DNA of 64,000 bases from Myroides oncorhynchi (GTDB lineage Bacteria > Bacteroidota > Bacteroidia > Flavobacteriales > Flavobacteriaceae). Below are positions 1 through 64,000 of the stretch, in pieces. The stretch lies in the NCBI RefSeq assembly GCF_020905415.1, contig NZ_JAJJMP010000001.1, positions 3,793,501 through 3,857,500 of the forward strand, read 5' to 3'. Position 1 is the stretch's first letter. Each line of letters opens with the position of its first letter. The translations under genes and the position numbers were made by a program. A model generated the notes under the pieces. That model was not told where the DNA came from. It saw nothing but the letters and a program-made list of their open reading frames with translations, and ran no database searches.

Positions 1-836
1 AATTCGTTTACCATCGGGTGATTCTCAAAGTAATCATTTAGATGATCGCGGATAGTCACTAGTAGTTTGATATCACTAGGCATTCTAGTGAAGGTGACAG
101 GGCGGCTGTGGCTCTGACTCTCCTCATCTTCGTGCTCTTCTACCTCTTCGTCTATATCGTCTAATGATTCGTAGGTAGATTCATAGATTACAGTCTCTTC
201 TGGTTCAGCCACAGTATCGAGCCCTTGATTCGTGGTATCAAGTGTCTCATAGACAGATTTATCGATTACCTCCTCTATAGGTTCAACTATAGTATCTAGT
301 ACTACCTCTATCTCTGCTACTCTGTGTTCGTCTATTAGATCGTGTAAGTTATACTGAAGTTCCTCTAGATATGATCTATAGACCTCATCTATTTGCAACT
401 GTGGTTGGAGTAGAATACCTGCTCCTATCTCACGACACTCCACTAATTGCGGATATTTCTTATAATTAGTTACGTAGTGAAAGGTAAGATGATGTCTCTT
501 CATTTGGACAGCAAATCGCTTCCATAGGTCAATATTCAATGGTGGTTCACCATCGCCTTTTAACCAATCGTTATACATCCACCTAGTCACCCATCCCTTT
601 TCGTATGTATTCAGCACATACTTCGATGTCGTATAGATAGTTACCTCAGCTCTTTCTTTGATTTGCTCTAAACCGTTCACGATGGCCATTAGGGAAATAC
701 GAGTCTGTGAATTCTCTATATATCCCTCTCCAAATGATTTGCATTGATCACCGATACACAGCATATTTGCATACGCTTTAGCATCGCTAGATGTGTCTAT
801 CTTTACTCGGGTGTATAGGTCTATCTTGTATTTCAT
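1..836 (-). CDS. RNase H-fold protein, catalytically degenerate, partial at the window edge
   Basis: Reading the reverse strand from ATG at 836 gives an open frame that runs off base 1 (278 codons seen). Residues 1-140 follow the RNase HI layout: a YT strand at 8-9, an RISLMAI helix at 46-52, a YTTSKYV strand at 68-74, a GW..W segment near 81-86, NIDLW near 101-105 and an EC segment near 133. The four catalytic acids of the family (D10, E48, D70, D134 in E. coli) align with R10, S48, T70 and R135, so it is probably not a nuclease. Residues after ~150 form a long Glu/Asp-rich linker with repeated EEV and DTV-like units, then a new basic segment. The 3' end and any C-terminal domain lie outside the window. 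Fold assignment is fairly good; function is unknown. Confidence 0.65.
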   Translation of the reverse strand, partial: MKYKIDLYTRVKIDTSSDAKAYANMLCIGDQCKSFGEGYIENSQTRISLMAIVNGLEQIKERAEVTIYTTSKYVLNTYEKGWVTRWMYNDWLKGDGEPPLNIDLWKRFAVQMKRHHLTFHYVTNYKKYPQLVECREIGAGILLQPQLQIDEVYRSYLEELQYNLHDLIDEHRVAEIEVVLDTIVEPIEEVIDKSVYETLDTTNQGLDTVAEPEETVIYESTYESLDDIDEEVEEHEDEESQSHSRPVTFTRMPSDIKLLVTIRDHLNDYFENHPMVNE

Positions 837-878
837 CTTTATTGCGTTTTAGCAGTTAGGCTATTTTGCGTTTTTAAA

Positions 879-1030
879 CCCAGAATAAGTGATAGATAGA
901 TAAACGAAAAGTAATTATACAAGATAGATCTAAATTAGTGACAAAAGCATACTATAGTAAGGTTGAGGAGCTAATGAAAGAGCTATGAAGTAGAATTGCT
1001 TTGTAGTATTTGGCTAACGCTGATTCTGGG
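879..1030. mobile_element. MITE-like element, copy A (152 bp)
   Basis: The element starts CCCAGAATAAGTGATAG and ends CTAACGCTGATTCTGGG, which are imperfect terminal inverted repeats of about 17 bp. Both sides are flanked by TTAAA (874-878 and 1031-1035), consistent with a 5-bp target duplication. It encodes nothing. It matches, in inverted orientation, the elements at 23084-23216 and 49609-49760 over their whole length. Confidence 0.75.
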
Positions 1031-1035
1031 TTAAA

Positions 1036-1348
1036 GATAAGAAGTTCTGATGAATTGGTGTTATTTGTTTTTTTGTGATGTCGTGATGTCGTGATTTTGT
1101 TGTTTGCCTTTGGCAGGAGGTGATATACTGTGGTAGCTGTATGTTATTTACAGATGGGATCTCTCCTTTGTCGAGATGACATAGTTTGTGGGAGATATAT
1201 TTATTTGTGTTGTATCTAGCAACAAGAAAAAAATCGGAAATTCCGATTTTCTTTAGATTCCTTCTTTTATAGCTTGTGTGTAATACTGATACAACAACTC
1301 CAAAACCACGATAATCAATTACTTTATTCTCAAAACTCTTCCTACACA
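1036..1348. other. Intergenic region without recognised features
   Basis: Between the MITE copy and the terminator of the next gene I see only AT-rich DNA. A reverse open frame of about 110 codons starts here, but it lacks a recognisable domain and begins at a terminator hairpin, so it is not called as a gene. Confidence 0.5.
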
Positions 1349-1380
1349 AAAAAAAACCACTGAGAAGTTACTCGGTGGTT
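1349..1380 (-). terminator. Rho-independent terminator of the esterase gene
   Basis: On the minus strand AACCACCGAG, a 6-base loop and CTCAGTGGTT form a 10-bp stem (one G.U) followed directly by a T-run. It lies 10 bases after the stop codon of the gene at 1390-2076. Confidence 0.85.
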
Positions 1381-1389
1381 TCTATATAT

Positions 1390-2076
1390 TTACTCGTTAC
1401 TAGCTGTTGGTTTAGTGTACTGAAGCAACCAATTATACAGTTCCATATGTCTGTATAGGTCTTCTACGCTACCGTGGGTTCCTCCTTTGACTACTTGTAG
1501 TTCTACAGGAGCTTTCTTATCACAGCTTTGGATAGCGTTCATTATCTTTTTAGATTCTTTAAGAGGTACAATAAAGTCTTTATCTCCGTGAATTAACTTG
1601 ATCGGAATATTCGTCACTGCACAGGCATCTCTCTCTTCTCCCCCACCACAGATAGCGATAGCTGCTGCTATACGATGTGGATACTTACCTACATACTTCA
1701 TCGTTCCGTATCCTCCTAAGCTCATACCAGTCACATAGATACGACTCTCATCTATGTTATAATTAGCGATCATATAGCTCACTATCTCATCTACTTTATC
1801 TGCATTCCAAGGACCTGAAGGCAACTGTGGTGCAACTAGATAAGCAGGGATATCAAGTCCCTTCTCTACTCCTTTTAATGCACCATATCGCTTGACTCTA
1901 TCAATATTAGTTCCCGATAAACTTCTTCCGTGCAAAAAGATAATTAGTGGATTTTTGTCCTCCACTTTCTTAGGTTCGTTTAACCAAAATTGATAGGTGG
2001 TTTTGTCTAGAAAAGCTTTGGGCTGAGCCAAGGTTGTCAACGAGATTAGGCTAATTAGTACAGCAAATAATTTCAT
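1390..2076 (-). CDS. Exported alpha/beta-hydrolase (esterase / prolyl-oligopeptidase-like)
   Basis: A 228-residue protein with an N-terminal signal peptide (hydrophobic run to about LAQ at 16-18). It then shows an alpha/beta-hydrolase core: an oxyanion-type FLHGRS near residue 48, the nucleophile elbow GMSLGGYG near residue 117-124, an acid region in GDKDF near 164-168 and a C-terminal GGTHG motif holding the likely catalytic His near 198-202. This resembles Bacteroidetes secreted esterases of the dienelactone hydrolase/poly-esterase type. It is transcribed alone, closed by its own terminator, and lies just downstream of phosphoesterase locus 1, whose last gene has a separate terminator. Substrate is unknown; a carboxyl-ester substrate is the default inference. 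Confidence 0.75.
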   Translation of the reverse strand: MKLFAVLISLISLTTLAQPKAFLDKTTYQFWLNEPKKVEDKNPLIIFLHGRSLSGTNIDRVKRYGALKGVEKGLDIPAYLVAPQLPSGPWNADKVDEIVSYMIANYNIDESRIYVTGMSLGGYGTMKYVGKYPHRIAAAIAICGGGEERDACAVTNIPIKLIHGDKDFIVPLKESKKIMNAIQSCDKKAPVELQVVKGGTHGSVEDLYRHMELYNWLLQYTKPTASNE

Positions 2077-2383
2077 AACTTTTTTTGGAAGTAAAAATAG
2101 CTGAATTATGTTAAATTCAAAACAAAAATATAGGCTAAAGTATCGCCACTACTACACTTACTTCTAATATATGATATAATAAAATGACAGGTTAGCTAAA
2201 ATCAACTACCCATTCCCTAAAATATCTATAGACTATCTCCTTCAATAACTTCTCTTTTTGCTAATATAAAACTCTCCTTTAACACTAAATACCTTGTTCC
2301 ATATAAGTAAAAAAACTCAAAAAAACAGAGTGCTTAATTCTTTATACAAATCATTTTTGTAGTCAATTTTAATAAAAAGAAAA
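2077..2383. other. Intergenic region, promoter side of the esterase gene
   Basis: AT-rich spacer between the esterase start and the terminator of the upstream phosphoesterase gene. A TATTTTTG sequence on the minus strand shortly upstream of the esterase start fits the Bacteroidetes -7 consensus TANNTTTG, but no convincing -33 TTTG accompanies it. Nothing else is seen. Confidence 0.35.
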
Positions 2384-2412
2384 AGCCCAATGCTTTCGCA
2401 CCAGGCTCTTTC
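2384..2412 (-). terminator. Terminator at the end of phosphoesterase locus 1
   Basis: On the minus strand GAGCCTGGTGC-GAAA-GCATTGGGCTT forms an 11-bp stem with several G.U pairs and a GNRA-type tetraloop, followed by TTTTTCTTTTT. It sits 24 bases after the stop of the gene at 2436-4013. Confidence 0.85.
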
Positions 2413-2435
2413 AACACACTTAATTTTAAAAGTTT

Positions 2436-4013
2436 TTACTTACTACTTTCAATTCGGTAAGATTGTTTCTCAACATGTTCTCTTCCAAACATATCTGTTA
2501 CTTTTACCTCAATTGAATGTTGTCCTATACCTATATTAAAGGGAATCTTTCCACTCCATAAGTGAGAAGAGTTAATAGGATTAGACGGCTTTCTTCCAGT
2601 CAATAATTCATCTGTTAAATCAAAACGCTGTACAGAAGCATAAAAGCTTGGATCAAAACTCTCTTCTTTCTTCATTTTTTTCCACTCTCCTCCATCAATT
2701 CTATATTCTACTATATCACGTTCCGTTCCCATAAATACATTAGCGTACACACTGTAATTAGAAGCTCTCTTATCCCCCATTACTTTAGGCATAAATAACT
2801 CCATTTTATAGTCAGCATCTTTACCAGATACTTTATAGTCTAGTTCGTATTTATTTCCTTTTACTACTAATGTTGCATATCCTCTCGGAGTTCCATCTCT
2901 CATCGTAGAAGCAGGTACTCCTAATTCATTAAATTCTCCTGAATACCAGTCTCCAGATGTAGTCCCTACATTGTACTCATGTAGTGGTTTTACGCCAGAC
3001 CACCCTTGTTCTTTCGTATAAAACTGATGCATCTGATAATGAGTATGTGCTGACAGTAACAAGATATTTTCATGATCTTTTAACAAGTCTAATAACTGCT
3101 GTCTAGAATCCTTATCGAAGTGCTTCTCATTACCTACAAACAAAGGAATATGAAAAGAAATAACGACTAGCTTATCCTTAGGTACTAACTTCAAATCATT
3201 TTTAATAAAGTCTAATTGATCTTGTCTAAACCCACCTAAATAACCTTTTCCTGTGATAGGATGTGGATACAGAATATTATCTAATACGATGAAGTGTGCC
3301 TCCCCATAGTTAAAAGCATAATTAGCAGGTCCGAAGTTTTTCTCAAACGTTTCGTCAGAATAGATATCTTCTTTTGCTTCATAATTCATATCGTGATTTC
3401 CCATCACATTATACCAAGGCAATCCTACTTCTTTCATCACTTCTTTATATGGAGTATGAAGGTCTAGCTTATCACCTACTAAATCCCCTAAGCTAATTCC
3501 AAAAGAAATACCTTCAGTCTTGTGTTTTACCTCATCTACTACTGCTTTCTTAAAGTACTCCAACTCTTCTAAACTATAAGGTTGTGGATCTCCGAAAATA
3601 AAAGCTTTAAATGTTGCTGATTCGTCTTGTGCCATCATAGCGAAATTTACTTCCTTTGGTAGTTTACCTGTAGGAGCTACTCCTTCATATTTGGTTCCTT
3701 TAGGAGAACCATTAGGTTTATGAGTGACGTACGTTTTAGGCAAATTATACTGATCTACAGCCGTAGTGTACTGACCTGGCTTAATAACAAAGATTTGATT
3801 ATCTTCTGTAAGTGGTAATACATATTCTCCTTTTTCATTTGTCTGAACCACCTCTACTCCATTTGACACCCCTACTCCTGAAAGTACTTTCTCATTCTTA
3901 TCTTTCTTGCCATTTTTATTTAGGTCTTCGAATACATATCCTCTTACACTAGACTGCCCAATAGCAAATGTCGCTGTCAATAAAAAGGCTACAGTAAAAA
4001 ATCTTTTTTTCAT
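2436..4013 (-). CDS. Exported calcineurin-like phosphoesterase with N- and C-terminal metallophos domains
   Basis: A 525-residue protein with a signal peptide (cleavage near residues 19-20). Residues ~21-80 form a small beta-sandwich/SdrD-B-like domain containing an EF-like DLNKNGKKD segment. The catalytic metallophosphatase domain follows: GDPQ 141-144, GDLVGD 176-181, GNHD 205-208, H288 and SAHTH 321-325, all dimetal ligands of the calcineurin family. Residues ~390-525 resemble the C-terminal metallophos domain that usually accompanies this architecture. It is the last gene of SusCD locus 1, separated from the NPP gene by 246 bases, so it may have its own promoter. It likely hydrolyses phosphomono- or diesters in the periplasm; the exact substrate cannot be read from sequence. 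Confidence 0.85.
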   Translation of the reverse strand: MKKRFFTVAFLLTATFAIGQSSVRGYVFEDLNKNGKKDKNEKVLSGVGVSNGVEVVQTNEKGEYVLPLTEDNQIFVIKPGQYTTAVDQYNLPKTYVTHKPNGSPKGTKYEGVAPTGKLPKEVNFAMMAQDESATFKAFIFGDPQPYSLEELEYFKKAVVDEVKHKTEGISFGISLGDLVGDKLDLHTPYKEVMKEVGLPWYNVMGNHDMNYEAKEDIYSDETFEKNFGPANYAFNYGEAHFIVLDNILYPHPITGKGYLGGFRQDQLDFIKNDLKLVPKDKLVVISFHIPLFVGNEKHFDKDSRQQLLDLLKDHENILLLSAHTHYQMHQFYTKEQGWSGVKPLHEYNVGTTSGDWYSGEFNELGVPASTMRDGTPRGYATLVVKGNKYELDYKVSGKDADYKMELFMPKVMGDKRASNYSVYANVFMGTERDIVEYRIDGGEWKKMKKEESFDPSFYASVQRFDLTDELLTGRKPSNPINSSHLWSGKIPFNIGIGQHSIEVKVTDMFGREHVEKQSYRIESSK

Positions 4014-4259
4014 TATGTTATGTTTATGTTGTTTAATATAAAGTGGGGTAAATAAACTTTCCTTCTATACACAAAAGCATACTTAGCGATTTAGTAATAC
4101 TAAATTTCATATTTACATTTGTCATTCGTTAACATCAATAGTAGTATTCTATGGATGTCAAAACTAGTACATTCTCAATATGTACATTTTATGGCAGTGT
4201 TAAGGATAGGTAACTTTTAGTGTATATTATGAAAAAAAACAATTTACGAGCATTTAATA

Positions 4260-5612
4260 CTACTCAATCAACAGTTGTTTTTTTAAGTGAATAGGCAAAG
4301 TTTTAAAATCCAATTGCATCAATTCACTAATTAATGGACTAATATCTGTTAGTGCCATTTGATCTAATACAACTCCTTTTTTCACTCCCTTTCCAAAAGC
4401 CACAAACCCCGTTTGCATACTTTTATCACTATTTAAGAAACCATGAGCACCACCTTCTTTAGGCAATTGACTAAACACTTCTCCTTTTACGCCCCCACCA
4501 AATGTAGTGTGGTTTAATCCCGTCAAAGCTAATTCTGCTTCTGGATCTGCTCCAAGCAGTTGTAGTTCATGCTTTGACAGTATGCGATAACGACTTCTTA
4601 TTTGCTGAGGTTGCTTTTCTAATAAAGCTTTTACCTTCTCAACGGTTTTGGCTTTATCTTTTCCTTGTACTCTCAAAAAAGCAGAACCACCTTGCGCGTG
4701 AAACAACGCATCCCAGTCCATTGCTTTAGCGTCATTTAACAATCCCGCTTCTTTTAACCAAACATTAGGTTGTAGACGGTGTGTAATCTTTTCAAAACCA
4801 TGATCACCTGTAATAATAACCACATAGTTATCTTTTAATTTAGAACGATCTAAGGCTTCTATTATCGTCTTAATTGCACGATCTGCTCCAGCAACACTAG
4901 CGCGAACAAGTGGGCTATCCAACCCATCTTGATGCTCATAATGATCTGTACAAGGAAAATGAAGAGTAAGAAAATTTGGGTTATATTTTTGTATCATATA
5001 GCTTCCCATACGCGCAATATTTTCATCCATAATCAGCTCCTCGTCAGTCATTGTCCAATCTTCAGCTCTTAAAGTTCCTGTTGCCTCATTTTGTATCTCA
5101 CGCCACAAACTGTAAGGAGTAGTATATAAAGCTGTAATACTTCTTCTATCGTACCCATTGTTAAGATCCCATATATCTGGCACATTATAATCGATAGGTG
5201 CATTTACAGTTACAGGCCAAATCACATTAGCTGATGTCATTTGCTTTTGTTTTACGACATCATATAATGTTGGAATTTGTATAGCACTATAGTCCCAGTA
5301 CCACTTTTGAGAGCCTGAAGCAGGATCAAAGATATTGTTATAGACTATCCCATGTTTAGAAGGAAATTCTCCTGTAATAATTGTCGTATGGTCAGGATAC
5401 GTTACAGAGGGGAATATAGGAGTAACAGCCTTAGCAGCTACCCCATTTTTCATTAATTTTCTTACAGTATGCATTCCCCAATCTTCTTCTAAATAGAAGT
5501 TAGGCCTAAACCCATCAATAGTAATTAATATTACGTGAGGTATTTTTTCTTTAGCAACAACTGTTGCAGTTAGACTACAAAGTAATCCAATTACCATCCA
5601 TATTTTCTTCAT
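4260..5612 (-). CDS. Exported type I phosphodiesterase / nucleotide pyrophosphatase (NPP, alkaline phosphatase superfamily)
   Basis: 450 residues with a signal peptide (cleavage near A20). All metal and nucleophile positions of the NPP family are visible: D33 in LITIDGFRP, nucleophile Thr71 in PSVTYPDHTT, D223 and H227 in the CTDHYEH segment, D270-H271 in TGDHGFE, and a C-terminal His in GGAHGF. It should be a two-zinc periplasmic enzyme cleaving phosphodiester or pyrophosphate bonds in nucleotide-like or lipid headgroup substrates. Its start is 1 base after the stop of the EEP lipoprotein gene upstream, so the two are translationally coupled. NPP-type specificity versus plain alkaline phosphatase is supported by the Thr nucleophile. 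Confidence 0.85.
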   Translation of the reverse strand: MKKIWMVIGLLCSLTATVVAKEKIPHVILITIDGFRPNFYLEEDWGMHTVRKLMKNGVAAKAVTPIFPSVTYPDHTTIITGEFPSKHGIVYNNIFDPASGSQKWYWDYSAIQIPTLYDVVKQKQMTSANVIWPVTVNAPIDYNVPDIWDLNNGYDRRSITALYTTPYSLWREIQNEATGTLRAEDWTMTDEELIMDENIARMGSYMIQKYNPNFLTLHFPCTDHYEHQDGLDSPLVRASVAGADRAIKTIIEALDRSKLKDNYVVIITGDHGFEKITHRLQPNVWLKEAGLLNDAKAMDWDALFHAQGGSAFLRVQGKDKAKTVEKVKALLEKQPQQIRSRYRILSKHELQLLGADPEAELALTGLNHTTFGGGVKGEVFSQLPKEGGAHGFLNSDKSMQTGFVAFGKGVKKGVVLDQMALTDISPLISELMQLDFKTLPIHLKKQLLIE

Positions 5613-5613
5613 G

Positions 5614-7599
5614 TTATTCTATATTAAAAATTGCCATTACAGGCCAATGATCAGAAGGCCATATTTGTCCAAAACTTGTTCGTATCACCTTTTCTTCTAT
5701 TAACTTAAAAGGAGCTGAATAAAAAATATAATCTAAAGTAGTTGAACCTGTTGGACCCCATTTATGAAATGTTTTTAATGATTCATCTACCGCATTAAAT
5801 AATTTAGGTTGAGTTGTTTTTTTTAAAACATTAATCTCCGTGGTATTGGGTTGTCCATTAAAATCTCCCATACAGATTACAGGGCGATTTTGATTATTTT
5901 GATTAATTATATTAACTACATCTTTTGCCATTTTTGTTCTATCTTCAGACGAAACAGTAGTCCAGTGACTATTCGTAACAAAATATTCCTTCTGCTTCTG
6001 TTTATCAAATAATATCACCCATGCACCACTTCTGTTCTCAGTATATTTCATTTGATAAGTTGCACTATTCCTTAAATCAAAGCGATCTTTCTTAAAAAAG
6101 ATTACTTTAGGTGATCCATACGAATTTGCTTCATCCATATAATAACCATATCCTTTAGCAGCCATCTGTTGCTGCATCCATGTTTCAAACCAATTATCAG
6201 AAAACTCTTGTAATCCAACGATATCAGGCATTTCGTCTATAATTACTTTTAAGATATACTCCTTTCTTATTTCTAAAGAAAATGGATCAGTATCGTCATG
6301 ATGACGAATATTAAAAGACATTACGCTTAAATTACCTTTTGTAGGTTGTGGTACTTCAGGTGTTGTGCCTCCTTCTGTGAATATAGTTACACCACTTGCT
6401 TTTTCAATATCTGCTAAGGAAGATTCTCCAGCACAATAACTTAACTGTACAACAGAAGAGTTTCTTACCACTTTCCATTCCTTTCTATCTGTAGAACCTC
6501 CTAACTTGATAAACTCTCCAACATCAGATCCTGGTTGACTAAACAAATGTGTATTAGTTCCTTGTCCAAAAAATGGCTGAGCCTTGCCCTCTTGATCTAT
6601 TGTTATATAACGATCATTTTGTACAGGGACTCTATACCCCCAATTGTTTACTGCATCATATACACCATCTAATGATGTTCCATAAAATACAGCATCTAAA
6701 GGCACAGACTCTCCAGTAATGGATGTACCTTTAAATATAGCTACACCATCCGCTATATTTTGTCCATCCTTTCCTAAATTTCCTAATATACCTACATTTG
6801 GATCTCCAAAACCGTCTCCTGATTCCAATTTATAATCTTTTGTAGCAATCCAATTCGACGTACTGATGTCAGTACTCTTTCCACAACTACCATAACCTGA
6901 CAAAACCTTAGACTTTCCACCTACATAAAAAAAAGTTCCCTTTTTTGCTTTTCCTGATGTTAAATCAAATTTATAAGTAGCTATACCTCCTTGTGCCCAT
7001 CCTTTATCTCCCACAATTCCATTATTGGCAATAACTAAACTATAAGGTGTAGCTTCAAAATCAATATCTTCTAAAGCCATTAACTGTACATACTCGTAAC
7101 CTCCAAAATGATTAACAACAACTTTACCTCCCTCATAACTAGAAGATGTACCATTAGCTGCTGCATCTGTTCCTCTAGGATCAGCTTGTAAACCAGTTAT
7201 AATAATTGGTGACCCTTGTAGAATAACACCTTTGGAGATAATTTCTAATTTGATTTTAACTTCTACATCCTGATTTTTAATTTCAACTGGTACCTCATTA
7301 ACCTGATCTGCATAACTACTTTTTATAATATACCTACCAACAAGTAATTCTGTAAAAACAGCTACTCCAGTAGCAGAAGACTCTTGTCTTTTCAACTCTT
7401 TTCTGTTTTCGTCTAATAATAGAACTTCTGCTTTTGCTAAAGGAGAATCTATCTTATTTACGATTAGAGCTGTTAGAGAATAAAGGTTATCTTGTACAGC
7501 TTTAGGATTTTTATTCGTGTAATCATCTTCATAATTACACGAAATAAAACATAAAATCAGAAGAAATACTTGTATTATTCTTACTATTAAATTTTTCAT
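5614..7599 (-). CDS. Lipoprotein with C-terminal endonuclease/exonuclease/phosphatase (EEP) domain
   Basis: 661 residues. The N-terminal signal ends in a lipobox with Cys at about 21 (LCFISC), so it is predicted to be lipid-anchored. Residues ~40-120 look like a carboxypeptidase-regulatory/Ig-like beta domain. Residues ~125-415 form a Gly/Ser-rich all-beta region I do not recognise with confidence. Residues ~425-661 are the EEP domain with MSFNIRHHD, LQEF, TNSHW, GDFNG, TLDYIF and SDHWPV motifs, so Asn, Glu, His, Asp and the final Asp-His are all present. It should cleave a phosphodiester or phosphomonoester (DNase I, inositol phosphatase or sphingomyelinase-like). It follows susD in locus 1 by 16 bases and is probably surface-exposed like other SusCD accessory lipoproteins. 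Confidence 0.8.
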   Translation of the reverse strand: MKNLIVRIIQVFLLILCFISCNYEDDYTNKNPKAVQDNLYSLTALIVNKIDSPLAKAEVLLLDENRKELKRQESSATGVAVFTELLVGRYIIKSSYADQVNEVPVEIKNQDVEVKIKLEIISKGVILQGSPIIITGLQADPRGTDAAANGTSSSYEGGKVVVNHFGGYEYVQLMALEDIDFEATPYSLVIANNGIVGDKGWAQGGIATYKFDLTSGKAKKGTFFYVGGKSKVLSGYGSCGKSTDISTSNWIATKDYKLESGDGFGDPNVGILGNLGKDGQNIADGVAIFKGTSITGESVPLDAVFYGTSLDGVYDAVNNWGYRVPVQNDRYITIDQEGKAQPFFGQGTNTHLFSQPGSDVGEFIKLGGSTDRKEWKVVRNSSVVQLSYCAGESSLADIEKASGVTIFTEGGTTPEVPQPTKGNLSVMSFNIRHHDDTDPFSLEIRKEYILKVIIDEMPDIVGLQEFSDNWFETWMQQQMAAKGYGYYMDEANSYGSPKVIFFKKDRFDLRNSATYQMKYTENRSGAWVILFDKQKQKEYFVTNSHWTTVSSEDRTKMAKDVVNIINQNNQNRPVICMGDFNGQPNTTEINVLKKTTQPKLFNAVDESLKTFHKWGPTGSTTLDYIFYSAPFKLIEEKVIRTSFGQIWPSDHWPVMAIFNIE

Positions 7600-7615
7600 T
7601 TTATTATACTTTAAA

Positions 7616-9352
7616 TTACCAACCTTTATTTTGAGTTAATCTGTTATTTAAAACAATTGCACTATAAGGTATAGGGTATAAATATTGGTGTTGACCGTAT
7701 ACCCTTTTTAAATTATCCATGATAATTAATATTCCTGAATCTCCATTAGATAATTTATATTGCTTGTTATCAATAATATAATAATACACTCCTTTCTGAG
7801 CATTAGCTGGCACTTTGGTTACAAATGATACATCAGCCTTTCCATCTCCATTCATATCCATCAGAGTATTCATAGCAGAAACATACATTCCATCATAACT
7901 TTTAATTAATAATTCACCCAACTTCCAACGTCTTAAATCATCGTATCTAAATCCTTCTAATACTAATTCTATTCCTCTTTCTCTTCGAATTTCTAACAGA
8001 TTAGTATTTGTTATATTTGGAAAAAACTCCTGCTTTAAATACAGGTCTGGCATAATAGGCATTGCAGTATTGATAATACCAGCACGTTCTCTTAATAATT
8101 TAATTGTCTTGTCCCAATCTGTAGCTGTAAAGTCTTCTAACTCTGCTTTTGCTTCTGCGTAATTCAATAACACTTCAGCGTATCTAATTAGAGGCAAAGA
8201 GTTATTGTTTTCAGCCACACCATCTGTAGCAGATGAATCTAATGTTAATTTTTTTGGTTGGTATCCTGTATAAGTATAAGTAAAATCAGGAGCAGCTGCT
8301 TGCCCATCTCTATTATACTCTCCCATTCTAATTGTCTGTTCTAAACGTTGATCCCTATTCTTTACTTCTTCCACAAAAGGAATGGTAGCATGACCTGTAT
8401 TATCAGTAAAACGAGTTCCGTCTATATTTAAATATGTATTAACAAATGATTTAGTTAGATTAGAACGATTACCGTAAGTCGCACTTGTATAGTACCAATT
8501 GGCATCATTAAAAATTCGATAAGCAGTACTTGCATTAGCAGCCAAAATCACCTCTGATGCTTCTACAGCTTCTTTATTAAACAAATTTCGATAGCTTTGA
8601 TTGCCTTGTGCTGTATTTAAACGATAAGAAGATGTTTTCATTAATTCATCCGCAGCACTAACAGCTTGCTTCAACCAATCTACCGAACTCCCTACCAATC
8701 CTAATTCTGTATGGTATTTTCTATAAGTCCCTTCAAATAAACTTACTCTTGACTTAAAAGCTAAAGCTACTTGTTTAGTAATTATTGAAGCACTATTATC
8801 TTTTCCACCTTCAATATTTTGGATAGCAAAATCTAAGTCTTCTAATACCTTTTGCATCACCAACTCTCTTGAATCTCTTGGTTTATAAAGATCTGGATCA
8901 TCAACCATTAAAGCTTTGTCGTACCAAGGCACATCGCCAAACCTCTTTACTTTATCAAAATAAAACCATGCTCTAAAGAATCGAGCCAGTCCTTGATAAT
9001 GTGCTTTTCGTTTATCTATAATCTTTGCTCCTGTTGATTTCTCTAAAAAGTAATTAATATTACGTAAATCACCCCAACTCCAACCACCACTATCATAAGC
9101 AGTATAAGTTCCTGTTAAATAATTATTTATTGTTCGTCCAATAACATAATCAGACATATTGTCTGCACGAACAATATCATTACCATTAGGTAATATTTTA
9201 TAAAAAGAGTTGCTATATAGTTCCAAATCTTTTTCTGTAGTAAAAGATACATCTGGCGAAAGTTTATCAAATGGTAATTGATTCAAATCGTTCGAGCACG
9301 AAGTTGTGATAAACAAACCAGCTAGAGCGGCTACTAGTATTATTTTTTTCAT
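7616..9352 (-). CDS. SusD-like surface nutrient-binding lipoprotein, locus 1
   Basis: A SusD/RagB family protein of 578 residues using the Met at 9352; a 10-residue upstream extension is possible but the Met at 9352 gives a clean lipoprotein signal with lipobox TTSC. It contains the family hallmarks: an N-terminal LNQLPFDKLSP segment, an AHYQGLARFFRAWFYF helix, RYAEVLLNYAEAKAEL, and the C-terminal RRERGIELVLEGFRYDDLRRWK followed by LYPIP and LTQNKGW. SusD proteins cap the SusC barrel and bind ligand at the cell surface. It is 13 bases after susC1 and in the same operon as the three phosphoesterases, which points to a phosphorylated ligand. The closest relative in the window is the SusD at 17764-19497. 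Confidence 0.93.
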   Translation of the reverse strand: MKKIILVAALAGLFITTSCSNDLNQLPFDKLSPDVSFTTEKDLELYSNSFYKILPNGNDIVRADNMSDYVIGRTINNYLTGTYTAYDSGGWSWGDLRNINYFLEKSTGAKIIDKRKAHYQGLARFFRAWFYFDKVKRFGDVPWYDKALMVDDPDLYKPRDSRELVMQKVLEDLDFAIQNIEGGKDNSASIITKQVALAFKSRVSLFEGTYRKYHTELGLVGSSVDWLKQAVSAADELMKTSSYRLNTAQGNQSYRNLFNKEAVEASEVILAANASTAYRIFNDANWYYTSATYGNRSNLTKSFVNTYLNIDGTRFTDNTGHATIPFVEEVKNRDQRLEQTIRMGEYNRDGQAAAPDFTYTYTGYQPKKLTLDSSATDGVAENNNSLPLIRYAEVLLNYAEAKAELEDFTATDWDKTIKLLRERAGIINTAMPIMPDLYLKQEFFPNITNTNLLEIRRERGIELVLEGFRYDDLRRWKLGELLIKSYDGMYVSAMNTLMDMNGDGKADVSFVTKVPANAQKGVYYYIIDNKQYKLSNGDSGILIIMDNLKRVYGQHQYLYPIPYSAIVLNNRLTQNKGW

Positions 9353-9365
9353 TGTTTGCTTGTTT

Positions 9366-12300
9366 TTAAAAAGTAATATCAATTCCTAAAGAGAATGTTT
9401 TTAACATCGGATAACGCATTCCATTACCTGCATTAGGTGATAATTCTGGATCTGCTCCATCAATTACTTCGGGATCCATTGTTTTTAACACTCTAAACAT
9501 TGGTGAATAAGTCCATAAGTTCTGTCCTGAAAAGAAAATCCTCAAACTCTCTATCTTATTCTTTTCTAGCATCTGTTTAGGAAAGTTATATCCTATCGTT
9601 AAGTTCTTTAATCTGATATAAGCTGCATTCTGAATATATTTACTTTGTTGCACTTGAAGTTCTCCTCTACTATTTAGAGCGACATACCCTCTCATGCGTG
9701 GAAAATAAGCATCAGGATTTTCTTCTGACCACATCATATCACCCATCTTTGTTGGATGCCAACTATAAGGTCTATTATATGCTCCCCAGAATAAAGAATT
9801 ATCTGCTCCTGGCCAAAAATCACGCTTACCAACTCCTTGAAAAAATGCAGATACAAAAAAATTATTCCATTCTAAATCTGTATTAAATCCAAAATTGAAA
9901 CGAGGAGTTGAGTTACCAATTATTCTTCTATCACCAGGGTTATTTACTGTGTTATCTCCAATATTAATTACTCCATCTCCATTTAGATCGGCAAATTTAA
10001 TATCTCCTGGCAACAGAATATTCGCTGCAGAAACACGGATATAGCTTTGATCTGCATGATTATTAATATCATTTTGATCGATAAAGTATCCAGCGTTTTC
10101 AAACCCCCATATTTCACCAATCTTCATTCCTTCATAATAAGTATTCAAGGAATTGGTAGGATTATTGAATTTTGTAATCTCAGATTGATTATCTGAAAGA
10201 ATAAAACGGAATTTATAAGTCAATGGTTTTTTGAAATTTATTTTATCTTTCCAAGCAATAGATAACTCCCAACCTTTTGTTTCTAAATCAGCATAGTTGC
10301 CTTTTGGTTCTGTTGCTCCAAATACTTGTGGAAGGGGTGTTCCTTGAGTGTACATATCAGTCGTAGCTCGTTTATACCAATCAAATGAAGTTGTTAATCT
10401 TCGGTTGAACCATTCGGTATCAAAACCGATATTGAAAGTAGTTGCTTTCTCCCATGTTAGTCCATTTGGTATAACATTTGGTTTATTAGTGTACAACGGA
10501 TTCTTACCATTTAGCAATACATTTAATTGATTAACAGACATCGTTTCTAAGTATTGATAGGGAGAAATATTACCATTACCTAAAGAACCATAAGAGGCTC
10601 TGAATTTCAACCCTGGTAATACATCTACTAAACGACTGTTTTGCCAAAAGTTTTCTTGTGATACACGATATCCTACAGAAGTAGATGGAAAAAATCCCCA
10701 TTGTTGATTTTGTGGAAACTTTGAAGAACCGTCATATCGTCCGTTTACTTCTATAAAATATTTTTCTTGGAAATTATAATTCAATCGAAAGAATGCTCCT
10801 AAAGTAGCCCATTGATATCCTCCTCCTTTTAAAACAATATTTTCACCAGTTGCTAATCCAAAATCAGGTAATTGAGAATTAGTTAATTCATTGCGTTCTA
10901 AAGTCCGTTTATCTAAACGTAATTTCTCATAATTGTATCCTATCAATCCTTTAATATGATGTCCGCCTAACTGTTTTTGATACTCTGCATAAAGGTTCAT
11001 TCCTTTATATGTTGTCTTCTCTTGTAGCTCTTCTAATTTATTTTCTCCTCTTTCTAGCAGCTCTCCTGGTTTTGTACTATAAGGAACAGGTGTATACTGT
11101 TTTTTCTCTACTTCATTTAAATTTCTGAATGTAAAATCCCCATATAGTTTTAGGTCATCCTTAATAATATCTGCTACAAAACTTGTTGTATTTCTTAATT
11201 GTTGCCTATTCGTATCTGAATAGTTTCCTCCTGACACAAAACTTCCAAATACAATTGCTGCATTATGTGTTAGTGTTCCATCTGGATTAAACATCATTGC
11301 TACAGGAAACGCTTCATCTGATATTCTACGCCAAACTGGTGTATCTGAAGGATGATTTAGAATAGGAAAAAAATAATCCATTTCAGCATACTCAAAATTA
11401 TTTTCTAACTTTAACCAGCTTGTAGCTTGCAATGATCCTTTACCTCTTAAATTATACATATTGAATTTATCAGGATTGTATCTAAAAACACCGTCTTGAG
11501 AATTTACTCTACCTGATAGATAATAACTTGCTTTTTCACCACCACCACTCGCACTTAAATTATATTCTTGTGCTGTAATCATATCTGCATACAGTTCTTT
11601 CATCCAATCTGTATTTCCATAATATACATATTTACCAGTCGCTGGATCAATATCTACTTTACTCAAACTTGGATTTTCGGTACGTTCTTTTAGTTGTTGT
11701 AAATATTCCATTGAAAAAGGAAAAACACTATTTGCTTTTGAAGGATGCATCTTATAATCATTCCAAGAATAATATGCCTCATCAAATTGTTTTGCCCATT
11801 GATATCCATTAGTCACTAAATCAGGTTTAACTGTGTGATCTAAAACAGAAAAAGAGGTAGAGAAATTAATCTTTGACTTTTCATTCTTAGAAGTTTTAGT
11901 AGTGATCAAAACTACTCCAAAACTTCCCCTTGCTCCATAAATAGCCGCAGAGGCAGCATCTTTAAGAACAGACACACTCTCTATATCATTAGGGTTTAAT
12001 AATGAAGGATCACCAGGTACACCATCAATTAACACCAAAGCATTTCCACCTCCTCCAATGGAAGTTGTTCCACGTACATTAAAGGTAGCACTACGAGTAG
12101 GCTTTCCATCCCCAATAATAAGGTTTAGGTTTCCTATTTCCCCCTGCAATGCCTTAGCTACATTAGAAACAGGGCGATCTTTAAATACCTCTGCCCCAAC
12201 TTGATCTACTGCTCCAGTAACATTTACTCGTTTTTGTTTTCCATATCCCACTACCACAATCTCATCTAAACTAGTCTGATCCTCATTCATAACTATTTTC

Positions 12301-12851
12301 ATAGAGTTATGAGCAAGAATTTCAACTGTCTTATACCCAATAAAAGAGATCTCCAACTTATCTTTACCAATGACCGCATCTAGCTCGAAGTTTCCATCCA
12401 GATCAGTACTAACCCCATGATTAGTTTCCTTTAGAATGATTGATGCTCCAGGTACACCTAATCCATGGCTATCTTTTACATTACCTCTAACTTTCTGTGT
12501 TTTAACTTCAGCTAATTTTACAGAAATAGTATTACCAGTGATTTGATAAGTTATCCCATACTGCTTAGACAAATAATCCAAAACAGTTTGAATATCTTTT
12601 GCATTAATACTCATGTCTACTTTTTTAGACAGTACTGTTACTTGATCACTATAGATCAGAGTATAATCAGATTGTTTTTTTATCGAATTAAATACATCAG
12701 TTATAGATGCTTGATTTAACTGTATCGAGATAGGTGATACTGTTTTTTGTTGTGCGTAGATACCTTCAATGCTTAATAACTGTAAAAAAAGCAAAGCAGT
12801 AGCTAAGGGAGTATATAATTTCTTACCTCCATTAAATAATTTGAGATACAT
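9366..12851 (-). CDS. SusC-like TonB-dependent outer membrane transporter with STN domain, locus 1
   Basis: 1161 residues. In order: signal peptide to about AQ at 34; an STN secretin/TonB short N-terminal signalling domain (~45-113); a carboxypeptidase-regulatory-like domain (~120-190) with the VPGASIILKE and SFIGYKT motifs; a TonB-box-like DEIVVVGYG segment; a plug domain (~200-320) with NVRGTTSIGGG, VLIDGVPGD and SVLKDAASAAIYGARGSFGV; and a ~830-residue beta barrel ending in Phe. The STN domain is used by FecR/ECF-type surface signalling, matching the sigma/anti-sigma pair upstream. That pair is now separated from susC1 by an insertion sequence. Import of the phosphoesterase-released or phosphorylated ligand is inferred from operon content. 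Confidence 0.93.
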   Translation of the reverse strand: MYLKLFNGGKKLYTPLATALLFLQLLSIEGIYAQQKTVSPISIQLNQASITDVFNSIKKQSDYTLIYSDQVTVLSKKVDMSINAKDIQTVLDYLSKQYGITYQITGNTISVKLAEVKTQKVRGNVKDSHGLGVPGASIILKETNHGVSTDLDGNFELDAVIGKDKLEISFIGYKTVEILAHNSMKIVMNEDQTSLDEIVVVGYGKQKRVNVTGAVDQVGAEVFKDRPVSNVAKALQGEIGNLNLIIGDGKPTRSATFNVRGTTSIGGGGNALVLIDGVPGDPSLLNPNDIESVSVLKDAASAAIYGARGSFGVVLITTKTSKNEKSKINFSTSFSVLDHTVKPDLVTNGYQWAKQFDEAYYSWNDYKMHPSKANSVFPFSMEYLQQLKERTENPSLSKVDIDPATGKYVYYGNTDWMKELYADMITAQEYNLSASGGGEKASYYLSGRVNSQDGVFRYNPDKFNMYNLRGKGSLQATSWLKLENNFEYAEMDYFFPILNHPSDTPVWRRISDEAFPVAMMFNPDGTLTHNAAIVFGSFVSGGNYSDTNRQQLRNTTSFVADIIKDDLKLYGDFTFRNLNEVEKKQYTPVPYSTKPGELLERGENKLEELQEKTTYKGMNLYAEYQKQLGGHHIKGLIGYNYEKLRLDKRTLERNELTNSQLPDFGLATGENIVLKGGGYQWATLGAFFRLNYNFQEKYFIEVNGRYDGSSKFPQNQQWGFFPSTSVGYRVSQENFWQNSRLVDVLPGLKFRASYGSLGNGNISPYQYLETMSVNQLNVLLNGKNPLYTNKPNVIPNGLTWEKATTFNIGFDTEWFNRRLTTSFDWYKRATTDMYTQGTPLPQVFGATEPKGNYADLETKGWELSIAWKDKINFKKPLTYKFRFILSDNQSEITKFNNPTNSLNTYYEGMKIGEIWGFENAGYFIDQNDINNHADQSYIRVSAANILLPGDIKFADLNGDGVINIGDNTVNNPGDRRIIGNSTPRFNFGFNTDLEWNNFFVSAFFQGVGKRDFWPGADNSLFWGAYNRPYSWHPTKMGDMMWSEENPDAYFPRMRGYVALNSRGELQVQQSKYIQNAAYIRLKNLTIGYNFPKQMLEKNKIESLRIFFSGQNLWTYSPMFRVLKTMDPEVIDGADPELSPNAGNGMRYPMLKTFSLGIDITF

Positions 12852-12887
12852 AATTGTTATCTTTGTTTTTTAGTTAATTGACTTAAT

Positions 12888-12903
12888 TGATAATTAATTA
12901 TCA
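12888..12903. promoter_or_regulatory. Perfect 16-bp palindrome upstream of susC1
   Basis: TGATAATTAATTATCA is a perfect palindrome 37 bases before the susC1 start. It could be an operator or a 5'-UTR hairpin. It resembles a Fur-box half-site pair but with a 2-bp rather than 1-bp centre, so a Fur assignment is not made. Confidence 0.4.
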
Positions 12904-12908
12904 GTTTT

Positions 12909-12942
12909 AAACCTGTGCAATGCTGCAACATTGTATAGGTTT
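12909..12942. promoter_or_regulatory. Inverted repeat in the susC1 leader
   Basis: Two 14-base arms (AAACCTGTGCAATG and CATTGTATAGGTTT) pair with two wobble positions around a 6-base loop. On the plus strand it is followed by TCTTTTTT, so it could terminate antisense transcription. On the minus strand it would be a leader hairpin of susC1. Confidence 0.45.
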
Positions 12943-13022
12943 TCTTTTTTGCTAAATAATAGTAAGGTGTTTTTTCATATAAAAGTGTTGTGATTACATA
13001 CTAGTTATCATTAGTGTCCGAT

Positions 13023-13074
13023 AAAACTTATTATCAATAGAGTTTTTAGTCATATTGTATTGATAATAAGTTTT
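13023..13074. terminator. Long hairpin near the IS left end
   Basis: The arms at 13023-13039 and 13058-13074 are perfectly complementary over 17 bases. It lies between the transposase stop and the IS terminus and probably acts as terminator for transposase or for transcription leaving the element. Confidence 0.6.
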
Positions 13075-13113
13075 ATACTTTTTTTATTTCCTACTAAGGC
13101 TAAAAATAGGCTG

Positions 13114-14331
13114 TCAGAACAAAGAGAGCTGTTTTATCTCTTGATCTTCAATAATCCAATCTTGTTCAGGGTTTTCTAAGAAATGTAATAGTTTAATGTA
13201 GTTAAACAGGTGAATCTTACAAAAACTCACCAAGTTTGAAAAAGCCCAACTTCGTGTAAGCTTTTTCTTAACTACAGATATAAGTAAATTTACTATTAAG
13301 ACACAGTATATCTGTATTTTAATAGCATTCTCATTATCTCCTAAAAAATACTTTAAAGGGAAATTCTGTTTGAGCTGTTTAAAGACAAGTTCTATTTGCC
13401 ATCTAAGTTTATATAAAGCAGCTATCATATCTGATCTTAATTGAAAGAGGTTAGTAATAAACTCAAAAACTCTCTTATTTTCTCTATCATAAAATTTCAC
13501 TTTGCGTAGTTTAAGCTTGGTTAAGATATTGTTTTCTTTAATACTAACTTCAATGATTTGGTCTTGTAATACACCACTATGTTGGTGTTCAGGGATTTGA
13601 TTAGCTTCTATTATATCATAATTTGCATTGTCTTTTATCCTTGTTACAAAGCCAGTTTGGTACTCTGAAAAATGTTTAAATGCCTTGTAATCATTGTACC
13701 CTTTGTCAAAAACATAAATGGTATTATCATCACATTTAAGTTTCTTTAAAAAATTATGATCATGTGTTGCTGCTGAACTAAACCACACCATATTGGGAAC
13801 CTTTTCATCAGCATTAATCACTGAGTGAACTTTTATACCTCCTTTTGATTTTCCATCTTTGGATTTACGACCTACACAGCTTAATATATCCTTAAATAGG
13901 CTTAGGGTGCTACTATCAACAAGCTTTACTTGCTTTTTGATAACATCTTTAATTCGGCTGTCCGATAACTTATTTGTGTATTTACTAAGAAGTTGATTAT
14001 AGACATCTTCGAAAAACCTCACTTCTCTATTTTTATTAGCATCTGATAAAGTACTACGTTTAGGGATATGATTTAATTGGAATCCTTTGGTTTTCCCTGA
14101 TAAGCCAAGCATTGCACCAGATACTTCACGAAGTGAATTACATTTGGCAAAACAACAAAAAAGCATACTTATTAGATGGTCTTTGGATTTGAATTTCTTT
14201 ACATAATAATCAGAGTTAGTATTTACTACTGCCGATTTAATAATCTCATCATCTATTAAAGAAATCAGCTGTCCGAATACGGATTTACTTGAAAAATATG
14301 TACTTTTACTCATCGTGTTTATGGTTTGCAA
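13114..14331 (-). CDS. IS4-family DDE transposase
   Basis: 405 residues, full length for this family (N-terminal DUF4372-like region, then DDE_Tnp_1). Acidic residues are seen in VKLVDSSTLSLF (first Asp), VFDKGYNDYKAF (second Asp) and YKLRWQIELVFKQLK. The last fits the IS4 signature Y-x2-R-x3-E-x6-K exactly, giving the catalytic Glu. An alternative start six codons downstream (14313) is also reasonable. The reading frame is uninterrupted and both IS ends are present, so the enzyme is probably functional. It is unrelated to the SusCD genes on either side. Confidence 0.93.
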   Translation of the reverse strand: MQTINTMSKSTYFSSKSVFGQLISLIDDEIIKSAVVNTNSDYYVKKFKSKDHLISMLFCCFAKCNSLREVSGAMLGLSGKTKGFQLNHIPKRSTLSDANKNREVRFFEDVYNQLLSKYTNKLSDSRIKDVIKKQVKLVDSSTLSLFKDILSCVGRKSKDGKSKGGIKVHSVINADEKVPNMVWFSSAATHDHNFLKKLKCDDNTIYVFDKGYNDYKAFKHFSEYQTGFVTRIKDNANYDIIEANQIPEHQHSGVLQDQIIEVSIKENNILTKLKLRKVKFYDRENKRVFEFITNLFQLRSDMIAALYKLRWQIELVFKQLKQNFPLKYFLGDNENAIKIQIYCVLIVNLLISVVKKKLTRSWAFSNLVSFCKIHLFNYIKLLHFLENPEQDWIIEDQEIKQLSLF

Positions 14332-14352
14332 GACTAAACTACGATAACTTTT

Positions 14353-14376
14353 TAGAAGCCAGCATGCTGGCTTCTT
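14353..14376 (+). terminator. Palindromic hairpin at the 5' side of the transposase gene
   Basis: AGAAGCCAGCATGCTGGCTTCT is followed by T7 on the plus strand, a textbook terminator in that direction. On the minus strand it lies just upstream of the transposase start and could form when transcripts read in from fecR, which would limit transposase translation; such a role is inferred. Confidence 0.65.
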
Positions 14377-14413
14377 TTTTTATCTCATATTTTAATCGGA
14401 CAACAATGACTAG

Positions 14414-15337
14414 TTATTTTAAATACAATACGATTTGTCCATCTTTTTGTTTCTGATACTTTACCCCATAAATAAATTGTAAGCTCTGAAGGATATCACT
14501 TACTTTATCACTAGTAAAATCTCCACTAATTGTTGTCGTTGGTATTTCTCCAGCAGGGAGTTTCAGTCTAATATTAAAACGTCTATTTAATACTGTAACA
14601 ACCTCATCAATACACATTTGATTAAACTTCACCTCTCCTTTATACCATAAGTTAAACTGTCCTTCTTCTAGCGTACTTTTGCTTAAATCGTCATGATTAA
14701 CCAAAGTCACTCTTTCATTTTTGATTAGTACTACACTATTGTGACTTTGTTTGTCTTCTACTTTGACTTTTCCTTCATATACACTTACTTCAACAGTCTC
14801 ATTAGGGCTATCATTGACATTAAATTTAGTTCCCAATACATGCGTATTTAACTTAGGGCTCACAACAATAAATGGAGTATCAGTAGAAGTATGTTTAACT
14901 TCAAAAAAGGCTTCTCCTACTAGCTGTACTTCGCGAATAGAACCGTTAAATATTTTGGGATAAATTAATTTACTATTAGAGTTTAAGTGAACATAAGTTG
15001 AGTCACTTAAATAAAACTGAAGTTGCTGTCCTTTATCAGCATAGTGTTCTACAAATTCTACATCTTCTTTAGTATAAAACATCGCATAAGACAACGATAA
15101 CAGAACAACAGCTACTGCAGCTACTTTATAATACAAGGTGCGAGAACTTTTCTTTTTAGGTTTAATTCTCTTATCGATTTTCTCTTTTATTTCTTCTCCT
15201 TGAGAAGAAGTTACATTATTAGGAGAAAGACCTTTTACTTGCATTCTTTCAAAATACTTATCGACTAATGCTTCTTCTTCTTTACTGGCTGTTTTATCAA
15301 CGTACTTCGATAAGATTTGTTTAAACTGTTTTATCAT
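14414..15337 (-). CDS. FecR-type anti-sigma factor, locus 1
   Basis: 307 residues: an N-terminal cytoplasmic sigma-binding segment (1-~75), one transmembrane helix (~78-95, VAAVAVVLLSLSYAMFY-like), a periplasmic FecR domain (~100-200, with AFFEV, FIVVSPKLNTHVLGTKFNV and YEGKVKV) and a DUF4974 C-terminal domain (~235-307) that contacts the STN domain of the cognate TonB receptor. It lies 95 bases after its ECF sigma gene. The stop codon at 14414-14416 lies inside the IS target duplication, so the protein end is preserved by the insertion. Family role: it senses ligand-loaded SusC through STN and releases the sigma factor. Confidence 0.92.
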   Translation of the reverse strand: MIKQFKQILSKYVDKTASKEEEALVDKYFERMQVKGLSPNNVTSSQGEEIKEKIDKRIKPKKKSSRTLYYKVAAVAVVLLSLSYAMFYTKEDVEFVEHYADKGQQLQFYLSDSTYVHLNSNSKLIYPKIFNGSIREVQLVGEAFFEVKHTSTDTPFIVVSPKLNTHVLGTKFNVNDSPNETVEVSVYEGKVKVEDKQSHNSVVLIKNERVTLVNHDDLSKSTLEEGQFNLWYKGEVKFNQMCIDEVVTVLNRRFNIRLKLPAGEIPTTTISGDFTSDKVSDILQSLQFIYGVKYQKQKDGQIVLYLK

Positions 15338-15432
15338 TCTTGTTATGTTTTATACTATGATGTTCTAATTTTTTTAAAAACCCCTATGTATAAAATCACA
15401 CTTAACAATTAGATAATACAGTTAATCATTAC

Positions 15433-15972
15433 TTAACACATAATAGACAATAAGACTGAGAAATGAAAGTCAGTAATATAACGTGTATTTCCTCTTAAAA
15501 GCTTTAGTGCTTTATTAATTTGATTTTCAACAGTACTCTCAGATACATTCATCTTCAACGCTATCTCCTTATAAGATAATTGTTCGTAAAAGCGCATTTT
15601 AAATATTGCTAAACACTTATCTGGCAACAATGAACATGCTGTCTGATCAATCTCACTTAACAGTTGTTGTTTAATCAAATCGAATTGAACATCGTCTAAC
15701 TCTGGAACTAATGCTGCAATGTTTTCTATTTGTATTTGATCAAAGCGTCTAGTATTCAATGACTTTGCACATTGGTTTCGGACAGATTGAAAAAAGTAGG
15801 CTCTAGGTAATTCTACTTCGACACCCTCCATTCTGTTCCAATAGTCAATAAAAACTTCTTGTACAATATCTTCTGCTATTGCTTTATCTCTTAGCACATT
15901 AAAAGCATATATATATAACTCAGCCCAATGCTTTTCATATAAAGAATCAAACTTTTTCTCTTTACTTATCAT
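15433..15972 (-). CDS. ECF RNA polymerase sigma factor, locus 1
   Basis: 179 residues. Region 2 is seen as ...DIVQEVFIDYWNR (~37-49) and region 4 as FYEQLSYKEIALKMNVSESTVENQINKALKLLR (~128-160), the helix-turn-helix for -35 recognition. The C-terminus ends in a short hydrophobic tail (FHFSVLLSIMC). It is the first gene of a sigma/anti-sigma pair and probably drives expression of SusCD locus 1 and perhaps locus 2, which has a STN-bearing SusC but no sigma of its own. It starts 209 bases downstream of the EEP2 reading frame of locus 2. Confidence 0.92.
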   Translation of the reverse strand: MISKEKKFDSLYEKHWAELYIYAFNVLRDKAIAEDIVQEVFIDYWNRMEGVEVELPRAYFFQSVRNQCAKSLNTRRFDQIQIENIAALVPELDDVQFDLIKQQLLSEIDQTACSLLPDKCLAIFKMRFYEQLSYKEIALKMNVSESTVENQINKALKLLRGNTRYITDFHFSVLLSIMC

Positions 15973-16181
15973 AGTGTATTACTGCTTATTAGTCCGTTTT
16001 TGTACTAGATCAAATGTAACATTATAGCTTATCTCCAATTTTATTAAATCGTTAAGATTAACTACTAATAATTAAATCATATTCAACATTCAGGTTCAAA
16101 TACTTTATAAAAAGCACTTGTTTCTTGTTTTTTTATTACAAAAAAAAGAGAGCGTATCACTACGCTCCCTTATTTTATATA

Positions 16182-16916
16182 CTATTCTAAAGTAAAATCA
16201 CTTAACATCATATTGTGATCTGAGAGACTATCTAATGGATAGACAGCTTGTCTCTGTATCATTATTCTACTAAGAATAGATTTGACGATAAAGTCTATCT
16301 TCTTTATACTTCTTTCAGTAGGTATTGTCCATTGTTTTGTAAAGCGACTATCAAATACAAAAGCCTCTTTTAAAATAGCAATAGGAGTTTCTGATTCAAT
16401 AGCATTAAAATCACCTGTCAATACATCTATCTTAATAGACTTGCCTATTTGAACAACTTCCTTAGCCTGTAAAACCCTACTTTCATTACTCTGACTAGCT
16501 AAATGAGTAGTCGCTACAGTTAATCTTTTTCCATTACCTAGATCTAAGCTACACACCAACAATCCTCTCTTCTCTTCTGTCTCTACAATGTATGGCAAAG
16601 GATAAAAAGCACTCTCTACAATAGGAAACTTAGATAAAATACCGATTCCATAAGCTCCTGCTGCAAATTCTATAGTCTTTCCGAACTCATAGTACATACC
16701 CGTACGCAGTGCTAATTCAGCTATCTGATTTAGTGTTATCCCTGAACGTCTATTATTGACATCTAACTCTTGAAGTGTTACAATATCAACAGATTTACTA
16801 TTAACAATAGCAGCAAGCGAATTAATATCTACAAAATGATCTGTGTCATTTGCTGCTACAAAATGGTGGACATTAAAATTAAGCAGTCTTACTTCTTCTT
16901 TTTTTTTTGAGCAAAA
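16182..16916 (-). CDS. Second EEP phosphoesterase domain of locus 2, reachable only by -1 frameshift (or broken gene)
   Basis: An open frame runs from 16916 to 16182. It has every EEP motif: LLNFNVHH, LQELD, TTHLAS, TGDFNA, KIDFIV and SDHNMM. There is no ATG, GTG or TTG before the catalytic N and E motifs; the first ATG (16697) would remove them. The frame also has no signal peptide. The preceding EEP gene ends in KKKKK-stop at an A10 tract, and a -1 shift there gives K-E-E-V-R-L-L and joins the two domains. The product would be an exported protein of about 530 residues with two EEP domains. Alternatives are a deletion fusion that is now a pseudogene, phase variation, or an assembly error in the homopolymer. 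Confidence 0.6.
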   Translation of the reverse strand, partial: FCSKKKEEVRLLNFNVHHFVAANDTDHFVDINSLAAIVNSKSVDIVTLQELDVNNRRSGITLNQIAELALRTGMYYEFGKTIEFAAGAYGIGILSKFPIVESAFYPLPYIVETEEKRGLLVCSLDLGNGKRLTVATTHLASQSNESRVLQAKEVVQIGKSIKIDVLTGDFNAIESETPIAILKEAFVFDSRFTKQWTIPTERSIKKIDFIVKSILSRIMIQRQAVYPLDSLSDHNMMLSDFTLE

Positions 16917-17770
16917 TCAACTTTACTAACCCATCTAAATTCTGCCATAACAGGATAATGATCAGAAGCAAACCTCGCTCCTCTCTGAATATCTAATTCC
17001 TGATATTTCCAAGGTGCTAAATCTCCGCCTTTACTAAAGATATAATCAATTCTATTAGTAGGTTTTGCTTCTATATCCCATGCATTAAATGTATATCCTA
17101 ATTCCGCTTTATTAGTCGCCTGATCCCTAGTATCTAAGAAACCTAGATCTATTATCTTCTGATAAGGAACATCTGTAGGAGGTAAATTCAAATCACCTGT
17201 CAAAATAATTGTTTCATCTTTTACAATTAGTTTTAATTGAGATGCTATTATCTCAACGCTTTTCTCGCGAGCAATTCTTCCTTTATGGTCAAAGTGAGTA
17301 TTTATAAATACAAAACTTCTCTTTGTATTCTTATCTTCTAATTTAGCCCATGTAGCTACTCTAGGTAAAGAAGAGTCCCAAGAAATCATTCCTTTATGTG
17401 TTGGATCTTCTGCTAACCAGAAAGTTCCACTATCTAATAGTTTAAAGCGATCTTTAGCGTAGAATATAGGACTAAACTCTCCTTTGTTTCCAGATTCTCT
17501 TCCCTCCCCTACAAAATCATAACTTGTCAATAATCCTTGAAGATCAACTAACTGACCATAGGTTACTTCTTGCATTCCTACAAGATCAACTTCATTAAAT
17601 CGAACGATTTCAGCCACCCAATCTTTTCTATTACTCCATTGATTAATACCATCTTTAGGAGTGTCCATTCTAACATTAAATGTCATAGTCTTTAATGTTT
17701 CTGGTTTCTGTTGTTGAGCGAATAAATTAAATGTAACTAATACAATTAATAAAGCTATATTTCTTACCAT
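16889..17770 (-). CDS. Exported EEP-family phosphoesterase, locus 2
   Basis: 293 residues with signal peptide (cleavage near AQQ at 18-20) and a complete EEP domain: MTFNVRMD, MQEV, FINTHFDH, TGDLN, NRIDYIFS and SDHYPV. Its ATG lies inside the last codons of susD2 (ATGGTAA overlap), so it is translationally coupled. Homologues are nucleases, inositol-phosphate phosphatases or sphingomyelinases; which applies here is unclear. The gene ends in an A10 run encoding five Lys before the stop. The same run contains A AAA AAG in the zero frame, the dnaX-type -1 slippery heptamer. Confidence 0.85.
   Translation of the reverse strand: MVRNIALLIVLVTFNLFAQQQKPETLKTMTFNVRMDTPKDGINQWSNRKDWVAEIVRFNEVDLVGMQEVTYGQLVDLQGLLTSYDFVGEGRESGNKGEFSPIFYAKDRFKLLDSGTFWLAEDPTHKGMISWDSSLPRVATWAKLEDKNTKRSFVFINTHFDHKGRIAREKSVEIIASQLKLIVKDETIILTGDLNLPPTDVPYQKIIDLGFLDTRDQATNKAELGYTFNAWDIEAKPTNRIDYIFSKGGDLAPWKYQELDIQRGARFASDHYPVMAEFRWVSKVDFAQKKKKK
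16898..16904 (-). promoter_or_regulatory. Candidate -1 ribosomal frameshift site (A AAA AAG)
   Basis: On the minus strand the zero frame reads CAA AAA AAA AAG AAG AAG TAA. The heptamer A AAA AAG is placed in the correct frame for tandem slippage, and the -1 frame continues GAA GAA GTA into the intact second EEP domain. The 10-A run could equally permit transcriptional slippage. No clear downstream stem-loop was found. Confidence 0.5.
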
Positions 17771-19497
17771 CCTGGATTTTGTTTTAAATTAGGGTTTAAC
17801 TGCAGTTCTTGTACTGGAATAGGATATAGATAATCTTTATCTTCTTTGAAAGTACGAGTTCTAAATGTAGGGTGAGGTTCTACTAAATTATTTGAACTTA
17901 AATTTAAGTCTCTACCTAACTTCACATAATAAACTCCTTTTTGATTTTCAGGCTTTTGCCCATCATAAAGATGAATATCTACTGTTCCATTTTGATCTAA
18001 ATCATAAGCTCCTATACCTGGGAAGTACATTCCCTCAATAGGTTGTGTTAACTTCTGCCCCTCTTTCCAACGTACAATATCTTCCCACCTATGATCTTCC
18101 ATATACAGCTCTATACGGCGCTCTCTTCTAATCTCTAGGATAACACCTTTATTTGTATTCTGTACATTGCGATATTGGTTAGCGATATACGGATCAGGGT
18201 TAGCATTAGCTGCTCCTAAATCTAAACTAGGCATTCCTGCACGAGTACGAATCACATTAATAGACTTATCTAAATCTTCTTGTGTGAGTGTACCTAACTC
18301 AGCTTTTGCTTCTGCAAAGTTTAATAATACCTCAGCATATCTAAATAAAGGCAAGTCTACAATAGAGGCACTATTAGTATCAAACTGAGATTCTGTAACA
18401 TACTTAATCAATTGATATCCTGTTACTGTAGCTGATAAATCCGGAGCTAGCTCTATATTACCTCCTATACGTTTATACTTAGGTGTGCGCACAGTTTGGT
18501 ACAAGCGTAAATCACGATTTTTTGTTTCTTCAGCAAACTGCATTTTATTATAGTTAGGAATATCTGTAAAACGACTACCATCTTTCATTAAATAACTATT
18601 TACTAAATCTTTAGGCATACCTGGACGTCCATAAGAAGAAGTAATTGTATAGTAGTTTACATTGTGCTTTATGTTAAGTTCTGTAGAGAACTCCCTAGCT
18701 AAAATTATCTCTTGATCTATAGCACTATGTGAAGCAAACAAATTTAAATAATCTTGTTCTGGTTTTCCTGTAGAATACAGTTTGTAACCAGACTCTTTCA
18801 TTAATTGTTCCGCTGCAACTGTTGCTTGTGTTAGATATTTTTCATACCCCTTAAGACCTCTATACTTCATGAAAGTTCCTTCATATAATCCGACCCTCAC
18901 TTTTAGAGCTAATGCTGTCCATTTAGACACTCTGTAAGCTGATTTTGTAGGTTTCATGTTTTCAATAGCGAAATCTAAGTCTTTCATTATATTATCCACT
19001 ACGACATTGCGTGGATCCCTAGGTTTCTCAAGAGACTTTGTATCATTAGGGTCTATCACATAGTCGTACCATGGCACATCCCCAAATCTCTTAACCTTCT
19101 CGAAATAAAAATAAGCTCTAAAGAATTTGGCTATTCCTCCATAATGTTTAGTTACATTCTTATCAGGAACTCTTTCGTAGTTTTCTAAAAAGTAATTGAT
19201 ATTTCTCAAATCTCCCCAAGACCAGCCTCCACCAGTAGTTGGTACAGTTCGAGCCCCTCTCATCTCTTCAGATAATGTACTCTGAATAATATTATCACTA
19301 CTACTATCCCCATTATAAATGGAAGTAGATGGAAACATTCTATAGAATGAGTTTGAGAACAGAATTAAATCACTTTCTTTCTGAAAGAAGTTTTCTCCAG
19401 TCACATCCGAAAGTGGAGTTCTATCAAGATAGTCTTCACTACATGATGTTGTAGCAATCGCTAAACAGGCTAAAAAAAGTATTCTATATTTTTTCAT
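17764..19497 (-). CDS. SusD-like surface lipoprotein, locus 2
   Basis: 577 residues with lipoprotein signal (lipobox TTSC, Cys near 19) and the SusD/RagB hallmarks: LDRTPLSDVTGENFF, the GGIAKFFRAYFYFEKVKRFGD region, FRYAEVLLNFAEAKAEL, and the C-terminal RRERRIELYMEDHRWEDIVRWK with LYPIPVQEL and LKQNPGW. It is close in sequence and length to the SusD of locus 1, so the two loci are probably paralogous duplications. It follows susC2 by 9 bases and overlaps the EEP gene downstream. Confidence 0.93.
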   Translation of the reverse strand: MKKYRILFLACLAIATTSCSEDYLDRTPLSDVTGENFFQKESDLILFSNSFYRMFPSTSIYNGDSSSDNIIQSTLSEEMRGARTVPTTGGGWSWGDLRNINYFLENYERVPDKNVTKHYGGIAKFFRAYFYFEKVKRFGDVPWYDYVIDPNDTKSLEKPRDPRNVVVDNIMKDLDFAIENMKPTKSAYRVSKWTALALKVRVGLYEGTFMKYRGLKGYEKYLTQATVAAEQLMKESGYKLYSTGKPEQDYLNLFASHSAIDQEIILAREFSTELNIKHNVNYYTITSSYGRPGMPKDLVNSYLMKDGSRFTDIPNYNKMQFAEETKNRDLRLYQTVRTPKYKRIGGNIELAPDLSATVTGYQLIKYVTESQFDTNSASIVDLPLFRYAEVLLNFAEAKAELGTLTQEDLDKSINVIRTRAGMPSLDLGAANANPDPYIANQYRNVQNTNKGVILEIRRERRIELYMEDHRWEDIVRWKEGQKLTQPIEGMYFPGIGAYDLDQNGTVDIHLYDGQKPENQKGVYYVKLGRDLNLSSNNLVEPHPTFRTRTFKEDKDYLYPIPVQELQLNPNLKQNPGW

Positions 19498-19506
19498 TTT
19501 ATATTC

Positions 19507-22500
19507 TTAAAAGTTTAATTGTACTCCAAAAGAAAGGATTTTAGAGAATGGATAGTTTTGAGCACTAGATCGAGTTCTTGCAGAACCTGGGCTATTAAAG
19601 TTAAAACTATTACTTGCAGCTTCAGGATCGATATAATCAGTCAAACTAGTGAATGTGAATAGATTCTCACCAGACATATAGATTCTTACTTTTTCTATAT
19701 TAGCTCTCTTTGTAAAAGACTGAGGTAAAGTATATCCTATAGTTAGATTCTTTAATCTCAAATAAGCTATATTCTGCATATAACGATCATTATTAACTCC
19801 TAACTGTCTATTAGCTCCTAACGCTGTATATCCTACTAGACGTGGATAGTAACCATTTGGATTCTCTTGAGACCAGATATCATTAGCTAAATCTTGACGA
19901 ATGAATGAATCATAAGGTCGGTTATACATCCCCCAGAATACTCTACTCTCTTCATTAGGATACCAATCTTGTTTACCTACCCCTTGGAAGAATGCAGAAA
20001 AATCAATTCCTTTCCACTCCCCTCTAAGTGTAAAACTATATAGATAACGAGGTGTAGTATTCCCTATCTTTTTAAGATCTCCGTGATCATCTAAGGTATT
20101 TAAACCATTATCTACTTTACCATCACCGTTTCTATCCACAAACATTACATCCCCAGGTTTTAAACCTCCTAGCGAATATATAAATGACGATACTTTTGAT
20201 TGATCTGCATGGTTTTTAATCTGTTCCTCACTCGAGAATAAGCCTGCTACTTCATATCCCCATATTTCGCCTAGTTCCATTCCTTCGTAGTAATCTGTTA
20301 AGATCCCTTTAGGATTAGAAAATTTAGTAATACGTGTTTTAGAGTCAGCAAGTGTTCCTGTAATTGAGAAGTTAAAGTCACTATCTGCTAACTTAAACGA
20401 ATCTGAGTATGTCAAGCTAAGTTCAAATCCTTTTGTTCTAAGGTTAGCTGCGTTCTCACGAGGAGCTCCTGTACCAAGAACAGCAGGAAGTGTACGCCCT
20501 CTTGTCAACATTCCATTTATATCTCTTTGGAAATAGTCGAAAGACATTTTTAATTTATTTTGAAAGAATGCCAAGTCAGCTCCTATATCATATGTTTCTA
20601 CTCTCTCCCAAGTAATATCACGAGGATTAAGAGCTGGAGCAGTCATATAATCTAACTTAGCACCATCTAATGCATAACCATTGTCAATGGCTTTATTTAA
20701 AGTAGGTATATATTCATAAGCACCGATATTTTGATTTCCTAATTCTCCATAAGAAGCTCTAATCTTAAACTGGTTCCAGAACGAAATATTATCTTTAAAG
20801 AACGGTTCATTCGCTACATTCCAACCTATCGAATACGACGGAAAGAACCCCCATCTCTGGTCTTTAGGGAATCTAGAGGTTGCATCATAACGTCCATTAA
20901 ACTCTACTAAATACTTACCTGCGTAATCATAAGACAAACGGTAGAAATAACCTCTCAAAGCCCAATCATAAGCACTACCAGTAACTTCAGGATTAGAAGA
21001 TCCTAAGCCCACATTATTTAAATCATCTGAGATCAAATTCTGTACACTTGCTATAATACTTTCACTTCTAAAATCTTCTTGGTTAAACCCTCCCATCACT
21101 TCAAAATTGTGATGATTTAAAGAGAATTTATAGTTACCATAAATATTCACAGCATTATAAATCTCTGTTCTATTATTAGTATTTAATTTATTTACACCAA
21201 AATAGTCAACTTGCTCTGGAAAAATAGAATAAGGCACTTTAGTAGAACGTTCACTTATACCTCTTGTTCCTTTTCGATAAGCGTAACTAGCATAAATATC
21301 TAAATCTTTAATAGGATGAAAATGTACAGTATTAGCTGTAGAGAACTCATCTCTGCGAGATTCTTTTTTTGACTTACCATGTAATAATGCAGCGTAAAGT
21401 CCATCTCCTACAGTATAGTTATTTAATTCGGTACGCCATAATGCATTACCGTCTGGATTAACAGGCATGTAAGCAGGTAAAGCATGCACTAGCATGAAGT
21501 TACTCCATTGATCAGCCCATCCATATTGACTTCCTCCATGTGCCAAGTCATAAGATCTAAAATATTGATTATTCGTAGAAAAATCTATCCAGTCATTAAT
21601 CTTGATGTCAAACTTAGCTCTAACATTATCTTTTTTATAAAGGTCTTCTTGTACTTTTAACAGTCCGTCTTCCTTATAATTTCTGTATGAAAAATATCCT
21701 TTTACTTTTTCAGACCCTCCTGATATACTTACATCATTGATATATGAGTAACGTTTATCTTTCCAAAAATAATCCCACCAGTCTGTATTTCCATAATGAA
21801 CATACTGATCTCTACCATTTCTGTTTTGTATCTCAACTCGAGCTAAAGAAGGATTCTGAGATACTAATTTTAACTGTTCGTAATCTTCATCATTATACCC
21901 TGTATAAGTCTTACCTGTAGCAGCTAAAAAAGAGTCGTCAACTAACTTAGTAGATAAATAAGGATCTGTCAAGAAATTGGTATTCTGTGTCGGTGTCATA
22001 CTATTCACTGTAGAACTAATATTAACCTTTACCTTTCCTACTTCAGGATTTTTAGTAGTCACTAATACCACTCCAAAAGCTCCCCTTGCTCCATACACAG
22101 CTGCAGCTCCTGCATCTTTTAGAACACTAATATTCTCTATATCCGCAGGATTAAGCGTGTTTAAATTCCCTTCTATCCCATCGATTAGTACTAATGGACT
22201 ACCACCATTAATAGAGGTAAAACCACGAATATTAATATTTACATCTGAGTCTGCTTTTCCTCCACTGTTAATAATGTTCAATCCTGGAGTACTTCCTTGT
22301 AAAGCTGATATCGCATTAGAGCTAGGTCTATCCTCTAATAATCGCTTATCAACCTCTGCTACTGCTGTAGTGATTTTTTGTTTCTTTTTATCACCATATC
22401 CGATAGCTACAACAGTAATATCCTCTAATTGGGTATTAAACTGATTATTGCTAACATGGATAGTATTATTAGCATATTCTAGACCTAGACCTGTTTGCAT

Positions 22501-22764
22501 AGAAATAAACTCTAAAACATCTAGAATACTCATACTCTTAGCACTCCACTCAATAAGTGGGATATCCTTTAAAGAAGCATTTTGATAAGTTACTTTCCCA
22601 CCAACTTTTGCTGCTAATTCAATTAATACTGTATCAAGATGAGCATCTTGCTTAATATTAATGGTAACCAAAGGTGTTGTTGTCTTTGGTAGGTTTTCTT
22701 GTGCAGATAGAAAACCTGAACTCATAAGGAATGCTATATAACAACATACCCGAAATTTTTTCAT
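19507..22764 (-). CDS. SusC-like TonB-dependent transporter with STN domain, locus 2 (lacks the CarboxypepD_reg domain)
   Basis: 1085 residues: signal peptide (cleavage near AQ at 22), STN domain (~38-110), then directly a TonB-box-like LEDITVVAIGYG and plug (~118-245; NINIRGFTSING, VLIDGIEGN, ISVLKDAGAAAVYGARGAFGV) and a beta barrel ending in Phe. The carboxypeptidase-regulatory domain found in most SusC proteins, including the other two here, is absent; the STN domain runs straight into the plug. A weak promoter candidate (TTTG at 22854-22857, AATGTTTG at 22824-22831, minus strand) lies ~60 bases upstream. The STN domain implies FecR partnering, but no dedicated sigma/anti-sigma pair precedes it. 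Confidence 0.92.
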   Translation of the reverse strand: MKKFRVCCYIAFLMSSGFLSAQENLPKTTTPLVTINIKQDAHLDTVLIELAAKVGGKVTYQNASLKDIPLIEWSAKSMSILDVLEFISMQTGLGLEYANNTIHVSNNQFNTQLEDITVVAIGYGDKKKQKITTAVAEVDKRLLEDRPSSNAISALQGSTPGLNIINSGGKADSDVNINIRGFTSINGGSPLVLIDGIEGNLNTLNPADIENISVLKDAGAAAVYGARGAFGVVLVTTKNPEVGKVKVNISSTVNSMTPTQNTNFLTDPYLSTKLVDDSFLAATGKTYTGYNDEDYEQLKLVSQNPSLARVEIQNRNGRDQYVHYGNTDWWDYFWKDKRYSYINDVSISGGSEKVKGYFSYRNYKEDGLLKVQEDLYKKDNVRAKFDIKINDWIDFSTNNQYFRSYDLAHGGSQYGWADQWSNFMLVHALPAYMPVNPDGNALWRTELNNYTVGDGLYAALLHGKSKKESRRDEFSTANTVHFHPIKDLDIYASYAYRKGTRGISERSTKVPYSIFPEQVDYFGVNKLNTNNRTEIYNAVNIYGNYKFSLNHHNFEVMGGFNQEDFRSESIIASVQNLISDDLNNVGLGSSNPEVTGSAYDWALRGYFYRLSYDYAGKYLVEFNGRYDATSRFPKDQRWGFFPSYSIGWNVANEPFFKDNISFWNQFKIRASYGELGNQNIGAYEYIPTLNKAIDNGYALDGAKLDYMTAPALNPRDITWERVETYDIGADLAFFQNKLKMSFDYFQRDINGMLTRGRTLPAVLGTGAPRENAANLRTKGFELSLTYSDSFKLADSDFNFSITGTLADSKTRITKFSNPKGILTDYYEGMELGEIWGYEVAGLFSSEEQIKNHADQSKVSSFIYSLGGLKPGDVMFVDRNGDGKVDNGLNTLDDHGDLKKIGNTTPRYLYSFTLRGEWKGIDFSAFFQGVGKQDWYPNEESRVFWGMYNRPYDSFIRQDLANDIWSQENPNGYYPRLVGYTALGANRQLGVNNDRYMQNIAYLRLKNLTIGYTLPQSFTKRANIEKVRIYMSGENLFTFTSLTDYIDPEAASNSFNFNSPGSARTRSSAQNYPFSKILSFGVQLNF

Positions 22765-23083
22765 GTCTTAAGCTTTTGATATTAGTTCCTGTAAAACTAC
22801 TGACAACCAACAGCTAAGACATTCAAACATTTTTTATAAAATCATTAACAATACAAATATCGATAACACCTAGTTTAAAATAAATTAACAATTCTTTAAT
22901 AATTAAGTCGCGTACAAAACTATTATTACCTGAAAGCAATAGATATGTTATTTTCTTTCATCTCTAAGCCATTATTGCTACTTATACTCTGTCAAAATCA
23001 GTCAAATTTTTAAACCTTACTTTGATTAATAATAGGTCTTTCTCAAAACACGTAAGCGGTGAAAATCTAATAATTTCTAATTA

Positions 23084-23216
23084 CCCAGAATCAACATTAG
23101 CCAAATACCAGAAAGTAATTCTACTTCATAGTTCATACTATAGTATGCTTATGTCCCTAATTCAGACCTATCTTGTATAATTGATTTTCGTTTATATGTC
23201 TATCGCTGATTCTGGG
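23084..23216. mobile_element. MITE-like element, copy B (133 bp, internally deleted)
   Basis: Starts CCCAGAATCAACATTAG and ends CTATCGCTGATTCTGGG. It shares the full outline of copies A and C but lacks about 19 internal bases between the CTACTTCATAG and CATACTATAG segments. Flanks are AATTA and ATAAA, so the TTAAA duplication seen around the other copies is not preserved here. Confidence 0.7.
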
Positions 23217-23809
23217 ATAAACTGAATATAAGAATTCATACATAACTCTAGACAAGGAAAAGTTTTGTATGTGTCTTCTAGTAGTTTTTTTTACCTTTAT
23301 TTGGCAAAAAGTCCTTCTAAGCAAACAATCCTCAAGAATATTCCTAGTAATCCCCAAGAAAGTACAGAGAATACTCTTTTTTTTGGGTTTGTAAGTATTG
23401 TAAATAATATTCTCTGCTCATTTTAGAAAATAAAGAAGATGCTAAACTAACCTTACATTTTATTACACAGGAGCCTACTTTTTGTACGTCGTTAGATCAC
23501 GTTTTTATTCAAGGATCTTAAGCTATATTATTTATTAACTTTTCTTAATAGATAATATTAGAGTAGATGTCGCATAAAATACATTTTCTCCTATGATATG
23601 TTATTTTATTTACACATTCTTAACTATACTATAACATAAGTTTTTACCTCATAAAACATTTTATCTCCAATAAATCAACAAGATAAACCACTAAATACCC
23701 ATATATTATGTGCTAAAAAATAAAACATATTATTAAATAATAGACATTTTGACCTAAAATCTTAACTCTTTAGTAAAGTTAGAGAAAGAACATTACTCCT
23801 AATATAAGA

Positions 23810-23817
23810 TAATTTTG
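23810..23817 (+). promoter_or_regulatory. Candidate -7 box of the locus 3 sigma gene
   Basis: TAATTTTG matches the Bacteroidetes -7 consensus TANNTTTG and lies 19 bases before the start codon. No good -33 TTTG is found at the usual spacing, so this is tentative. Confidence 0.35.
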
Positions 23818-23836
23818 GTCTCAAAATAATATAATA

Positions 23837-24382
23837 ATGACTAATAAAGATAGATTCGTAAACAACTTGTATACGACTTATTGGGAGTCTCTGTATATCT
23901 ATGCTAATAACTTAACTCAAAATACTGCGCAGACAGAAGATATCATTCAAGAAGTATTTATTGATCTTTGGAAGAGATTTGACACCTTACATATTGAGAA
24001 TTTTAAAGCCTATCTTTATACAGCTGTTAAATATAAATGTCTAGAATATTTGCGCAATAGAAAATTTACTTCTGTAGAACTAGAGACTGCTTATGAGGCA
24101 TTATCAGAATTTGAATTACTTACTGTAGAGGAACAAGAACAATTTAAACTTTACCTACTAGAACAAGTCAAATCAAAAGCTGCAGAAATATTACCAGAAA
24201 AATGTTTAGAAATTTTTCAGTTGAGATATTACAGTCAGAAGTCTTATTCTGAAATTGCTCAACTCCTAAACTTGTCAGAAAACACAGTTAAAAACCAATT
24301 AAACAAGGCATTATCCTTATTAAGAGCTAATCTTTCTTATTCTGTAGAAGCCTTTTTCTTCTTTCTTTTATTTGTTAAATAA
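23837..24382 (+). CDS. ECF RNA polymerase sigma factor, locus 3
   Basis: 181 residues with region 2 (TEDIIQEVFIDLWKRF, ~35-50) and region 4 (YYSQKSYSEIAQLLNLSENTVKNQLNKALSLLR, ~131-163). The C-terminal tail SVEAFFFFLLFVK is markedly hydrophobic, as in the locus 1 sigma. It starts the plus-strand sigma-FecR-SusC-SusD-phosphoesterase unit and is expected to activate that operon when the SusC ligand is present. Confidence 0.92.
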   Translation: MTNKDRFVNNLYTTYWESLYIYANNLTQNTAQTEDIIQEVFIDLWKRFDTLHIENFKAYLYTAVKYKCLEYLRNRKFTSVELETAYEALSEFELLTVEEQEQFKLYLLEQVKSKAAEILPEKCLEIFQLRYYSQKSYSEIAQLLNLSENTVKNQLNKALSLLRANLSYSVEAFFFFLLFVK

Positions 24383-24471
24383 TTGTTACCTATATTAAGT
24401 AATCATTAAATCCAGTTTTTCACATAGTACCATTTATAGAATAGCACACTTTATAGATATAAGCACTATTC

Positions 24472-25362
24472 ATGGAAAACAAGATTAGAAATATTATAGA
24501 TCAATATTTAAAGAAAAACTCATCTGATCAAGAAAATCAATTTTTAACTTCTTGGTTAGAAAGATTACAACAAACAGGTACTTCTACCATCGCAGACAAA
24601 GAAACTGTTGAAAACAGATTGCGCAATAAAATAGTAGCTAGTCAGAAAGCGCATACTCGACGCATGCGCTTTAGACGCACTGCTACCTGGGTTGCTTGTA
24701 TTACAATACCTTTGTTAAGCGGTATCTTTTTATGGAATCAATATAGTTCTTCTACTAATCTATATTATGCAGAAAAGACCACGAGTATTACTTTAGATGA
24801 CAACACTATTATTATACTAGAACCTGGTACTACATTAGAAATTAACGATGAATACAATACCTCTAATCGTTCAGTAAAACTAAAAGGTACTGCTTTATTT
24901 AGAGTAGCCAAAAACAGAGATCTTCCTTTCTTAGTCAAGTCTGATCATCTTAACACTACCGTTATAGGAACAACATTTACTGTGAGTGATAAGACTTCTA
25001 ATGACCATAAAGTTCGCGTAATAGAAGGAATAGTATCAGTAGAAAATCCTAAAGATTCTTCGTTAAGAATATTACATGCTAACGATAGTTTGGTATGGCA
25101 CAATGATAAACTAGCTCATAATACTTTACTCGCCCAGACTTCATACTTTGACTTTAATAATATCCCTTTAGATAAAGCAATCAATCAGTTGGAAGAATAC
25201 TACCGTATCCATATCAACATTGATCATCGTGTTAACACCCAAACCATCTTACATGGACAATATCCAAAACAAGAGTTATATGCTATTCTGAGAAGTATCT
25301 GCTTCTTAGAAGATCTTACCTACAAAAAACAAGATAAAAAGGTCTCAATTTTTAAAAAATAA
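24472..25362 (+). CDS. FecR-type anti-sigma factor, locus 3
   Basis: 296 residues: cytoplasmic N-terminus (~1-75), a transmembrane helix (~78-97, TWVACITIPLLSGIFLW-like), FecR domain (~100-200, with ALFRVAKNRDLPFLVKSD and TVIGTTFTV) and a DUF4974 C-terminal domain (~225-296). It lies 89 bases after its sigma gene and 34 bases before susC3. It should hold the sigma factor at the inner membrane and respond to the STN domain of SusC3. Confidence 0.92.
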   Translation: MENKIRNIIDQYLKKNSSDQENQFLTSWLERLQQTGTSTIADKETVENRLRNKIVASQKAHTRRMRFRRTATWVACITIPLLSGIFLWNQYSSSTNLYYAEKTTSITLDDNTIIILEPGTTLEINDEYNTSNRSVKLKGTALFRVAKNRDLPFLVKSDHLNTTVIGTTFTVSDKTSNDHKVRVIEGIVSVENPKDSSLRILHANDSLVWHNDKLAHNTLLAQTSYFDFNNIPLDKAINQLEEYYRIHINIDHRVNTQTILHGQYPKQELYAILRSICFLEDLTYKKQDKKVSIFKK

Positions 25363-25396
25363 CTAAACATTTAAAAACCGATTATGCACTTAAACC

Positions 25397-28300
25397 ATGA
25401 AAAACAACTACAAAAAAATTAAGTTTCCTGTAATAGCACTAGCTTGTCTGATGTGGTCAAATGTTACTCTAGGACAATCACCTTCTCAGATTAATTTAGC
25501 ACTACCTAAAGGTGAATTAACGATCAATGAATTAATAAAAACAATAGAGAAACAAACTTCTATTAAGATTTACTATACTGATGAATTACCTCAGAGCACT
25601 AAAGTAAACTTTAATAGTAAAACGCTTACTCTACAACAAATACTAAGTTCATTACAAGCCAAAGTTAATCTATCTTATAAATTAGAAGACAATCTACTTT
25701 CTATAAAAAAAGGAAACTCTTCTATCGCTTTAAGTATGCTTAAAGGAAAAGTATTGGATAACAATGGACTTACGTTACCAGGGGCAACCATAGAAAACGT
25801 AAGCAATACACAGTCTACCATTACTGACTTAGATGGGAAATTTGATATCAAAGCAAATCCAAATGACTTAATAAAAGTCTCTTTTATTGGTTTTCAAGAT
25901 CAAATGGTAAAGGCATCTTCTATGATGAATATCAAGATGATAGAAGAAGCGTCTAATCTAGATGAGATTGTAGTGATTGGTTATGGGACTGCTAAGAAGA
26001 AAGATATTACAGGTTCTGTTGGACAAGTTAGTGGAGATGCAATAGAACAGCGAAATACAACACAGCTTTCGCAGGCTCTTCAAGGACAACTATCAGGAGT
26101 AATGGTAACTCGTAACTCAAGTAAAACTGGTGCTAAAGCTGATATCAAAGTTCGCGGTGTGACTACTATAGGTAATACTGATCCATTAATCGTGGTAGAC
26201 GGTGTGGCACAAGATGATATGGATCAAGTAAACACTAATGATATCGAAGAAATATCTGTTTTAAAAGATGCAGCAGCGGCTTCTATTTATGGAGCTAGAG
26301 CAGCTGCCGGGGTTATTTTAATTACAACTAAACGCGCTAAAGATAACGAATTTCACTTCTCTTATAAATCTGATTACGCCTTTGAAAAACCTACGATGAT
26401 GCCTAAGTCTGTTGGTTATAAACGCTACATGGAGATGATCAATGAAATGTCTTGGAATGATGCAGGTACAGCTCCTGGAGGAGAATATGGTATCTATAGC
26501 AAACAAGATATAGACAATTGGTATCAGAATAACTTAGATAACCCTAATAAATACCCTATCACAGACTGGCAAGATCTATTGCTAAAAAATTCTGCTGCAA
26601 AAGAAAGACACTCTTTTTCTCTTTCTGGTGGTGGTGAACGCATTAAGACGCGTGCAAGCGTGGATTATGAGAATATCAAAGCAATCTATGATGTTGAGAA
26701 TTACAAAAGGATTATGACTCGTGTAAATAACAATATCAAGGTTAATGATTTTATCTCTGGAGATATTGATTTATCGTATAATACAACCCAACAAACTTCC
26801 CCTGTTAACGACCCTGTATGGGAAGCAATGCGTTATGCTCCTGTATATGCTACTACTTGGCAAGATGGAAGAATCGCTGAGGGAAAATCAGGTTCTAATG
26901 CCTATGCTAGTTTATATCATGGAGGTACTAAAAGACATTACTCTGATAAAATATACGGAAGAGTAGCCTTGAACTTTACACCAATTCAAGATTTAAAAGT
27001 TTCATTAGTTTTAGCCCCACAACTAGCTTTTGATAGAAGAAAGAACTTTACAAAAAAAATAGAATATTATGATGCCGAGAACCCTGAGCGTTTCTCAGGC
27101 TATATAAATGGTCATACAAACAATACTTTAGTAGAGAATAGAAACGAAAGCAAAATACTGACAAAACAAGTACTTGCTACTTACACTAAAGATCTAAAAA
27201 AACATAGTATTAATCTATTATTAGGGTATGAAGATAATTATTCTTCTATAGATAATTTAGGTGCTAAAGCAATGAATATGGAATTGCCTAATTTTCCATA
27301 TTTAGACCTAGCTCCCGTAGAATATATGACTAACTCTGGTGATAAAACGGAGACTGCTTATCAATCTCTTTTCTCTAGATTAATCTATTCATTTGACAAC
27401 AAATATCATTTGCAAGCTAATATTCGTAGAGATGGTTCTTCGCGCTTTCACAAAGATCACAGATGGGGTATATTCCCTTCTTTTTCTGCAGGATGGACTT
27501 TATCAGAAGAAAACTTCATGAAAAACCAAAATGTAATAAGCTACTTAAAACTTAGAGGTTCTTGGGGTACTCTAGGAAATGAACGAATCGGAAACTATCC
27601 ATATCAATCTTCAATCAATTTTTCTAATACCTTATTCTATAAAGACAACCTGATTATCTCTGCTCTAACTGCTGCTCAAACGCAATATGCTATCCAGAAC
27701 ATCACTTGGGAAACAACAGAATCAATTGATTTTGGTTTGGATATTAATTTCTTAAGAAATCGCCTTAGTATCACAGCTGATTACTATAAAAAGAAGACAC
27801 GAGATATGCTGTTAGAGTTAGAGATTCCTGCTTTTATGGGATTTGAAAACCCACAACAAAACGCTGGTAACATGCACACTGAAGGATGGGACTTAGATAT
27901 TAATTGGCGAGATCAGATTGGTGACCTAAAATACTCTATAGGAGCTAATCTATCAGACTCTAGAACAACTATGGGTGACTTAGGAGGACGCATAGTTATG
28001 TCTAACGGAAAAATCATAAGACAAGGGACTTCGTTTAATGAATGGTACGGATATGTTTCTGATGGTATTTTTCAAAATAAAGAACAAATAGATAATAGCC
28101 CTAAACTATCTAATGCTGTAAAACCAGGAGATATTAAATATGTAGATATAAGTGGACCTGATGGTGTTCCTGATGGAATCATATCACCAGATTACGATCG
28201 TGTACCTTTAGGCTCATCACTACCTCGTTACATATTTGGTGGACATATTAACCTTGATTACAGAGGAATCGAATTAGGAGTAGCTTTTCAGGGGGTTGGA

Positions 28301-28708
28301 AAACAAAAAAGCTTATTGACAGAGAACCAAATAAGACCTTTCCAATCTTCATGGACCAATCCAATGCAGGAGATAGATGGTCAATACTGGAGTCCATACA
28401 ATACTGTAGAACAAAATCTAAATGCTAAATACCCTAGATTATCGCATGTAAGTGCGGAAAACAACAACTATAAAATGTCTGATTTCTGGTTAATTAATGG
28501 AGCTTATTTCCGTATTAAGAATATCACTTTAGCTTATAATTTTCCTAAAGATTTAGTAAACTCAGTGCATTTAGACAAGCTTAAAGTATTTATTTCTCTA
28601 AACGACTATTTTACATTCAGTAATTTTCCAAAGGGATATGATCCAGAATCAGCATATAATGCATACATCGCTAAATCATTCAACTTCGGGGTATCTGTTA
28701 ACTTCTAA
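25397..28708 (+). CDS. SusC-like TonB-dependent transporter with STN domain, locus 3
   Basis: 1103 residues: signal peptide (cleavage near GQ at 27), STN (~40-105), carboxypeptidase-regulatory domain (~112-190; LPGATIENV, VSFIGFQ), DEIVVIGYG, plug (~200-310; IKVRGVTTIGN, IVVDGVAQDD, ISVLKDAAAASIYGARAAAGV), and a beta barrel ending in Phe. It belongs to a different SusC branch from loci 1 and 2, judging by the plug and barrel residues. Its cognate lipoprotein follows after 11 bases. Confidence 0.93.
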   Translation: MKNNYKKIKFPVIALACLMWSNVTLGQSPSQINLALPKGELTINELIKTIEKQTSIKIYYTDELPQSTKVNFNSKTLTLQQILSSLQAKVNLSYKLEDNLLSIKKGNSSIALSMLKGKVLDNNGLTLPGATIENVSNTQSTITDLDGKFDIKANPNDLIKVSFIGFQDQMVKASSMMNIKMIEEASNLDEIVVIGYGTAKKKDITGSVGQVSGDAIEQRNTTQLSQALQGQLSGVMVTRNSSKTGAKADIKVRGVTTIGNTDPLIVVDGVAQDDMDQVNTNDIEEISVLKDAAAASIYGARAAAGVILITTKRAKDNEFHFSYKSDYAFEKPTMMPKSVGYKRYMEMINEMSWNDAGTAPGGEYGIYSKQDIDNWYQNNLDNPNKYPITDWQDLLLKNSAAKERHSFSLSGGGERIKTRASVDYENIKAIYDVENYKRIMTRVNNNIKVNDFISGDIDLSYNTTQQTSPVNDPVWEAMRYAPVYATTWQDGRIAEGKSGSNAYASLYHGGTKRHYSDKIYGRVALNFTPIQDLKVSLVLAPQLAFDRRKNFTKKIEYYDAENPERFSGYINGHTNNTLVENRNESKILTKQVLATYTKDLKKHSINLLLGYEDNYSSIDNLGAKAMNMELPNFPYLDLAPVEYMTNSGDKTETAYQSLFSRLIYSFDNKYHLQANIRRDGSSRFHKDHRWGIFPSFSAGWTLSEENFMKNQNVISYLKLRGSWGTLGNERIGNYPYQSSINFSNTLFYKDNLIISALTAAQTQYAIQNITWETTESIDFGLDINFLRNRLSITADYYKKKTRDMLLELEIPAFMGFENPQQNAGNMHTEGWDLDINWRDQIGDLKYSIGANLSDSRTTMGDLGGRIVMSNGKIIRQGTSFNEWYGYVSDGIFQNKEQIDNSPKLSNAVKPGDIKYVDISGPDGVPDGIISPDYDRVPLGSSLPRYIFGGHINLDYRGIELGVAFQGVGKQKSLLTENQIRPFQSSWTNPMQEIDGQYWSPYNTVEQNLNAKYPRLSHVSAENNNYKMSDFWLINGAYFRIKNITLAYNFPKDLVNSVHLDKLKVFISLNDYFTFSNFPKGYDPESAYNAYIAKSFNFGVSVNF

Positions 28709-28719
28709 TATTATCTAAA

Positions 28720-30405
28720 ATGAAAAAAATACTTTATATACTTAGCTTACTTATCTTTACATGCAGTTGTGCTGATTTAGATTTAAACCCTCCTTCTAGT
28801 GCTTCTTCAGAAAATTGGTATTCTGATAAAAATGAATACGAACTTTCTATTAATGATTTTTACAGAGAATACCTTTGGGATCTTGAAACAGGCTGGGCTG
28901 GTGAACGATTAACAGATAATTGGTCTCAAAGACAAGTAATGAATGAATATGCTGCTGGTACCATTAATAGTGAATGGGGTACAAGTGCAGCGCTGTGGAA
29001 AAATACTTATAAGGGAATCGCTAGAGCAAATACTATATTAGAAAACTTAACGCAAAATAGAGGTAATCTGTCAGAAGTAGATAGAAAACAGTTTGAAGCT
29101 GAAGCACGTGCCTTTAGAGCTATATTCTATGGTAGATTATTGTTCTTCTTTGGTGATGTTCCTTTTTATACTCAAACTCTTACGATAGATGAGGCTTTTA
29201 AGATGGGAAGAACTGATAAAAAAATCATCTTACAAGAAGTGTACAATGATTTTAACTTTGCAATCAATCACCTACCTACGAAGTACAATGGGACACAGAA
29301 CTCACGATTGACAAAAGGAGCTGCATTAGCATTTAAAGCAAAAACAGCATTAAATCTTCACGATTATGAGATAGCACGTAAGGCTGCTGAAGAGTGTATA
29401 AAGCTAAATGGTTATACTCTGCATAATAATTACGGTGAATTCTTCCTTTCTAAAACTAAGAATTCTTCTGAAACTGTTTTTTCAATTCCACGTTCTGCTC
29501 AACATAATTCTATATTCTCAGTTAAGAATTTCTATACTAGAAATGCTGGTGGAAGCTCTGTAGCACAACCTTCTTGGGAATTATTTGCTACTTATCTATG
29601 CACGGATGGGAAAACAATAGATCAATCTCCTCTTTTTGATCCTCGAAACCCATTTAAAAACAGAGATCCTAGATTAAAAGAAACTATAGTAGAATTTGGT
29701 ACTGATCACCTTGGATATATTTATGATCCTAACCCTTACTCTACTAATGTTCTTAACACTACAACAGGTAAGCAAGTAAAAAATAAAGACACAAGATCTG
29801 TAGATACCTATGCTTCTTATAATGGATTAACACTAAAAAAAGGAGTTGATACAGACTGGTCTGATGATTCTTATTCAGATGCTGACATTGTTATTATGAG
29901 ATATGCTGATGTATTGCTAATGTATACAGAGGCAAAAATAGAACTAAACCAATTAGATAGCGAAATGCTTAAAGCGTTTAACCAAGTAAGAACACGCGCT
30001 TATAATGACTCTGATATTACTGCTCCATTACTTACTATCTCATCACAAACTGAAATGAGAAAATACCTTAGAATGGAAAGAAGAGTAGAGTTTGCTTGGG
30101 AAAATAAAAGAATTGAAGATATTATGCGTTGGAAACATGCCGAAATCGCCCTAGCTAGACCAAATTATGGTATGTTAGACCCTGACAAACTAAAAAAAGA
30201 AGTAGTTGATAAAGGACTGTGGTTCTGGTCTGAAACACCAACCATAGATGAAAATGGATTGCCTGTATTTGACAGATTACTTAGTAAAGGAAAAATAAAA
30301 GTATTAGCTACCAGGGCTTTTGATAAAAATAAGCAATACTTATGGCCTATTCCGTCAAAAGAAATTATTATTAATTCTAACCTTACCCAAAACCCTGGTT
30401 ATTAA
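28720..30405 (+). CDS. SusD-like surface lipoprotein, locus 3
   Basis: 561 residues, lipobox CSC near residue 17, then SusD features: LDLNPPSSASSENWY, a YKGIARANTILENL helix, FEAEARAFRAIFYGRLLFFFGDVPFY, MRYADVLLMYTEAKIEL, RMERRVEFAWENKRIEDIMRWK, and the C-terminal YLWPIPSKEI with LTQNPGY. It pairs with SusC3 and is followed one base later by a phosphoesterase gene. Confidence 0.93.
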   Translation: MKKILYILSLLIFTCSCADLDLNPPSSASSENWYSDKNEYELSINDFYREYLWDLETGWAGERLTDNWSQRQVMNEYAAGTINSEWGTSAALWKNTYKGIARANTILENLTQNRGNLSEVDRKQFEAEARAFRAIFYGRLLFFFGDVPFYTQTLTIDEAFKMGRTDKKIILQEVYNDFNFAINHLPTKYNGTQNSRLTKGAALAFKAKTALNLHDYEIARKAAEECIKLNGYTLHNNYGEFFLSKTKNSSETVFSIPRSAQHNSIFSVKNFYTRNAGGSSVAQPSWELFATYLCTDGKTIDQSPLFDPRNPFKNRDPRLKETIVEFGTDHLGYIYDPNPYSTNVLNTTTGKQVKNKDTRSVDTYASYNGLTLKKGVDTDWSDDSYSDADIVIMRYADVLLMYTEAKIELNQLDSEMLKAFNQVRTRAYNDSDITAPLLTISSQTEMRKYLRMERRVEFAWENKRIEDIMRWKHAEIALARPNYGMLDPDKLKKEVVDKGLWFWSETPTIDENGLPVFDRLLSKGKIKVLATRAFDKNKQYLWPIPSKEIIINSNLTQNPGY

Positions 30406-30406
30406 A

Positions 30407-31519
30407 ATGAAGTGTTTGTATAGTTTTTATTTCCAAATAGGGGTGCTTTTTTTATTAGCATCCCCTATTTCTTTTGCTCAGCAATACTCAACAAAAGTAG
30501 AATTAGACCAGCCGAACTCTTGGTCTATGATTTTAATTCCTGATATTCAAAACTATTCCAAGTATAGCCAAAATCAACCTATACTTGATCTTATGAATAG
30601 ATGGGTAGAGGCTAATATAGATAAACTCAATATTAAAATGGTACTGTGCACTGGTGACCTAGTAGAACAGGATGATGTAATCCTTCCTGGCTTAAATGGC
30701 AATCTCTCTTCTAAACAACAATGGGAATTTATAGATAAATCCTTTGCTATCTTAGATCATAAGGTTCCTTATATTCTAGCAACGGGAAATCACGATTACT
30801 CCATAGACTCAAAAGGGACAAGAACAACTCAATATGACAAGTACTTCCCTATAACTAAAAACTACTTAAATCAAAAACATCTTGTACAACATGGACTAAA
30901 CGAGTATAACTTACCTACTCTAACTAATGCCATGTATGAGTTTAAAGGAATAAATAACAGAGATTACCTCATTGTCAACTTAGAATATGCTCCGCGAAAT
31001 ACAACCCTGGATTGGGCAAATGAAATCCTAAGGTTCAAACAATATGAGCAGCATCAAATCATCTTATTGACACATGCATATCTAAATCGAAATGACACAA
31101 GATTAGAAGCAGAGAATAAATGGATAATCTTTGAGCCTTACTTTAAGGATAAAAAAGAAAGAAAATCAGAAAGAATATTACTCCCCGAATCTAATAATGG
31201 AGAACAGATTTGGAATAAAATAGTGAAAGACACAAAGAATATGCAATTAGTCCTATCTGGACATATTTCAGGAGAAGGATATAAAGTAGATAAAAACAAC
31301 TTTGAACAAGAAGTACACCAGATGCTCTTTGATATGCAATCGGAAGGTGGTGGTCATCAAGGCAACGGAGGAGACGGCTTTATAAGAATATTAGAATTCT
31401 ATGACGACAATAGAACGATTAAAGTTAAGACCTTCTCTCCTTTATTTGGTATCTCGCCAAAAACAGCTCATTTGGCTCATAAAAAAGACGATAGAAATGA
31501 TTATGTTATCACTAAATAA
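30407..31519 (+). CDS. Exported calcineurin-like phosphoesterase, locus 3
   Basis: 370 residues using ATG at 30407, one base after the susD3 stop; this start gives a clean signal peptide ending in SFAQQ, whereas a longer in-frame start would lie inside susD3. Metallophosphatase motifs are seen: IPDIQNY, CTGDLVEQDD, ATGNHDYS, LLTHAYL and LSGHISGEGY. The domain resembles the one at 2436-4013 but lacks the extra N- and C-terminal domains. It is the last gene of locus 3 and should act on the ligand taken up by SusCD3. Confidence 0.87.
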   Translation: MKCLYSFYFQIGVLFLLASPISFAQQYSTKVELDQPNSWSMILIPDIQNYSKYSQNQPILDLMNRWVEANIDKLNIKMVLCTGDLVEQDDVILPGLNGNLSSKQQWEFIDKSFAILDHKVPYILATGNHDYSIDSKGTRTTQYDKYFPITKNYLNQKHLVQHGLNEYNLPTLTNAMYEFKGINNRDYLIVNLEYAPRNTTLDWANEILRFKQYEQHQIILLTHAYLNRNDTRLEAENKWIIFEPYFKDKKERKSERILLPESNNGEQIWNKIVKDTKNMQLVLSGHISGEGYKVDKNNFEQEVHQMLFDMQSEGGGHQGNGGDGFIRILEFYDDNRTIKVKTFSPLFGISPKTAHLAHKKDDRNDYVITK

Positions 31520-31548
31520 AAAAGCAACTTTTAAAAAGTTGCTTTTTT
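31517..31548. terminator. Bidirectional terminator between convergent genes
   Basis: AAAAAAGCAACTTTT and AAAAAGTTGCTTTTTT form a stem flanked by A- and T-runs on both sides, so it can terminate the phosphoesterase gene (plus) and the esterase gene (minus). Confidence 0.85.
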
Positions 31549-31556
31549 ATTTATAT

Positions 31557-32123
31557 TTACAGAGCTTCTAATTCTGGTCTTACTGATTTATTTACTATAT
31601 ATCCTATAATATATCCTACATAGTTAATAAATCCTTCTAGTCTATGTGAGTCATCTACGTAAATAACTGTACTATTAGGAGCATCCTGCTTAACATTAAA
31701 CTGACTATAGTCAATCACTTCATCTTCTTTTGCTAAAATTACTAATGCATCCTCTACTTTATTGATTTGCATTAGGCTATTTTGAAGGTTTTCAGAAAAC
31801 ACTAAATCTGTCCTTAAACGTTTATTGTAATCTAATAAAGGACTAGTCAATACTAAAATAGTACTTAATCCTAAAGACTTACGCACTTCTCTAATTTGAT
31901 AAGCGATATTAGCCCCTGTTGAATCCCCTATTAAAAGAATTTGCTCAATCTCACTTGTTTGTTTTATTGCAGTTTCTAATAACAACTCAAAATTAGTATC
32001 CTCATCCCATTCAAAAACAGCTGCAGGAAAGTCTGGTAAAGATTCTTTTATATTAAAAAATTTACGAGATTCACGATTAGATCCATAACCATGGATATAT
32101 AATAAAAAAAGGTCTTTCATCAT
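31557..32123 (-). CDS. Cytosolic alpha/beta-hydrolase, YqiA-like esterase
   Basis: 188 residues, no signal peptide. YIHGYGSN near residue 9-16 is the oxyanion strand, LIGDSTGANIA (~62-72) carries the nucleophile Ser in a GxSxG motif, EDEVIDY (~134-140) supplies the acid and DSHRLEGF (~157) the catalytic His. This matches the YqiA/UPF0227 style of small esterases. It is a single gene convergent with locus 3. Substrate unknown. Confidence 0.72.
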   Translation of the reverse strand: MMKDLFLLYIHGYGSNRESRKFFNIKESLPDFPAAVFEWDEDTNFELLLETAIKQTSEIEQILLIGDSTGANIAYQIREVRKSLGLSTILVLTSPLLDYNKRLRTDLVFSENLQNSLMQINKVEDALVILAKEDEVIDYSQFNVKQDAPNSTVIYVDDSHRLEGFINYVGYIIGYIVNKSVRPELEAL

Positions 32124-32416
32124 TTATATTTTATTTAATCAGCAATAGTAAAAATACTATCTGAGCCTAAAAGTACATTTATCCTATACATATACAAGCT
32201 TTTTTGTGAAAAATGTTTTTATTCTTAAAGATCACTTATATTATGTCTTCAAATTTACACAATAGATATCTTAGCTATCTTGCGAATCATATTATGCTTA
32301 ACTCTATTATTTTAAAAGAATAATTAACATTCTATACTTAATTTTATTTGTACCTTGGAAAAAGATTTCATCTTTCACTCAGCTAACTATAATGAAATAA
32401 TAAAAACAAAACCATT

Positions 32417-33034
32417 ATGAAAAAAGCTAATCAACAAGTACTACACGCTTTACTATCTAGTAAAGAACTAACTAGTGTCTTAGAAAACACAAAAGACACT
32501 ATACAAGAAGATGCTATCTTTAACTTTCTTCTAAAGAATAACATCTTACTAGAAATCAACTCTAATGATGTCCATTTAGACAGTGATGCTATTTCTTTTA
32601 TAATTAAAAGGATGAATGAGTTAGGTGCAGAATTTGAACTAAATGAGAAAAAGTTAGATAAAAAGGTTTCGAAAACTATTAAGAAAGGAAAAATAGAAAA
32701 GAGTGAGGCTCTGCAGTATTTAATCAATCTAATTCGAAAGAAACTACCTAAGAACTATACCGTCTATAACTTAGAACGTGGTGATGAGGCTTACTACATC
32801 GGGGTAATTAAAAAGAAAGATCTCAAGAAACTAAGCAAACTTGATTTGGACTTCGGTATATTTCACAAGTTTAAAAGTGATGCTGACCACGAACCATTTT
32901 ATGTCATCGAATGCTCGTGTGGAGCAACCTATATTTGGGAAACACAAGAGGATGATACTGATCCGACTAAGGGCGTGTGCCATAGCTGCGGCAAATCATT
33001 TGCAGATGACAATAATACTGTATCTCCAAATTAA
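32417..33034 (+). CDS. Conserved hypothetical protein with C-terminal zinc ribbon
   Basis: 205 residues, soluble. An N-terminal helical half (1-~100, rich in Lys and Glu), a central alpha/beta region, and a C-terminal CSCGATYIWE...CHSCGKSF segment (~168-195) with two Cys pairs typical of a zinc ribbon. I do not recognise the family. It is monocistronic or loosely followed by the lipoprotein gene 65 bases downstream. Confidence 0.6.
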   Translation: MKKANQQVLHALLSSKELTSVLENTKDTIQEDAIFNFLLKNNILLEINSNDVHLDSDAISFIIKRMNELGAEFELNEKKLDKKVSKTIKKGKIEKSEALQYLINLIRKKLPKNYTVYNLERGDEAYYIGVIKKKDLKKLSKLDLDFGIFHKFKSDADHEPFYVIECSCGATYIWETQEDDTDPTKGVCHSCGKSFADDNNTVSPN

Positions 33035-33099
33035 AAGAGGAAAACAAAATATATTAACTAAATATCATTATCTTTAATCTAGTCAAACCTTTAAATCTA

Positions 33100-33696
33100 A
33101 TGATAAGCAATCCGTTAAGAGCTTTTATATTTTCCTTATTTATAGGGATTTCAACAGGTGCGTGTAGTAGTGATGATCTCAAAACTACCCCTCCTATCGA
33201 AGAGTCTGTTGTCGATTTGTCAAAACCACGTATTTTCTTATTCTCCTCTAGAATCATTCTACAGCAGTCTACTTTTATAGAAAAGGCTGTCACAGACAAA
33301 GGAACGGAGCGAGTAGAGACTGAATGGGAAGAGCAAGTGAGAAAGAGTCAACCCGTATCCTTTACTATATCAAATGATAGACTAGAGGTATATTTCGCTA
33401 CAGGTGAGAATAAGGCCTTCGCTACTAATATTAAAAATAATCAGATTAATATAGTACTTGCCGATGGTACCCCTTATTTGTTTGCAACGTTATCTAAAGA
33501 CAATAAAAACCTCTCTGTCGTTTCTTCTTTCTACAAAATAAAAGGAGTAAACAGAATCCAAAACACAGTAAAAGAAGATTACTTACAGGTGTATGTACCT
33601 ATAGGTTTACACAACTATAATATAAAGTATGATCATCTTAAAGAGATACAAGGTCAATATCTGCGTATAGCATTTGAATACAAGATAAAGCCTTAG
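33100..33696 (+). CDS. Hypothetical lipoprotein
   Basis: 198 residues with a lipoprotein signal peptide (lipobox GACS, Cys near 22) and a soluble, mostly beta C-terminal part with no motif I recognise. A perfect terminator hairpin follows 17 bases after the stop codon. The start gives a proper n-region and hydrophobic core. Confidence 0.6.
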   Translation: MISNPLRAFIFSLFIGISTGACSSDDLKTTPPIEESVVDLSKPRIFLFSSRIILQQSTFIEKAVTDKGTERVETEWEEQVRKSQPVSFTISNDRLEVYFATGENKAFATNIKNNQINIVLADGTPYLFATLSKDNKNLSVVSSFYKIKGVNRIQNTVKEDYLQVYVPIGLHNYNIKYDHLKEIQGQYLRIAFEYKIKP

Positions 33697-33712
33697 TAAC
33701 ATAAACGTGTAT

Positions 33713-33751
33713 AAACTAATAAAGGAGCTCGATGAGCTCCTTTATTAGTTT
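33713..33751. terminator. Terminator after the lipoprotein gene
   Basis: An 18-bp perfect stem (arms beginning AAACTAATAAAGGAGCTC) around a 3-base loop, A/T-rich at the base on both sides. Confidence 0.85.
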
Positions 33752-33756
33752 AAAAA

Positions 33757-33792
33757 AAGCAAGTAGCTCAGACGTACTACCTGCTTTCATAA
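33757..33792 (-). terminator. Terminator after the thioredoxin gene
   Basis: On the minus strand AAAGCAGGTAG and CTACTTGCTTT pair (one G.U) and are followed by T-rich DNA, about 60 bases after the thioredoxin stop. Confidence 0.7.
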
Positions 33793-33855
33793 TATAAATT
33801 GCAAAGATTACCTTGAATACTTCATAAGTATATCTGACAAGGTTAATTCATAAAG

Positions 33856-34149
33856 CTACTTACTAATCTCAGCTACGATATCCCTTACTTCCATTACCCC
33901 TGTGTGTTTCCACTTTACTTCACCAGCCTGATCTACTAACACCATAGTAGGTATCGCTCTTATGTGAAACTGTGCAGATATCTCCTGATGCTGATCTACA
34001 TCTATACGTTGTAACTTGGCATATTGTGTAATCTCTTCCATCGATTCATCTATTATTCTGGTCAACATTTTGCAGGGTCCACACCAATCTGCATAAAATT
34101 GTAACAATACTGGTTTGTCTGTTTCTTTTAAAATATCAATTAAATTCAT
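33856..34149 (-). CDS. Thioredoxin-family protein
   Basis: 97 residues with the redox motif WCGPC (Cys23 and Cys26) after FYAD, and the cis-Pro segment RAIPTMVL near 64-71. Length and motif fit a cytosolic thioredoxin rather than an exported one, since no signal peptide is present. Partner proteins are not encoded nearby. Confidence 0.88.
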   Translation of the reverse strand: MNLIDILKETDKPVLLQFYADWCGPCKMLTRIIDESMEEITQYAKLQRIDVDQHQEISAQFHIRAIPTMVLVDQAGEVKWKHTGVMEVRDIVAEISK

Positions 34150-34292
34150 TACTTGTTCTATTTATTATTTGACTAGAACAAAACTAGAGATAGAGCGATA
34201 GAACAGTCCTATACGAATCGGAGATTAAACAGCACAAAGCGCTTTATATTATTTTTTTAATTAATTTGCACTAACTATAAAACTAACTTACT

Positions 34293-34925
34293 GTGGAAAA
34301 CAATACAAGCACTTCTAATCAAGACGCTAAACCAAAAGGTTTTGAAGACTACACAATGCAAAAGAAAACCATTGATTTAGGAAAAGCAAATGGATATGCA
34401 TTACTGAGTATTATTCCTATTTCTATTATCAATATAATTCCATACTACTTAGTTTGGGGAAAACTAGTCAGCATAGAAGCGTTAAAAGGGATTCACCCAC
34501 TAGTAGTGATAGGATATTGTATATTGTATATCGCAGTTATGCTTATAGGAATCATTGTACACGAACTTATACATGGAACTACGTGGGCTATCTTTGCTAA
34601 AAGAGGTTTTCGTTCTATGAAGTTTGGCATTCTAAAAGAGTATCATACTCCATATTGCCATTGTAAAGAACCACTAAAAGTCAGACCCTATAGTATAGGA
34701 GCTATTATGCCTGCCCTTATATTAGGTTTTATACCTTCTATAATCGCCATATCTATTGGTAATTTTGGTCTACTTCTATTTGCCATCTACTTCACGATGG
34801 CAGCTATGGGAGACTTTATGATTATCTACCTAATCTATAAAGAAGATAAAGATACTTGGATACAAGATCACCCTAGTGAAGCGGGGTATTATCTACTGAA
34901 AGAACCAAAAAAAGACAGCCGATAA
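34293..34925 (+). CDS. DUF3267 membrane protein (putative zincin-like)
   Basis: 210 residues starting with GTG at 34293. It has about four to five transmembrane helices and an HELIHG motif near residue 90 at the end of a helix, the signature of DUF3267 putative zinc peptidases. The family has no firmly established substrate. The stop codon lies inside a hairpin that also serves the convergent alcohol dehydrogenase gene. Confidence 0.72.
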   Translation: MENNTSTSNQDAKPKGFEDYTMQKKTIDLGKANGYALLSIIPISIINIIPYYLVWGKLVSIEALKGIHPLVVIGYCILYIAVMLIGIIVHELIHGTTWAIFAKRGFRSMKFGILKEYHTPYCHCKEPLKVRPYSIGAIMPALILGFIPSIIAISIGNFGLLLFAIYFTMAAMGDFMIIYLIYKEDKDTWIQDHPSEAGYYLLKEPKKDSR

Positions 34926-34933
34926 GCTGTCTT
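34911..34933 (-). terminator. Terminator of the alcohol dehydrogenase gene, overlapping the end of the DUF3267 gene
   Basis: AAGACAGC and GCTGTCTT pair around CGATAA. On the minus strand it is followed by a T7 run; on the plus strand no T-run follows, so it works mainly leftward. Confidence 0.75.
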
Positions 34934-34958
34934 AGTTATATATACGTGGTAATTATCT

Positions 34959-35981
34959 TTAAGGAATCAATACCGCTCTTCCTTTCAGCTCCCCTTTTCT
35001 CATTTTATCATATACCTCTAGTGCTTGATCTAAGCGATATTGTTCTACTTCGATATGAATATGCCCTTGTCTAGCTAACTCTACTACTTCCATCAGTTCT
35101 ACTTCTGTTCCCCAATAAGGAATAGACACATTCACTCCAAAGGGTACAGTACCAAATCCAATAGGATAGTTTCCTCCAGCTAGCCCGATAATAGTCAAGT
35201 CCCCATTTTGAGAGACTACCTTCGCTCCAAGAGCAATAGTAGAAGTCGTTCCCACAAAGTCTAATACTGTGATTGCTTTTTTAACACCTGTAATCTTAAC
35301 GATTTGCTCTGCAGCATCTTCATCTGTAGAGTTAACTACATAAGTAGCCCCCATCTTTTTAGCGAAGTCTAATTTATCTGGTGTAATATCACATGCTATC
35401 ACCGTAGCACTAGTCACTGCCTTTAAAATCTGTAAGGCAGTGTGTCCTAATCCTCCGATACCAATAACCACTACATACTGATCAGGAGTTAACTTAGGCA
35501 ATGATCTTTTTATAGCAGAATAAGGTGTCAAAGCTGCATCTGTAATAGGAGCTGCTAATACAGGATCTAAATCTTGGATAGGTACTAATAAACGAGAAGA
35601 AGGTACTAACATATACTCAGCCATTCCTCCATCTAATCCTAATCCTCCTCCTGCTGCCTGACTAGCGTGATTATCACAGTAATTCTCAGAAGACTGCTTA
35701 CATGGCTTACAGTGTCCACATCCCCAAGGACCATACACTACTACTGCATCTCCTTTAGCAAATCCCTGTACACTCTCACCCATCGCTTCTACATATCCTG
35801 CATTCTCATGTCCTAATGTAAACGGCCCTGGTACGATACCATCATCTATCACGTGTAAATCAGAATGACAGACTCCGGCTGCAGCTATCTTTATCAATAC
35901 TTCTTCTCCTGTAGGTACTGGTATAGGCAAATCATCAACAATTCTCACATCGTGTAATCCGAAAAAACGTACTGCTCTCAT
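34959..35981 (-). CDS. Zinc-dependent NAD(P)-alcohol dehydrogenase (MDR family)
   Basis: 340 residues. Catalytic zinc ligands are visible in GVCHSDLH (Cys38) and LGHENAG (His near 58), and the structural zinc site as CGHCKPCKQSSENYC (~89-103). The Rossmann fold shows GIGGLGHTALQ (~172-182) and a following IACD, where the Asp suggests NAD preference. It reduces aldehydes or oxidises alcohols in the cytosol. Single gene with its own terminator. Confidence 0.92.
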   Translation of the reverse strand: MRAVRFFGLHDVRIVDDLPIPVPTGEEVLIKIAAAGVCHSDLHVIDDGIVPGPFTLGHENAGYVEAMGESVQGFAKGDAVVVYGPWGCGHCKPCKQSSENYCDNHASQAAGGGLGLDGGMAEYMLVPSSRLLVPIQDLDPVLAAPITDAALTPYSAIKRSLPKLTPDQYVVVIGIGGLGHTALQILKAVTSATVIACDITPDKLDFAKKMGATYVVNSTDEDAAEQIVKITGVKKAITVLDFVGTTSTIALGAKVVSQNGDLTIIGLAGGNYPIGFGTVPFGVNVSIPYWGTEVELMEVVELARQGHIHIEVEQYRLDQALEVYDKMRKGELKGRAVLIP

Positions 35982-36120
35982 AATTTGTATTTTTAGTAAT
36001 AACTACTAATTTACGATATCTCTGTGAGAATTATAGTTTATAGATGATATACAACTATTTCACACAACTAGCCTTTAATTAGAATTATATTCACAATCCT
36101 TACTATACTCTATCAACAGA

Positions 36121-36837
36121 TTAATAAAAATCATAATATATACTCCAATCCCCACTCTCTGCATTACGAGCAAACATAAAGCTACCATTATCTACTACAT
36201 TTAGATTCACCTTTTCATTAGTAGAGATTTGAAATACGAACTCATACCCTTCTCCGTATCCCTCATCTACTCCTATTCCCGATTGACAATATGAAGGATA
36301 ACCACCTAACTTAGTGTCATAACTATGATCTTCAAACTCCTCGTAGTAACCTTCTATCTCTCTATTTTTCTCCATTTCCCAGATTCTTTCTTCCTGTTCT
36401 AACGTTAATCCCCCTCCATCCCAAATAGGATAATCTGTAGTCACTAATCTTGGCTTTAAAGGAAATGCCTTAAGGATAGAGTCTTTATTGCTCAGTGTCT
36501 TTTGCACAACCTCATCTAATGAACGGTATTCTCTGATTAACCACTTGTTCCCCATTGGTTCTAATTGGTCAGGATATTCATAAGACATAAATACCGTCAG
36601 TAGCTGAATACCTTCTAAAGCTCGAGGTACATAAGGGAGATTAGGCAAGTATAATTGTAGCAGGGGGATCATCTCTCTCCCTTTATCATCTAATGGGATG
36701 AGTTCATCTTCTTTATACGTTGAGACGCGTGCTATCCAAGATTCCTCTAAAGTATCTAACGGACGAAAACCTCCTACATCAAATGCTGTAGCAGATCGCG
36801 CTATCTCTTGTTTTAATTGCTCTAATGTTTTCATCAT
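36121..36837 (-). CDS. DUF1963 (YwqG-like) protein
   Basis: 238 residues. The C-terminal half has the DUF1963 signature GGYPSYCQSG (~185) followed by EFVFQISTNEKVNLN and GSFMFA, and ends in YYDFY. DUF1963/YwqG proteins are often found among immunity genes of polymorphic toxin systems. It starts one base after the stop of the upstream gene, so they are translationally coupled. Confidence 0.78.
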   Translation of the reverse strand: MMKTLEQLKQEIARSATAFDVGGFRPLDTLEESWIARVSTYKEDELIPLDDKGREMIPLLQLYLPNLPYVPRALEGIQLLTVFMSYEYPDQLEPMGNKWLIREYRSLDEVVQKTLSNKDSILKAFPLKPRLVTTDYPIWDGGGLTLEQEERIWEMEKNREIEGYYEEFEDHSYDTKLGGYPSYCQSGIGVDEGYGEGYEFVFQISTNEKVNLNVVDNGSFMFARNAESGDWSIYYDFY

Positions 36838-36838
36838 C

Positions 36839-37555
36839 TTACGAATAAGAATTAAAACAGATCACTGCTTCTTCACTTTCACTGTAGTAAAGTACGCAGT
36901 CATTACCATCTACAAAAAACTGATAGCCAATAGTCATTCCTATAGCACTATAATTAGCAAAACTCAATGTATCAGGTAACATCTCATCAAAGTATTGTAT
37001 ACTCATAATATCATTGAAATCCTCATCCCCATCTTGATACACATACGGACTAGGATCGGCCTTGCCAAAACTATCTATTAGCTCTCTATATTTACTGAAC
37101 TGTCCTGTCTTTTGGAATACTAATTTATTTAGTGAATAGGCATAAAAAAACTCTATATAAGTATCTAAATCTAGGGCATCATCAGTTAAGTCAGCCACTA
37201 AAGGCATCACTCTCGCTGTATAATCTGCTAAAGACAGCTTAGACTTAAAGTAGAAGTCTTCATTATTCCAAAACTCCTCTTCTAATGCACACTGTATTGT
37301 TTTAGCTACTTTATAGCCTTTATAGATAGTGATATCTCCACTAAAAGCATACTTACCTTCACATAGCGTGAAGCGATAATACTCTTCTGTATTTTGATCA
37401 GAATTACTCTCGTAGTCTGTCCAGATACCATTATGAGAGACAAAGTGTACGCTCTTGCCTGATGGTAGAACTACAGTACATAGTGGATAAAAGATTCCCT
37501 TTAAAGTATCATCTACAAATACTTCTTCAAATTTAGGATATAGGTTTATAGTCAT
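36839..37555 (-). CDS. Hypothetical protein, immunity-like cluster
   Basis: 238 residues, acidic, no signal peptide, no motif I recognise. Its position directly upstream of, and almost touching, the DUF1963 gene and its size fit the same class of cytosolic immunity-type proteins, but that is context only. Confidence 0.6.
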   Translation of the reverse strand: MTINLYPKFEEVFVDDTLKGIFYPLCTVVLPSGKSVHFVSHNGIWTDYESNSDQNTEEYYRFTLCEGKYAFSGDITIYKGYKVAKTIQCALEEEFWNNEDFYFKSKLSLADYTARVMPLVADLTDDALDLDTYIEFFYAYSLNKLVFQKTGQFSKYRELIDSFGKADPSPYVYQDGDEDFNDIMSIQYFDEMLPDTLSFANYSAIGMTIGYQFFVDGNDCVLYYSESEEAVICFNSYS

Positions 37556-37602
37556 TGTAATATTCTTTTTCTAAGGCGAAATATACGAATACTTAAACCA
37601 AT

Positions 37603-38085
37603 TTATAGCTTATTTAGATAAGTTACTATCTCCCTAATATCTACCATAGCCTTAGTGGCAACTGTTTCAAACAATACCTTCTCATTCTCAAAGTCAGGTG
37701 ATGCTACTAACACTATCTCTAATACGCTATAGATAGGCATTTCCTCTCGCTGTATATTCCATTTACTATCTTTTAATAATTGCCAATACCTACTCTGTAT
37801 GTCAGCATTCTGCCCCATTAACCAAAGCTCAAAGCGCATCTCTGCGTGATTTAAAACTACTCCGAAACGCAACAGCTCTCCTCTAAGACTCTCATCATAA
37901 AACGGAAAGTAAGTATAGTCCATATAACCAGGAGACACATTGCTAAACTTAAAGTTACTGTAATTAGCATCTTTCTTTTCCATATAAGCTTTCATGCGCA
38001 TCACTATTGATAACAATTGCTTATACACTTGAGGAACTTGACCAATCCTCACCATTTGCTGATATTCTTTAATACTATTTTGCAT
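37603..38085 (-). CDS. DUF7000-like protein
   Basis: 160 residues with an N-terminal helical YQQMVRIGQVPQVYKQL segment, a central YMDYTYFPFYDESLR and LNHAEMRFELWLMGQN. The arrangement resembles the DUF7000 family of Firmicutes and Bacteroidetes; this assignment is from memory of the pattern. Function unknown. Confidence 0.6.
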   Translation of the reverse strand: MQNSIKEYQQMVRIGQVPQVYKQLLSIVMRMKAYMEKKDANYSNFKFSNVSPGYMDYTYFPFYDESLRGELLRFGVVLNHAEMRFELWLMGQNADIQSRYWQLLKDSKWNIQREEMPIYSVLEIVLVASPDFENEKVLFETVATKAMVDIREIVTYLNKL

Positions 38086-38111
38086 ACTATTCTATTTTAG
38101 GTTATATAAGA

Positions 38112-38147
38112 AAAAAGCAGTCATCTAATGATAGGTGACTGCTTTTA
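38112..38147 (-). terminator. Terminator after the GrpB-family gene
   Basis: A stem of AAAAGCAGTCACCTA and TAGATGACTGCTTTT (one G.U) with a 4-base loop, followed by T6 on the minus strand. Confidence 0.8.
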
Positions 38148-38227
38148 TGCGAACTAATAATAAACTTTCTATATTTTCTTAACAATTACTAATATAGTTA
38201 ATTATTTTAACATATAGTAAAGTGTTA

Positions 38228-38827
38228 TTATTTATTTTTATCCAAAAACCAATCTATTGCCTTCTTTTCTTCTGTTTTTATAAAACTATCCTTACCACTA
38301 TTATAATCATTACCATCTTTCCACTCTAATTTGCTAAGCTTTTCTTTTAATTCCTGATATTCTTCTCTCACTTCTTGGTGAGTTCGTAGATAATCCCTAA
38401 AAGCAATATGACGTGTCCAGTTTTTATCCGAGATAGGTATCACGTGTATATTCGCCACTCTTATGTCGTGATTATGAAGTCCCTCAGGCACTTCCTCTCC
38501 AACTTTTATTTGATTAGGAAAACCATAAGTCTCTAATGTTCCTTCTAACTTCACAAAGAATCGTCGATATGGCATATCCTCATTGTAATTCTCATAATAT
38601 ACATAGCCTAATTCTATCAGTAATATAGGTAGCCTATCCAAATCATCATAAGACTGCACCCCGATCATTATATCTATAATCGGCTTTGCAGATAGCCCCA
38701 CTACAGAAGTACTTCCTATATGTTCTATCTGTACCTCTAAATGATTTAATAGAGGTGATAATTCTTCTTTAATAGCGTTAAATTGGGACACCCACAGTGG
38801 ATTATATTTTTCAAAAGCTACTTTCAT
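38228..38827 (-). CDS. GrpB-family nucleotidyltransferase-like protein
   Basis: 199 residues from Met at 38827; the longer open frame adds 26 residues that do not match the family. GrpB hallmarks: VAFEKYNPLWVSQF, IEHIGSTSVVGLSAKPIIDIMIGV (GS and DxD-like residues of the nucleotidyltransferase fold near 40-60), RRFFVK and HNHDIRVANIHV. The biochemical role is not established for most members; some may modify small molecules or RNA. Confidence 0.82.
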   Translation of the reverse strand: MKVAFEKYNPLWVSQFNAIKEELSPLLNHLEVQIEHIGSTSVVGLSAKPIIDIMIGVQSYDDLDRLPILLIELGYVYYENYNEDMPYRRFFVKLEGTLETYGFPNQIKVGEEVPEGLHNHDIRVANIHVIPISDKNWTRHIAFRDYLRTHQEVREEYQELKEKLSKLEWKDGNDYNSGKDSFIKTEEKKAIDWFLDKNK

Positions 38828-38891
38828 AAAAACAAGTATATATACTACACAAAGATAAGTTTCCCTCCATAATTTGCTTTCTATTGTAGCC

Positions 38892-38923
38892 AAAAAAAGC
38901 ACCAATAAACAATATTGGTGCTT
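38892..38923 (-). terminator. Terminator after the SMI1/KNR4-like gene
   Basis: AAGCACCAATA and TATTGGTGCTT pair around a 5-base loop and are followed by a T7 run on the minus strand, 9 bases after the stop of the gene at 38932. Confidence 0.85.
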
Positions 38924-38931
38924 AAACTATC

Positions 38932-39621
38932 TTATTCTGAGTATGGAAATGACACATTCATCTTCTCATAAAGAATGTACTTCGCAATAATCTCTTTGTA
39001 CTCCTCTTCAGTGAGCAGTCCTCTACATTGTTCACCGTAACTCTCGTTGTCATAATCAATCAACGGGCGTCTCGCTAGCTCTTCTAATAGTGTTACTTTA
39101 TCCGCTGATAGATAACGACTGTGTGTCTTTAGAGTAGCTCTTACACTATCTATAAACTCTTCATCAGACACATTGTTATAAGTATCTAGAAGGCTCATAT
39201 CTGATACGATACGCTTAAAGATAAAGTCACGTAGGTTCTTCGCTTCATAAGTAGTATTGATATCGTCGTGCCATACAAATACGATAGGATAGTCCCCCTC
39301 TACCTCTTCACTCGTCAGGAAGCAGTACATATCCCCTGCTCCATTCTTAGCAAAGGGAATAAAGCTATACTCTGCCTTGATCGCCATATAGTTCTCCGGA
39401 TCTCTAAGCCAGTCTATTTCCCCTGCCACACTAGCCACAGGACATAACTCGAAGTCATCATTGAATAGCAGTAGAGTAGGATTGTCTTTTAACTTAGGGA
39501 ATGTCTCTGCATACCACATAGCTCCATATACTCCTACGTCAAGCATCTTATCTTGTTCTAACTGTTTATACAATGCAGTATAAACTATGTTATACTTCTG
39601 TTCTAATTCTACTACTGTCAT
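38932..39621 (-). CDS. SMI1/KNR4 (SUKH)-like immunity protein
   Basis: 229 residues, acidic. The SUKH pattern is seen in the segment FIPFAKNGAGDMYCFLTSE (~85-103) with a following FVWHDD, after an N-terminal helical region and WLRDPENY. The SUKH superfamily contains many immunity proteins against nuclease and other polymorphic toxins. It lies 9 bases after the upstream LRR-like gene and ends at a terminator. No toxin gene is nearby. Confidence 0.72.
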   Translation of the reverse strand: MTVVELEQKYNIVYTALYKQLEQDKMLDVGVYGAMWYAETFPKLKDNPTLLLFNDDFELCPVASVAGEIDWLRDPENYMAIKAEYSFIPFAKNGAGDMYCFLTSEEVEGDYPIVFVWHDDINTTYEAKNLRDFIFKRIVSDMSLLDTYNNVSDEEFIDSVRATLKTHSRYLSADKVTLLEELARRPLIDYDNESYGEQCRGLLTEEEYKEIIAKYILYEKMNVSFPYSE

Positions 39622-39630
39622 CGCTTCTAA

Positions 39631-40770
39631 CTAAAAATCTCTATACTCGTCAAACCAACTACTCGCCTCTTCCTCTTCTATCTTTATTGGGCTAAAAGAC
39701 AACAGTTGCATCACAGCATCTCCTGTATCTTCGCGTTCCTCTGTCTCTATATTAGGCAAGGTATTAATCACAGTGATCAATGTTTTGATCGCTTCTCTAA
39801 TATCCTCTTTGGTTTTTCCTTTTTTGATTGCCTTTAAAGCCTCTTTATACGCTTTTACAGCCACTTTACTATTCTTGCTTTGCCAAGAGCTGAATGGAAT
39901 GCTAAACTCCGTTATAAACCACTCTAGCTTCTTTAGATTAGAAACTGATGCATACTTAAAGGTCTTCTCTTGTTCTAATGCAGCTAATTGTTTCTTTAAT
40001 TCTTTACCGCCTTTCTCCTCTATATTCCAACCGATAAAGTAGTTTAACTTCGTCCAACTCGCTAAAGCAGGTATTCCCTCTAGACTTGGCACATATCTTA
40101 ACTCAAGGCTTTCTACACTAGTGAACTGCTTTAATTCTCCTAGATTACATACATTACCTGATAGCGCTACTGCTGTTAGATTAGTGAACTGCGCTAAACT
40201 ACTACAGTCAAATGGCTCTCCATTTACCTTGGTATGAATACTGACATCTTTAATATGTGCTGTCGTCTTAAATGCTTGTAATCGCAAGGGAGATGCAGTA
40301 TCATTAGCAAACGAGAAAGACAAAGCCTCTAGGTACTCATAGTTCTCTAAGACTAGATTATTGATATTTCCTCTAAAGAATACTTCTTTTACCCCCTCAC
40401 CTAATATTAAGCGGATAGGCTGATCGATCACCACGATTAACTGCCCTATTTCGGCCGTACTAAAGTCTGCCTCTGTACAGTCTAAGGGAGTCCAGTCTAA
40501 CTGTTCCATCACACGGGTAGCACTCCACTGAATAAACGAAGTGTCATCACCGTGATACTCCATCACACGAGGCCAATTGCCTCCTGCAGGAACCTTAAAC
40601 TCGTTAAATACCTCCCAGTTAATCTTATCTCCCACTTCTACTAGCGCATCGCACTTAGACGCTGTTATGCCCTTCGTACCAATGGCAAAACGCCCCTGCC
40701 CAGCAGTTACTTTTACTTTATGACTCTTCTCTGCCGTCAGCGACAGATAAAACGGTTTATCTCTTTCCAT
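39631..40770 (-). CDS. Leucine-rich-repeat-like hypothetical protein
   Basis: 379 residues from Met at 40770, preferred because the longer start (40791) would overlap the end of the permease gene. The middle (~120-250) has irregular LRR-like units (for example LTAVALSGN, VESLELRYV, LNYFIGWN). The C-terminal ~100 residues are helical, Lys/Glu-rich and end in an acidic EEEEASSWFDEYRDF. An N-terminal beta-rich domain precedes the repeats. I do not recognise the family as a whole. It is coupled to the SUKH-like gene. Confidence 0.6.
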   Translation of the reverse strand: MERDKPFYLSLTAEKSHKVKVTAGQGRFAIGTKGITASKCDALVEVGDKINWEVFNEFKVPAGGNWPRVMEYHGDDTSFIQWSATRVMEQLDWTPLDCTEADFSTAEIGQLIVVIDQPIRLILGEGVKEVFFRGNINNLVLENYEYLEALSFSFANDTASPLRLQAFKTTAHIKDVSIHTKVNGEPFDCSSLAQFTNLTAVALSGNVCNLGELKQFTSVESLELRYVPSLEGIPALASWTKLNYFIGWNIEEKGGKELKKQLAALEQEKTFKYASVSNLKKLEWFITEFSIPFSSWQSKNSKVAVKAYKEALKAIKKGKTKEDIREAIKTLITVINTLPNIETEEREDTGDAVMQLLSFSPIKIEEEEASSWFDEYRDF

Positions 40771-40771
40771 A

Positions 40772-41539
40772 TTAATTATACCAAACTTCATATCCGAAGC
40801 GACATATCGCTACGAACATAATAAATAAAAATACATATCTCACCCATTGCTGTCCCTTAAGGATAGCCATCTTCGCACCACAGTATCCACCTAGACCATT
40901 ACACACAGCCATTGGGATCGCTACTTTCCATATAATAGCTCCTTTTAATAAGAACAGACAGATACTACCGAAGTTAGTCACTAGATTAATCAACTTCGCG
41001 TAAGCAGAAGCTTTAAAGAAGTCAAACCCTAGCAAAAAGACAAATCCCATAATAAAGAATGTACCTGTCGCAGGCCCGATAAACCCATCATAGAATCCTA
41101 TGACCACAGAGATAATCACTCCCCAGACATACTTCTGTCTATCGGTAATCTCTGCAATGGCTTTTCTAGTAAAGTCTTTTTTGATATAAGTGAATATCCA
41201 TAAGGCAACCAATATGACTAATAGAAGTGGTTTCATAAAGTCGTTATTGACCACAGTAAGGACATAAGATCCTAAAAATGCACTTCCAAAAGAAATCAGT
41301 GCTAACAACCCAAAAAACATCCAATTGATCTTCGTCTTTTTCATATACTGTCTTACGGCAATAGCTGTCCCTGAGAATGCAGGTATTTTAAGTGTACCAA
41401 TCACTGAAGAAACGGGTATCTGAGGTAACAATGCTAACCCCATAGGTGTCTGTATTAGGCCTCCACCTCCTGCTACAGCATCAATAAATCCTGCAAAGAA
41501 AGCGACTATACCTAAATACAATAAAATGTCTAATTCCAT
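40772..41539 (-). CDS. TauE/SafE-family membrane permease
   Basis: 255 residues from Met at 41539; an upstream Met seven codons earlier is less likely. About eight transmembrane helices are predicted. The characteristic FIDAVAGGGGLIQTP motif (~15-30) and a second-half FYDGFIGPATGTFF repeat (~150-165) mark the two homologous halves of the family. Members export sulfite, sulfoacetate or other organic anions; no sulfur genes are nearby, so the substrate is open. Confidence 0.88.
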   Translation of the reverse strand: MELDILLYLGIVAFFAGFIDAVAGGGGLIQTPMGLALLPQIPVSSVIGTLKIPAFSGTAIAVRQYMKKTKINWMFFGLLALISFGSAFLGSYVLTVVNNDFMKPLLLVILVALWIFTYIKKDFTRKAIAEITDRQKYVWGVIISVVIGFYDGFIGPATGTFFIMGFVFLLGFDFFKASAYAKLINLVTNFGSICLFLLKGAIIWKVAIPMAVCNGLGGYCGAKMAILKGQQWVRYVFLFIMFVAICRFGYEVWYN

Positions 41540-41873
41540 CGATATAGTATAAGTGCACAAATGTAGAAGTATTACTTAATCTTCTAAAGACAATGGTTAA
41601 CTTTTTATACTTTTTTATATGGAGGGGGGACTATTAATTGAGGTTATTCTGACTTTAACCCTTTAAGTCAACCTCTTTCTTCTGACGTCAATTTTAATTC
41701 GTAAATTTGCCTAATACTCTAATTTCTATTTTATTAGAAATCAATGATTTTAATTCCACTAAGGATTATAGATCATATCACTTATCTCAAAAAGAAACTA
41801 TCTTATTTATCTATTCCTATCTATGACATTCCTACCTGGCTTTGTGTGAAAGTACAGTGACAGCATCGTGTAT
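41540..41873. other. Intergenic region upstream of the permease gene
   Basis: AT-rich spacer that must hold the permease promoter; no motif stands out. The hairpins further left in coordinate order (41874-41964) belong to the upstream gene's 3' side. Confidence 0.4.
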
Positions 41874-41919
41874 CCATAGTGACTCCATTAAAAAGGCTGT
41901 TCTAATGGACTCACTATGG
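41874..41919. repeat. Long imperfect palindrome in the 3' region of the T9SS gene
   Basis: The arms at 41874-41890 and 41903-41919 are complementary over 16 of 17 bases with a 12-base loop. It has no T-run and lies just beyond the real terminator, so its purpose is unclear. Confidence 0.65.
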
Positions 41920-41933
41920 ACTCACTCAAATCA

Positions 41934-41964
41934 AAAAAGCACCAACTCTCGTTGGTGCTTTTAC
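41934..41964 (-). terminator. Terminator of the T9SS substrate gene
   Basis: AAAAGCACCAAC and GTTGGTGCTTTT pair around a 4-base loop and are followed by a T-run on the minus strand, about 37 bases after the stop codon. Confidence 0.85.
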
Positions 41965-42000
41965 TTAAACAGTTTATATCTATCCTGTTCGTATTATTTA

Positions 42001-43281
42001 TTAATCATTTTCTAAATGTAGATAACCTGATTTCTTAATCACTCTAGATCCTCTAGCATCAGAGTACTCATAAGTTACAATATAGAAGTAAGTTCCAGTA
42101 GGTAACTTAGCATTCTTATTAATTGTTCCTGTTCCTTCAGAGAATCCTTTAAACACGTTACCATTACTGTCATAGTTCGTAGTCTCGTATACCTTAGCTC
42201 CCCATCTATTAAAGATTTGAACCTTATTATTAGGGAATCTGGTGATGTTGTCTATAATAAAATAGTCATTCTTACCATCTCCATTAGGTGACACAGCGTT
42301 ATAAATCACCACATCTCCTTCATTAATAATATTGGTATTCACTGTAGCCAGAGTAAAAAAACCATATCCCTTTACAGCAGTAGCTGTAGTAACTTCTTTA
42401 TTTGCGATATCCACAACACCGCCTTCATCTACCCATATCTGATTATATCCGTCCCAACGTACGATATGTAAGTCTTTCTCTGGATTTGCTAAAATCTCTT
42501 TTGGTGTAGTACTTTCATTCCAACTTAATGTTAACAGAATATCTCCTTCTGTATTATTTCCTTTATCCACTAACCAAAACTCTTTTGTGTCTAATAATTC
42601 GATAACTCCTGTTTTATTACTATGAGTTTCAAAGAATTTATTATCTTCAAATATGTATCTACTTACATAAGTAGACTTATCACTTCTAGGTGCAGAGATC
42701 TTAGCGTATCTAAAGTTTCCTTTATTCCCTTGTGGAAACATAAAAGCATCATTACCTATTTTTTCTATCTCACCATCTGCAAAACTTCTATCACTAGCAT
42801 TTTTTGACTTAGCACCTTTTTGGAATGTAATCATTCCTTGAGATAATCCTGTGGCAGCATTAATAGTAGAATCTATCTTTACAATTCCATCTTGGAAGTC
42901 CATAGTACCATACACATCAATATTAGCTTTTAAATCAAATGCACCTGATAACTCAGGGTTGTTCAATACTACATCATAAAACTCTGTAAATGAATTTCCT
43001 GATATAGTCTGTACCCCACTTTCATTTTCATATCTACTAAAAACTACTTTACCTGTTTTTGCATTCTTACTTATACTATAGATACCATCATTCTTGAAAT
43101 TATCAAAGAAGTAAACTGTTCCATCATTTGTAAAGTCTCCAGACTTTTCATTAATAAACTCTGCAATAGTTCCCATCTCTGTCCCAGGCATAACAGAAAA
43201 AACCCCTTCGTTAACTGTCTGTGCAGATGCTACAAATGGCACCATTGAAAGGATTAATAAACCGATATTCTTTTTTTTCAT
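42001..43281 (-). CDS. Secreted protein with type B T9SS C-terminal sorting domain (gliding-motility-associated)
   Basis: 426 residues with a signal peptide (cleavage near AQT at 20-22). The C-terminal ~100 residues (~325-426) form the gliding-motility-associated sorting domain: VSPNGDGKNDYFII, VQIFNRWGAKVYET, LPTGTYFYIVTY and a final KSGYLHL. Residues ~25-310 are a beta-rich surface domain with Asn/Gly-rich segments that I do not recognise. Type IX secretion exports such proteins across the outer membrane. The T9SS machinery itself lies outside the window. Confidence 0.88.
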   Translation of the reverse strand: MKKKNIGLLILSMVPFVASAQTVNEGVFSVMPGTEMGTIAEFINEKSGDFTNDGTVYFFDNFKNDGIYSISKNAKTGKVVFSRYENESGVQTISGNSFTEFYDVVLNNPELSGAFDLKANIDVYGTMDFQDGIVKIDSTINAATGLSQGMITFQKGAKSKNASDRSFADGEIEKIGNDAFMFPQGNKGNFRYAKISAPRSDKSTYVSRYIFEDNKFFETHSNKTGVIELLDTKEFWLVDKGNNTEGDILLTLSWNESTTPKEILANPEKDLHIVRWDGYNQIWVDEGGVVDIANKEVTTATAVKGYGFFTLATVNTNIINEGDVVIYNAVSPNGDGKNDYFIIDNITRFPNNKVQIFNRWGAKVYETTNYDSNGNVFKGFSEGTGTINKNAKLPTGTYFYIVTYEYSDARGSRVIKKSGYLHLEND

Positions 43282-44302
43282 AATTAATTTTTTTTCTTTT
43301 TATTGATATATCAATACTGATGTAAACATCATCTCTAATTATCTTAAGATATTGAAGAATAAACTTATATTTATCTAAAAACAAAAACCAGACCATTTCT
43401 TTAAATATTTAAAAAAAGATACAAAATGGTACTCAACTAGTCTTTATTCTTGATATTAAACCTTAACAAATAACTCTCAATCTTTTCTTAATTATATCTA
43501 TACAAAAATACCAACTAATAAATAATTTACAACATACAACAAAAACTTATATACAATTATCAATAAACAACTAATAAAAACACACTTAAATACGAATAAT
43601 AACATTTATAAAGAAAAACTAGCAAAGACTATATATTCACTTGACGTGAGCACTTCACATAAAACAGTTCCTATTCAACACGCTTAGTGATTTAGAGTTA
43701 AAGTACACCCATATTAATTAACAAACAATCACCAAATGTGATTATTTACTACTTTTCTTATATTATCATTTTTACAATCTATTTTTTAACTATTTACCCT
43801 TATTACTCTATTTTTTAAAGAAATAAATCACTTATCTACTTATATAAAACACAAACGTCAAGTATCAGATGATACTTGACGTTTATGGTTAATCTTCTTT
43901 TTCATTTATTTTGACATTAGTTACTTTTCCTCATTATTTTAGAAAACTCCAGTTAACGCATGCATTAACTGGATAATTTCCAACAAGCAACAAATGGATA
44001 ATCTGACAAATTATGTATTTCAATATCTTTTAATCTTCCTAAAATAGATAGTGTAAGACACTCATAATAAAAGTATATAAAACACTTAGAACTAGTAGTA
44101 TTAATTTAATCATTATATAACAACTTAACTATGAATTTACTTATACATACAGCACTTTAACCACGAAAACCCCCACTTAAAAGGTTTTAAAATGGAATAT
44201 TCACATTCTAATCGCACTTATATCTTCAGCAAATATAGTGTAAATCACTAAACAGTGACTTATTTTATTGTATTTTTGAGTAAAAATATTTTCTTAGTTA
44301 TT
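43282..44302. other. Long AT-rich intergenic region
   Basis: About 1 kb of very AT-rich DNA between the divergently oriented T9SS gene and the TetR gene. It contains a perfect palindrome at 43854-43885. A related ACTTGACGTG sequence occurs near 43639. I find no gene, RNA or repeat copy. Confidence 0.55.
43854..43885. repeat. Perfect inverted repeat in an intergenic region
   Basis: AAACGTCAAGTATCA and TGATACTTGACGTTT pair over 15 bases with a 2-base centre. There is no T-run and no adjacent gene end, so it is not an obvious terminator. It could be an operator or a cruciform. Confidence 0.6.
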
Positions 44303-44935
44303 ATGTCAGAAAAAACGGGTAAAACAAGAGAGAGAAATAAAGAAAAAAGCAAAGAGGAAATACTTAAAGCTGTAGGAGCTATTCTGAAAGAAAAGGGGTA
44401 TGTTGGATTAAAGGTAAATGACATAGCTGCTACTGCTGGATTAGACAAAAAGCTTATCTATAATTACTTCGGTGGTGTAGATCAGCTCCTAGATGAATAT
44501 ATCAACTCTCAATACTTCTGGAACAATGTAGATCCTGAGAATCTACTTACCGAAGCTAGTAAAGATGGAGGAAAAGAAATAGGCAAGGTACTGCTATCTG
44601 AGCAGTTTGACTTTGTACAACAAAACAAAGAGTTTCAGAAGTTGCTGATATGGCAACTATCAGAAGAAAGAGAATCCCTTAAAAATATCGTAAACAAACA
44701 AGAAGAAGTAGGAGAACTCCTGTTCCAAAACGTCTCTGACAAGTTCTTCGGAGATAAAGCAACAGACTATCGCGCCCTGATGGCTATCTTAGTATCTGGA
44801 GCATACTATCTGAACCTATATACTGAGCATAATGGTAGATACTTCTGTGGTATAGACTTAAAAAGTGATAAAGGTAGACAGCATATTAAAGATGCGATGA
44901 ATATGATGGTAGATAAGATGTATGAGGGACTATAG
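44303..44935 (+). CDS. TetR-family transcriptional regulator
   Basis: 210 residues from Met at 44303; a longer frame adds a hydrophobic N-terminal stretch that does not belong to the family. The N-terminal HTH is seen as ...LKVNDIAATAGLDKKLIYNYFGGVDQLL (~32-60), followed by a helical ligand-binding domain. It faces the AraC gene from the opposite strand, with their ends 19 bases apart. Target genes are unknown. Confidence 0.87.
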   Translation: MSEKTGKTRERNKEKSKEEILKAVGAILKEKGYVGLKVNDIAATAGLDKKLIYNYFGGVDQLLDEYINSQYFWNNVDPENLLTEASKDGGKEIGKVLLSEQFDFVQQNKEFQKLLIWQLSEERESLKNIVNKQEEVGELLFQNVSDKFFGDKATDYRALMAILVSGAYYLNLYTEHNGRYFCGIDLKSDKGRQHIKDAMNMMVDKMYEGL

Positions 44936-44954
44936 TTCTTCATACATCTTATCG

Positions 44955-45842
44955 CTATAAGATAAACTTATGCTTGCGGTAATCACTAGGTGAATACCCT
45001 GTGACTTTCTTAAATAGTCGCGTAAAATAAGACGGAGAGTTATACTTGAGTTCAAAAGCAATCCCCGCTATATCACGTGACTTATCTTGTAACAAGATTT
45101 GACTGTGTAAGATACTAATCTCATTAATCCACTGCTTAGGAGGTTTATTAGTTGCCTCCTTAACACATTTATTCAGATAATTCTCTGAGATATGGAGTAG
45201 ATTAGCATAGAACAGTACATTCTTATGATCAATGTGAAACTTCTGCACCAACTCTCTAAAGCGAAACGCAATATCGAGCTGTCTACTCATCGGTGTCTTT
45301 TTCTCCATATCCACACGGATCACCTTCATCAGCACCGTTTCTAGTAACGTAACACAAATCTCTATATCTCTCTGCTCACTTAATGCTTCTTCCTCTAACA
45401 GGTCTAATATTCGACTCACCCAACTAGCATTGACTTCATTAAGCTTGACATAAGGGTTCATCGTGAAGAACTTTAGGTCATTTGCTCCTAATGAAATATC
45501 TGTAATCACATCATTCTCATATACTACGAAGTATCCCCTAATATCATCTGATAGAGATAACGTCGCTGTTATATTTCCATTCTTAACGTTGATAATTTCG
45601 TTTTTAGACAATGTATAAGCACCACTATCTAAATACTGTGTTATCTCTCCATTAGTCAACAGTATCAAAAAGTTGAACGTCGTTCTATACGGAATCACAG
45701 GCATTAGAATACCTCGTAGATAATCTTCTAAACGATATACTTGTATCTTGTTATCGTTCTTTAAATAACTATCGTCTAAGTGAGGTAGAAACAACTTCTT
45801 ATATTGATAGTTGTTTAATATTTCAATAGATGGCTTTGACAT
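44955..45842 (-). CDS. AraC-family transcriptional regulator
   Basis: 295 residues. The C-terminal ~100 residues hold the two HTH motifs, with HISENYLNKCVKEATNKPPKQWI and the classical final helix ...IAFELKYNSPSYFTRLFKKVTGYSPSDYRK. The N-terminal half is a cupin-like sensing domain. It is 80 bases after the urea transporter gene and on the same strand as the urease genes, so it could be co-transcribed and regulate urea use; that link is context only. Confidence 0.85.
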   Translation of the reverse strand: MSKPSIEILNNYQYKKLFLPHLDDSYLKNDNKIQVYRLEDYLRGILMPVIPYRTTFNFLILLTNGEITQYLDSGAYTLSKNEIINVKNGNITATLSLSDDIRGYFVVYENDVITDISLGANDLKFFTMNPYVKLNEVNASWVSRILDLLEEEALSEQRDIEICVTLLETVLMKVIRVDMEKKTPMSRQLDIAFRFRELVQKFHIDHKNVLFYANLLHISENYLNKCVKEATNKPPKQWINEISILHSQILLQDKSRDIAGIAFELKYNSPSYFTRLFKKVTGYSPSDYRKHKFIL

Positions 45843-45922
45843 GTTTAACCAAAATAATTAAAGCAAATTTTATAAAATAAATACATCATTATCAATAGTC
45901 TATAGCTAATATTTTGCCAATA

Positions 45923-46834
45923 TTACTTAGATATTTTATCAATAAGATTAGTAACCCCTAGTTCTTCTAATTTCTTCACTATCCATTTGTCTAACTGTTT
46001 GATAGGATACATCACCCACATCGCAAATACAAAAGGAAATGTCAAAGTAGTCCATCCATACTTAATCATAAAAATATCAAAGTAAGTAGATATTATCACG
46101 CTAATTAGCACATACATCCCTGCTCTAACCTTATCCTCTCCCATAGCAATACCACACAGAACAGCATTAAAACTAAAAACTCCCTCGTTAATTAACGCAT
46201 TAGAGGCATGACTACTATGCGAAATATAGACACTTACGATAACTGCCACAAAACCATATAGAGCCTGAATAGGTCGACTGATAAATACGCCTAAAAAGAA
46301 GACTACTCCCGCAACAAAGCTTCCTTGAAACAATACCTGTCCAAAAGCATGTCCCTGAATCAAAAAATCGTCTAACGCATCTATGTCAACAAAATGCTCA
46401 GGTACAGAGCGAATAGCCAAATCAGGTATACTCAAGATAAATAAAGATACCCAAGTAAAAATCACAAAGGGAAAAGTATACGCTGGCAATTCTCGTTTAA
46501 TCGCCCATCCCATAATAATAGTAGATAGTATAGAGGATATAATCATTAGAACATATACCCATATACTTGGTTCGAAATAAAACATCAAAGCCACACCTAT
46601 CAGACAGGCATTAAATCCAAATAATCCGTTCTCAATATCTTGACGATCAAAGCACATTAACTTGGCTGTAAGAATAGCTACTATATTACACAGTGCCGCA
46701 GCTACTGCCATCTCTGTAGAGTCATAATATATCGCCCCTAAGAATAGAAGTCCTGTTATCGCATTTGCCTGTAACATAATCTGTCCGAAGCCTCTAAAGA
46801 ATGCTTTAATACAGTGGACTGTTAGCTCTTTCAT
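45923..46834 (-). CDS. Urea transporter (UT/Yut family)
   Basis: 303 residues from Met at 46834 (an upstream Met at 46867 would add 11 polar residues). About ten transmembrane helices in two homologous halves, with GQIMLQANAITGLLFL in the first and the matching GQVLFQGSFVAGVVFFLG in the second, the signature of urea channels. It follows ureD directly and provides urea to the cytosolic urease. Expected to be part of the urease operon. Confidence 0.88.
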   Translation of the reverse strand: MKELTVHCIKAFFRGFGQIMLQANAITGLLFLGAIYYDSTEMAVAAALCNIVAILTAKLMCFDRQDIENGLFGFNACLIGVALMFYFEPSIWVYVLMIISSILSTIIMGWAIKRELPAYTFPFVIFTWVSLFILSIPDLAIRSVPEHFVDIDALDDFLIQGHAFGQVLFQGSFVAGVVFFLGVFISRPIQALYGFVAVIVSVYISHSSHASNALINEGVFSFNAVLCGIAMGEDKVRAGMYVLISVIISTYFDIFMIKYGWTTLTFPFVFAMWVMYPIKQLDKWIVKKLEELGVTNLIDKISK

Positions 46835-46878
46835 ATTTTCTTTTTTTTTGAGTTTATAATTTTGCAATCAAAGAGAGG

Positions 46879-47667
46879 TTATAAGAACAACTCTTCCCAT
46901 AGCTTCTGTTGAATGGTTTGAAATATCGTGAATAGCTTCTCTGCTCCTTGGCCTAGTACGCGAATCATAAAGCCATCTCCCTCTAATTCACTAATCCCAA
47001 ATGCAATGTTAGGCATCTCACCGAACTGCTTGTGGAAGTATTCTATATAATCTAATACCCCTATACGAGCTGTGTTATAATAGATTAAAGTTCCCTGATG
47101 TGTGAAGCCTTCTAAGATACCAATCCCTTGTATAGGCATTAAGTCGGGCTGTAACAGCACATTGTCTTTAACCTGTAGTTTGCCCTCTACATAGATCTCA
47201 GTCAGATTCTGAAAGTGATTATAGGCAAACTCTTCTCCTGAGAGCTTACGTCCACAGGTAATGATATCTGATAACAAGAAGTGACTATCTTCCTTCATAT
47301 CCACTCTATTATGGCTTATAAAGGTAGAAGAGCTCTGGGGTACTACAGGATGTGGCACATAGGCAAAGGCACTTCCCTTCTCCATATGAATCAGCGTGGT
47401 CTGCATAGACTTGTTTTTCATATGAAATAGCCTCTGATAAGCCTGCGTCTGCAACTGTAGTTTAGTCTGCTCTGCTAGACGAATAGAGATGCGGTGATCA
47501 TCGTTATCTAACAGTCCTGGTGAAGAACTCATAATCATCAGATAAGCTGCCTTATCTCGCTTATATTGCCCTACGGGTACTATTCTAAAAGGTTGAGTAA
47601 CGTAAGCATCCTTTAGGTAAGATACCCCTTGACGTTGCTCAATTTTAATATCTAAAGATGAAATCAT
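46879..47667 (-). CDS. ureD: Urease accessory protein UreD (UreH)
   Basis: 262 residues matching the UreD pattern: LLDNDDHRISIRLAEQTKLQLQTQAYQRLFHM early on, HPVVPQSSSTF and ITCGRKLSGEEFAYNHF in the middle. UreD forms the UreD-UreF-UreG complex that loads nickel into apo-urease. It starts 1 base after ureG, so they are translationally coupled. Placed last of the accessory genes, before the urea transporter. Confidence 0.93.
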   Translation of the reverse strand: MISSLDIKIEQRQGVSYLKDAYVTQPFRIVPVGQYKRDKAAYLMIMSSSPGLLDNDDHRISIRLAEQTKLQLQTQAYQRLFHMKNKSMQTTLIHMEKGSAFAYVPHPVVPQSSSTFISHNRVDMKEDSHFLLSDIITCGRKLSGEEFAYNHFQNLTEIYVEGKLQVKDNVLLQPDLMPIQGIGILEGFTHQGTLIYYNTARIGVLDYIEYFHKQFGEMPNIAFGISELEGDGFMIRVLGQGAEKLFTIFQTIQQKLWEELFL

Positions 47668-47668
47668 A

Positions 47669-48307
47669 TTATCTCAATAAGTTTGGTTCGTCAATATCTT
47701 CTAACAAAGCATATTTCTTAATCCAACCTACGATATCTTCTAATCCCTCTCCTGTCTTTAAGTTAGAGAATAAGAAGGGTGCTCCCTTGCGCACACGTCT
47801 AGCATCTGTCTCCATTACATTTAGATCTGCTCCTACATAAGGAGCTAAGTCCATCTTGTTAATTAATAACAAGTCTGATCTCGTGATCGCAGGCCCACCT
47901 TTACTTGGCATCTTCTCTCCCTCTGCTACATCAAGTACGAAGATGGTGATATCTGCTAAGTCAGGGCTGAACGTAGAGGATAGGTTATCCCCTCCACTCT
48001 CGATAAAGATTAGTTCTAGGTTAGGGAAGCGATGTGCTAGCTCCTCTACAGCCTCTAGGTTCATACTTGCATCTTCGCGTATGGCTGTATGAGGACATCC
48101 TCCTGTCTCTACACCGATAATTCTATCTTTCGCTAATAAGCTGTTCTTAGCCATAAACTCAGCATCTACACGAGTGTAAATATCATTAGTGATAACTGCC
48201 AAGTCATACTCGTTTAACAGTCTTCGGCTCAAACGTTCTAATAGGGCTGTCTTACCTGATCCGACAGGTCCTCCTACTCCTATTTTGATATATTTTCTAT
48301 CTTCCAT
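47669..48307 (-). CDS. ureG: Urease accessory GTPase UreG
   Basis: 212 residues with P-loop GGPVGSGKT (8-16), the metal-binding Cys-Pro-His motif in ETGGCPHTA (~68-76), [13 protein letters not shown], and the NKMD guanine-recognition motif. UreG couples GTP hydrolysis to nickel delivery. It lies between ureF and ureD, separated by 12 bases and 1 base respectively. Confidence 0.96.
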
Positions 48308-48319
48308 TTTGTTGTTTTC

Positions 48320-49012
48320 TTATGATAAGTATATTCTTGAATAAAGGCGTTCGTGTTGCATACATCGAATATCAAACCCCACATTACACAGCCCGATAAG
48401 ACTTCTATCCATATCTAAACTCTCTTGACTGAGTTGGAGCAAATCATCGTGTAAATAATACAAGATATCTTGACCATCTAGCTGTCCTAAGGGAACTAGC
48501 TTCACGGCATTAGTCACCATACCTATAGCGGCGTTATAATAATATGCATGCATAGCTTCAACTAAAGGTACTTTCATTACTGCGGCGAAGAGTCCATACA
48601 TAATACAATAGTGACTATATACTTCTTTTTGCTTGATTAATTCTCCCCAAGCTTGTACGATAGACTCTTCACTGGTATATCGACTAAATATCTTATATAG
48701 ACGCACCCCTAGCTTCTGACTACCTTGTCTTATTTCCCTTGGCCCTTTTAGAGCATTACACTCCTGAGCTAACAAGACTAGCTCTTCTATATTCCCTAGC
48801 ATTGTAGCATCATAGGCTAACTTCATCAGTGCAGCATCATTATACTTTAGATTATACCATAGATTATGTCTTACATACTGATCTGCCGAAGCCTTGTCAC
48901 AGACCATTCCGTTCTGTACATACGTCTCTAGACCATTAGAATGGGTATATCCACCGATGGGTAAAGAGGGATCAGATAAATGTAATAACCTACCTAAAAA
49001 TGCTTCTGGCAT
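48320..49012 (-). CDS. ureF: Urease accessory protein UreF
   Basis: 230 residues, mostly helical, beginning LLHLSDPSLPIGGYTHSNGLETYV, which is the UreF family signature, and containing LKGPREIRQGSQKLGVRLYKIF in the middle. It binds UreD and UreG on apo-urease. It follows ureE by 3 bases. Confidence 0.95.
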   Translation of the reverse strand: MPEAFLGRLLHLSDPSLPIGGYTHSNGLETYVQNGMVCDKASADQYVRHNLWYNLKYNDAALMKLAYDATMLGNIEELVLLAQECNALKGPREIRQGSQKLGVRLYKIFSRYTSEESIVQAWGELIKQKEVYSHYCIMYGLFAAVMKVPLVEAMHAYYYNAAIGMVTNAVKLVPLGQLDGQDILYYLHDDLLQLSQESLDMDRSLIGLCNVGFDIRCMQHERLYSRIYLS

Positions 49013-49015
49013 AGT

Positions 49016-49513
49016 TTATAATTTTAATGTTAAACCACCTTTTGGCGGTGTGAATACAAACTTCTTATCTTGCTCAAAGTCAACATTTGCATTCAATGGA
49101 TAGCGCAATTGTCGTTGTTGTATTTCAGGGGAATAACCACTGTTAATCATCCAATCATACATCGTCCTCTCATAAGGCAAACACAAGCTATCTCCCTCTA
49201 CATAAAGAGGCAAATGCTTATTCCCTATTTCATAGGCGACTAATCCCAATGTAAACTTATCTGATATCGTCAAGACAATTGCCTCACAGGGCAAAATAGA
49301 CACTAAGATGACCTTATCCTGCGCTTCATACAGCACATCTCCTTCTCTTAAATATTGTCCTTTACCTAAAAAGCGAATACTGATATCTGTACCGTTAGCA
49401 GTCACTAGACGCTGAATGCGCCTCTGTGTCTGATGCCATTCTATATACAAATAATCAATAGACTGTTTTAACTCTGAAGAAGCACAATTGCGGATTGCTT
49501 TTGTTACTATCAT
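49016..49513 (-). CDS. ureE: Urease nickel chaperone UreE
   Basis: 165 residues with an N-terminal beta domain and a C-terminal metal-binding domain. The conserved His (H100) of the family is seen in YEIGNKHLPLYV. Unlike Klebsiella UreE the C-terminus is not His-rich. It is a paralogue of the protein at 60583-61038, and it is the only gene in the urease cluster separated from its upstream neighbour by a large gap, which is filled by a MITE copy. Confidence 0.93.
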   Translation of the reverse strand: MIVTKAIRNCASSELKQSIDYLYIEWHQTQRRIQRLVTANGTDISIRFLGKGQYLREGDVLYEAQDKVILVSILPCEAIVLTISDKFTLGLVAYEIGNKHLPLYVEGDSLCLPYERTMYDWMINSGYSPEIQQRQLRYPLNANVDFEQDKKFVFTPPKGGLTLKL

Positions 49514-49608
49514 CTCTTTTAACTAAAAAGTGAGAATACAAGAGCATATAAATCACTTGTATTCTCGTGTTGGTTTGTTTGCTTGTTGTTGTTTCCTAAT
49601 TTATTAAA

Positions 49609-49760
49609 CCCATAATCAGCGTTAGCCAAATACTACAAAGCAATTCTACTTCATAGCTCTTTCACTAGTTCCAAAAACATACTATAGCATGCTTTAGTCA
49701 CTAATTCAGACCTATTTTGTATAATTACTTTTCGCTTATATGTCTATCACTTATTCTAGG
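49609..49760. mobile_element. MITE-like element, copy C, inserted at the ureC stop codon
   Basis: 152 bp, starts CCCATAATCAGCGTTAG and ends CTATCACTTATTCTAGG. TTAAA flanks it on both sides (49604-49608 and 49761-49765), and the right copy contains the ureC stop codon. Inverted-repeat similarity extends some 45 bp inward, so the transcript of this part of the operon could fold into a long imperfect hairpin. Confidence 0.78.
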
Positions 49761-51482
49761 TTAAAACAAGAAATATCGTTGTCCCAATGCCACCTCATCG
49801 ATCGGCTGACAAGTAATCTTCTTACCGTCTATACTCACCTCATAGTTCTCAGGGTTAACCGTAATCTCAGGAGTTGCACTATTGTGAATCATATCTGCTT
49901 TAGAGATATTACGACAATTCTTAACTGGTAGAAGTGTTCTAGCTACGCCATATTCTTCTTGTATTCCCTTCTCTAATGATACTTGAGACACGAAGTTAAA
50001 ACAAGTCTGTGTCACTGCCTTACCCAGTCCACCATACATCGTTCTAAGTATGATAGGTTGAGGCGTAGGGATAGATGCGTTGGCATCCCCCATCTTAGAG
50101 GCAGCGATCATTCCTCCTTTTAGGATCATCTCTGGCTTAGCCCCAAATAATGCAGGCTTCCATATCACTAGATCTGCTATCTTACCTGGCTCGATAGAAC
50201 CGATATAGTTAGACACACCATGTGCAATAGCAGGATTAATCGTGTACTTCGCTACATAGCGCTTCGCTCTATAGTTATCATTACCCGTACCTTCATCCTC
50301 AGCTAAGCTACCGATCTGTTTCTTCATCTTATCTGCAGTTTGCCATGTTCTAGTAACTACCTCACCTACACGTCCCATCGCTTGAGAGTCAGAACTCATA
50401 ATACTAAACACACCTTGGTCTTGTAAGATATCTTCCGCAGCTATAGTCTCAGGGCGAATACGAGAATCAGCAAAAGCAACATCCTCCGGGATATCTTTAC
50501 TCAAGTGGTGACATACCATCAGCATATCTAAGTGCTCATCGATGGTGTTCTTGGTAAATGGGCGAGTTGGGTTAGTCGATGCTGGTAGTACATTTGGGTA
50601 CATCGCAGATTTGATAATATCAGGTGCGTGTCCTCCTCCTGCTCCCTCTGTGTGGAAGGTATGAATCACACGACCGTTAATCGCCTGCATCGTATCTTCT
50701 AAGAACCCTCCTTCATTTAAGGTATCTGTGTGTATCGCTACTTGCACATCATACTTATCTGCTACAGATAAGGCTCTGTCTATAGTAGCAGGAGTAGCAC
50801 CCCAATCCTCGTGTATCTTCACTCCTAATGCACCTGCTTCTATCTGCTCGATGATAGGCGCCTCAGAACCTACATTCCCTTTTCCAAAGAATCCGAAGTT
50901 CATCGGCAAGTGATCTACTGCTTGCATCATACGCTTCATTCCCCATTTACCTGGAGTCACCGTAGTGGCATTAGTTCCATCAGCTGGTCCTGTACCTCCA
51001 CCGATCATCGTAGTCACACCACTGTATAAGGCAGTCTCTATCTGCGTAGGGCTGATATAGTGAATGTGCGTGTCTATCCCTCCTGCTGTCACGATATAAC
51101 CTGCAGCTCCATGTACTTCTGTAGAAGCTCCAATAATCATATTAGGCGTCACATCATCCATCGTATCAGGGTTACCTGCTCTACCTACACCTACTATCTT
51201 ACCATCTTTAATACCGATATCTCCTTTGACTATTCCCCAATGGTCGATAATAATCGCTCCTGTAATCACCATATCTAGTACGCCTTCATCACTTAAGTGA
51301 TTAGACGACTGCATCATTCCATCACGCACTGTTTTTCCTCCACCGAACTTGCTTTCATCACCATAGCTAGCGAAGTCTTTCTCTACTTCGATGATTATCT
51401 CTGTATCACCTAAGCGCACTCGATCCCCTACTGTAGGGCCGAAAATAGCACTGTAATTTGCTCTACTTACTTTTAAACTCAT
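49761..51482 (-). CDS. ureC: Urease alpha subunit UreC
   Basis: 573 residues, full length. Nickel ligands of the family align with H139, H141, carbamylated K222 (GVKIHEDWG), H251, H277 and D365; the active-site flap has C324-H325-H326 (MVCHHLSK). It hydrolyses urea to ammonia and carbamate in the cytosol. The ATG overlaps the ureB stop (ATGA), and the coding region ends with the family-typical QRYFLF. A MITE begins immediately after the stop. Confidence 0.98.
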
Positions 51483-51856
51483 AATGCCTTGTTTTTAAAG
51501 TACTGTTTCTCCACTCGTTTCATTGCCTTCGCTTTTGCTTCCTCTGAGATAGTCTCTCCATTGGCTAGATCATTATGTCCGTATACTTTACGCGCACCTG
51601 CATAAGGTACCAAGTCTACTTCCTTCTCTTCTCCTGGCTCAAAACGAACAGCAGTACTTGCGATAATGTTTAGGCGTTTACCAAATGCTGCTGCACGGTC
51701 AAACTCCATCATCTTATTCACTTCAAAGAAGTGATAATGAGACCCTACCTGTATTGGTCTATCTCCTTTATTGACAACTGTAATTGTGGTAATCTCTCTA
51801 CCTTCATTACAGATAATATCTTCGTCTTTAATAAAATACTCTCCTGGTACCATCAC
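51479..51856 (-). CDS. ureB: Urease beta subunit UreB
   Basis: 125 residues, beginning [13 protein letters not shown] with the conserved [11 protein letters not shown] motif (~38-48) and [12 protein letters not shown], then [17 protein letters not shown] separate beta subunit is the usual arrangement in bacteria with three-subunit urease. Start 12 bases after ureA, 4-base overlap with ureC. Confidence 0.97.
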
Positions 51857-51868
51857 TTACAAATTACG

Positions 51869-52171
51869 TTATCGAATAGGGTTATGTACCGTCACTAACT
51901 TGGTACCATCAGGGAATGTAGCTTCTATCTGCACATCGTGGATCATCTCTGCTATCCCATCCATTACATCTTCGCGCGTTAATAACGTCGCGCCATACTG
52001 CATTAAGTCAGCTACTGTTCTTCCGTCTCTAGCCGCTTCAAGTAACTCACTACTGATATAAGCTATCGACTCTGGGTAATTAAGTTTTAACCCTCTAGCC
52101 CTGCGCTTCTTCGCTAGCTCACCAGCTAAGTGCAAAAGCAATTTTTCCGTCTCTCTCGGTAATAAATGCAT
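51869..52171 (-). CDS. ureA: Urease gamma subunit UreA
   Basis: 100 residues, the normal length, beginning [34 protein letters not shown] and containing the conserved [11 protein letters not shown] and [21 protein letters not shown] segments. It is the first gene of the urease structural operon. The region between it and the upstream exported-protein gene contains a terminator, so it probably has its own promoter in 52172-52269. Confidence 0.97.
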
Positions 52172-52269
52172 CTATATTTTTTTATTAAAAATTGAACAAT
52201 AGAATAGTAACCCAATCCTCAAAAAAGAAGTTAGCTACTGTATTAATTAGATAAATATGCTACTAAAAA

Positions 52270-52292
52270 AATATCACAATACAGCTGTGATA
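52270..52292 (-). terminator. Terminator between the 128-residue exported protein gene and ureA
   Basis: TATCACA and TGTGATA pair around a 7-base loop on the minus strand and are followed by TTTTTTTAG, 12 bases after the stop of the gene at 52305. Confidence 0.75.
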
Positions 52293-52304
52293 CTTATAGG
52301 TAGA

Positions 52305-52691
52305 TTAAACTAACCCGTGAGGAATCTTTAAGGATTGATACAATAAGTATTTTGCTCTATGCTGTTGTAGATAGGCAGATATCTTTTGTTCTCCTAAAAT
52401 AGGTGTAGTCAAATCTAGATTAAAAACATAAGTAGTAAGGAAGTGTAGTACATCACTTAGATCTAATTTGTCCGTACTGTGATCAGTGTTATCTATAGAG
52501 TTAACTACTTCTACTTCCACCTCAGTCTGACAATAAACTTTACACGCTTCTTTCTTACACATTTGTCCAGGTTTAAAAGAACTCCCTGACAAAACGTAAT
52601 TACCCTCCACCTCTACACGTTGGTTAGCAAATGCTAATCCAAAACGGAAAAGAAAAAAACACAAAACGATAAGTCGAAATAATGCTTTCAT
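52305..52691 (-). CDS. Small exported protein of unknown function, sharing its promoter element with the nickel operon
   Basis: 128 residues with a strong signal peptide (1-~22, ending AFA). The mature part has a Cys/Lys motif (MCKKEACKVYC, ~43-53) and scattered His residues (HSTDKL, DVLHF, QQHR, PHGLV) that could bind metal, but I do not recognise a family. Its promoter carries the same 37-bp element as the hypA operon at the same distance from a -7 box, so it is probably part of the same regulon; a role in nickel handling is inferred from that alone. Confidence 0.65.
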   Translation of the reverse strand: MKALFRLIVLCFFLFRFGLAFANQRVEVEGNYVLSGSSFKPGQMCKKEACKVYCQTEVEVEVVNSIDNTDHSTDKLDLSDVLHFLTTYVFNLDLTTPILGEQKISAYLQQHRAKYLLYQSLKIPHGLV

Positions 52692-52723
52692 AGAAGAGTG
52701 ATACCTTGTTTTTAATTACCTTA

Positions 52724-52787
52724 CAAAGGTAACTTCTATCCCCTGTCACTAATAGCACAAATCTTGACTATACTACCATAAAATAGG
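52724..52787 (-). promoter_or_regulatory. Promoter and putative operator of the 128-residue exported protein gene
   Basis: On the minus strand the -7 box TACCTTTG (52731-52724) is preceded, after exactly 19 bases, by a 37-bp element (52751-52787) matching the one at 62415-62451 at 35 of 37 positions. The element contains CTATT-N9-TATAG (minus strand) and GTGCTATT next to the -33 position. A -33 TTTG is not present at the standard distance, suggesting an activator-dependent promoter or a repressor site. Confidence 0.65.
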
Positions 52788-52854
52788 TAATAGAAGGGAT
52801 GAAGCGTTAAAGTTATGTTTATGTCTTATCTTTATAAACATAAAGCTCACAACG

Positions 52855-53325
52855 ATGAAAACACACAACTATCAAGCTACCATTAAATGGACAGGTAACA
52901 AAGGAACAGGCACAGATAACTATAAAAACTATGAAAGAAATCATACGATTAGCATTGAAAATAAAATAGATATCCTCAGCTCATCTGACCCTGCTTTTAG
53001 AGGAGATAAGACAAAGCACAATCCTGAGGATTTGTTTATTTCTTCTCTGTCTTCATGCCATATGCTGTGGTACTTACACTTCTGTTCTGTAAACAATATT
53101 GTAGTAGTAGAATACACAGATTATGTAACAGGTATAATGATAGAAGAAGGGGATGGTAAAGGTAGATTTATTGAAGTCACACTCCATCCTACTATTGTAG
53201 TCACCTCTACTGAAATGGTACAAAAAGCTAAAGAATTAGACCACAAAGCCAATGAGTATTGCTTCATCGCAAACTCAGTCAACTTTCCTGTTAAACACAG
53301 TCCTACTGTGCTTGTAAGAGAATAA
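52855..53325 (+). CDS. OsmC-family protein
   Basis: 156 residues with NPEDLFISSLSSCHMLWYLHFC (~56-77), the OsmC region carrying the first redox Cys (C68), and a later Cys in ANEYCFIAN. These proteins reduce organic hydroperoxides in the cytosol. It is transcribed divergently from the exported protein gene. Promoter not identified with confidence. Confidence 0.86.
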   Translation: MKTHNYQATIKWTGNKGTGTDNYKNYERNHTISIENKIDILSSSDPAFRGDKTKHNPEDLFISSLSSCHMLWYLHFCSVNNIVVVEYTDYVTGIMIEEGDGKGRFIEVTLHPTIVVTSTEMVQKAKELDHKANEYCFIANSVNFPVKHSPTVLVRE

Positions 53326-53372
53326 ACATACCATTTTTATAAAAGCCTCGTTAGTATAACAAACAAGTCCCT

Positions 53373-54530
53373 ATGCAACCAAACCAGATTAGACTCTTTC
53401 ACTGTCTACTATTATTGATCATAAACGGTCTTAATACATCTATTAGCTATGCTCAAAACACACTTATTGTCAACGACATAGCTAATAAGCACATAGTAGC
53501 TCTTGGAGATGCAAGTCATACTGATTACACTGCTAGTAAACTAAGAGTAGACCTAATTAAAGAACTAGTAGAACAACACAATTTCAAAATCATTGCTCTT
53601 GAATCTAACTTATATGAGGTATATCAAGCTTTTGAACAATACAAAATCATTGACCATATTGAAACAATCAATAGTGCCATTTATTTCAATATGAGAAACA
53701 AACCGCTTAAAGAATTATTTCATTATTTAAGAGAACAGAATGAAAAAGGCAATACAGTCAAAGTAGTTGGGTTTGACTCTGCATTTTCAGGTGACTATTC
53801 AGATAGCGTTTTTACAACATCTATAACAGAAACTCTCAATAATTCCTCACTAAATTGTACATCTATATCACCTAAAGAGTTCGAAAAACACTTTAAAAAC
53901 TTAACTATTACTAATCTAAAAGCATTGTTTCGTACTAAAAAAGATTACAACATTGTCTATGACTATCTTCAATGCTATCTAACACAAATTGAAAGTAATC
54001 CTATATTACAACAAGCTTTAACCAATCTTACAAAGATAATAGATGCTAAAAAAAACAAGGTTAATTCAGACAATCATAGAGACCAATTGATGTTTGAGAA
54101 TATCCTAACCCTAAAGAAACTATATCCCAACGAAAAAATGATTTTATTTGGGTCCTCTACTCATTTTATAAGAAAACCGAAAGCCATTGAATCTTCTTTT
54201 ATGCAAAACAATAGAATCACTTTAGGCTCTTTGTTAGCCGACAAGTTTAAAGATGATTATGCATTCATCGCTTACACAGCCATTAACGGAAATACTCTAG
54301 GGTTTTATGGCAAGAAACACAAACTGAAAGATGCTATACCAAATTCTATAGAACAAATAATTACTCTAAACCATAACACAGAAACACCTTTCTATTACCT
54401 TAGTAAAGATGATAAAGTATTTACTCAAGTAGAATATACTCGTTTTTTAGGGAATACATTCCAAAAAATGAATATTGAAGAAATAATTGATGGTTTAGTA
54501 TTAATTAGAGATAACAATACTGAAAACTAG
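53373..54530 (+). CDS. Exported erythromycin-esterase homologue
   Basis: 385 residues with a signal peptide (cleavage near SYAQ). The family pattern is present: IVALGDASHTDYTASKLRVDLIKELVEQ (~40-68), ALESNLYEV, HRDQLMFENI and FGSSTHFIRKP (the second active-site His). In Ere proteins the first motif is GExxH; here it is GDASH, with Asp replacing Glu. It is exported, which is unusual for resistance enzymes of this group, so a role in macrolide hydrolysis is not certain. It follows osmC by 47 bases. Confidence 0.7.
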   Translation: MQPNQIRLFHCLLLLIINGLNTSISYAQNTLIVNDIANKHIVALGDASHTDYTASKLRVDLIKELVEQHNFKIIALESNLYEVYQAFEQYKIIDHIETINSAIYFNMRNKPLKELFHYLREQNEKGNTVKVVGFDSAFSGDYSDSVFTTSITETLNNSSLNCTSISPKEFEKHFKNLTITNLKALFRTKKDYNIVYDYLQCYLTQIESNPILQQALTNLTKIIDAKKNKVNSDNHRDQLMFENILTLKKLYPNEKMILFGSSTHFIRKPKAIESSFMQNNRITLGSLLADKFKDDYAFIAYTAINGNTLGFYGKKHKLKDAIPNSIEQIITLNHNTETPFYYLSKDDKVFTQVEYTRFLGNTFQKMNIEEIIDGLVLIRDNNTEN

Positions 54531-54692
54531 CGACAATTAGTATCCCTTTTGCGGTAGGTTGGGCAAAACCTGCATATTCAGAGAAGTATACCTGCTCAAA
54601 GCACTCCTGTCAGCAACAACACCTCAAGGACTCTGCTCGCATTCCGCAATCTATTAGTTAGGCAACAGGCTACTCATAAGATATGGCTATAA
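54531..54692. other. Unexplained, comparatively GC-rich intergenic segment
   Basis: After the erythromycin-esterase homologue the sequence becomes visibly richer in G and C and contains TTGCGG (about 54559) and CCGCAA (about 54645) as outer inverted repeats, an inner TAGGTT...AACCTG hairpin, and a GTTAGGC sequence near its end. It does not encode a recognisable protein. It could be a structured RNA or a remnant of a mobile element. Confidence 0.3.
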
Positions 54693-54730
54693 AAAAACCT
54701 CAACAAAGATTAACTCCGTTGAGGTTTTTA
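54693..54730 (-). terminator. Terminator of the nickel-operon TonB receptor gene
   Basis: AAAAACCTCAAC and GTTGAGGTTTTT pair around a loop of about 13 bases, with a T-run following on the minus strand, 8 bases after the stop codon. Confidence 0.85.
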
Positions 54731-54737
54731 TACTTAT

Positions 54738-57170
54738 CTAAAAGTGATATCCTAAAGACACCATCACATTACGAGGTGCCCCTGCGAATACTCTCGTATA
54801 ATCAAACCCTCCAAGGAAGTAATACTTATCGAAGATATTATTCACATTCACCGCTAGTTTAAACTTGTCTAAGTGGTAATACACCGCTGCATTAGCAGTC
54901 ATATAAGCAGGTAAGTATCCCCACTGAGCATTGCCCTGAGCATCTTTACCTACGCTTTCACTTAGTCTGCGCTGATCTACATAGTAAGCACCTGCTCCGA
55001 ATCCTAATCCTTTAAGCGCTGTATCAGAGAAGACATACTTTAACCATATACTTCCTGAGTTTTTAGGAGCCCCAGGTAATAACTGTCCCTCTTCTGAGGC
55101 GATTGCTGACTCTTTTACTTCAGTGTCATTATAGGTGTAGTTCGCCATAATCTGAAACTCTTTAGTGATCTGCCCTCTCATATCTAGTTCTACTCCTTGA
55201 GAGATTACTCTACCTGACTGTCTGTACACAGGTAGTCCTGCTTCTGTCAATTGACCTGTACCAATAAGCATATCTCTTCGCTCTATTCTAAATACAGACA
55301 AGTCCATTTGCAATTGATTGTCAAAGAAGCCTGTCTTAAACCCTGTTTCTACTTGGAAACTCTTCTCTGATTTGAACGCACTGTCTGCACCATAGTCTTT
55401 ATAGTTAGCTACGAAATTAGCCGCCACAGGTACATACCCCTGAGAATAACTAGCGAAGTAGTTAATCTTATCATTGATTAGATAAGTAAGTCCCACTCTA
55501 GGTAACCAAGCATTTTGAGTAGCTGTAAAAGGAACCTTAGTATCAGTACTCTCTGACTTATAACTCTCGTGTCTAAGTCCTAATACCATCTTTAAGCGCT
55601 CTCCTACAGAGATCTGATCTTGGATATAAACTCCTGTACTTTTATATGGACTCATAAACGGATATTGTGTATTTGATCTCCATACATAGTTAGTAATATC
55701 CGCCCCTTGGTAAACAGGGTTATTCATATCAAAAGTCAAGGCTACTACTTCTCCGTTCTCTTTCTTGCTACGAGCCTCGCGTTGGTAACTATTCTTATCA
55801 CCCTTATACTGTGCATAGTCTACTCCTACTACGATATGGTGATCTATGTTCTTACCATATTTATCCCATTTTAAGTATGACACGAAGTTATCTGTGTACT
55901 CCTTACCGTGACGGTCAAAGAAACGCAAGTTAACCACTGTGTTCTGAGGTGGATTAGCATAGGTATTTAACGTTCTATGTTCGTTTAAGTCCTCCTCATA
56001 GATCGACTTCATATAGCTCACGTGTAGGTTCACATTATCTACGATGCGTTGCGTTAAACGTCCACTAAGTGTTGTAGTCTTTGTCTTAAAGTAATCTGAT
56101 GGTTGGCTAAGCGTAAAGGTACGTGGCAAGGCATATAAATCCCCTCCTTTAGTACTCATTCCTCTGTCTAAATATCCATTGAATTGGTCAAATACCAAGT
56201 CAACATCAAACGTCGTTCCCTCCATTGGTTTAAAGGTAAACGAAGGTGCAACTGCAAAGTTCTTGCGGTTATTAATATCTCTAAACGTCTTAGAACTTTC
56301 ATACCCTGCGTTTAAACGATAGAGTATTTTCTTATCCTTATCAAGAGGTCCTCCTACATCAACAGTCGTTCTCAATGTCTCAAAGCTACCTGCCGAGAAG
56401 TTAATCACACCCTTGTGCTCTTCTAATGGTTTCTTCGTTACCATATTAATCGTTCCCCCGGGTGCAATATCTCCAAATAGAGAAGCTCCTGGTCCTTTTA
56501 AGACTTCGATACTCTCAAAGTTGATGGTCATCGGAGAACGATAATAACTCTCTCCAAAACCATAAGCAGAACGCATACCGTTGATTAATCTAATCCCGTT
56601 GTCATACCCACTTTTAAAACCGCGTATCACGAACTCATCATACACAGATGCCTGTGTTACACCTGCCAAATCAGGGATTACATCTGCTACTTGGAACGCT
56701 TGTTTATCTTCCATTAGCTCACTAGAGACAATAGAGATAGACTGAGGCAAATCTTTTATCTTCCCTGTATACTTTCCTCCTAACACCGTTGAGTTGGACA
56801 AATAAGAGTTGTTTCTTCTAGAAGTAACGACTATTTCTTCTAATTCATTAGGGTTCTCCTCTAACTTAATGACAATCCCCTTAGCCTCTTTATAATTCTC
56901 TTCATTCAGCTCTACGAACTTCTGCTTATACCCCATAGCATTAATCTGTAATAACAGCGGAAACGCTACTTGATCAACAGTAGTAAACTCCCCTTTCACA
57001 TCGCTCTCTTCTACGTTATCGTTGCCAATCATCACTACAGCATACGCCACAGGATTATTCTTTTCGCCAACTAATCGACCAATCACTCGATGAGAAGTCT
57101 GAGCAATAGTTAAGTAAGGAAGTAATAGCGAGATAGCTATTATTCCTGATTTATGTAAATATGTTTTCAT
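54738..57170 (-). CDS. TonB-dependent outer membrane receptor, siderophore/metallophore type
   Basis: 810 residues: signal peptide (cleavage near AQT at 23-25), carboxypeptidase-regulatory domain (~28-108), a TonB-box-like LEEIVVTSRR, plug (~125-245; PQSISIVSSELM, EFVIRGFKSG, VLKGPGASLFGDIAPGGTINMVTKKP) and a 22-strand-type barrel ending in YHF. The plug matches the ferric-siderophore receptor group. It is the last gene of an operon that begins with hypA-hypB, so the cargo is probably nickel or a nickel chelate rather than iron; this is inferred from context. Confidence 0.9.
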   Translation of the reverse strand: MKTYLHKSGIIAISLLLPYLTIAQTSHRVIGRLVGEKNNPVAYAVVMIGNDNVEESDVKGEFTTVDQVAFPLLLQINAMGYKQKFVELNEENYKEAKGIVIKLEENPNELEEIVVTSRRNNSYLSNSTVLGGKYTGKIKDLPQSISIVSSELMEDKQAFQVADVIPDLAGVTQASVYDEFVIRGFKSGYDNGIRLINGMRSAYGFGESYYRSPMTINFESIEVLKGPGASLFGDIAPGGTINMVTKKPLEEHKGVINFSAGSFETLRTTVDVGGPLDKDKKILYRLNAGYESSKTFRDINNRKNFAVAPSFTFKPMEGTTFDVDLVFDQFNGYLDRGMSTKGGDLYALPRTFTLSQPSDYFKTKTTTLSGRLTQRIVDNVNLHVSYMKSIYEEDLNEHRTLNTYANPPQNTVVNLRFFDRHGKEYTDNFVSYLKWDKYGKNIDHHIVVGVDYAQYKGDKNSYQREARSKKENGEVVALTFDMNNPVYQGADITNYVWRSNTQYPFMSPYKSTGVYIQDQISVGERLKMVLGLRHESYKSESTDTKVPFTATQNAWLPRVGLTYLINDKINYFASYSQGYVPVAANFVANYKDYGADSAFKSEKSFQVETGFKTGFFDNQLQMDLSVFRIERRDMLIGTGQLTEAGLPVYRQSGRVISQGVELDMRGQITKEFQIMANYTYNDTEVKESAIASEEGQLLPGAPKNSGSIWLKYVFSDTALKGLGFGAGAYYVDQRRLSESVGKDAQGNAQWGYLPAYMTANAAVYYHLDKFKLAVNVNNIFDKYYFLGGFDYTRVFAGAPRNVMVSLGYHF

Positions 57171-57186
57171 TTGTAATGTTTTTTAA

Positions 57187-57221
57187 AGTTTACTCGTCAC
57201 GGATTGCAAATCCGCGACAGC
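57187..57221. repeat. REP-like palindrome, copy 1
   Basis: A 35-bp sequence with a GTCRCGGATT-TGC-AATCCGTGAC core (minus strand), also present at 60542-60576 with only two differences, both preserved as G.U pairs. It sits between the GNAT gene and the TonB receptor start (16 bases before the ATG). It resembles palindromes mobilised by REP-associated transposases. Confidence 0.75.
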
Positions 57222-57238
57222 GAGATTATACTGTGTAT

Positions 57239-57739
57239 TTACAACTGTGCTTCCATGTGAAGTGTAGTAAATCCACCATCTATAGAGGTAGTCACCAATT
57301 CAAAGCCTTGTTTTTGCCAATACTCAAACGCACCTGTTAAGAAAGGATGTGTATGTAAGTATAGTATCTCTATCCCTTTCTGCTTCGCTACTTCTAATAA
57401 GGCGTTAAACAATTTGGTTGCTAATCCTGATCTTCTATAGGCAGGCTCTACGAATAGACGAGCGACTTCTACTGTGCGTTGATCTTTATAATCAAGGTAA
57501 TCAAATCGGTAATCATAAGGCATCATCCCGATAACTCCTACTATAATATCTTCTTTATCTCTAGCGCATAAGAATGCTCCACTATCTGAAGTGATATAGG
57601 TAGAGGTAAACTCAACAATATCTTGAGGAACTTTATCCGGATCTAACATAGGAAATAACCCTATTCGAAATGCTTTGACGTATTGTTTAATACACTCCGC
57701 TTGACTCTCCTCTACTTTGCTAATTTGAATATCTTCCAT
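57239..57739 (-). CDS. GNAT-family N-acetyltransferase
   Basis: 166 residues with the acetyl-CoA binding motif LFVEPAYRRSGLATKLFNALLEVA (~92-115) followed by the C-terminal LYLHTHPFLTGAFEYWQKQGFELV. Substrate unknown. It is embedded in the nickel operon between the ATPase and the TonB receptor gene, which suggests it could modify a metallophore or a protein of the pathway, but this is only positional. Confidence 0.85.
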   Translation of the reverse strand: MEDIQISKVEESQAECIKQYVKAFRIGLFPMLDPDKVPQDIVEFTSTYITSDSGAFLCARDKEDIIVGVIGMMPYDYRFDYLDYKDQRTVEVARLFVEPAYRRSGLATKLFNALLEVAKQKGIEILYLHTHPFLTGAFEYWQKQGFELVTTSIDGGFTTLHMEAQL

Positions 57740-57747
57740 AAACGAAC

Positions 57748-58506
57748 TTATATTAAAGGCATAAACATCACCTTCCCTTGATTATCTATTCTATGCAACG
57801 GCAGTTGATATGTATCTTCTAAAAGCTTGTGCAGCTCCTCTCCTTGGATAGCTTGAATATCTACCAATTGCTTATTTTGCATCAAGTAAAAACGCTCTCC
57901 ATACATAAACGCAAGGTTAGGATCGTGCATCACACATAAGATGGTAGTGCCTTCTTCAGCAAGTTGTTTAATACATTTGAGCACTGCTACTTGATAGTGC
58001 AAATCCAAGTGATTCGTTGGTTCGTCTAACATCAGCACTTCAGGCTTCTGTACTAACACTCGACATAATAAGACTAGCTGACGTTCTCCTCCTGAAAGGG
58101 ACGTATAAGGCTTGTCTATCAAATGCAATAACTGAAAGCGAGATAATATATCGACTACCTCTTGAAAATCCTGTTCTGCAGGAGCAAACTTCGCAAAAGA
58201 AGCCCTCCCTGTTAGAATAACCTCTTTCACTGTAAAGGGAAAAGTAGTCTGATGAAACTGATTTAAGAACCCTATGCGGATATGCTGTTCTTTGCCTAGT
58301 TTAATCGTTTTGCGTTCTTGTCCATCAAAGCACACCTTGCCGTGATACTTCTTTTCTAAACCTGCTAGGATATTAAACATCGTAGACTTCCCACTGCCAT
58401 TTCGACCAAGGATAATAGATAGCTTCCCTTTCTCGAAGCTTGCATTAACATTATCTAGTACAATCTCTTTGTCATAAGAAAATGACAATTCACTTATCTC
58501 AATCAT
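57748..58506 (-). CDS. ABC transporter ATPase, FecE/BtuD-like, of the metal importer
   Basis: 252 residues with Walker A GRNGSGKST (~34-42), Q-loop FLNQF, signature LSGGERQLVLL (~137-147), Walker B VLMLDEPTNHLDLH and an H-loop in VMHDPN. It belongs to the iron-siderophore/cobalamin importer group. It starts 10 bases after the permease stop in the hypAB operon. Confidence 0.93.
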   Translation of the reverse strand: MIEISELSFSYDKEIVLDNVNASFEKGKLSIILGRNGSGKSTMFNILAGLEKKYHGKVCFDGQERKTIKLGKEQHIRIGFLNQFHQTTFPFTVKEVILTGRASFAKFAPAEQDFQEVVDILSRFQLLHLIDKPYTSLSGGERQLVLLCRVLVQKPEVLMLDEPTNHLDLHYQVAVLKCIKQLAEEGTTILCVMHDPNLAFMYGERFYLMQNKQLVDIQAIQGEELHKLLEDTYQLPLHRIDNQGKVMFMPLI

Positions 58507-58516
58507 CTGATCTGTC

Positions 58517-59515
58517 TTATGCGTTCCAACTCGTTAAACTCTTCTTCATCAAATAAATAAATATAGGGGCACCTATAATCATCGTAAACACGCCTACTGG
58601 AATCTCAAAAGGCATTACAGCACGAGAGAAATCATCTATCAACAATAGAAAAGAACCTCCTATACTGATATTAGCCCAAACGCCAATATTGTTATTCGGT
58701 CCAAACACCATTCTACTCATATGCGGTACTATTAATCCAAATAAGCTAACCACTCCTACTGCTGCTACTGAAGAAGCTGTAATCATCGTCGCAACGCAAA
58801 TAAGAACAAGCTTTAAATACTTAGGGTTCACCCCTACGGCTAAAGCTTCATTATCTCCTAAAGACAAAAGGTTAAGTTTCCAACGCAAGAGGATGATAAC
58901 AACTAGACCTACTACAATAGGCACAAAGGCTGTCTGTACTTTAGCCCAAGAGGCTGTGTGTAGGTTACCCATCGTCCATTGTACTATCGCTTGCAACTTA
59001 TACGGGTCACTCATATATTGCAACAAAGTCAACAAGGCCGTAAATACTCCTGATACGATAATCCCCGATAAGACCATACTCACAATAGAAGTACGACTAC
59101 CCGCATAGGATACCGTGTAGGTTAAGGCTACTGCACATATCCCAAAAGCAAAAGCAGATAGATTAATAGAGATAAAAGGGAATAACATCGCTAAGGCGGC
59201 TCCGAAGGCAGCTCCTGAAGAGATACCAAGTGTAAACGGATCTACGATAGGGTTGCGAAAGATAGCTTGTAGAACTCCTCCTGATACCGCTAGTGAAGCT
59301 CCTACCATAAAGGTTAAGATAATACGAGGCAGACGCACTTTCCACAGAATAGTCTCCACAGGATCTGTAGTGATACCACTATGACTAATCGCCTTAATGA
59401 TATAAGCTACTAATTCGCTTGGAGATAGATTACCTGTCGTCCCGAGCATCAGCGAACCTATTAATAACAAGATAGGTCCTATCCATAATAACGCAACCTT
59501 TATGCTATATCTCAT
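58517..59515 (-). CDS. FecCD/BtuC-family ABC permease of the metal importer
   Basis: 332 residues, about ten transmembrane helices, with the hallmarks WKVRLPRIILTFMVGASLAVSGGVLQAIFRNPIVDPFTLGISSGAAFGA (family signature, ~53-105) and the late GVVSLFGLIVPHMSRMVFG loop that contacts the ATPase. It pairs with the ATPase downstream and the lipoprotein upstream to import a metal chelate into the cytosol. Confidence 0.93.
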   Translation of the reverse strand: MRYSIKVALLWIGPILLLIGSLMLGTTGNLSPSELVAYIIKAISHSGITTDPVETILWKVRLPRIILTFMVGASLAVSGGVLQAIFRNPIVDPFTLGISSGAAFGAALAMLFPFISINLSAFAFGICAVALTYTVSYAGSRTSIVSMVLSGIIVSGVFTALLTLLQYMSDPYKLQAIVQWTMGNLHTASWAKVQTAFVPIVVGLVVIILLRWKLNLLSLGDNEALAVGVNPKYLKLVLICVATMITASSVAAVGVVSLFGLIVPHMSRMVFGPNNNIGVWANISIGGSFLLLIDDFSRAVMPFEIPVGVFTMIIGAPIFIYLMKKSLTSWNA

Positions 59516-59530
59516 CTATTTATCTTACTT

Positions 59531-60532
59531 CTATTTCTTTGTATTATACAATATATTCATTGCTTCGTCTAAGTCTGCTTTTAAAGCGTCCTCAGTATAA
59601 GTAGGATAACTCCATTGGCGTACTTGCTTAGCAAATAATAAGAACTTCACCGTATGAGGATCATATAAGAATGAAGGAGTCATCACCTTTACTTGCTTAT
59701 TCTCTACAGCAGGTAGATTAGATAACTCGCTTAATCCATACACATCACTCGCACTTGAGTTCCAAAGCAGAATAATATCAGGATTCCACTTGTACAGCAT
59801 CTCAGCACCGATATTAGGCGCTTGCATCTCTAGTGGGCAGGCATTTACCGCTCCTGATAATGTGATCGCCATATCCATCAGTGTTCCCTTACCTGAAGTA
59901 GAAAGTACACGACCTTTAGACCAAGCGTAATATACTTTCTTTGGACTCTCTACTTTCGTCGCTTCCATTTCAGCTACTTCTTTTTCGATATAGGTAGTGA
60001 TTATATTAGCACGTTCAGCTTTACCTAGCAGTGTTCCTATTCCCTTTAATTCACTGATAATCCCTTTCTGATCTTCACTCGCTATGGTAAATACAGCGAT
60101 ACCCAAGTCCTCTAACTGAGCTACCGCTTCTGCATCTTGGTCAAATGTGATGACCAAATCAGGTTGTAACCCTATAATAGCTTCCACATTAGACATACCA
60201 CCGCCGAAAGTAGGTGTTGCTATTTCTTTCTTTGCCATACGGCTATCTAAAGTAGATAGGAAAGCAAATGTATCTTCATTCAAGTAGATCTGTTGTGGAA
60301 TACCCACTAAAGTCTGTTGCGCATCTAACATAAACACATCGTCTACTAACGCTTCGTATAATGCCACTACTCTAGTCGCAGGCTTAGCTAAACGAACTTC
60401 TTTACCACGACTGTCTATCGCCACAAGTTCTGTTGATGTTGGTTCTGTCGATTGAGTTGTTGCTGTACTTTGTTTACACGATTGTAAGAATACAAGTGCA
60501 AACAATACAGGTAATAAATATCTTAATTTCAT
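59531..60532 (-). CDS. Metal/metallophore-binding lipoprotein (FecB/BtuF-like), ABC importer
   Basis: 333 residues with a lipoprotein signal (LQSC, Cys19) and the two-lobe class III fold: VVALYEALVDDVFML, TFGGGMSNVEAIIGLQPDLVITFD, and LYKWNPDIILLWNSSASDVYGLSELSNLPAVENKQVKVMTP. Co-operonic with HypAB/UreE2, so nickel chelates are the likely ligand. It begins 50 bases after the UreE2 stop, a gap that carries a REP-like palindrome. Confidence 0.9.
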   Translation of the reverse strand: MKLRYLLPVLFALVFLQSCKQSTATTQSTEPTSTELVAIDSRGKEVRLAKPATRVVALYEALVDDVFMLDAQQTLVGIPQQIYLNEDTFAFLSTLDSRMAKKEIATPTFGGGMSNVEAIIGLQPDLVITFDQDAEAVAQLEDLGIAVFTIASEDQKGIISELKGIGTLLGKAERANIITTYIEKEVAEMEATKVESPKKVYYAWSKGRVLSTSGKGTLMDMAITLSGAVNACPLEMQAPNIGAEMLYKWNPDIILLWNSSASDVYGLSELSNLPAVENKQVKVMTPSFLYDPHTVKFLLFAKQVRQWSYPTYTEDALKADLDEAMNILYNTKK

Positions 60533-60541
60533 AATTCTTAG

Positions 60542-60576
60542 AGTTTACTCGTCACAGATTGCAAATCCGTGACAGC
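60542..60576. repeat. REP-like palindrome, copy 2
   Basis: The same 35-bp element as at 57187-57221, in the same orientation, lying just upstream of the binding-protein start codon (9 bases). The palindromic core again pairs fully, with one G.U. Confidence 0.75.
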
Positions 60577-60582
60577 AGTTTC

Positions 60583-61038
60583 CTATTTACTATATTTCTT
60601 TTTAAGAAGATGTTGCGTAAACAGCTGTTGTTTTTCTAAAACGATCATTGTTCCAAACTTGGCAACTAACTGTTCATACAGGCTCCCATCATAAGGTACA
60701 GATAACGTATTAGAAGACTTGTCTACAAATACAGGCAAGTGTCTATTGCCGATATAATAGGTAAAGTCAGCAACCTCTTCTGCCTTGTCAGCGATAAACT
60801 TGATCGCTAAGGTTGATTTAATAATCAGTTGAGCGATTACTTCTCCTTGACTATAAAGCAAGTCTGCTTGTTGCCAATCTCTGTTTTGTTCTTTGAGCAA
60901 ATGAAGTTCAACTCCCAAAGTAGTTTTCCGGTGAAACAAGTGCTTCTGTGTTTCGAACCATTCGATCTCGAATGTATCTACTACATCTGAAACTACATTT
61001 TGAAGTTGAACATCATCTATATAAATTGTTTGTTGCAT
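60583..61038 (-). CDS. UreE paralogue in the nickel-uptake operon
   Basis: 151 residues with the same layout as UreE (49016-49513), including the conserved metal-ligand His at residue 100 in YYIGNRHLPVFV. It begins MQQTIYIDDVQLQNVV and its C-terminus has one extra His (TQHLLKKKYSK). A second UreE copy next to hypAB and a metal importer suggests a chaperone specialised for nickel entering through this system; this is inferred. It starts 7 bases after hypB. Confidence 0.82.
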   Translation of the reverse strand: MQQTIYIDDVQLQNVVSDVVDTFEIEWFETQKHLFHRKTTLGVELHLLKEQNRDWQQADLLYSQGEVIAQLIIKSTLAIKFIADKAEEVADFTYYIGNRHLPVFVDKSSNTLSVPYDGSLYEQLVAKFGTMIVLEKQQLFTQHLLKKKYSK

Positions 61039-61045
61039 AGTGTGC

Positions 61046-61756
61046 CTACTCCGCTAGTTTAGCTTTCTTAGCTTTCACACGTTCTTTTAGCCACTCACAC
61101 CACTGATCTATTCCCTCTCCGTTTGTAGTACTGATAGGTAATACTTCTATATTTGGATTAACCTCTCTAGCATCTTTAGTTACATTCTCTACTGTGAACG
61201 GCACATAAGGCAATAAGTCTATTTTAGATACTAACATTAACTCACTAGTTAAGAACATACGTGGATACTTCTTAGGCTTGTCATCTCCTTCTGTAGTCGC
61301 TAATAACGTCACTCTGTAATCTTCCCCTAAGTCAAAAGCAGATGGACATAGTAAGTTCCCTACATTCTCTATAAATAATACATCTGTTCCTTCTAGATCG
61401 ATATGGTCTAATGCCTGTAAGATCATTTGTGCTTCGATATGGCACATCCCCCCTGTTACGATCTGAAGTGCGTTTAACCCCACTTCTTTCATACGTACAG
61501 CATCTCTATCCGTCTCAGGATCTCCTACTAATACAGATATATTTAACTCATTAGATAGGCGCTTACCTGTTTCTTGCATTAAAGTAGTCTTACCAGAACC
61601 AGGAGAAGAACACACATTAATGACGCAGATATTTTTTAGACGTTCTCTAATCGCATTTGCCACGAAGTCATTTGCTTTTAATAAGTGTAAAGTAGTGTTA
61701 TCACATTGTAGCGAACCTACGCGATTTCCTAAACTTTTTGGATTACTTGTTGACAT
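61046..61756 (-). CDS. hypB: Nickel-handling GTPase HypB
   Basis: 236 residues with P-loop SSPGSGKTTL (~50-60), VGDPETDRDAVRM, the metal-site segment GGMCHIEAQMI (Cys-His of the HypB G-domain), SKIDLLPY (guanine specificity) and a C-terminal Lys-rich tail. It hydrolyses GTP to deliver nickel. Its N-terminus lacks a His-rich stretch. No hydrogenase genes are seen in the window, so urease is the probable client. Follows hypA by 13 bases. Confidence 0.93.
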   Translation of the reverse strand: MSTSNPKSLGNRVGSLQCDNTTLHLLKANDFVANAIRERLKNICVINVCSSPGSGKTTLMQETGKRLSNELNISVLVGDPETDRDAVRMKEVGLNALQIVTGGMCHIEAQMILQALDHIDLEGTDVLFIENVGNLLCPSAFDLGEDYRVTLLATTEGDDKPKKYPRMFLTSELMLVSKIDLLPYVPFTVENVTKDAREVNPNIEVLPISTTNGEGIDQWCEWLKERVKAKKAKLAE

Positions 61757-61769
61757 AAGTATGGGTGAT

Positions 61770-62117
61770 TTATAATGATTGTTTAAATATTACTTTTGAT
61801 ATGTATAATTCGTTGCCCTGCACAATATCAGCCGATGGAGTACCACATGGACAGACGAATCGGTGGTACTCCACCTTAAAGTCTTTATCACAGCTGTGAC
61901 AGTGTGCAATGATTTCGTTGACCACTACTTCTAATTCCATATCTCTATAAATTAGATTATCGATGATAAACGCATCAAATGCATTCTGTATCAACACAGG
62001 CTGTACATTAGATAACAACCCTGCTGTAACCTGTATTTTCTGAATATCTTCTACTTTAGCCTCGTAGTGCTCCTCTAGGGTAGAAAAGATATCTTTCACG
62101 ATTGACAATTCATGCAT
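61770..62117 (-). CDS. hypA: Nickel metallochaperone HypA
   Basis: 115 residues beginning with the nickel-binding MHE (His2) and carrying a zinc site C73-x2-C76 and C89-x-C91 (the second pair is CPC, one residue shorter than the usual C-x2-C). It forms the head of the nickel operon and partners HypB. In Helicobacter, HypA and HypB are needed for urease maturation, a precedent for this arrangement. Confidence 0.94.
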   Translation of the reverse strand: MHELSIVKDIFSTLEEHYEAKVEDIQKIQVTAGLLSNVQPVLIQNAFDAFIIDNLIYRDMELEVVVNEIIAHCHSCDKDFKVEYHRFVCPCGTPSADIVQGNELYISKVIFKQSL

Positions 62118-62220
62118 CGCTTGATCTTTTTTAAATTCTATAAAATAAATTCTACTTTCTTAGACCTTCTTTATCTGTCTACAACGTGAAGTGATTAGTT
62201 GCAGTCAAACTTCTTAATTC
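62118..62220. other. Proximal leader of the hypA operon
   Basis: AT-rich leader between the structured element and the hypA start. It contains a weak GAAGT...ACTTC hairpin; no second gene is seen. Confidence 0.4.
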
Positions 62221-62332
62221 ATTAGTGTGGATTCTCACTGAGGAAGTCAGTACTATTCTTATCGGTTCGAATAGACACTAATTACACTTTTCTTTACTAA
62301 ATGCTTTAAAGTGGCATTCTCAATAAAAGTGT
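62221..62332 (-). ncRNA. Predicted structured leader RNA of the hypA nickel operon
   Basis: On the minus strand, the 5' hairpin at 62332-62284 pairs ACACTTTT with AAAAGTGT and an inner GAATGC/GCATTT. It is followed by a three-way junction at 62282-62221: P1 is ATTAGTGT/ACACTAAT (8 bp), P2 CTATTC/GAATAG (6 bp, 10-base loop) and P3 ACTGA/TCAGT (5 bp, 5-base loop), with GAGAATCC joining P3 to P1. It lies between the putative start site and hypA. A riboswitch or other cis regulator is inferred; I know no named family matching it. Confidence 0.4.
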
Positions 62333-62387
62333 TTATCGACAACAACAAACAAGCTATACATCAGCTATATCCGCATTATCAACGGCA

Positions 62388-62451
62388 CAAATGTAGAAAC
62401 AGTTCCGCTACTAGAATAGCACTAATCTTGACTATTCTACCATAAAATAGG
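62388..62451 (-). promoter_or_regulatory. Promoter and putative operator of the hypA nickel operon
   Basis: The -7 box TACATTTG (62395-62388, minus strand) is preceded after exactly 19 bases by a 37-bp element (62415-62451) that is shared with the promoter at 52724-52787. The implied start site lies about 265 bases upstream of hypA, giving a long leader. The element includes CTATT-N9-AATAG and AATAG-N12-CTATT arrangements. Confidence 0.65.
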
Positions 62452-62706
62452 GATTCACATTTCTTTAAGAGTACTAGATAAGGGGAATGGGGAACAGGAA
62501 ACAGGAAAAAGAAGAACAGAGAGCAGGAAGCACATATAATAATCCAAAACAACATCCTCAATCCACTTCCACAACGGTACGGGCGTATTACTATACGCCC
62601 TCCAAACTATTCACGCCCTATCGACACTCAATCATAGATATCACATACATCCGTTTAGTATGTTCTAAAGCACAAAGAATCTCACCTATAGCCTAAAAAG
62701 AAAACA
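62452..62706. other. Intergenic region upstream of the nickel operon
   Basis: A purine-rich GGAA/GAA stretch at about 62481-62530 and a perfect 8-bp stem with a 4-base loop at 62581-62600 (GGGCGTAT/ATACGCCC). Neither is part of a recognisable gene; a short plus-strand frame here has no domain and is not called. Confidence 0.45.
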
Positions 62707-62710
62707 AAAA

Positions 62711-62736
62711 AGCCGAATATCTGACGACACCCGACT
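62711..62736 (-). terminator. Terminator after the hypothetical membrane protein gene
   Basis: AGTCGGGTGTC and GATATTCGGCT form an 11-bp stem with four G.U pairs and a 4-base loop, followed by T6 on the minus strand, 4 bases after the stop codon. Confidence 0.75.
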
Positions 62737-62739
62737 CTA

Positions 62740-63357
62740 CTATTTTTTCTCTCTGTACTTGTTAATTGGGATATAATCTCTAAAAGCAAAAACGACTAAT
62801 AATAAGAAACCTCCTAGAATTAAATACTTCTTATTTCCCATATGTTCATAAAACTCCATCAGACGATTGCGTTTTAACTCAGGAAATGGCTTGTTCGTCA
62901 CGGGATCAATAATTATAAGACCATCTAATGTCCTAATACTTTCATCATAATATTTATCATTAACACAAATTATCCTATCCTCAAGTACTATATACATTCC
63001 TCCTTTCAGATAAAGCGTTTCTAGTATACGAATATAACTAGCGTACTCCATTTTTTCTCCCAACAAAATATTGACTCCATTATCATAATCTTCATTCCGC
63101 GCTATTTTTTCTATTTCCTTGACAATCCTATTAACAGCTGGAGTATCTTTTTCAATATCTTCATTTAAACTAAAATCAACAAAAGTCATTTCTTCAATAG
63201 GAATATTTCCATCAAAAGTACATGCACCAATTCCCTCTACCATACGAACAACTATAGCACTATAAGCCTTATATGAATTAGTATAACTAAAATACCACAT
63301 ACACATAAATGGCAGTAGTGTAATACTGATCATTCCAGGTATGTAATATTTCTTCAT
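62740..63357 (-). CDS. Hypothetical protein with two transmembrane helices
   Basis: 205 residues. A transmembrane helix near 8-25 (MISITLLPFMCMWYF) and another near 175-192 (YLILGGFLLLVVFAF) bracket a ~150-residue extracytoplasmic or cytoplasmic domain, acidic and without a motif I recognise. It follows the next gene upstream by 16 bases, so the two are probably co-transcribed. Confidence 0.65.
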   Translation of the reverse strand: MKKYYIPGMISITLLPFMCMWYFSYTNSYKAYSAIVVRMVEGIGACTFDGNIPIEEMTFVDFSLNEDIEKDTPAVNRIVKEIEKIARNEDYDNGVNILLGEKMEYASYIRILETLYLKGGMYIVLEDRIICVNDKYYDESIRTLDGLIIIDPVTNKPFPELKRNRLMEFYEHMGNKKYLILGGFLLLVVFAFRDYIPINKYREKK

Positions 63358-63373
63358 AATCTATACGTTTACC

Positions 63374-64000
63374 TTATCCGAACTTAGCATTCAAGAACTC
63401 TTCCCTTTCTAATCCTACCTTATCTACGAGATAATCAATTATCACATCCCTAAACTCCTGTTCATTCATTGTATTAGGATCTCTTCTACTCTTGAAGTAG
63501 TTTTTCTCAATCATCTTTTTGACTAACTCACCTACCGTCTCAACTTTAAACTCCTTGTCATAATCCTTAGTTACCTTATAAGCGAAAGACCAAATAACTC
63601 CTCCCACCAATGCATACAATGTGGCAAAAAACAGCAAAGCAAATAATCCTAAAAACGTAACTACAAACATAGCAGTAACATCATCCTTCGGTTTTAAGAT
63701 AGACAACTTAATCCCTAACTCCTCTTCTACCCGTTTGATATTCTCAATACGATCCTGCTTAGGAAATAATTCTTCTAATCGAGTACTCGGCTTTATATCA
63801 GACTCGTTTGTATACTTCTGAAGAACTGTTCTCAGTTTATAAAAAGCTTGTTGGGAAGTACAGTCCTCTTTCTTCTCTAGTTTAAAATAGCTAACTAATA
63901 GCTCTATCATCTCAACTACATTCCTTACTTCCGCAAGTTTCTGAGGATCTAAAGGCAAATCATATTCATTCACGAAGTCTTCAATAGCATAGTCTAAATC
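63374..64000 (-). CDS. Hypothetical membrane-associated protein, partial (5' end outside the window)
   Basis: The frame is open to the window edge: codons upstream of an in-frame GTG at 63973 continue as DLDYAIEDFV, so that GTG is not the start. About 209 residues are seen. The N-terminal half (with STRLEELFP and VEELGIKL) recalls the acyl-carrier-like DUF1493 pattern, a tentative reading. A hydrophobic stretch (~VTAMFVVTFLGLFALLFFATLY) forms one to two membrane helices, followed by a helical C-terminal region rich in Lys and Glu. Confidence 0.6.
   Translation of the reverse strand, partial: DLDYAIEDFVNEYDLPLDPQKLAEVRNVVEMIELLVSYFKLEKKEDCTSQQAFYKLRTVLQKYTNESDIKPSTRLEELFPKQDRIENIKRVEEELGIKLSILKPKDDVTAMFVVTFLGLFALLFFATLYALVGGVIWSFAYKVTKDYDKEFKVETVGELVKKMIEKNYFKSRRDPNTMNEQEFRDVIIDYLVDKVGLEREEFLNAKFG

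Follow-up and report, generated by a model that had tools for sequence, protein, structure and literature searches.

NikR couples urease with nickel supply, and AraC/RhaS-type tandem operators such as araI1-I2 carry two direct half-sites, 21 bp apart, that abut the core promoter. UreR, a urea-dependent activator of the AraC/XylS family, is described for Proteus, Providencia and plasmid-borne enterobacterial urease loci (PMC7156557). Compared by family and gene position with UreR, the Myroides locus analysed here similarly features an AraC-family regulator gene that adjoins urease genes and likely activates them; unlike in the UreR systems, however, the regulator gene is the last of its operon, the promoter carries a Bacteroidota -7 box, and the candidate operator also precedes a hypA/nickel-import operon. 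The direct 21-bp arrangement of half-sites is shared with AraC/RhaS operators, whereas the half-site sequence is its own and the element would take the place of a -33 box, not that of a sigma-70 -35 box. The coupling is the same as that achieved by NikR, but the operator and likely regulator belong to another family. A literature search of titles and abstracts, with few subscription journals covered, returned no paper on such a Bacteroidota urease regulator.

A 37-bp element upstream of two Myroides operons

Within the window, i.e. the whole 64-kb stretch of DNA that was analysed, two copies of a 37-bp element differ at two positions (35/37 identical upon recount), and each is followed 19 nt downstream by a box that fits TAnnTTTG in minus-strand reading (Table 1). 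The element-to-box spacers and the flanks are unrelated, in agreement with the original prediction, whose counts of identity and distance, as well as its argument against a large duplication, were all reproduced. No additional copy was found in the window with up to three mismatches (0 expected from 100 shuffles), and the whole-genome search that had been proposed (4.16 Mb, same threshold) returned 2 copies in total against 0 for the reversed-pattern control, a near-exclusive placement that bears out a shared operator-like element before two promoters and a two-target set. The two Rfam matches in 44000-64000 (E<=1) both lie away from the elements, and a scan of 44500-52800 for sigma-70-type promoters and terminators, the model of which does not cover Bacteroidota promoters, gave no excess over shuffles.

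The identity of the second target had to be revised. The small exported protein, originally linked to the hypA nickel operon as a lone gene, is encoded first in a urease operon (small exported protein-ureABCEFGD-urea transporter-AraC regulator), which is assigned as the second target because the gene beside the 52751 copy shares the strand of ureA and heads the urease gene row. The claim that no copy lies upstream of ureA is correct for the ~134-nt gap directly before ureA but not for the operon start, where the 52751 copy precedes the first gene. The other copy heads a row in the order hypA-hypB-UreE-like-metal ABC transporter-GNAT-TonB receptor. The urease genes probably form one operon and the genes from hypA to the TonB receptor another, and the ABC transporter is a putative nickel importer. 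Since its copies head the urease operon and the hypA/nickel operon, the element apparently links urease to nickel supply.

Table 1. Features of the two gene rows and their candidate promoter elements (window coordinates)
Feature	Position	Strand	Remarks
AraC-family regulator, 295 aa	44955..45842	-	last gene of urease operon; proposed element-binding protein
urea transporter	45923..46867	-	Pfam UT
ureD	46879..47667	-	Pfam UreD
ureG	47669..48307	-	
ureF	48320..49012	-	
ureE	49016..49513	-	
ureC	49761..51482	-	
ureB	51479..51856	-	
ureA	51869..52171	-	gene order conserved in relatives
small exported protein, 128 aa	52305..52691	-	first gene of urease operon; C-terminal end ...AKYLLYQSLKIPHGLV
candidate -7 box, urease operon	52724..52731	-	TACCTTTG; 19 nt downstream of element
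class-1 operator candidate, 37 bp	52751..52787	-	heads urease operon; promoter-proximal 17-bp core 52753-52769
TonB-dependent receptor	54738..57170	-	
GNAT acetyltransferase	57239..57739	-	
ABC transporter ATPase	57748..58506	-	named by eye; gene order conserved
FecCD-type permease	58517..59515	-	named by eye; gene order conserved
ABC transporter periplasmic binding protein	59531..60532	-	Peripla_BP_2
second UreE-like protein	60583..61038	-	scores below curated cut-offs
hypB	61046..61756	-	TIGR00073, 243 bits, cut-off 121
hypA	61770..62117	-	
candidate -7 box, hypA operon	62388..62395	-	TACATTTG; 19 nt downstream of element
37-bp element, hypA/nickel operon	62415..62451	-	core 62417-62433

Across the genus, a degenerate form of the element (up to 3 mismatches) was found in 9/398 genomes, in exactly 2 copies each, with 0 matches for the reversed-pattern control. 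In the window genome and 7 others both copies lie on one map, heading the hypA and ure operons, and in G319, the ninth, they are split between two contigs and precede the same two operons, so that the search of related genomes also proposed at the outset finds the same flanking operons in all 9 bearers. The spacing is likewise conserved, with TAnnTTTG located downstream of 18/18 elements at 19 nt (16) or 20 nt (2), while the spacers themselves differ across these sites. A genome with urease and hypA (HypA 84%; G194) features neither a regulator at E<=1e-60 nor an element at >=24/37, and the same holds for two more distant genomes with urease and hypA (G285 and G093). The core within 1 mismatch was not found in 9/31 regulator-bearing genomes of the genus; stray one-mismatch core matches occur in G030 and, inside a coding region, in G018, the named record of which (L156) carries a second, weaker site upstream of ureA (14/17).

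Regulator clades and element classes in Bacteroidota

The regulator features a C-terminal double helix-turn-helix (HTH_18, 72.4 bits; HTH_AraC, 56.3 bits), with no NCBIfam equivalog above cut-off, and its AlphaFold2 model (pLDDT 81.7, pTM 0.59) places an N-terminal beta domain in an AraC/ToxT/Rns fold, the PDB matches including ToxT, Rns, CsvR, RhaR and AraC. Linkage to urease is tight: 79 of its 80 best named relatives adjoin at least 3 urease genes, and the sole miss (L149) is a locus cut by a contig end. Two paralogues (44% and 39%; L094 and L099) lie in 20-kb stretches that lack urease genes.

Many other Bacteroidota carry versions of the element next to a gene for this regulator. We surveyed 71 regions upstream of ureA, corresponding to 64 distinct loci as 7 were read twice, and found the core at >=13/17 in 49/71 regions (42/64 distinct), while 0/71 reach 13 when read backwards. 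A second element, class 2, occurs in 19/64 distinct regions, by a consensus written from the same sequences in which it was counted; the two elements are found together in none, and neither is present in 3/64 loci, one of which has just 302 nt of upstream sequence. An exact TAnnTTTG lies 21-22 nt from the core in 34/49 core-bearing regions, and 13 of the 15 without it are Chitinophaga reads. In Sphingobacterium, 8/8 genomes searched carry two sites ~8 kb apart, before the urease genes and before hypA-hypB; 9 stray one-mismatch matches also occur in Sphingobacterium genomes, and one Chitinophaga match (L271) is a stray within a polyketide-synthase-like ORF.

Element class follows the deep split of the regulator tree, in which genera are mixed: all 18 class-2 rows fall in one deep clade, and the HTH sequences of class-1 and class-2 regulators differ. 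The class-1 assignment of one Riemerella locus (L215) is probably due to chance, because its regulator groups with class 2. The genomes compared are related rather than independent, and common descent could by itself account for both class and clade.

Proposed mechanism and competing explanations

Aligned against itself, the class-1 element features a direct repeat: among 19 hand-picked sites, on average 5.74/10 positions are identical at an offset of 21 bp, with 3.79 for the next best, although neither copy in the window has a strong distal half-site. Two half-sites in the same direction, 21 bp apart and adjoining the promoter, fit an AraC-type operator. We propose, with a probability of about 0.83, that the AraC-family regulator binds the element as its operator and likely co-activates both operons. 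Two regulator subunits would bind the two half-sites directly upstream of the -7 box, replacing the -33 box, and would most likely activate the urease and hypA/nickel-uptake operons together, such that the enzyme, the import of urea and of nickel, and the metallochaperones would all increase simultaneously; because its gene sits in the urease operon, the regulator is also proposed to raise its own level. From these sequences we infer both binding by the regulator and activation rather than repression, and by analogy with UreR, urea is the more likely inducer than nickel.

As both operons serve nickel or a nickel enzyme, the element could instead bind a repressor that responds to nickel or iron and belongs to the NikR or Fur family, the two families named in the original prediction. 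This is very improbable: the element tracks the presence and clade of an AraC regulator, and its repeat is direct with a 21-bp period. A search of the genome for NikR_C (PF08753) gave 0 matches, the same search being positive in 5/14 control genomes, which speaks against NikR as the reader, and the evidence points to the AraC protein of the urease operon. Another regulator might read the element instead, its link to the AraC regulator reflecting co-inheritance of the cluster; clustered genes travel together, therefore co-occurrence alone does not show binding, and the mixing of genera in the tree is expected if whole clusters are transferred. We nevertheless regard this as unlikely, since element class changes along with the HTH of the AraC regulator itself, the tandem form is expected for AraC proteins, and the element was not found in the three genomes with hypA and urease but no regulator. 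Finally, near-identity within 10 kb might mark a dispersed repeat or the remnant of a recent duplication, a scarcely credible reading given two copies per genome in all 9 bearers, unrelated flanks, the same targets across genera and a near-fixed distance to the -7 box; the whole-genome and genus scans argue against dispersal.

The small exported first-gene family and implications

SecM/VemP-type regulatory nascent chains feature a small exported first gene, a variable middle and a conserved C-terminal motif. The small protein heading the Myroides urease operon has a similar architecture, as judged from its sequence, but the loci compared have no downstream hairpin in common. It belongs to an unannotated family of ~125 residues, in which the N-terminus is signal-like, the middle varies in sequence but hardly in length, and the C-terminal motif is conserved; structure prediction gave pLDDT 58.5 and pTM 0.24. 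Members head urease operons in Myroides, Flavobacterium, Sphingobacterium, Chitinophaga, Chryseobacterium and others, and in Sphingobacterium members also stand first in the hypA operon and in a transporter operon. A DNA pattern for the C-terminal motif, applied to 20 genomes, was too permissive, as reversed controls match too. Of its many matches away from the urease first gene, six were inspected (L319-L322, L325 and L326), and by an automated test the motif terminates a small ORF in none of them.

In the window and in two Myroides relatives (L151 and L152), a hairpin lies just after the small gene's stop codon. Terminator-like hairpins between the small gene and the target gene occur in 17/53 intergenic stretches (5 loci read twice) versus 13.5 expected from shuffles; as the count is near this expectation, attenuation in the gap from the small gene to ureA was rejected. 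Tentatively, and with considerable doubt, the family might act as a regulatory nascent chain or export-coupled sensor, its C-terminal motif stalling or timing the ribosome by export or nickel status and thereby controlling how ureA, hypA or the transporter is translated; if true, the regulon would have a second, post-transcriptional layer.

Overall, urease regulation in Bacteroidota gains concrete regulator and operator candidates, which suggest a single switch that raises a nickel-dependent enzyme together with its supply of the metal; the unannotated first-gene family, through its conserved C-terminal motif, lends itself to direct experiment, and the two element classes tracking two regulator clades offer a natural system for the study of change in DNA recognition by AraC proteins.

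The two element copies and the gene rows behind them

The two 37-bp copies differ at two positions and, read on the minus strand, are each followed by a 19-base spacer and then by TACCTTTG or TACATTTG, with spacers that are unrelated to each other, all of which agrees with the original prediction of near-identical elements at a fixed distance from the -7 box. The promoter consensus of Bacteroidota consists of -33/-7 boxes, and the end of the element reads CTATT at the position expected for the -33 box. No third copy with up to three mismatches was found within the window (shuffled sequences, 0/100) or in the whole genome of 4,156,454 bases, so that the genome-wide search proposed earlier returned two copies only.

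Beyond the gene for the small exported protein, ureA starts after about 134 nt on the same strand and is followed by ureB, ureC, ureE, ureF, ureG, ureD (Pfam UreD), a urea transporter (Pfam UT) and the AraC-family regulator. Behind the other copy lie hypA and hypB, then genes for another UreE-like protein, an ABC transporter, a GNAT acetyltransferase and a TonB-dependent receptor. By this gene content, the element stands at the head of the urease operon and of a second operon that appears to serve nickel supply. Strand and spacing suggest that each row is co-transcribed, and the neighbouring genes point to nickel as the substrate of the ABC transporter. The link originally drawn between hypA and the small exported protein holds in that both are headed by the element, but the latter is part of the urease row. 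The hypA operon of the window has no such first gene, and the roughly 270 nt between its -7 box and hypA contain no ORF of at least 30 codons; a near-invariant block in this interval, TTTAGTAAAGAAAAGT, is common to nine aligned Myroides hypA leader regions. The Rfam match antisense to ureC (51.8 bits, gathering threshold 40) may be no more than an effect of conservation in the urease coding sequence.

Positions of the features in the window
Feature	Position	Strand	Remark
AraC-family regulator	44955-45842	-	295 aa
Rfam 5_ureB_sRNA match	51032-51331	+	antisense to ureC
Hairpin	52269-52295	-	directly 3' of the small-gene stop codon
Small exported protein	52305-52691	-	no Pfam or NCBIfam match
Element, urease copy	52751-52787	-	
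Erythromycin-esterase-family protein	53373-54530	+	lies between the operons; signal-like N-terminus; EreA model scores far below its cut-off
Interval from -7 box to hypA	62118-62390	-	
Element, hypA copy	62415-62451	-	

The element and the regulator within the genus

A HypA search (E≤1e-20) of 398 genomes of the genus, sampled evenly from a larger group, gave matches in 14, the window's own counted, and the hypA surroundings of the 13 others were fetched and their genes and elements mapped. A degenerate form of the element occurs in nine of the 398, in exactly two copies each (reversed control, 0); according to named records, the close relatives are Myroides. Both operons are headed by the element, on a single map, in the window's genome and seven others, and the ninth (G319) has its two sites on two contigs. 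TAnnTTTG lies downstream of all 18 elements, 16 times at a distance of 19 nt and twice at 20 nt. Weaker forms were seen in G018, the genome of M. guanonis record L156 (28/37 upstream of hypA, 14/17 upstream of ureA), and in G258 (24/37 and 25/37, the latter without an exact box). Urease and hypA are also present in G194 (HypA 84%) and the more distant G285 (54%) and G093 (40%); in these three neither the regulator at E≤1e-60 nor, in the fetched stretches, an element of at least 24/37 was found.

The regulator was matched at E≤1e-60 in 45 of the 398 genomes. Surroundings were fetched for 15 matches below 60% identity outside the hypA set. Urease genes lie in 13 of these stretches and were not found in those of L094 (44%, its reading frame interrupted by stops) and L099 (39%). 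A 41% paralogue (L098) adjoins a second, diverged urease (ureA 51%) in G281, which also has a standard copy. Upstream of ureA in those stretches and 17 further ones, the 16-nt promoter-proximal core of the element is perfect in ten genomes (G017, G365, G080, G132, G111, G388, G355, G224, G239, G328), 15/16 in G140 and 12/16 in G126 and G397, and was not found in G412, G257, G144, G327, G197 and G266. A scan of 62 genomes for a 17-nt core allowed up to one mismatch; half of them (31) have the regulator at ≥45%, and the other 31 include G004 with a 39% paralogue. The core occurs in 23, 22 of them regulator-bearing, and was not found in nine of the 31 with the regulator; the sole bearer outside that set, G030, has one mismatch, and the reversed pattern matched once, in G319. 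The only match in G018, inside an ORF resembling a cation antiporter by eye, is counted as chance.

Element classes and regulator clades beyond the genus

A scan of named genomes with an alignment of 13 regulator sequences gave 124 relatives; among the best 80, which were analysed, at least three urease genes adjoin the regulator in 79, the exception (L149) ending at a contig edge. These loci and 30 fetched through ureA yielded 71 ureA-upstream regions (seven loci twice, 64 distinct), of which 49 (42/64 distinct) have at least 13 of the 17 core bases, and read backward the regions never score above 12/17. TAnnTTTG follows this class-1 core at 21 nt (18 regions) or 22 nt (16), and 15 have no exact form, 13 being Chitinophaga reads in which a near form is seen by eye at roughly that position. 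Among the regions without the class-1 core, a class-2 element, TGTCACGATTTTGAACATTTTAAATGATCTTTTTGATAG, appears directly upstream of the small gene, in most cases with a TAnnTTTA-like box about 20 nt on. It scores 33-39 of 39 in 19 of the 71 regions and at most 24 in all others and in the reversed control, a descriptive count rather than a test, as the consensus was written from the same regions. No region has both classes, and three have neither (L171, L233 and L207, the last only 302 nt long).

A degenerate core at up to one mismatch was sought in eight Sphingobacterium and four Chitinophaga genomes. In all eight of the former, two sites lie about 8 kb from each other, before the urease genes and before hypA-hypB, and three (G453, G454, G458) have an additional exact match. 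In the two loci read (L269, L283), this match is followed by a small exported protein and then by a membrane protein that has a His-rich loop and matches no Pfam family above cut-off. A relative of this membrane protein is seen by eye in a stretch adjoining Chitinophaga urease genes (L322), and we therefore infer that it is a nickel transporter. Nine one-mismatch matches also occur in the Sphingobacterium genomes. A one-mismatch core at another place, TAATACAAATCATGAAT, is common to five genomes (G453-G456, G458), and in the Sphingobacterium psychroaquaticum locus L157 cores at 18437 and 18475, upstream of the urease genes, lie 38 bp apart in opposite orientation. The urease site is present in 4/4 Chitinophaga genomes, and one further exact match falls inside a polyketide-synthase-like ORF (L271). 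A one-mismatch variant, TAGTACAAATCAGGAAT, occurs in two Chitinophaga genomes (L272, L273, L324), preceding in L324 a 260-aa protein that ends PRYILYSQLQIPYDNN.

The regulator tree (79 of 80 rows, L204 left out) is deeply split into clades of 25 and 54, with 18/18 class-2 rows in the former and 41/42 class-1 rows in the latter; the odd one, Riemerella L215 (14/17, no box, only 471 nt of upstream sequence), is probably a chance match. Element class and regulator clade may share descent. The helix-turn-helix of class-1 regulators reads ...QWINEISILHSQ...SPSYFTR... and that of class-2 regulators ...QWINEIDINYSK...TASHFTQ..., or variants of these. In four Flavobacterium loci (L208, L213, L223, L227) the regulator groups with Chryseobacterium and the ureA-upstream regions (L255-L258) have the class-2 element; regulator and operator perhaps moved there together. 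In 19 class-1 sites chosen to represent the genera, the proximal half GATTTGTGCT was compared with the upstream sequence at a series of shifts; similarity is greatest at exactly 21 nt, where on average 5.74 of 10 bases agree, against 3.79 at the next best shift. Half-sites repeated 21 nt apart are the layout of AraC-type tandem sites, and the regulator model shows an AraC/ToxT/Rns fold.

The first gene and the candidate regulon

After all three kinds of site, the first long ORF of the Sphingobacterium loci read encodes a protein of 124-134 aa, hydrophobic at its start and with a C-terminal motif resembling PRYILFHSLKIP. A regular expression for a motif-ending small ORF matched in 50/71 ureA-upstream regions (45/64 distinct), including Chryseobacterium and Elizabethkingia, and in 0/25 antisense ORFs. 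Of 482 candidates in the family search, 57 proteins reached E≤0.01; none of these has a Pfam domain or function name, and the structure predicted for the small exported protein is of low confidence. In three sets, of 10, 7 and 3 sequences, dN/dS is 0.05-0.07 over the last 16 codons and 0.21-0.50 for the middle part, so the C-terminus is under protein-level selection, and a periplasmic factor or a regulatory nascent chain are candidate roles. A common terminator 3' of the gene was sought and not found; hairpins differing from that of the window occupy the same place in L151 and L152, and none was seen there in other regions.

UreR, an AraC/XylS protein, is a urea-dependent activator of urease genes in Proteus, Providencia and other bacteria (PMC7156557). 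PMC6391281 lists urease genes for Myroides odoratimimus, and the term AraC is absent from its text; a title and abstract search found no publication on a Bacteroidota AraC urease regulator. The element is real, conserved and operator-like, and its most probable reader is the AraC protein encoded in the urease operon, with binding and direction of control predicted from sequence. Its candidate targets in the window's genome are urease and nickel supply.
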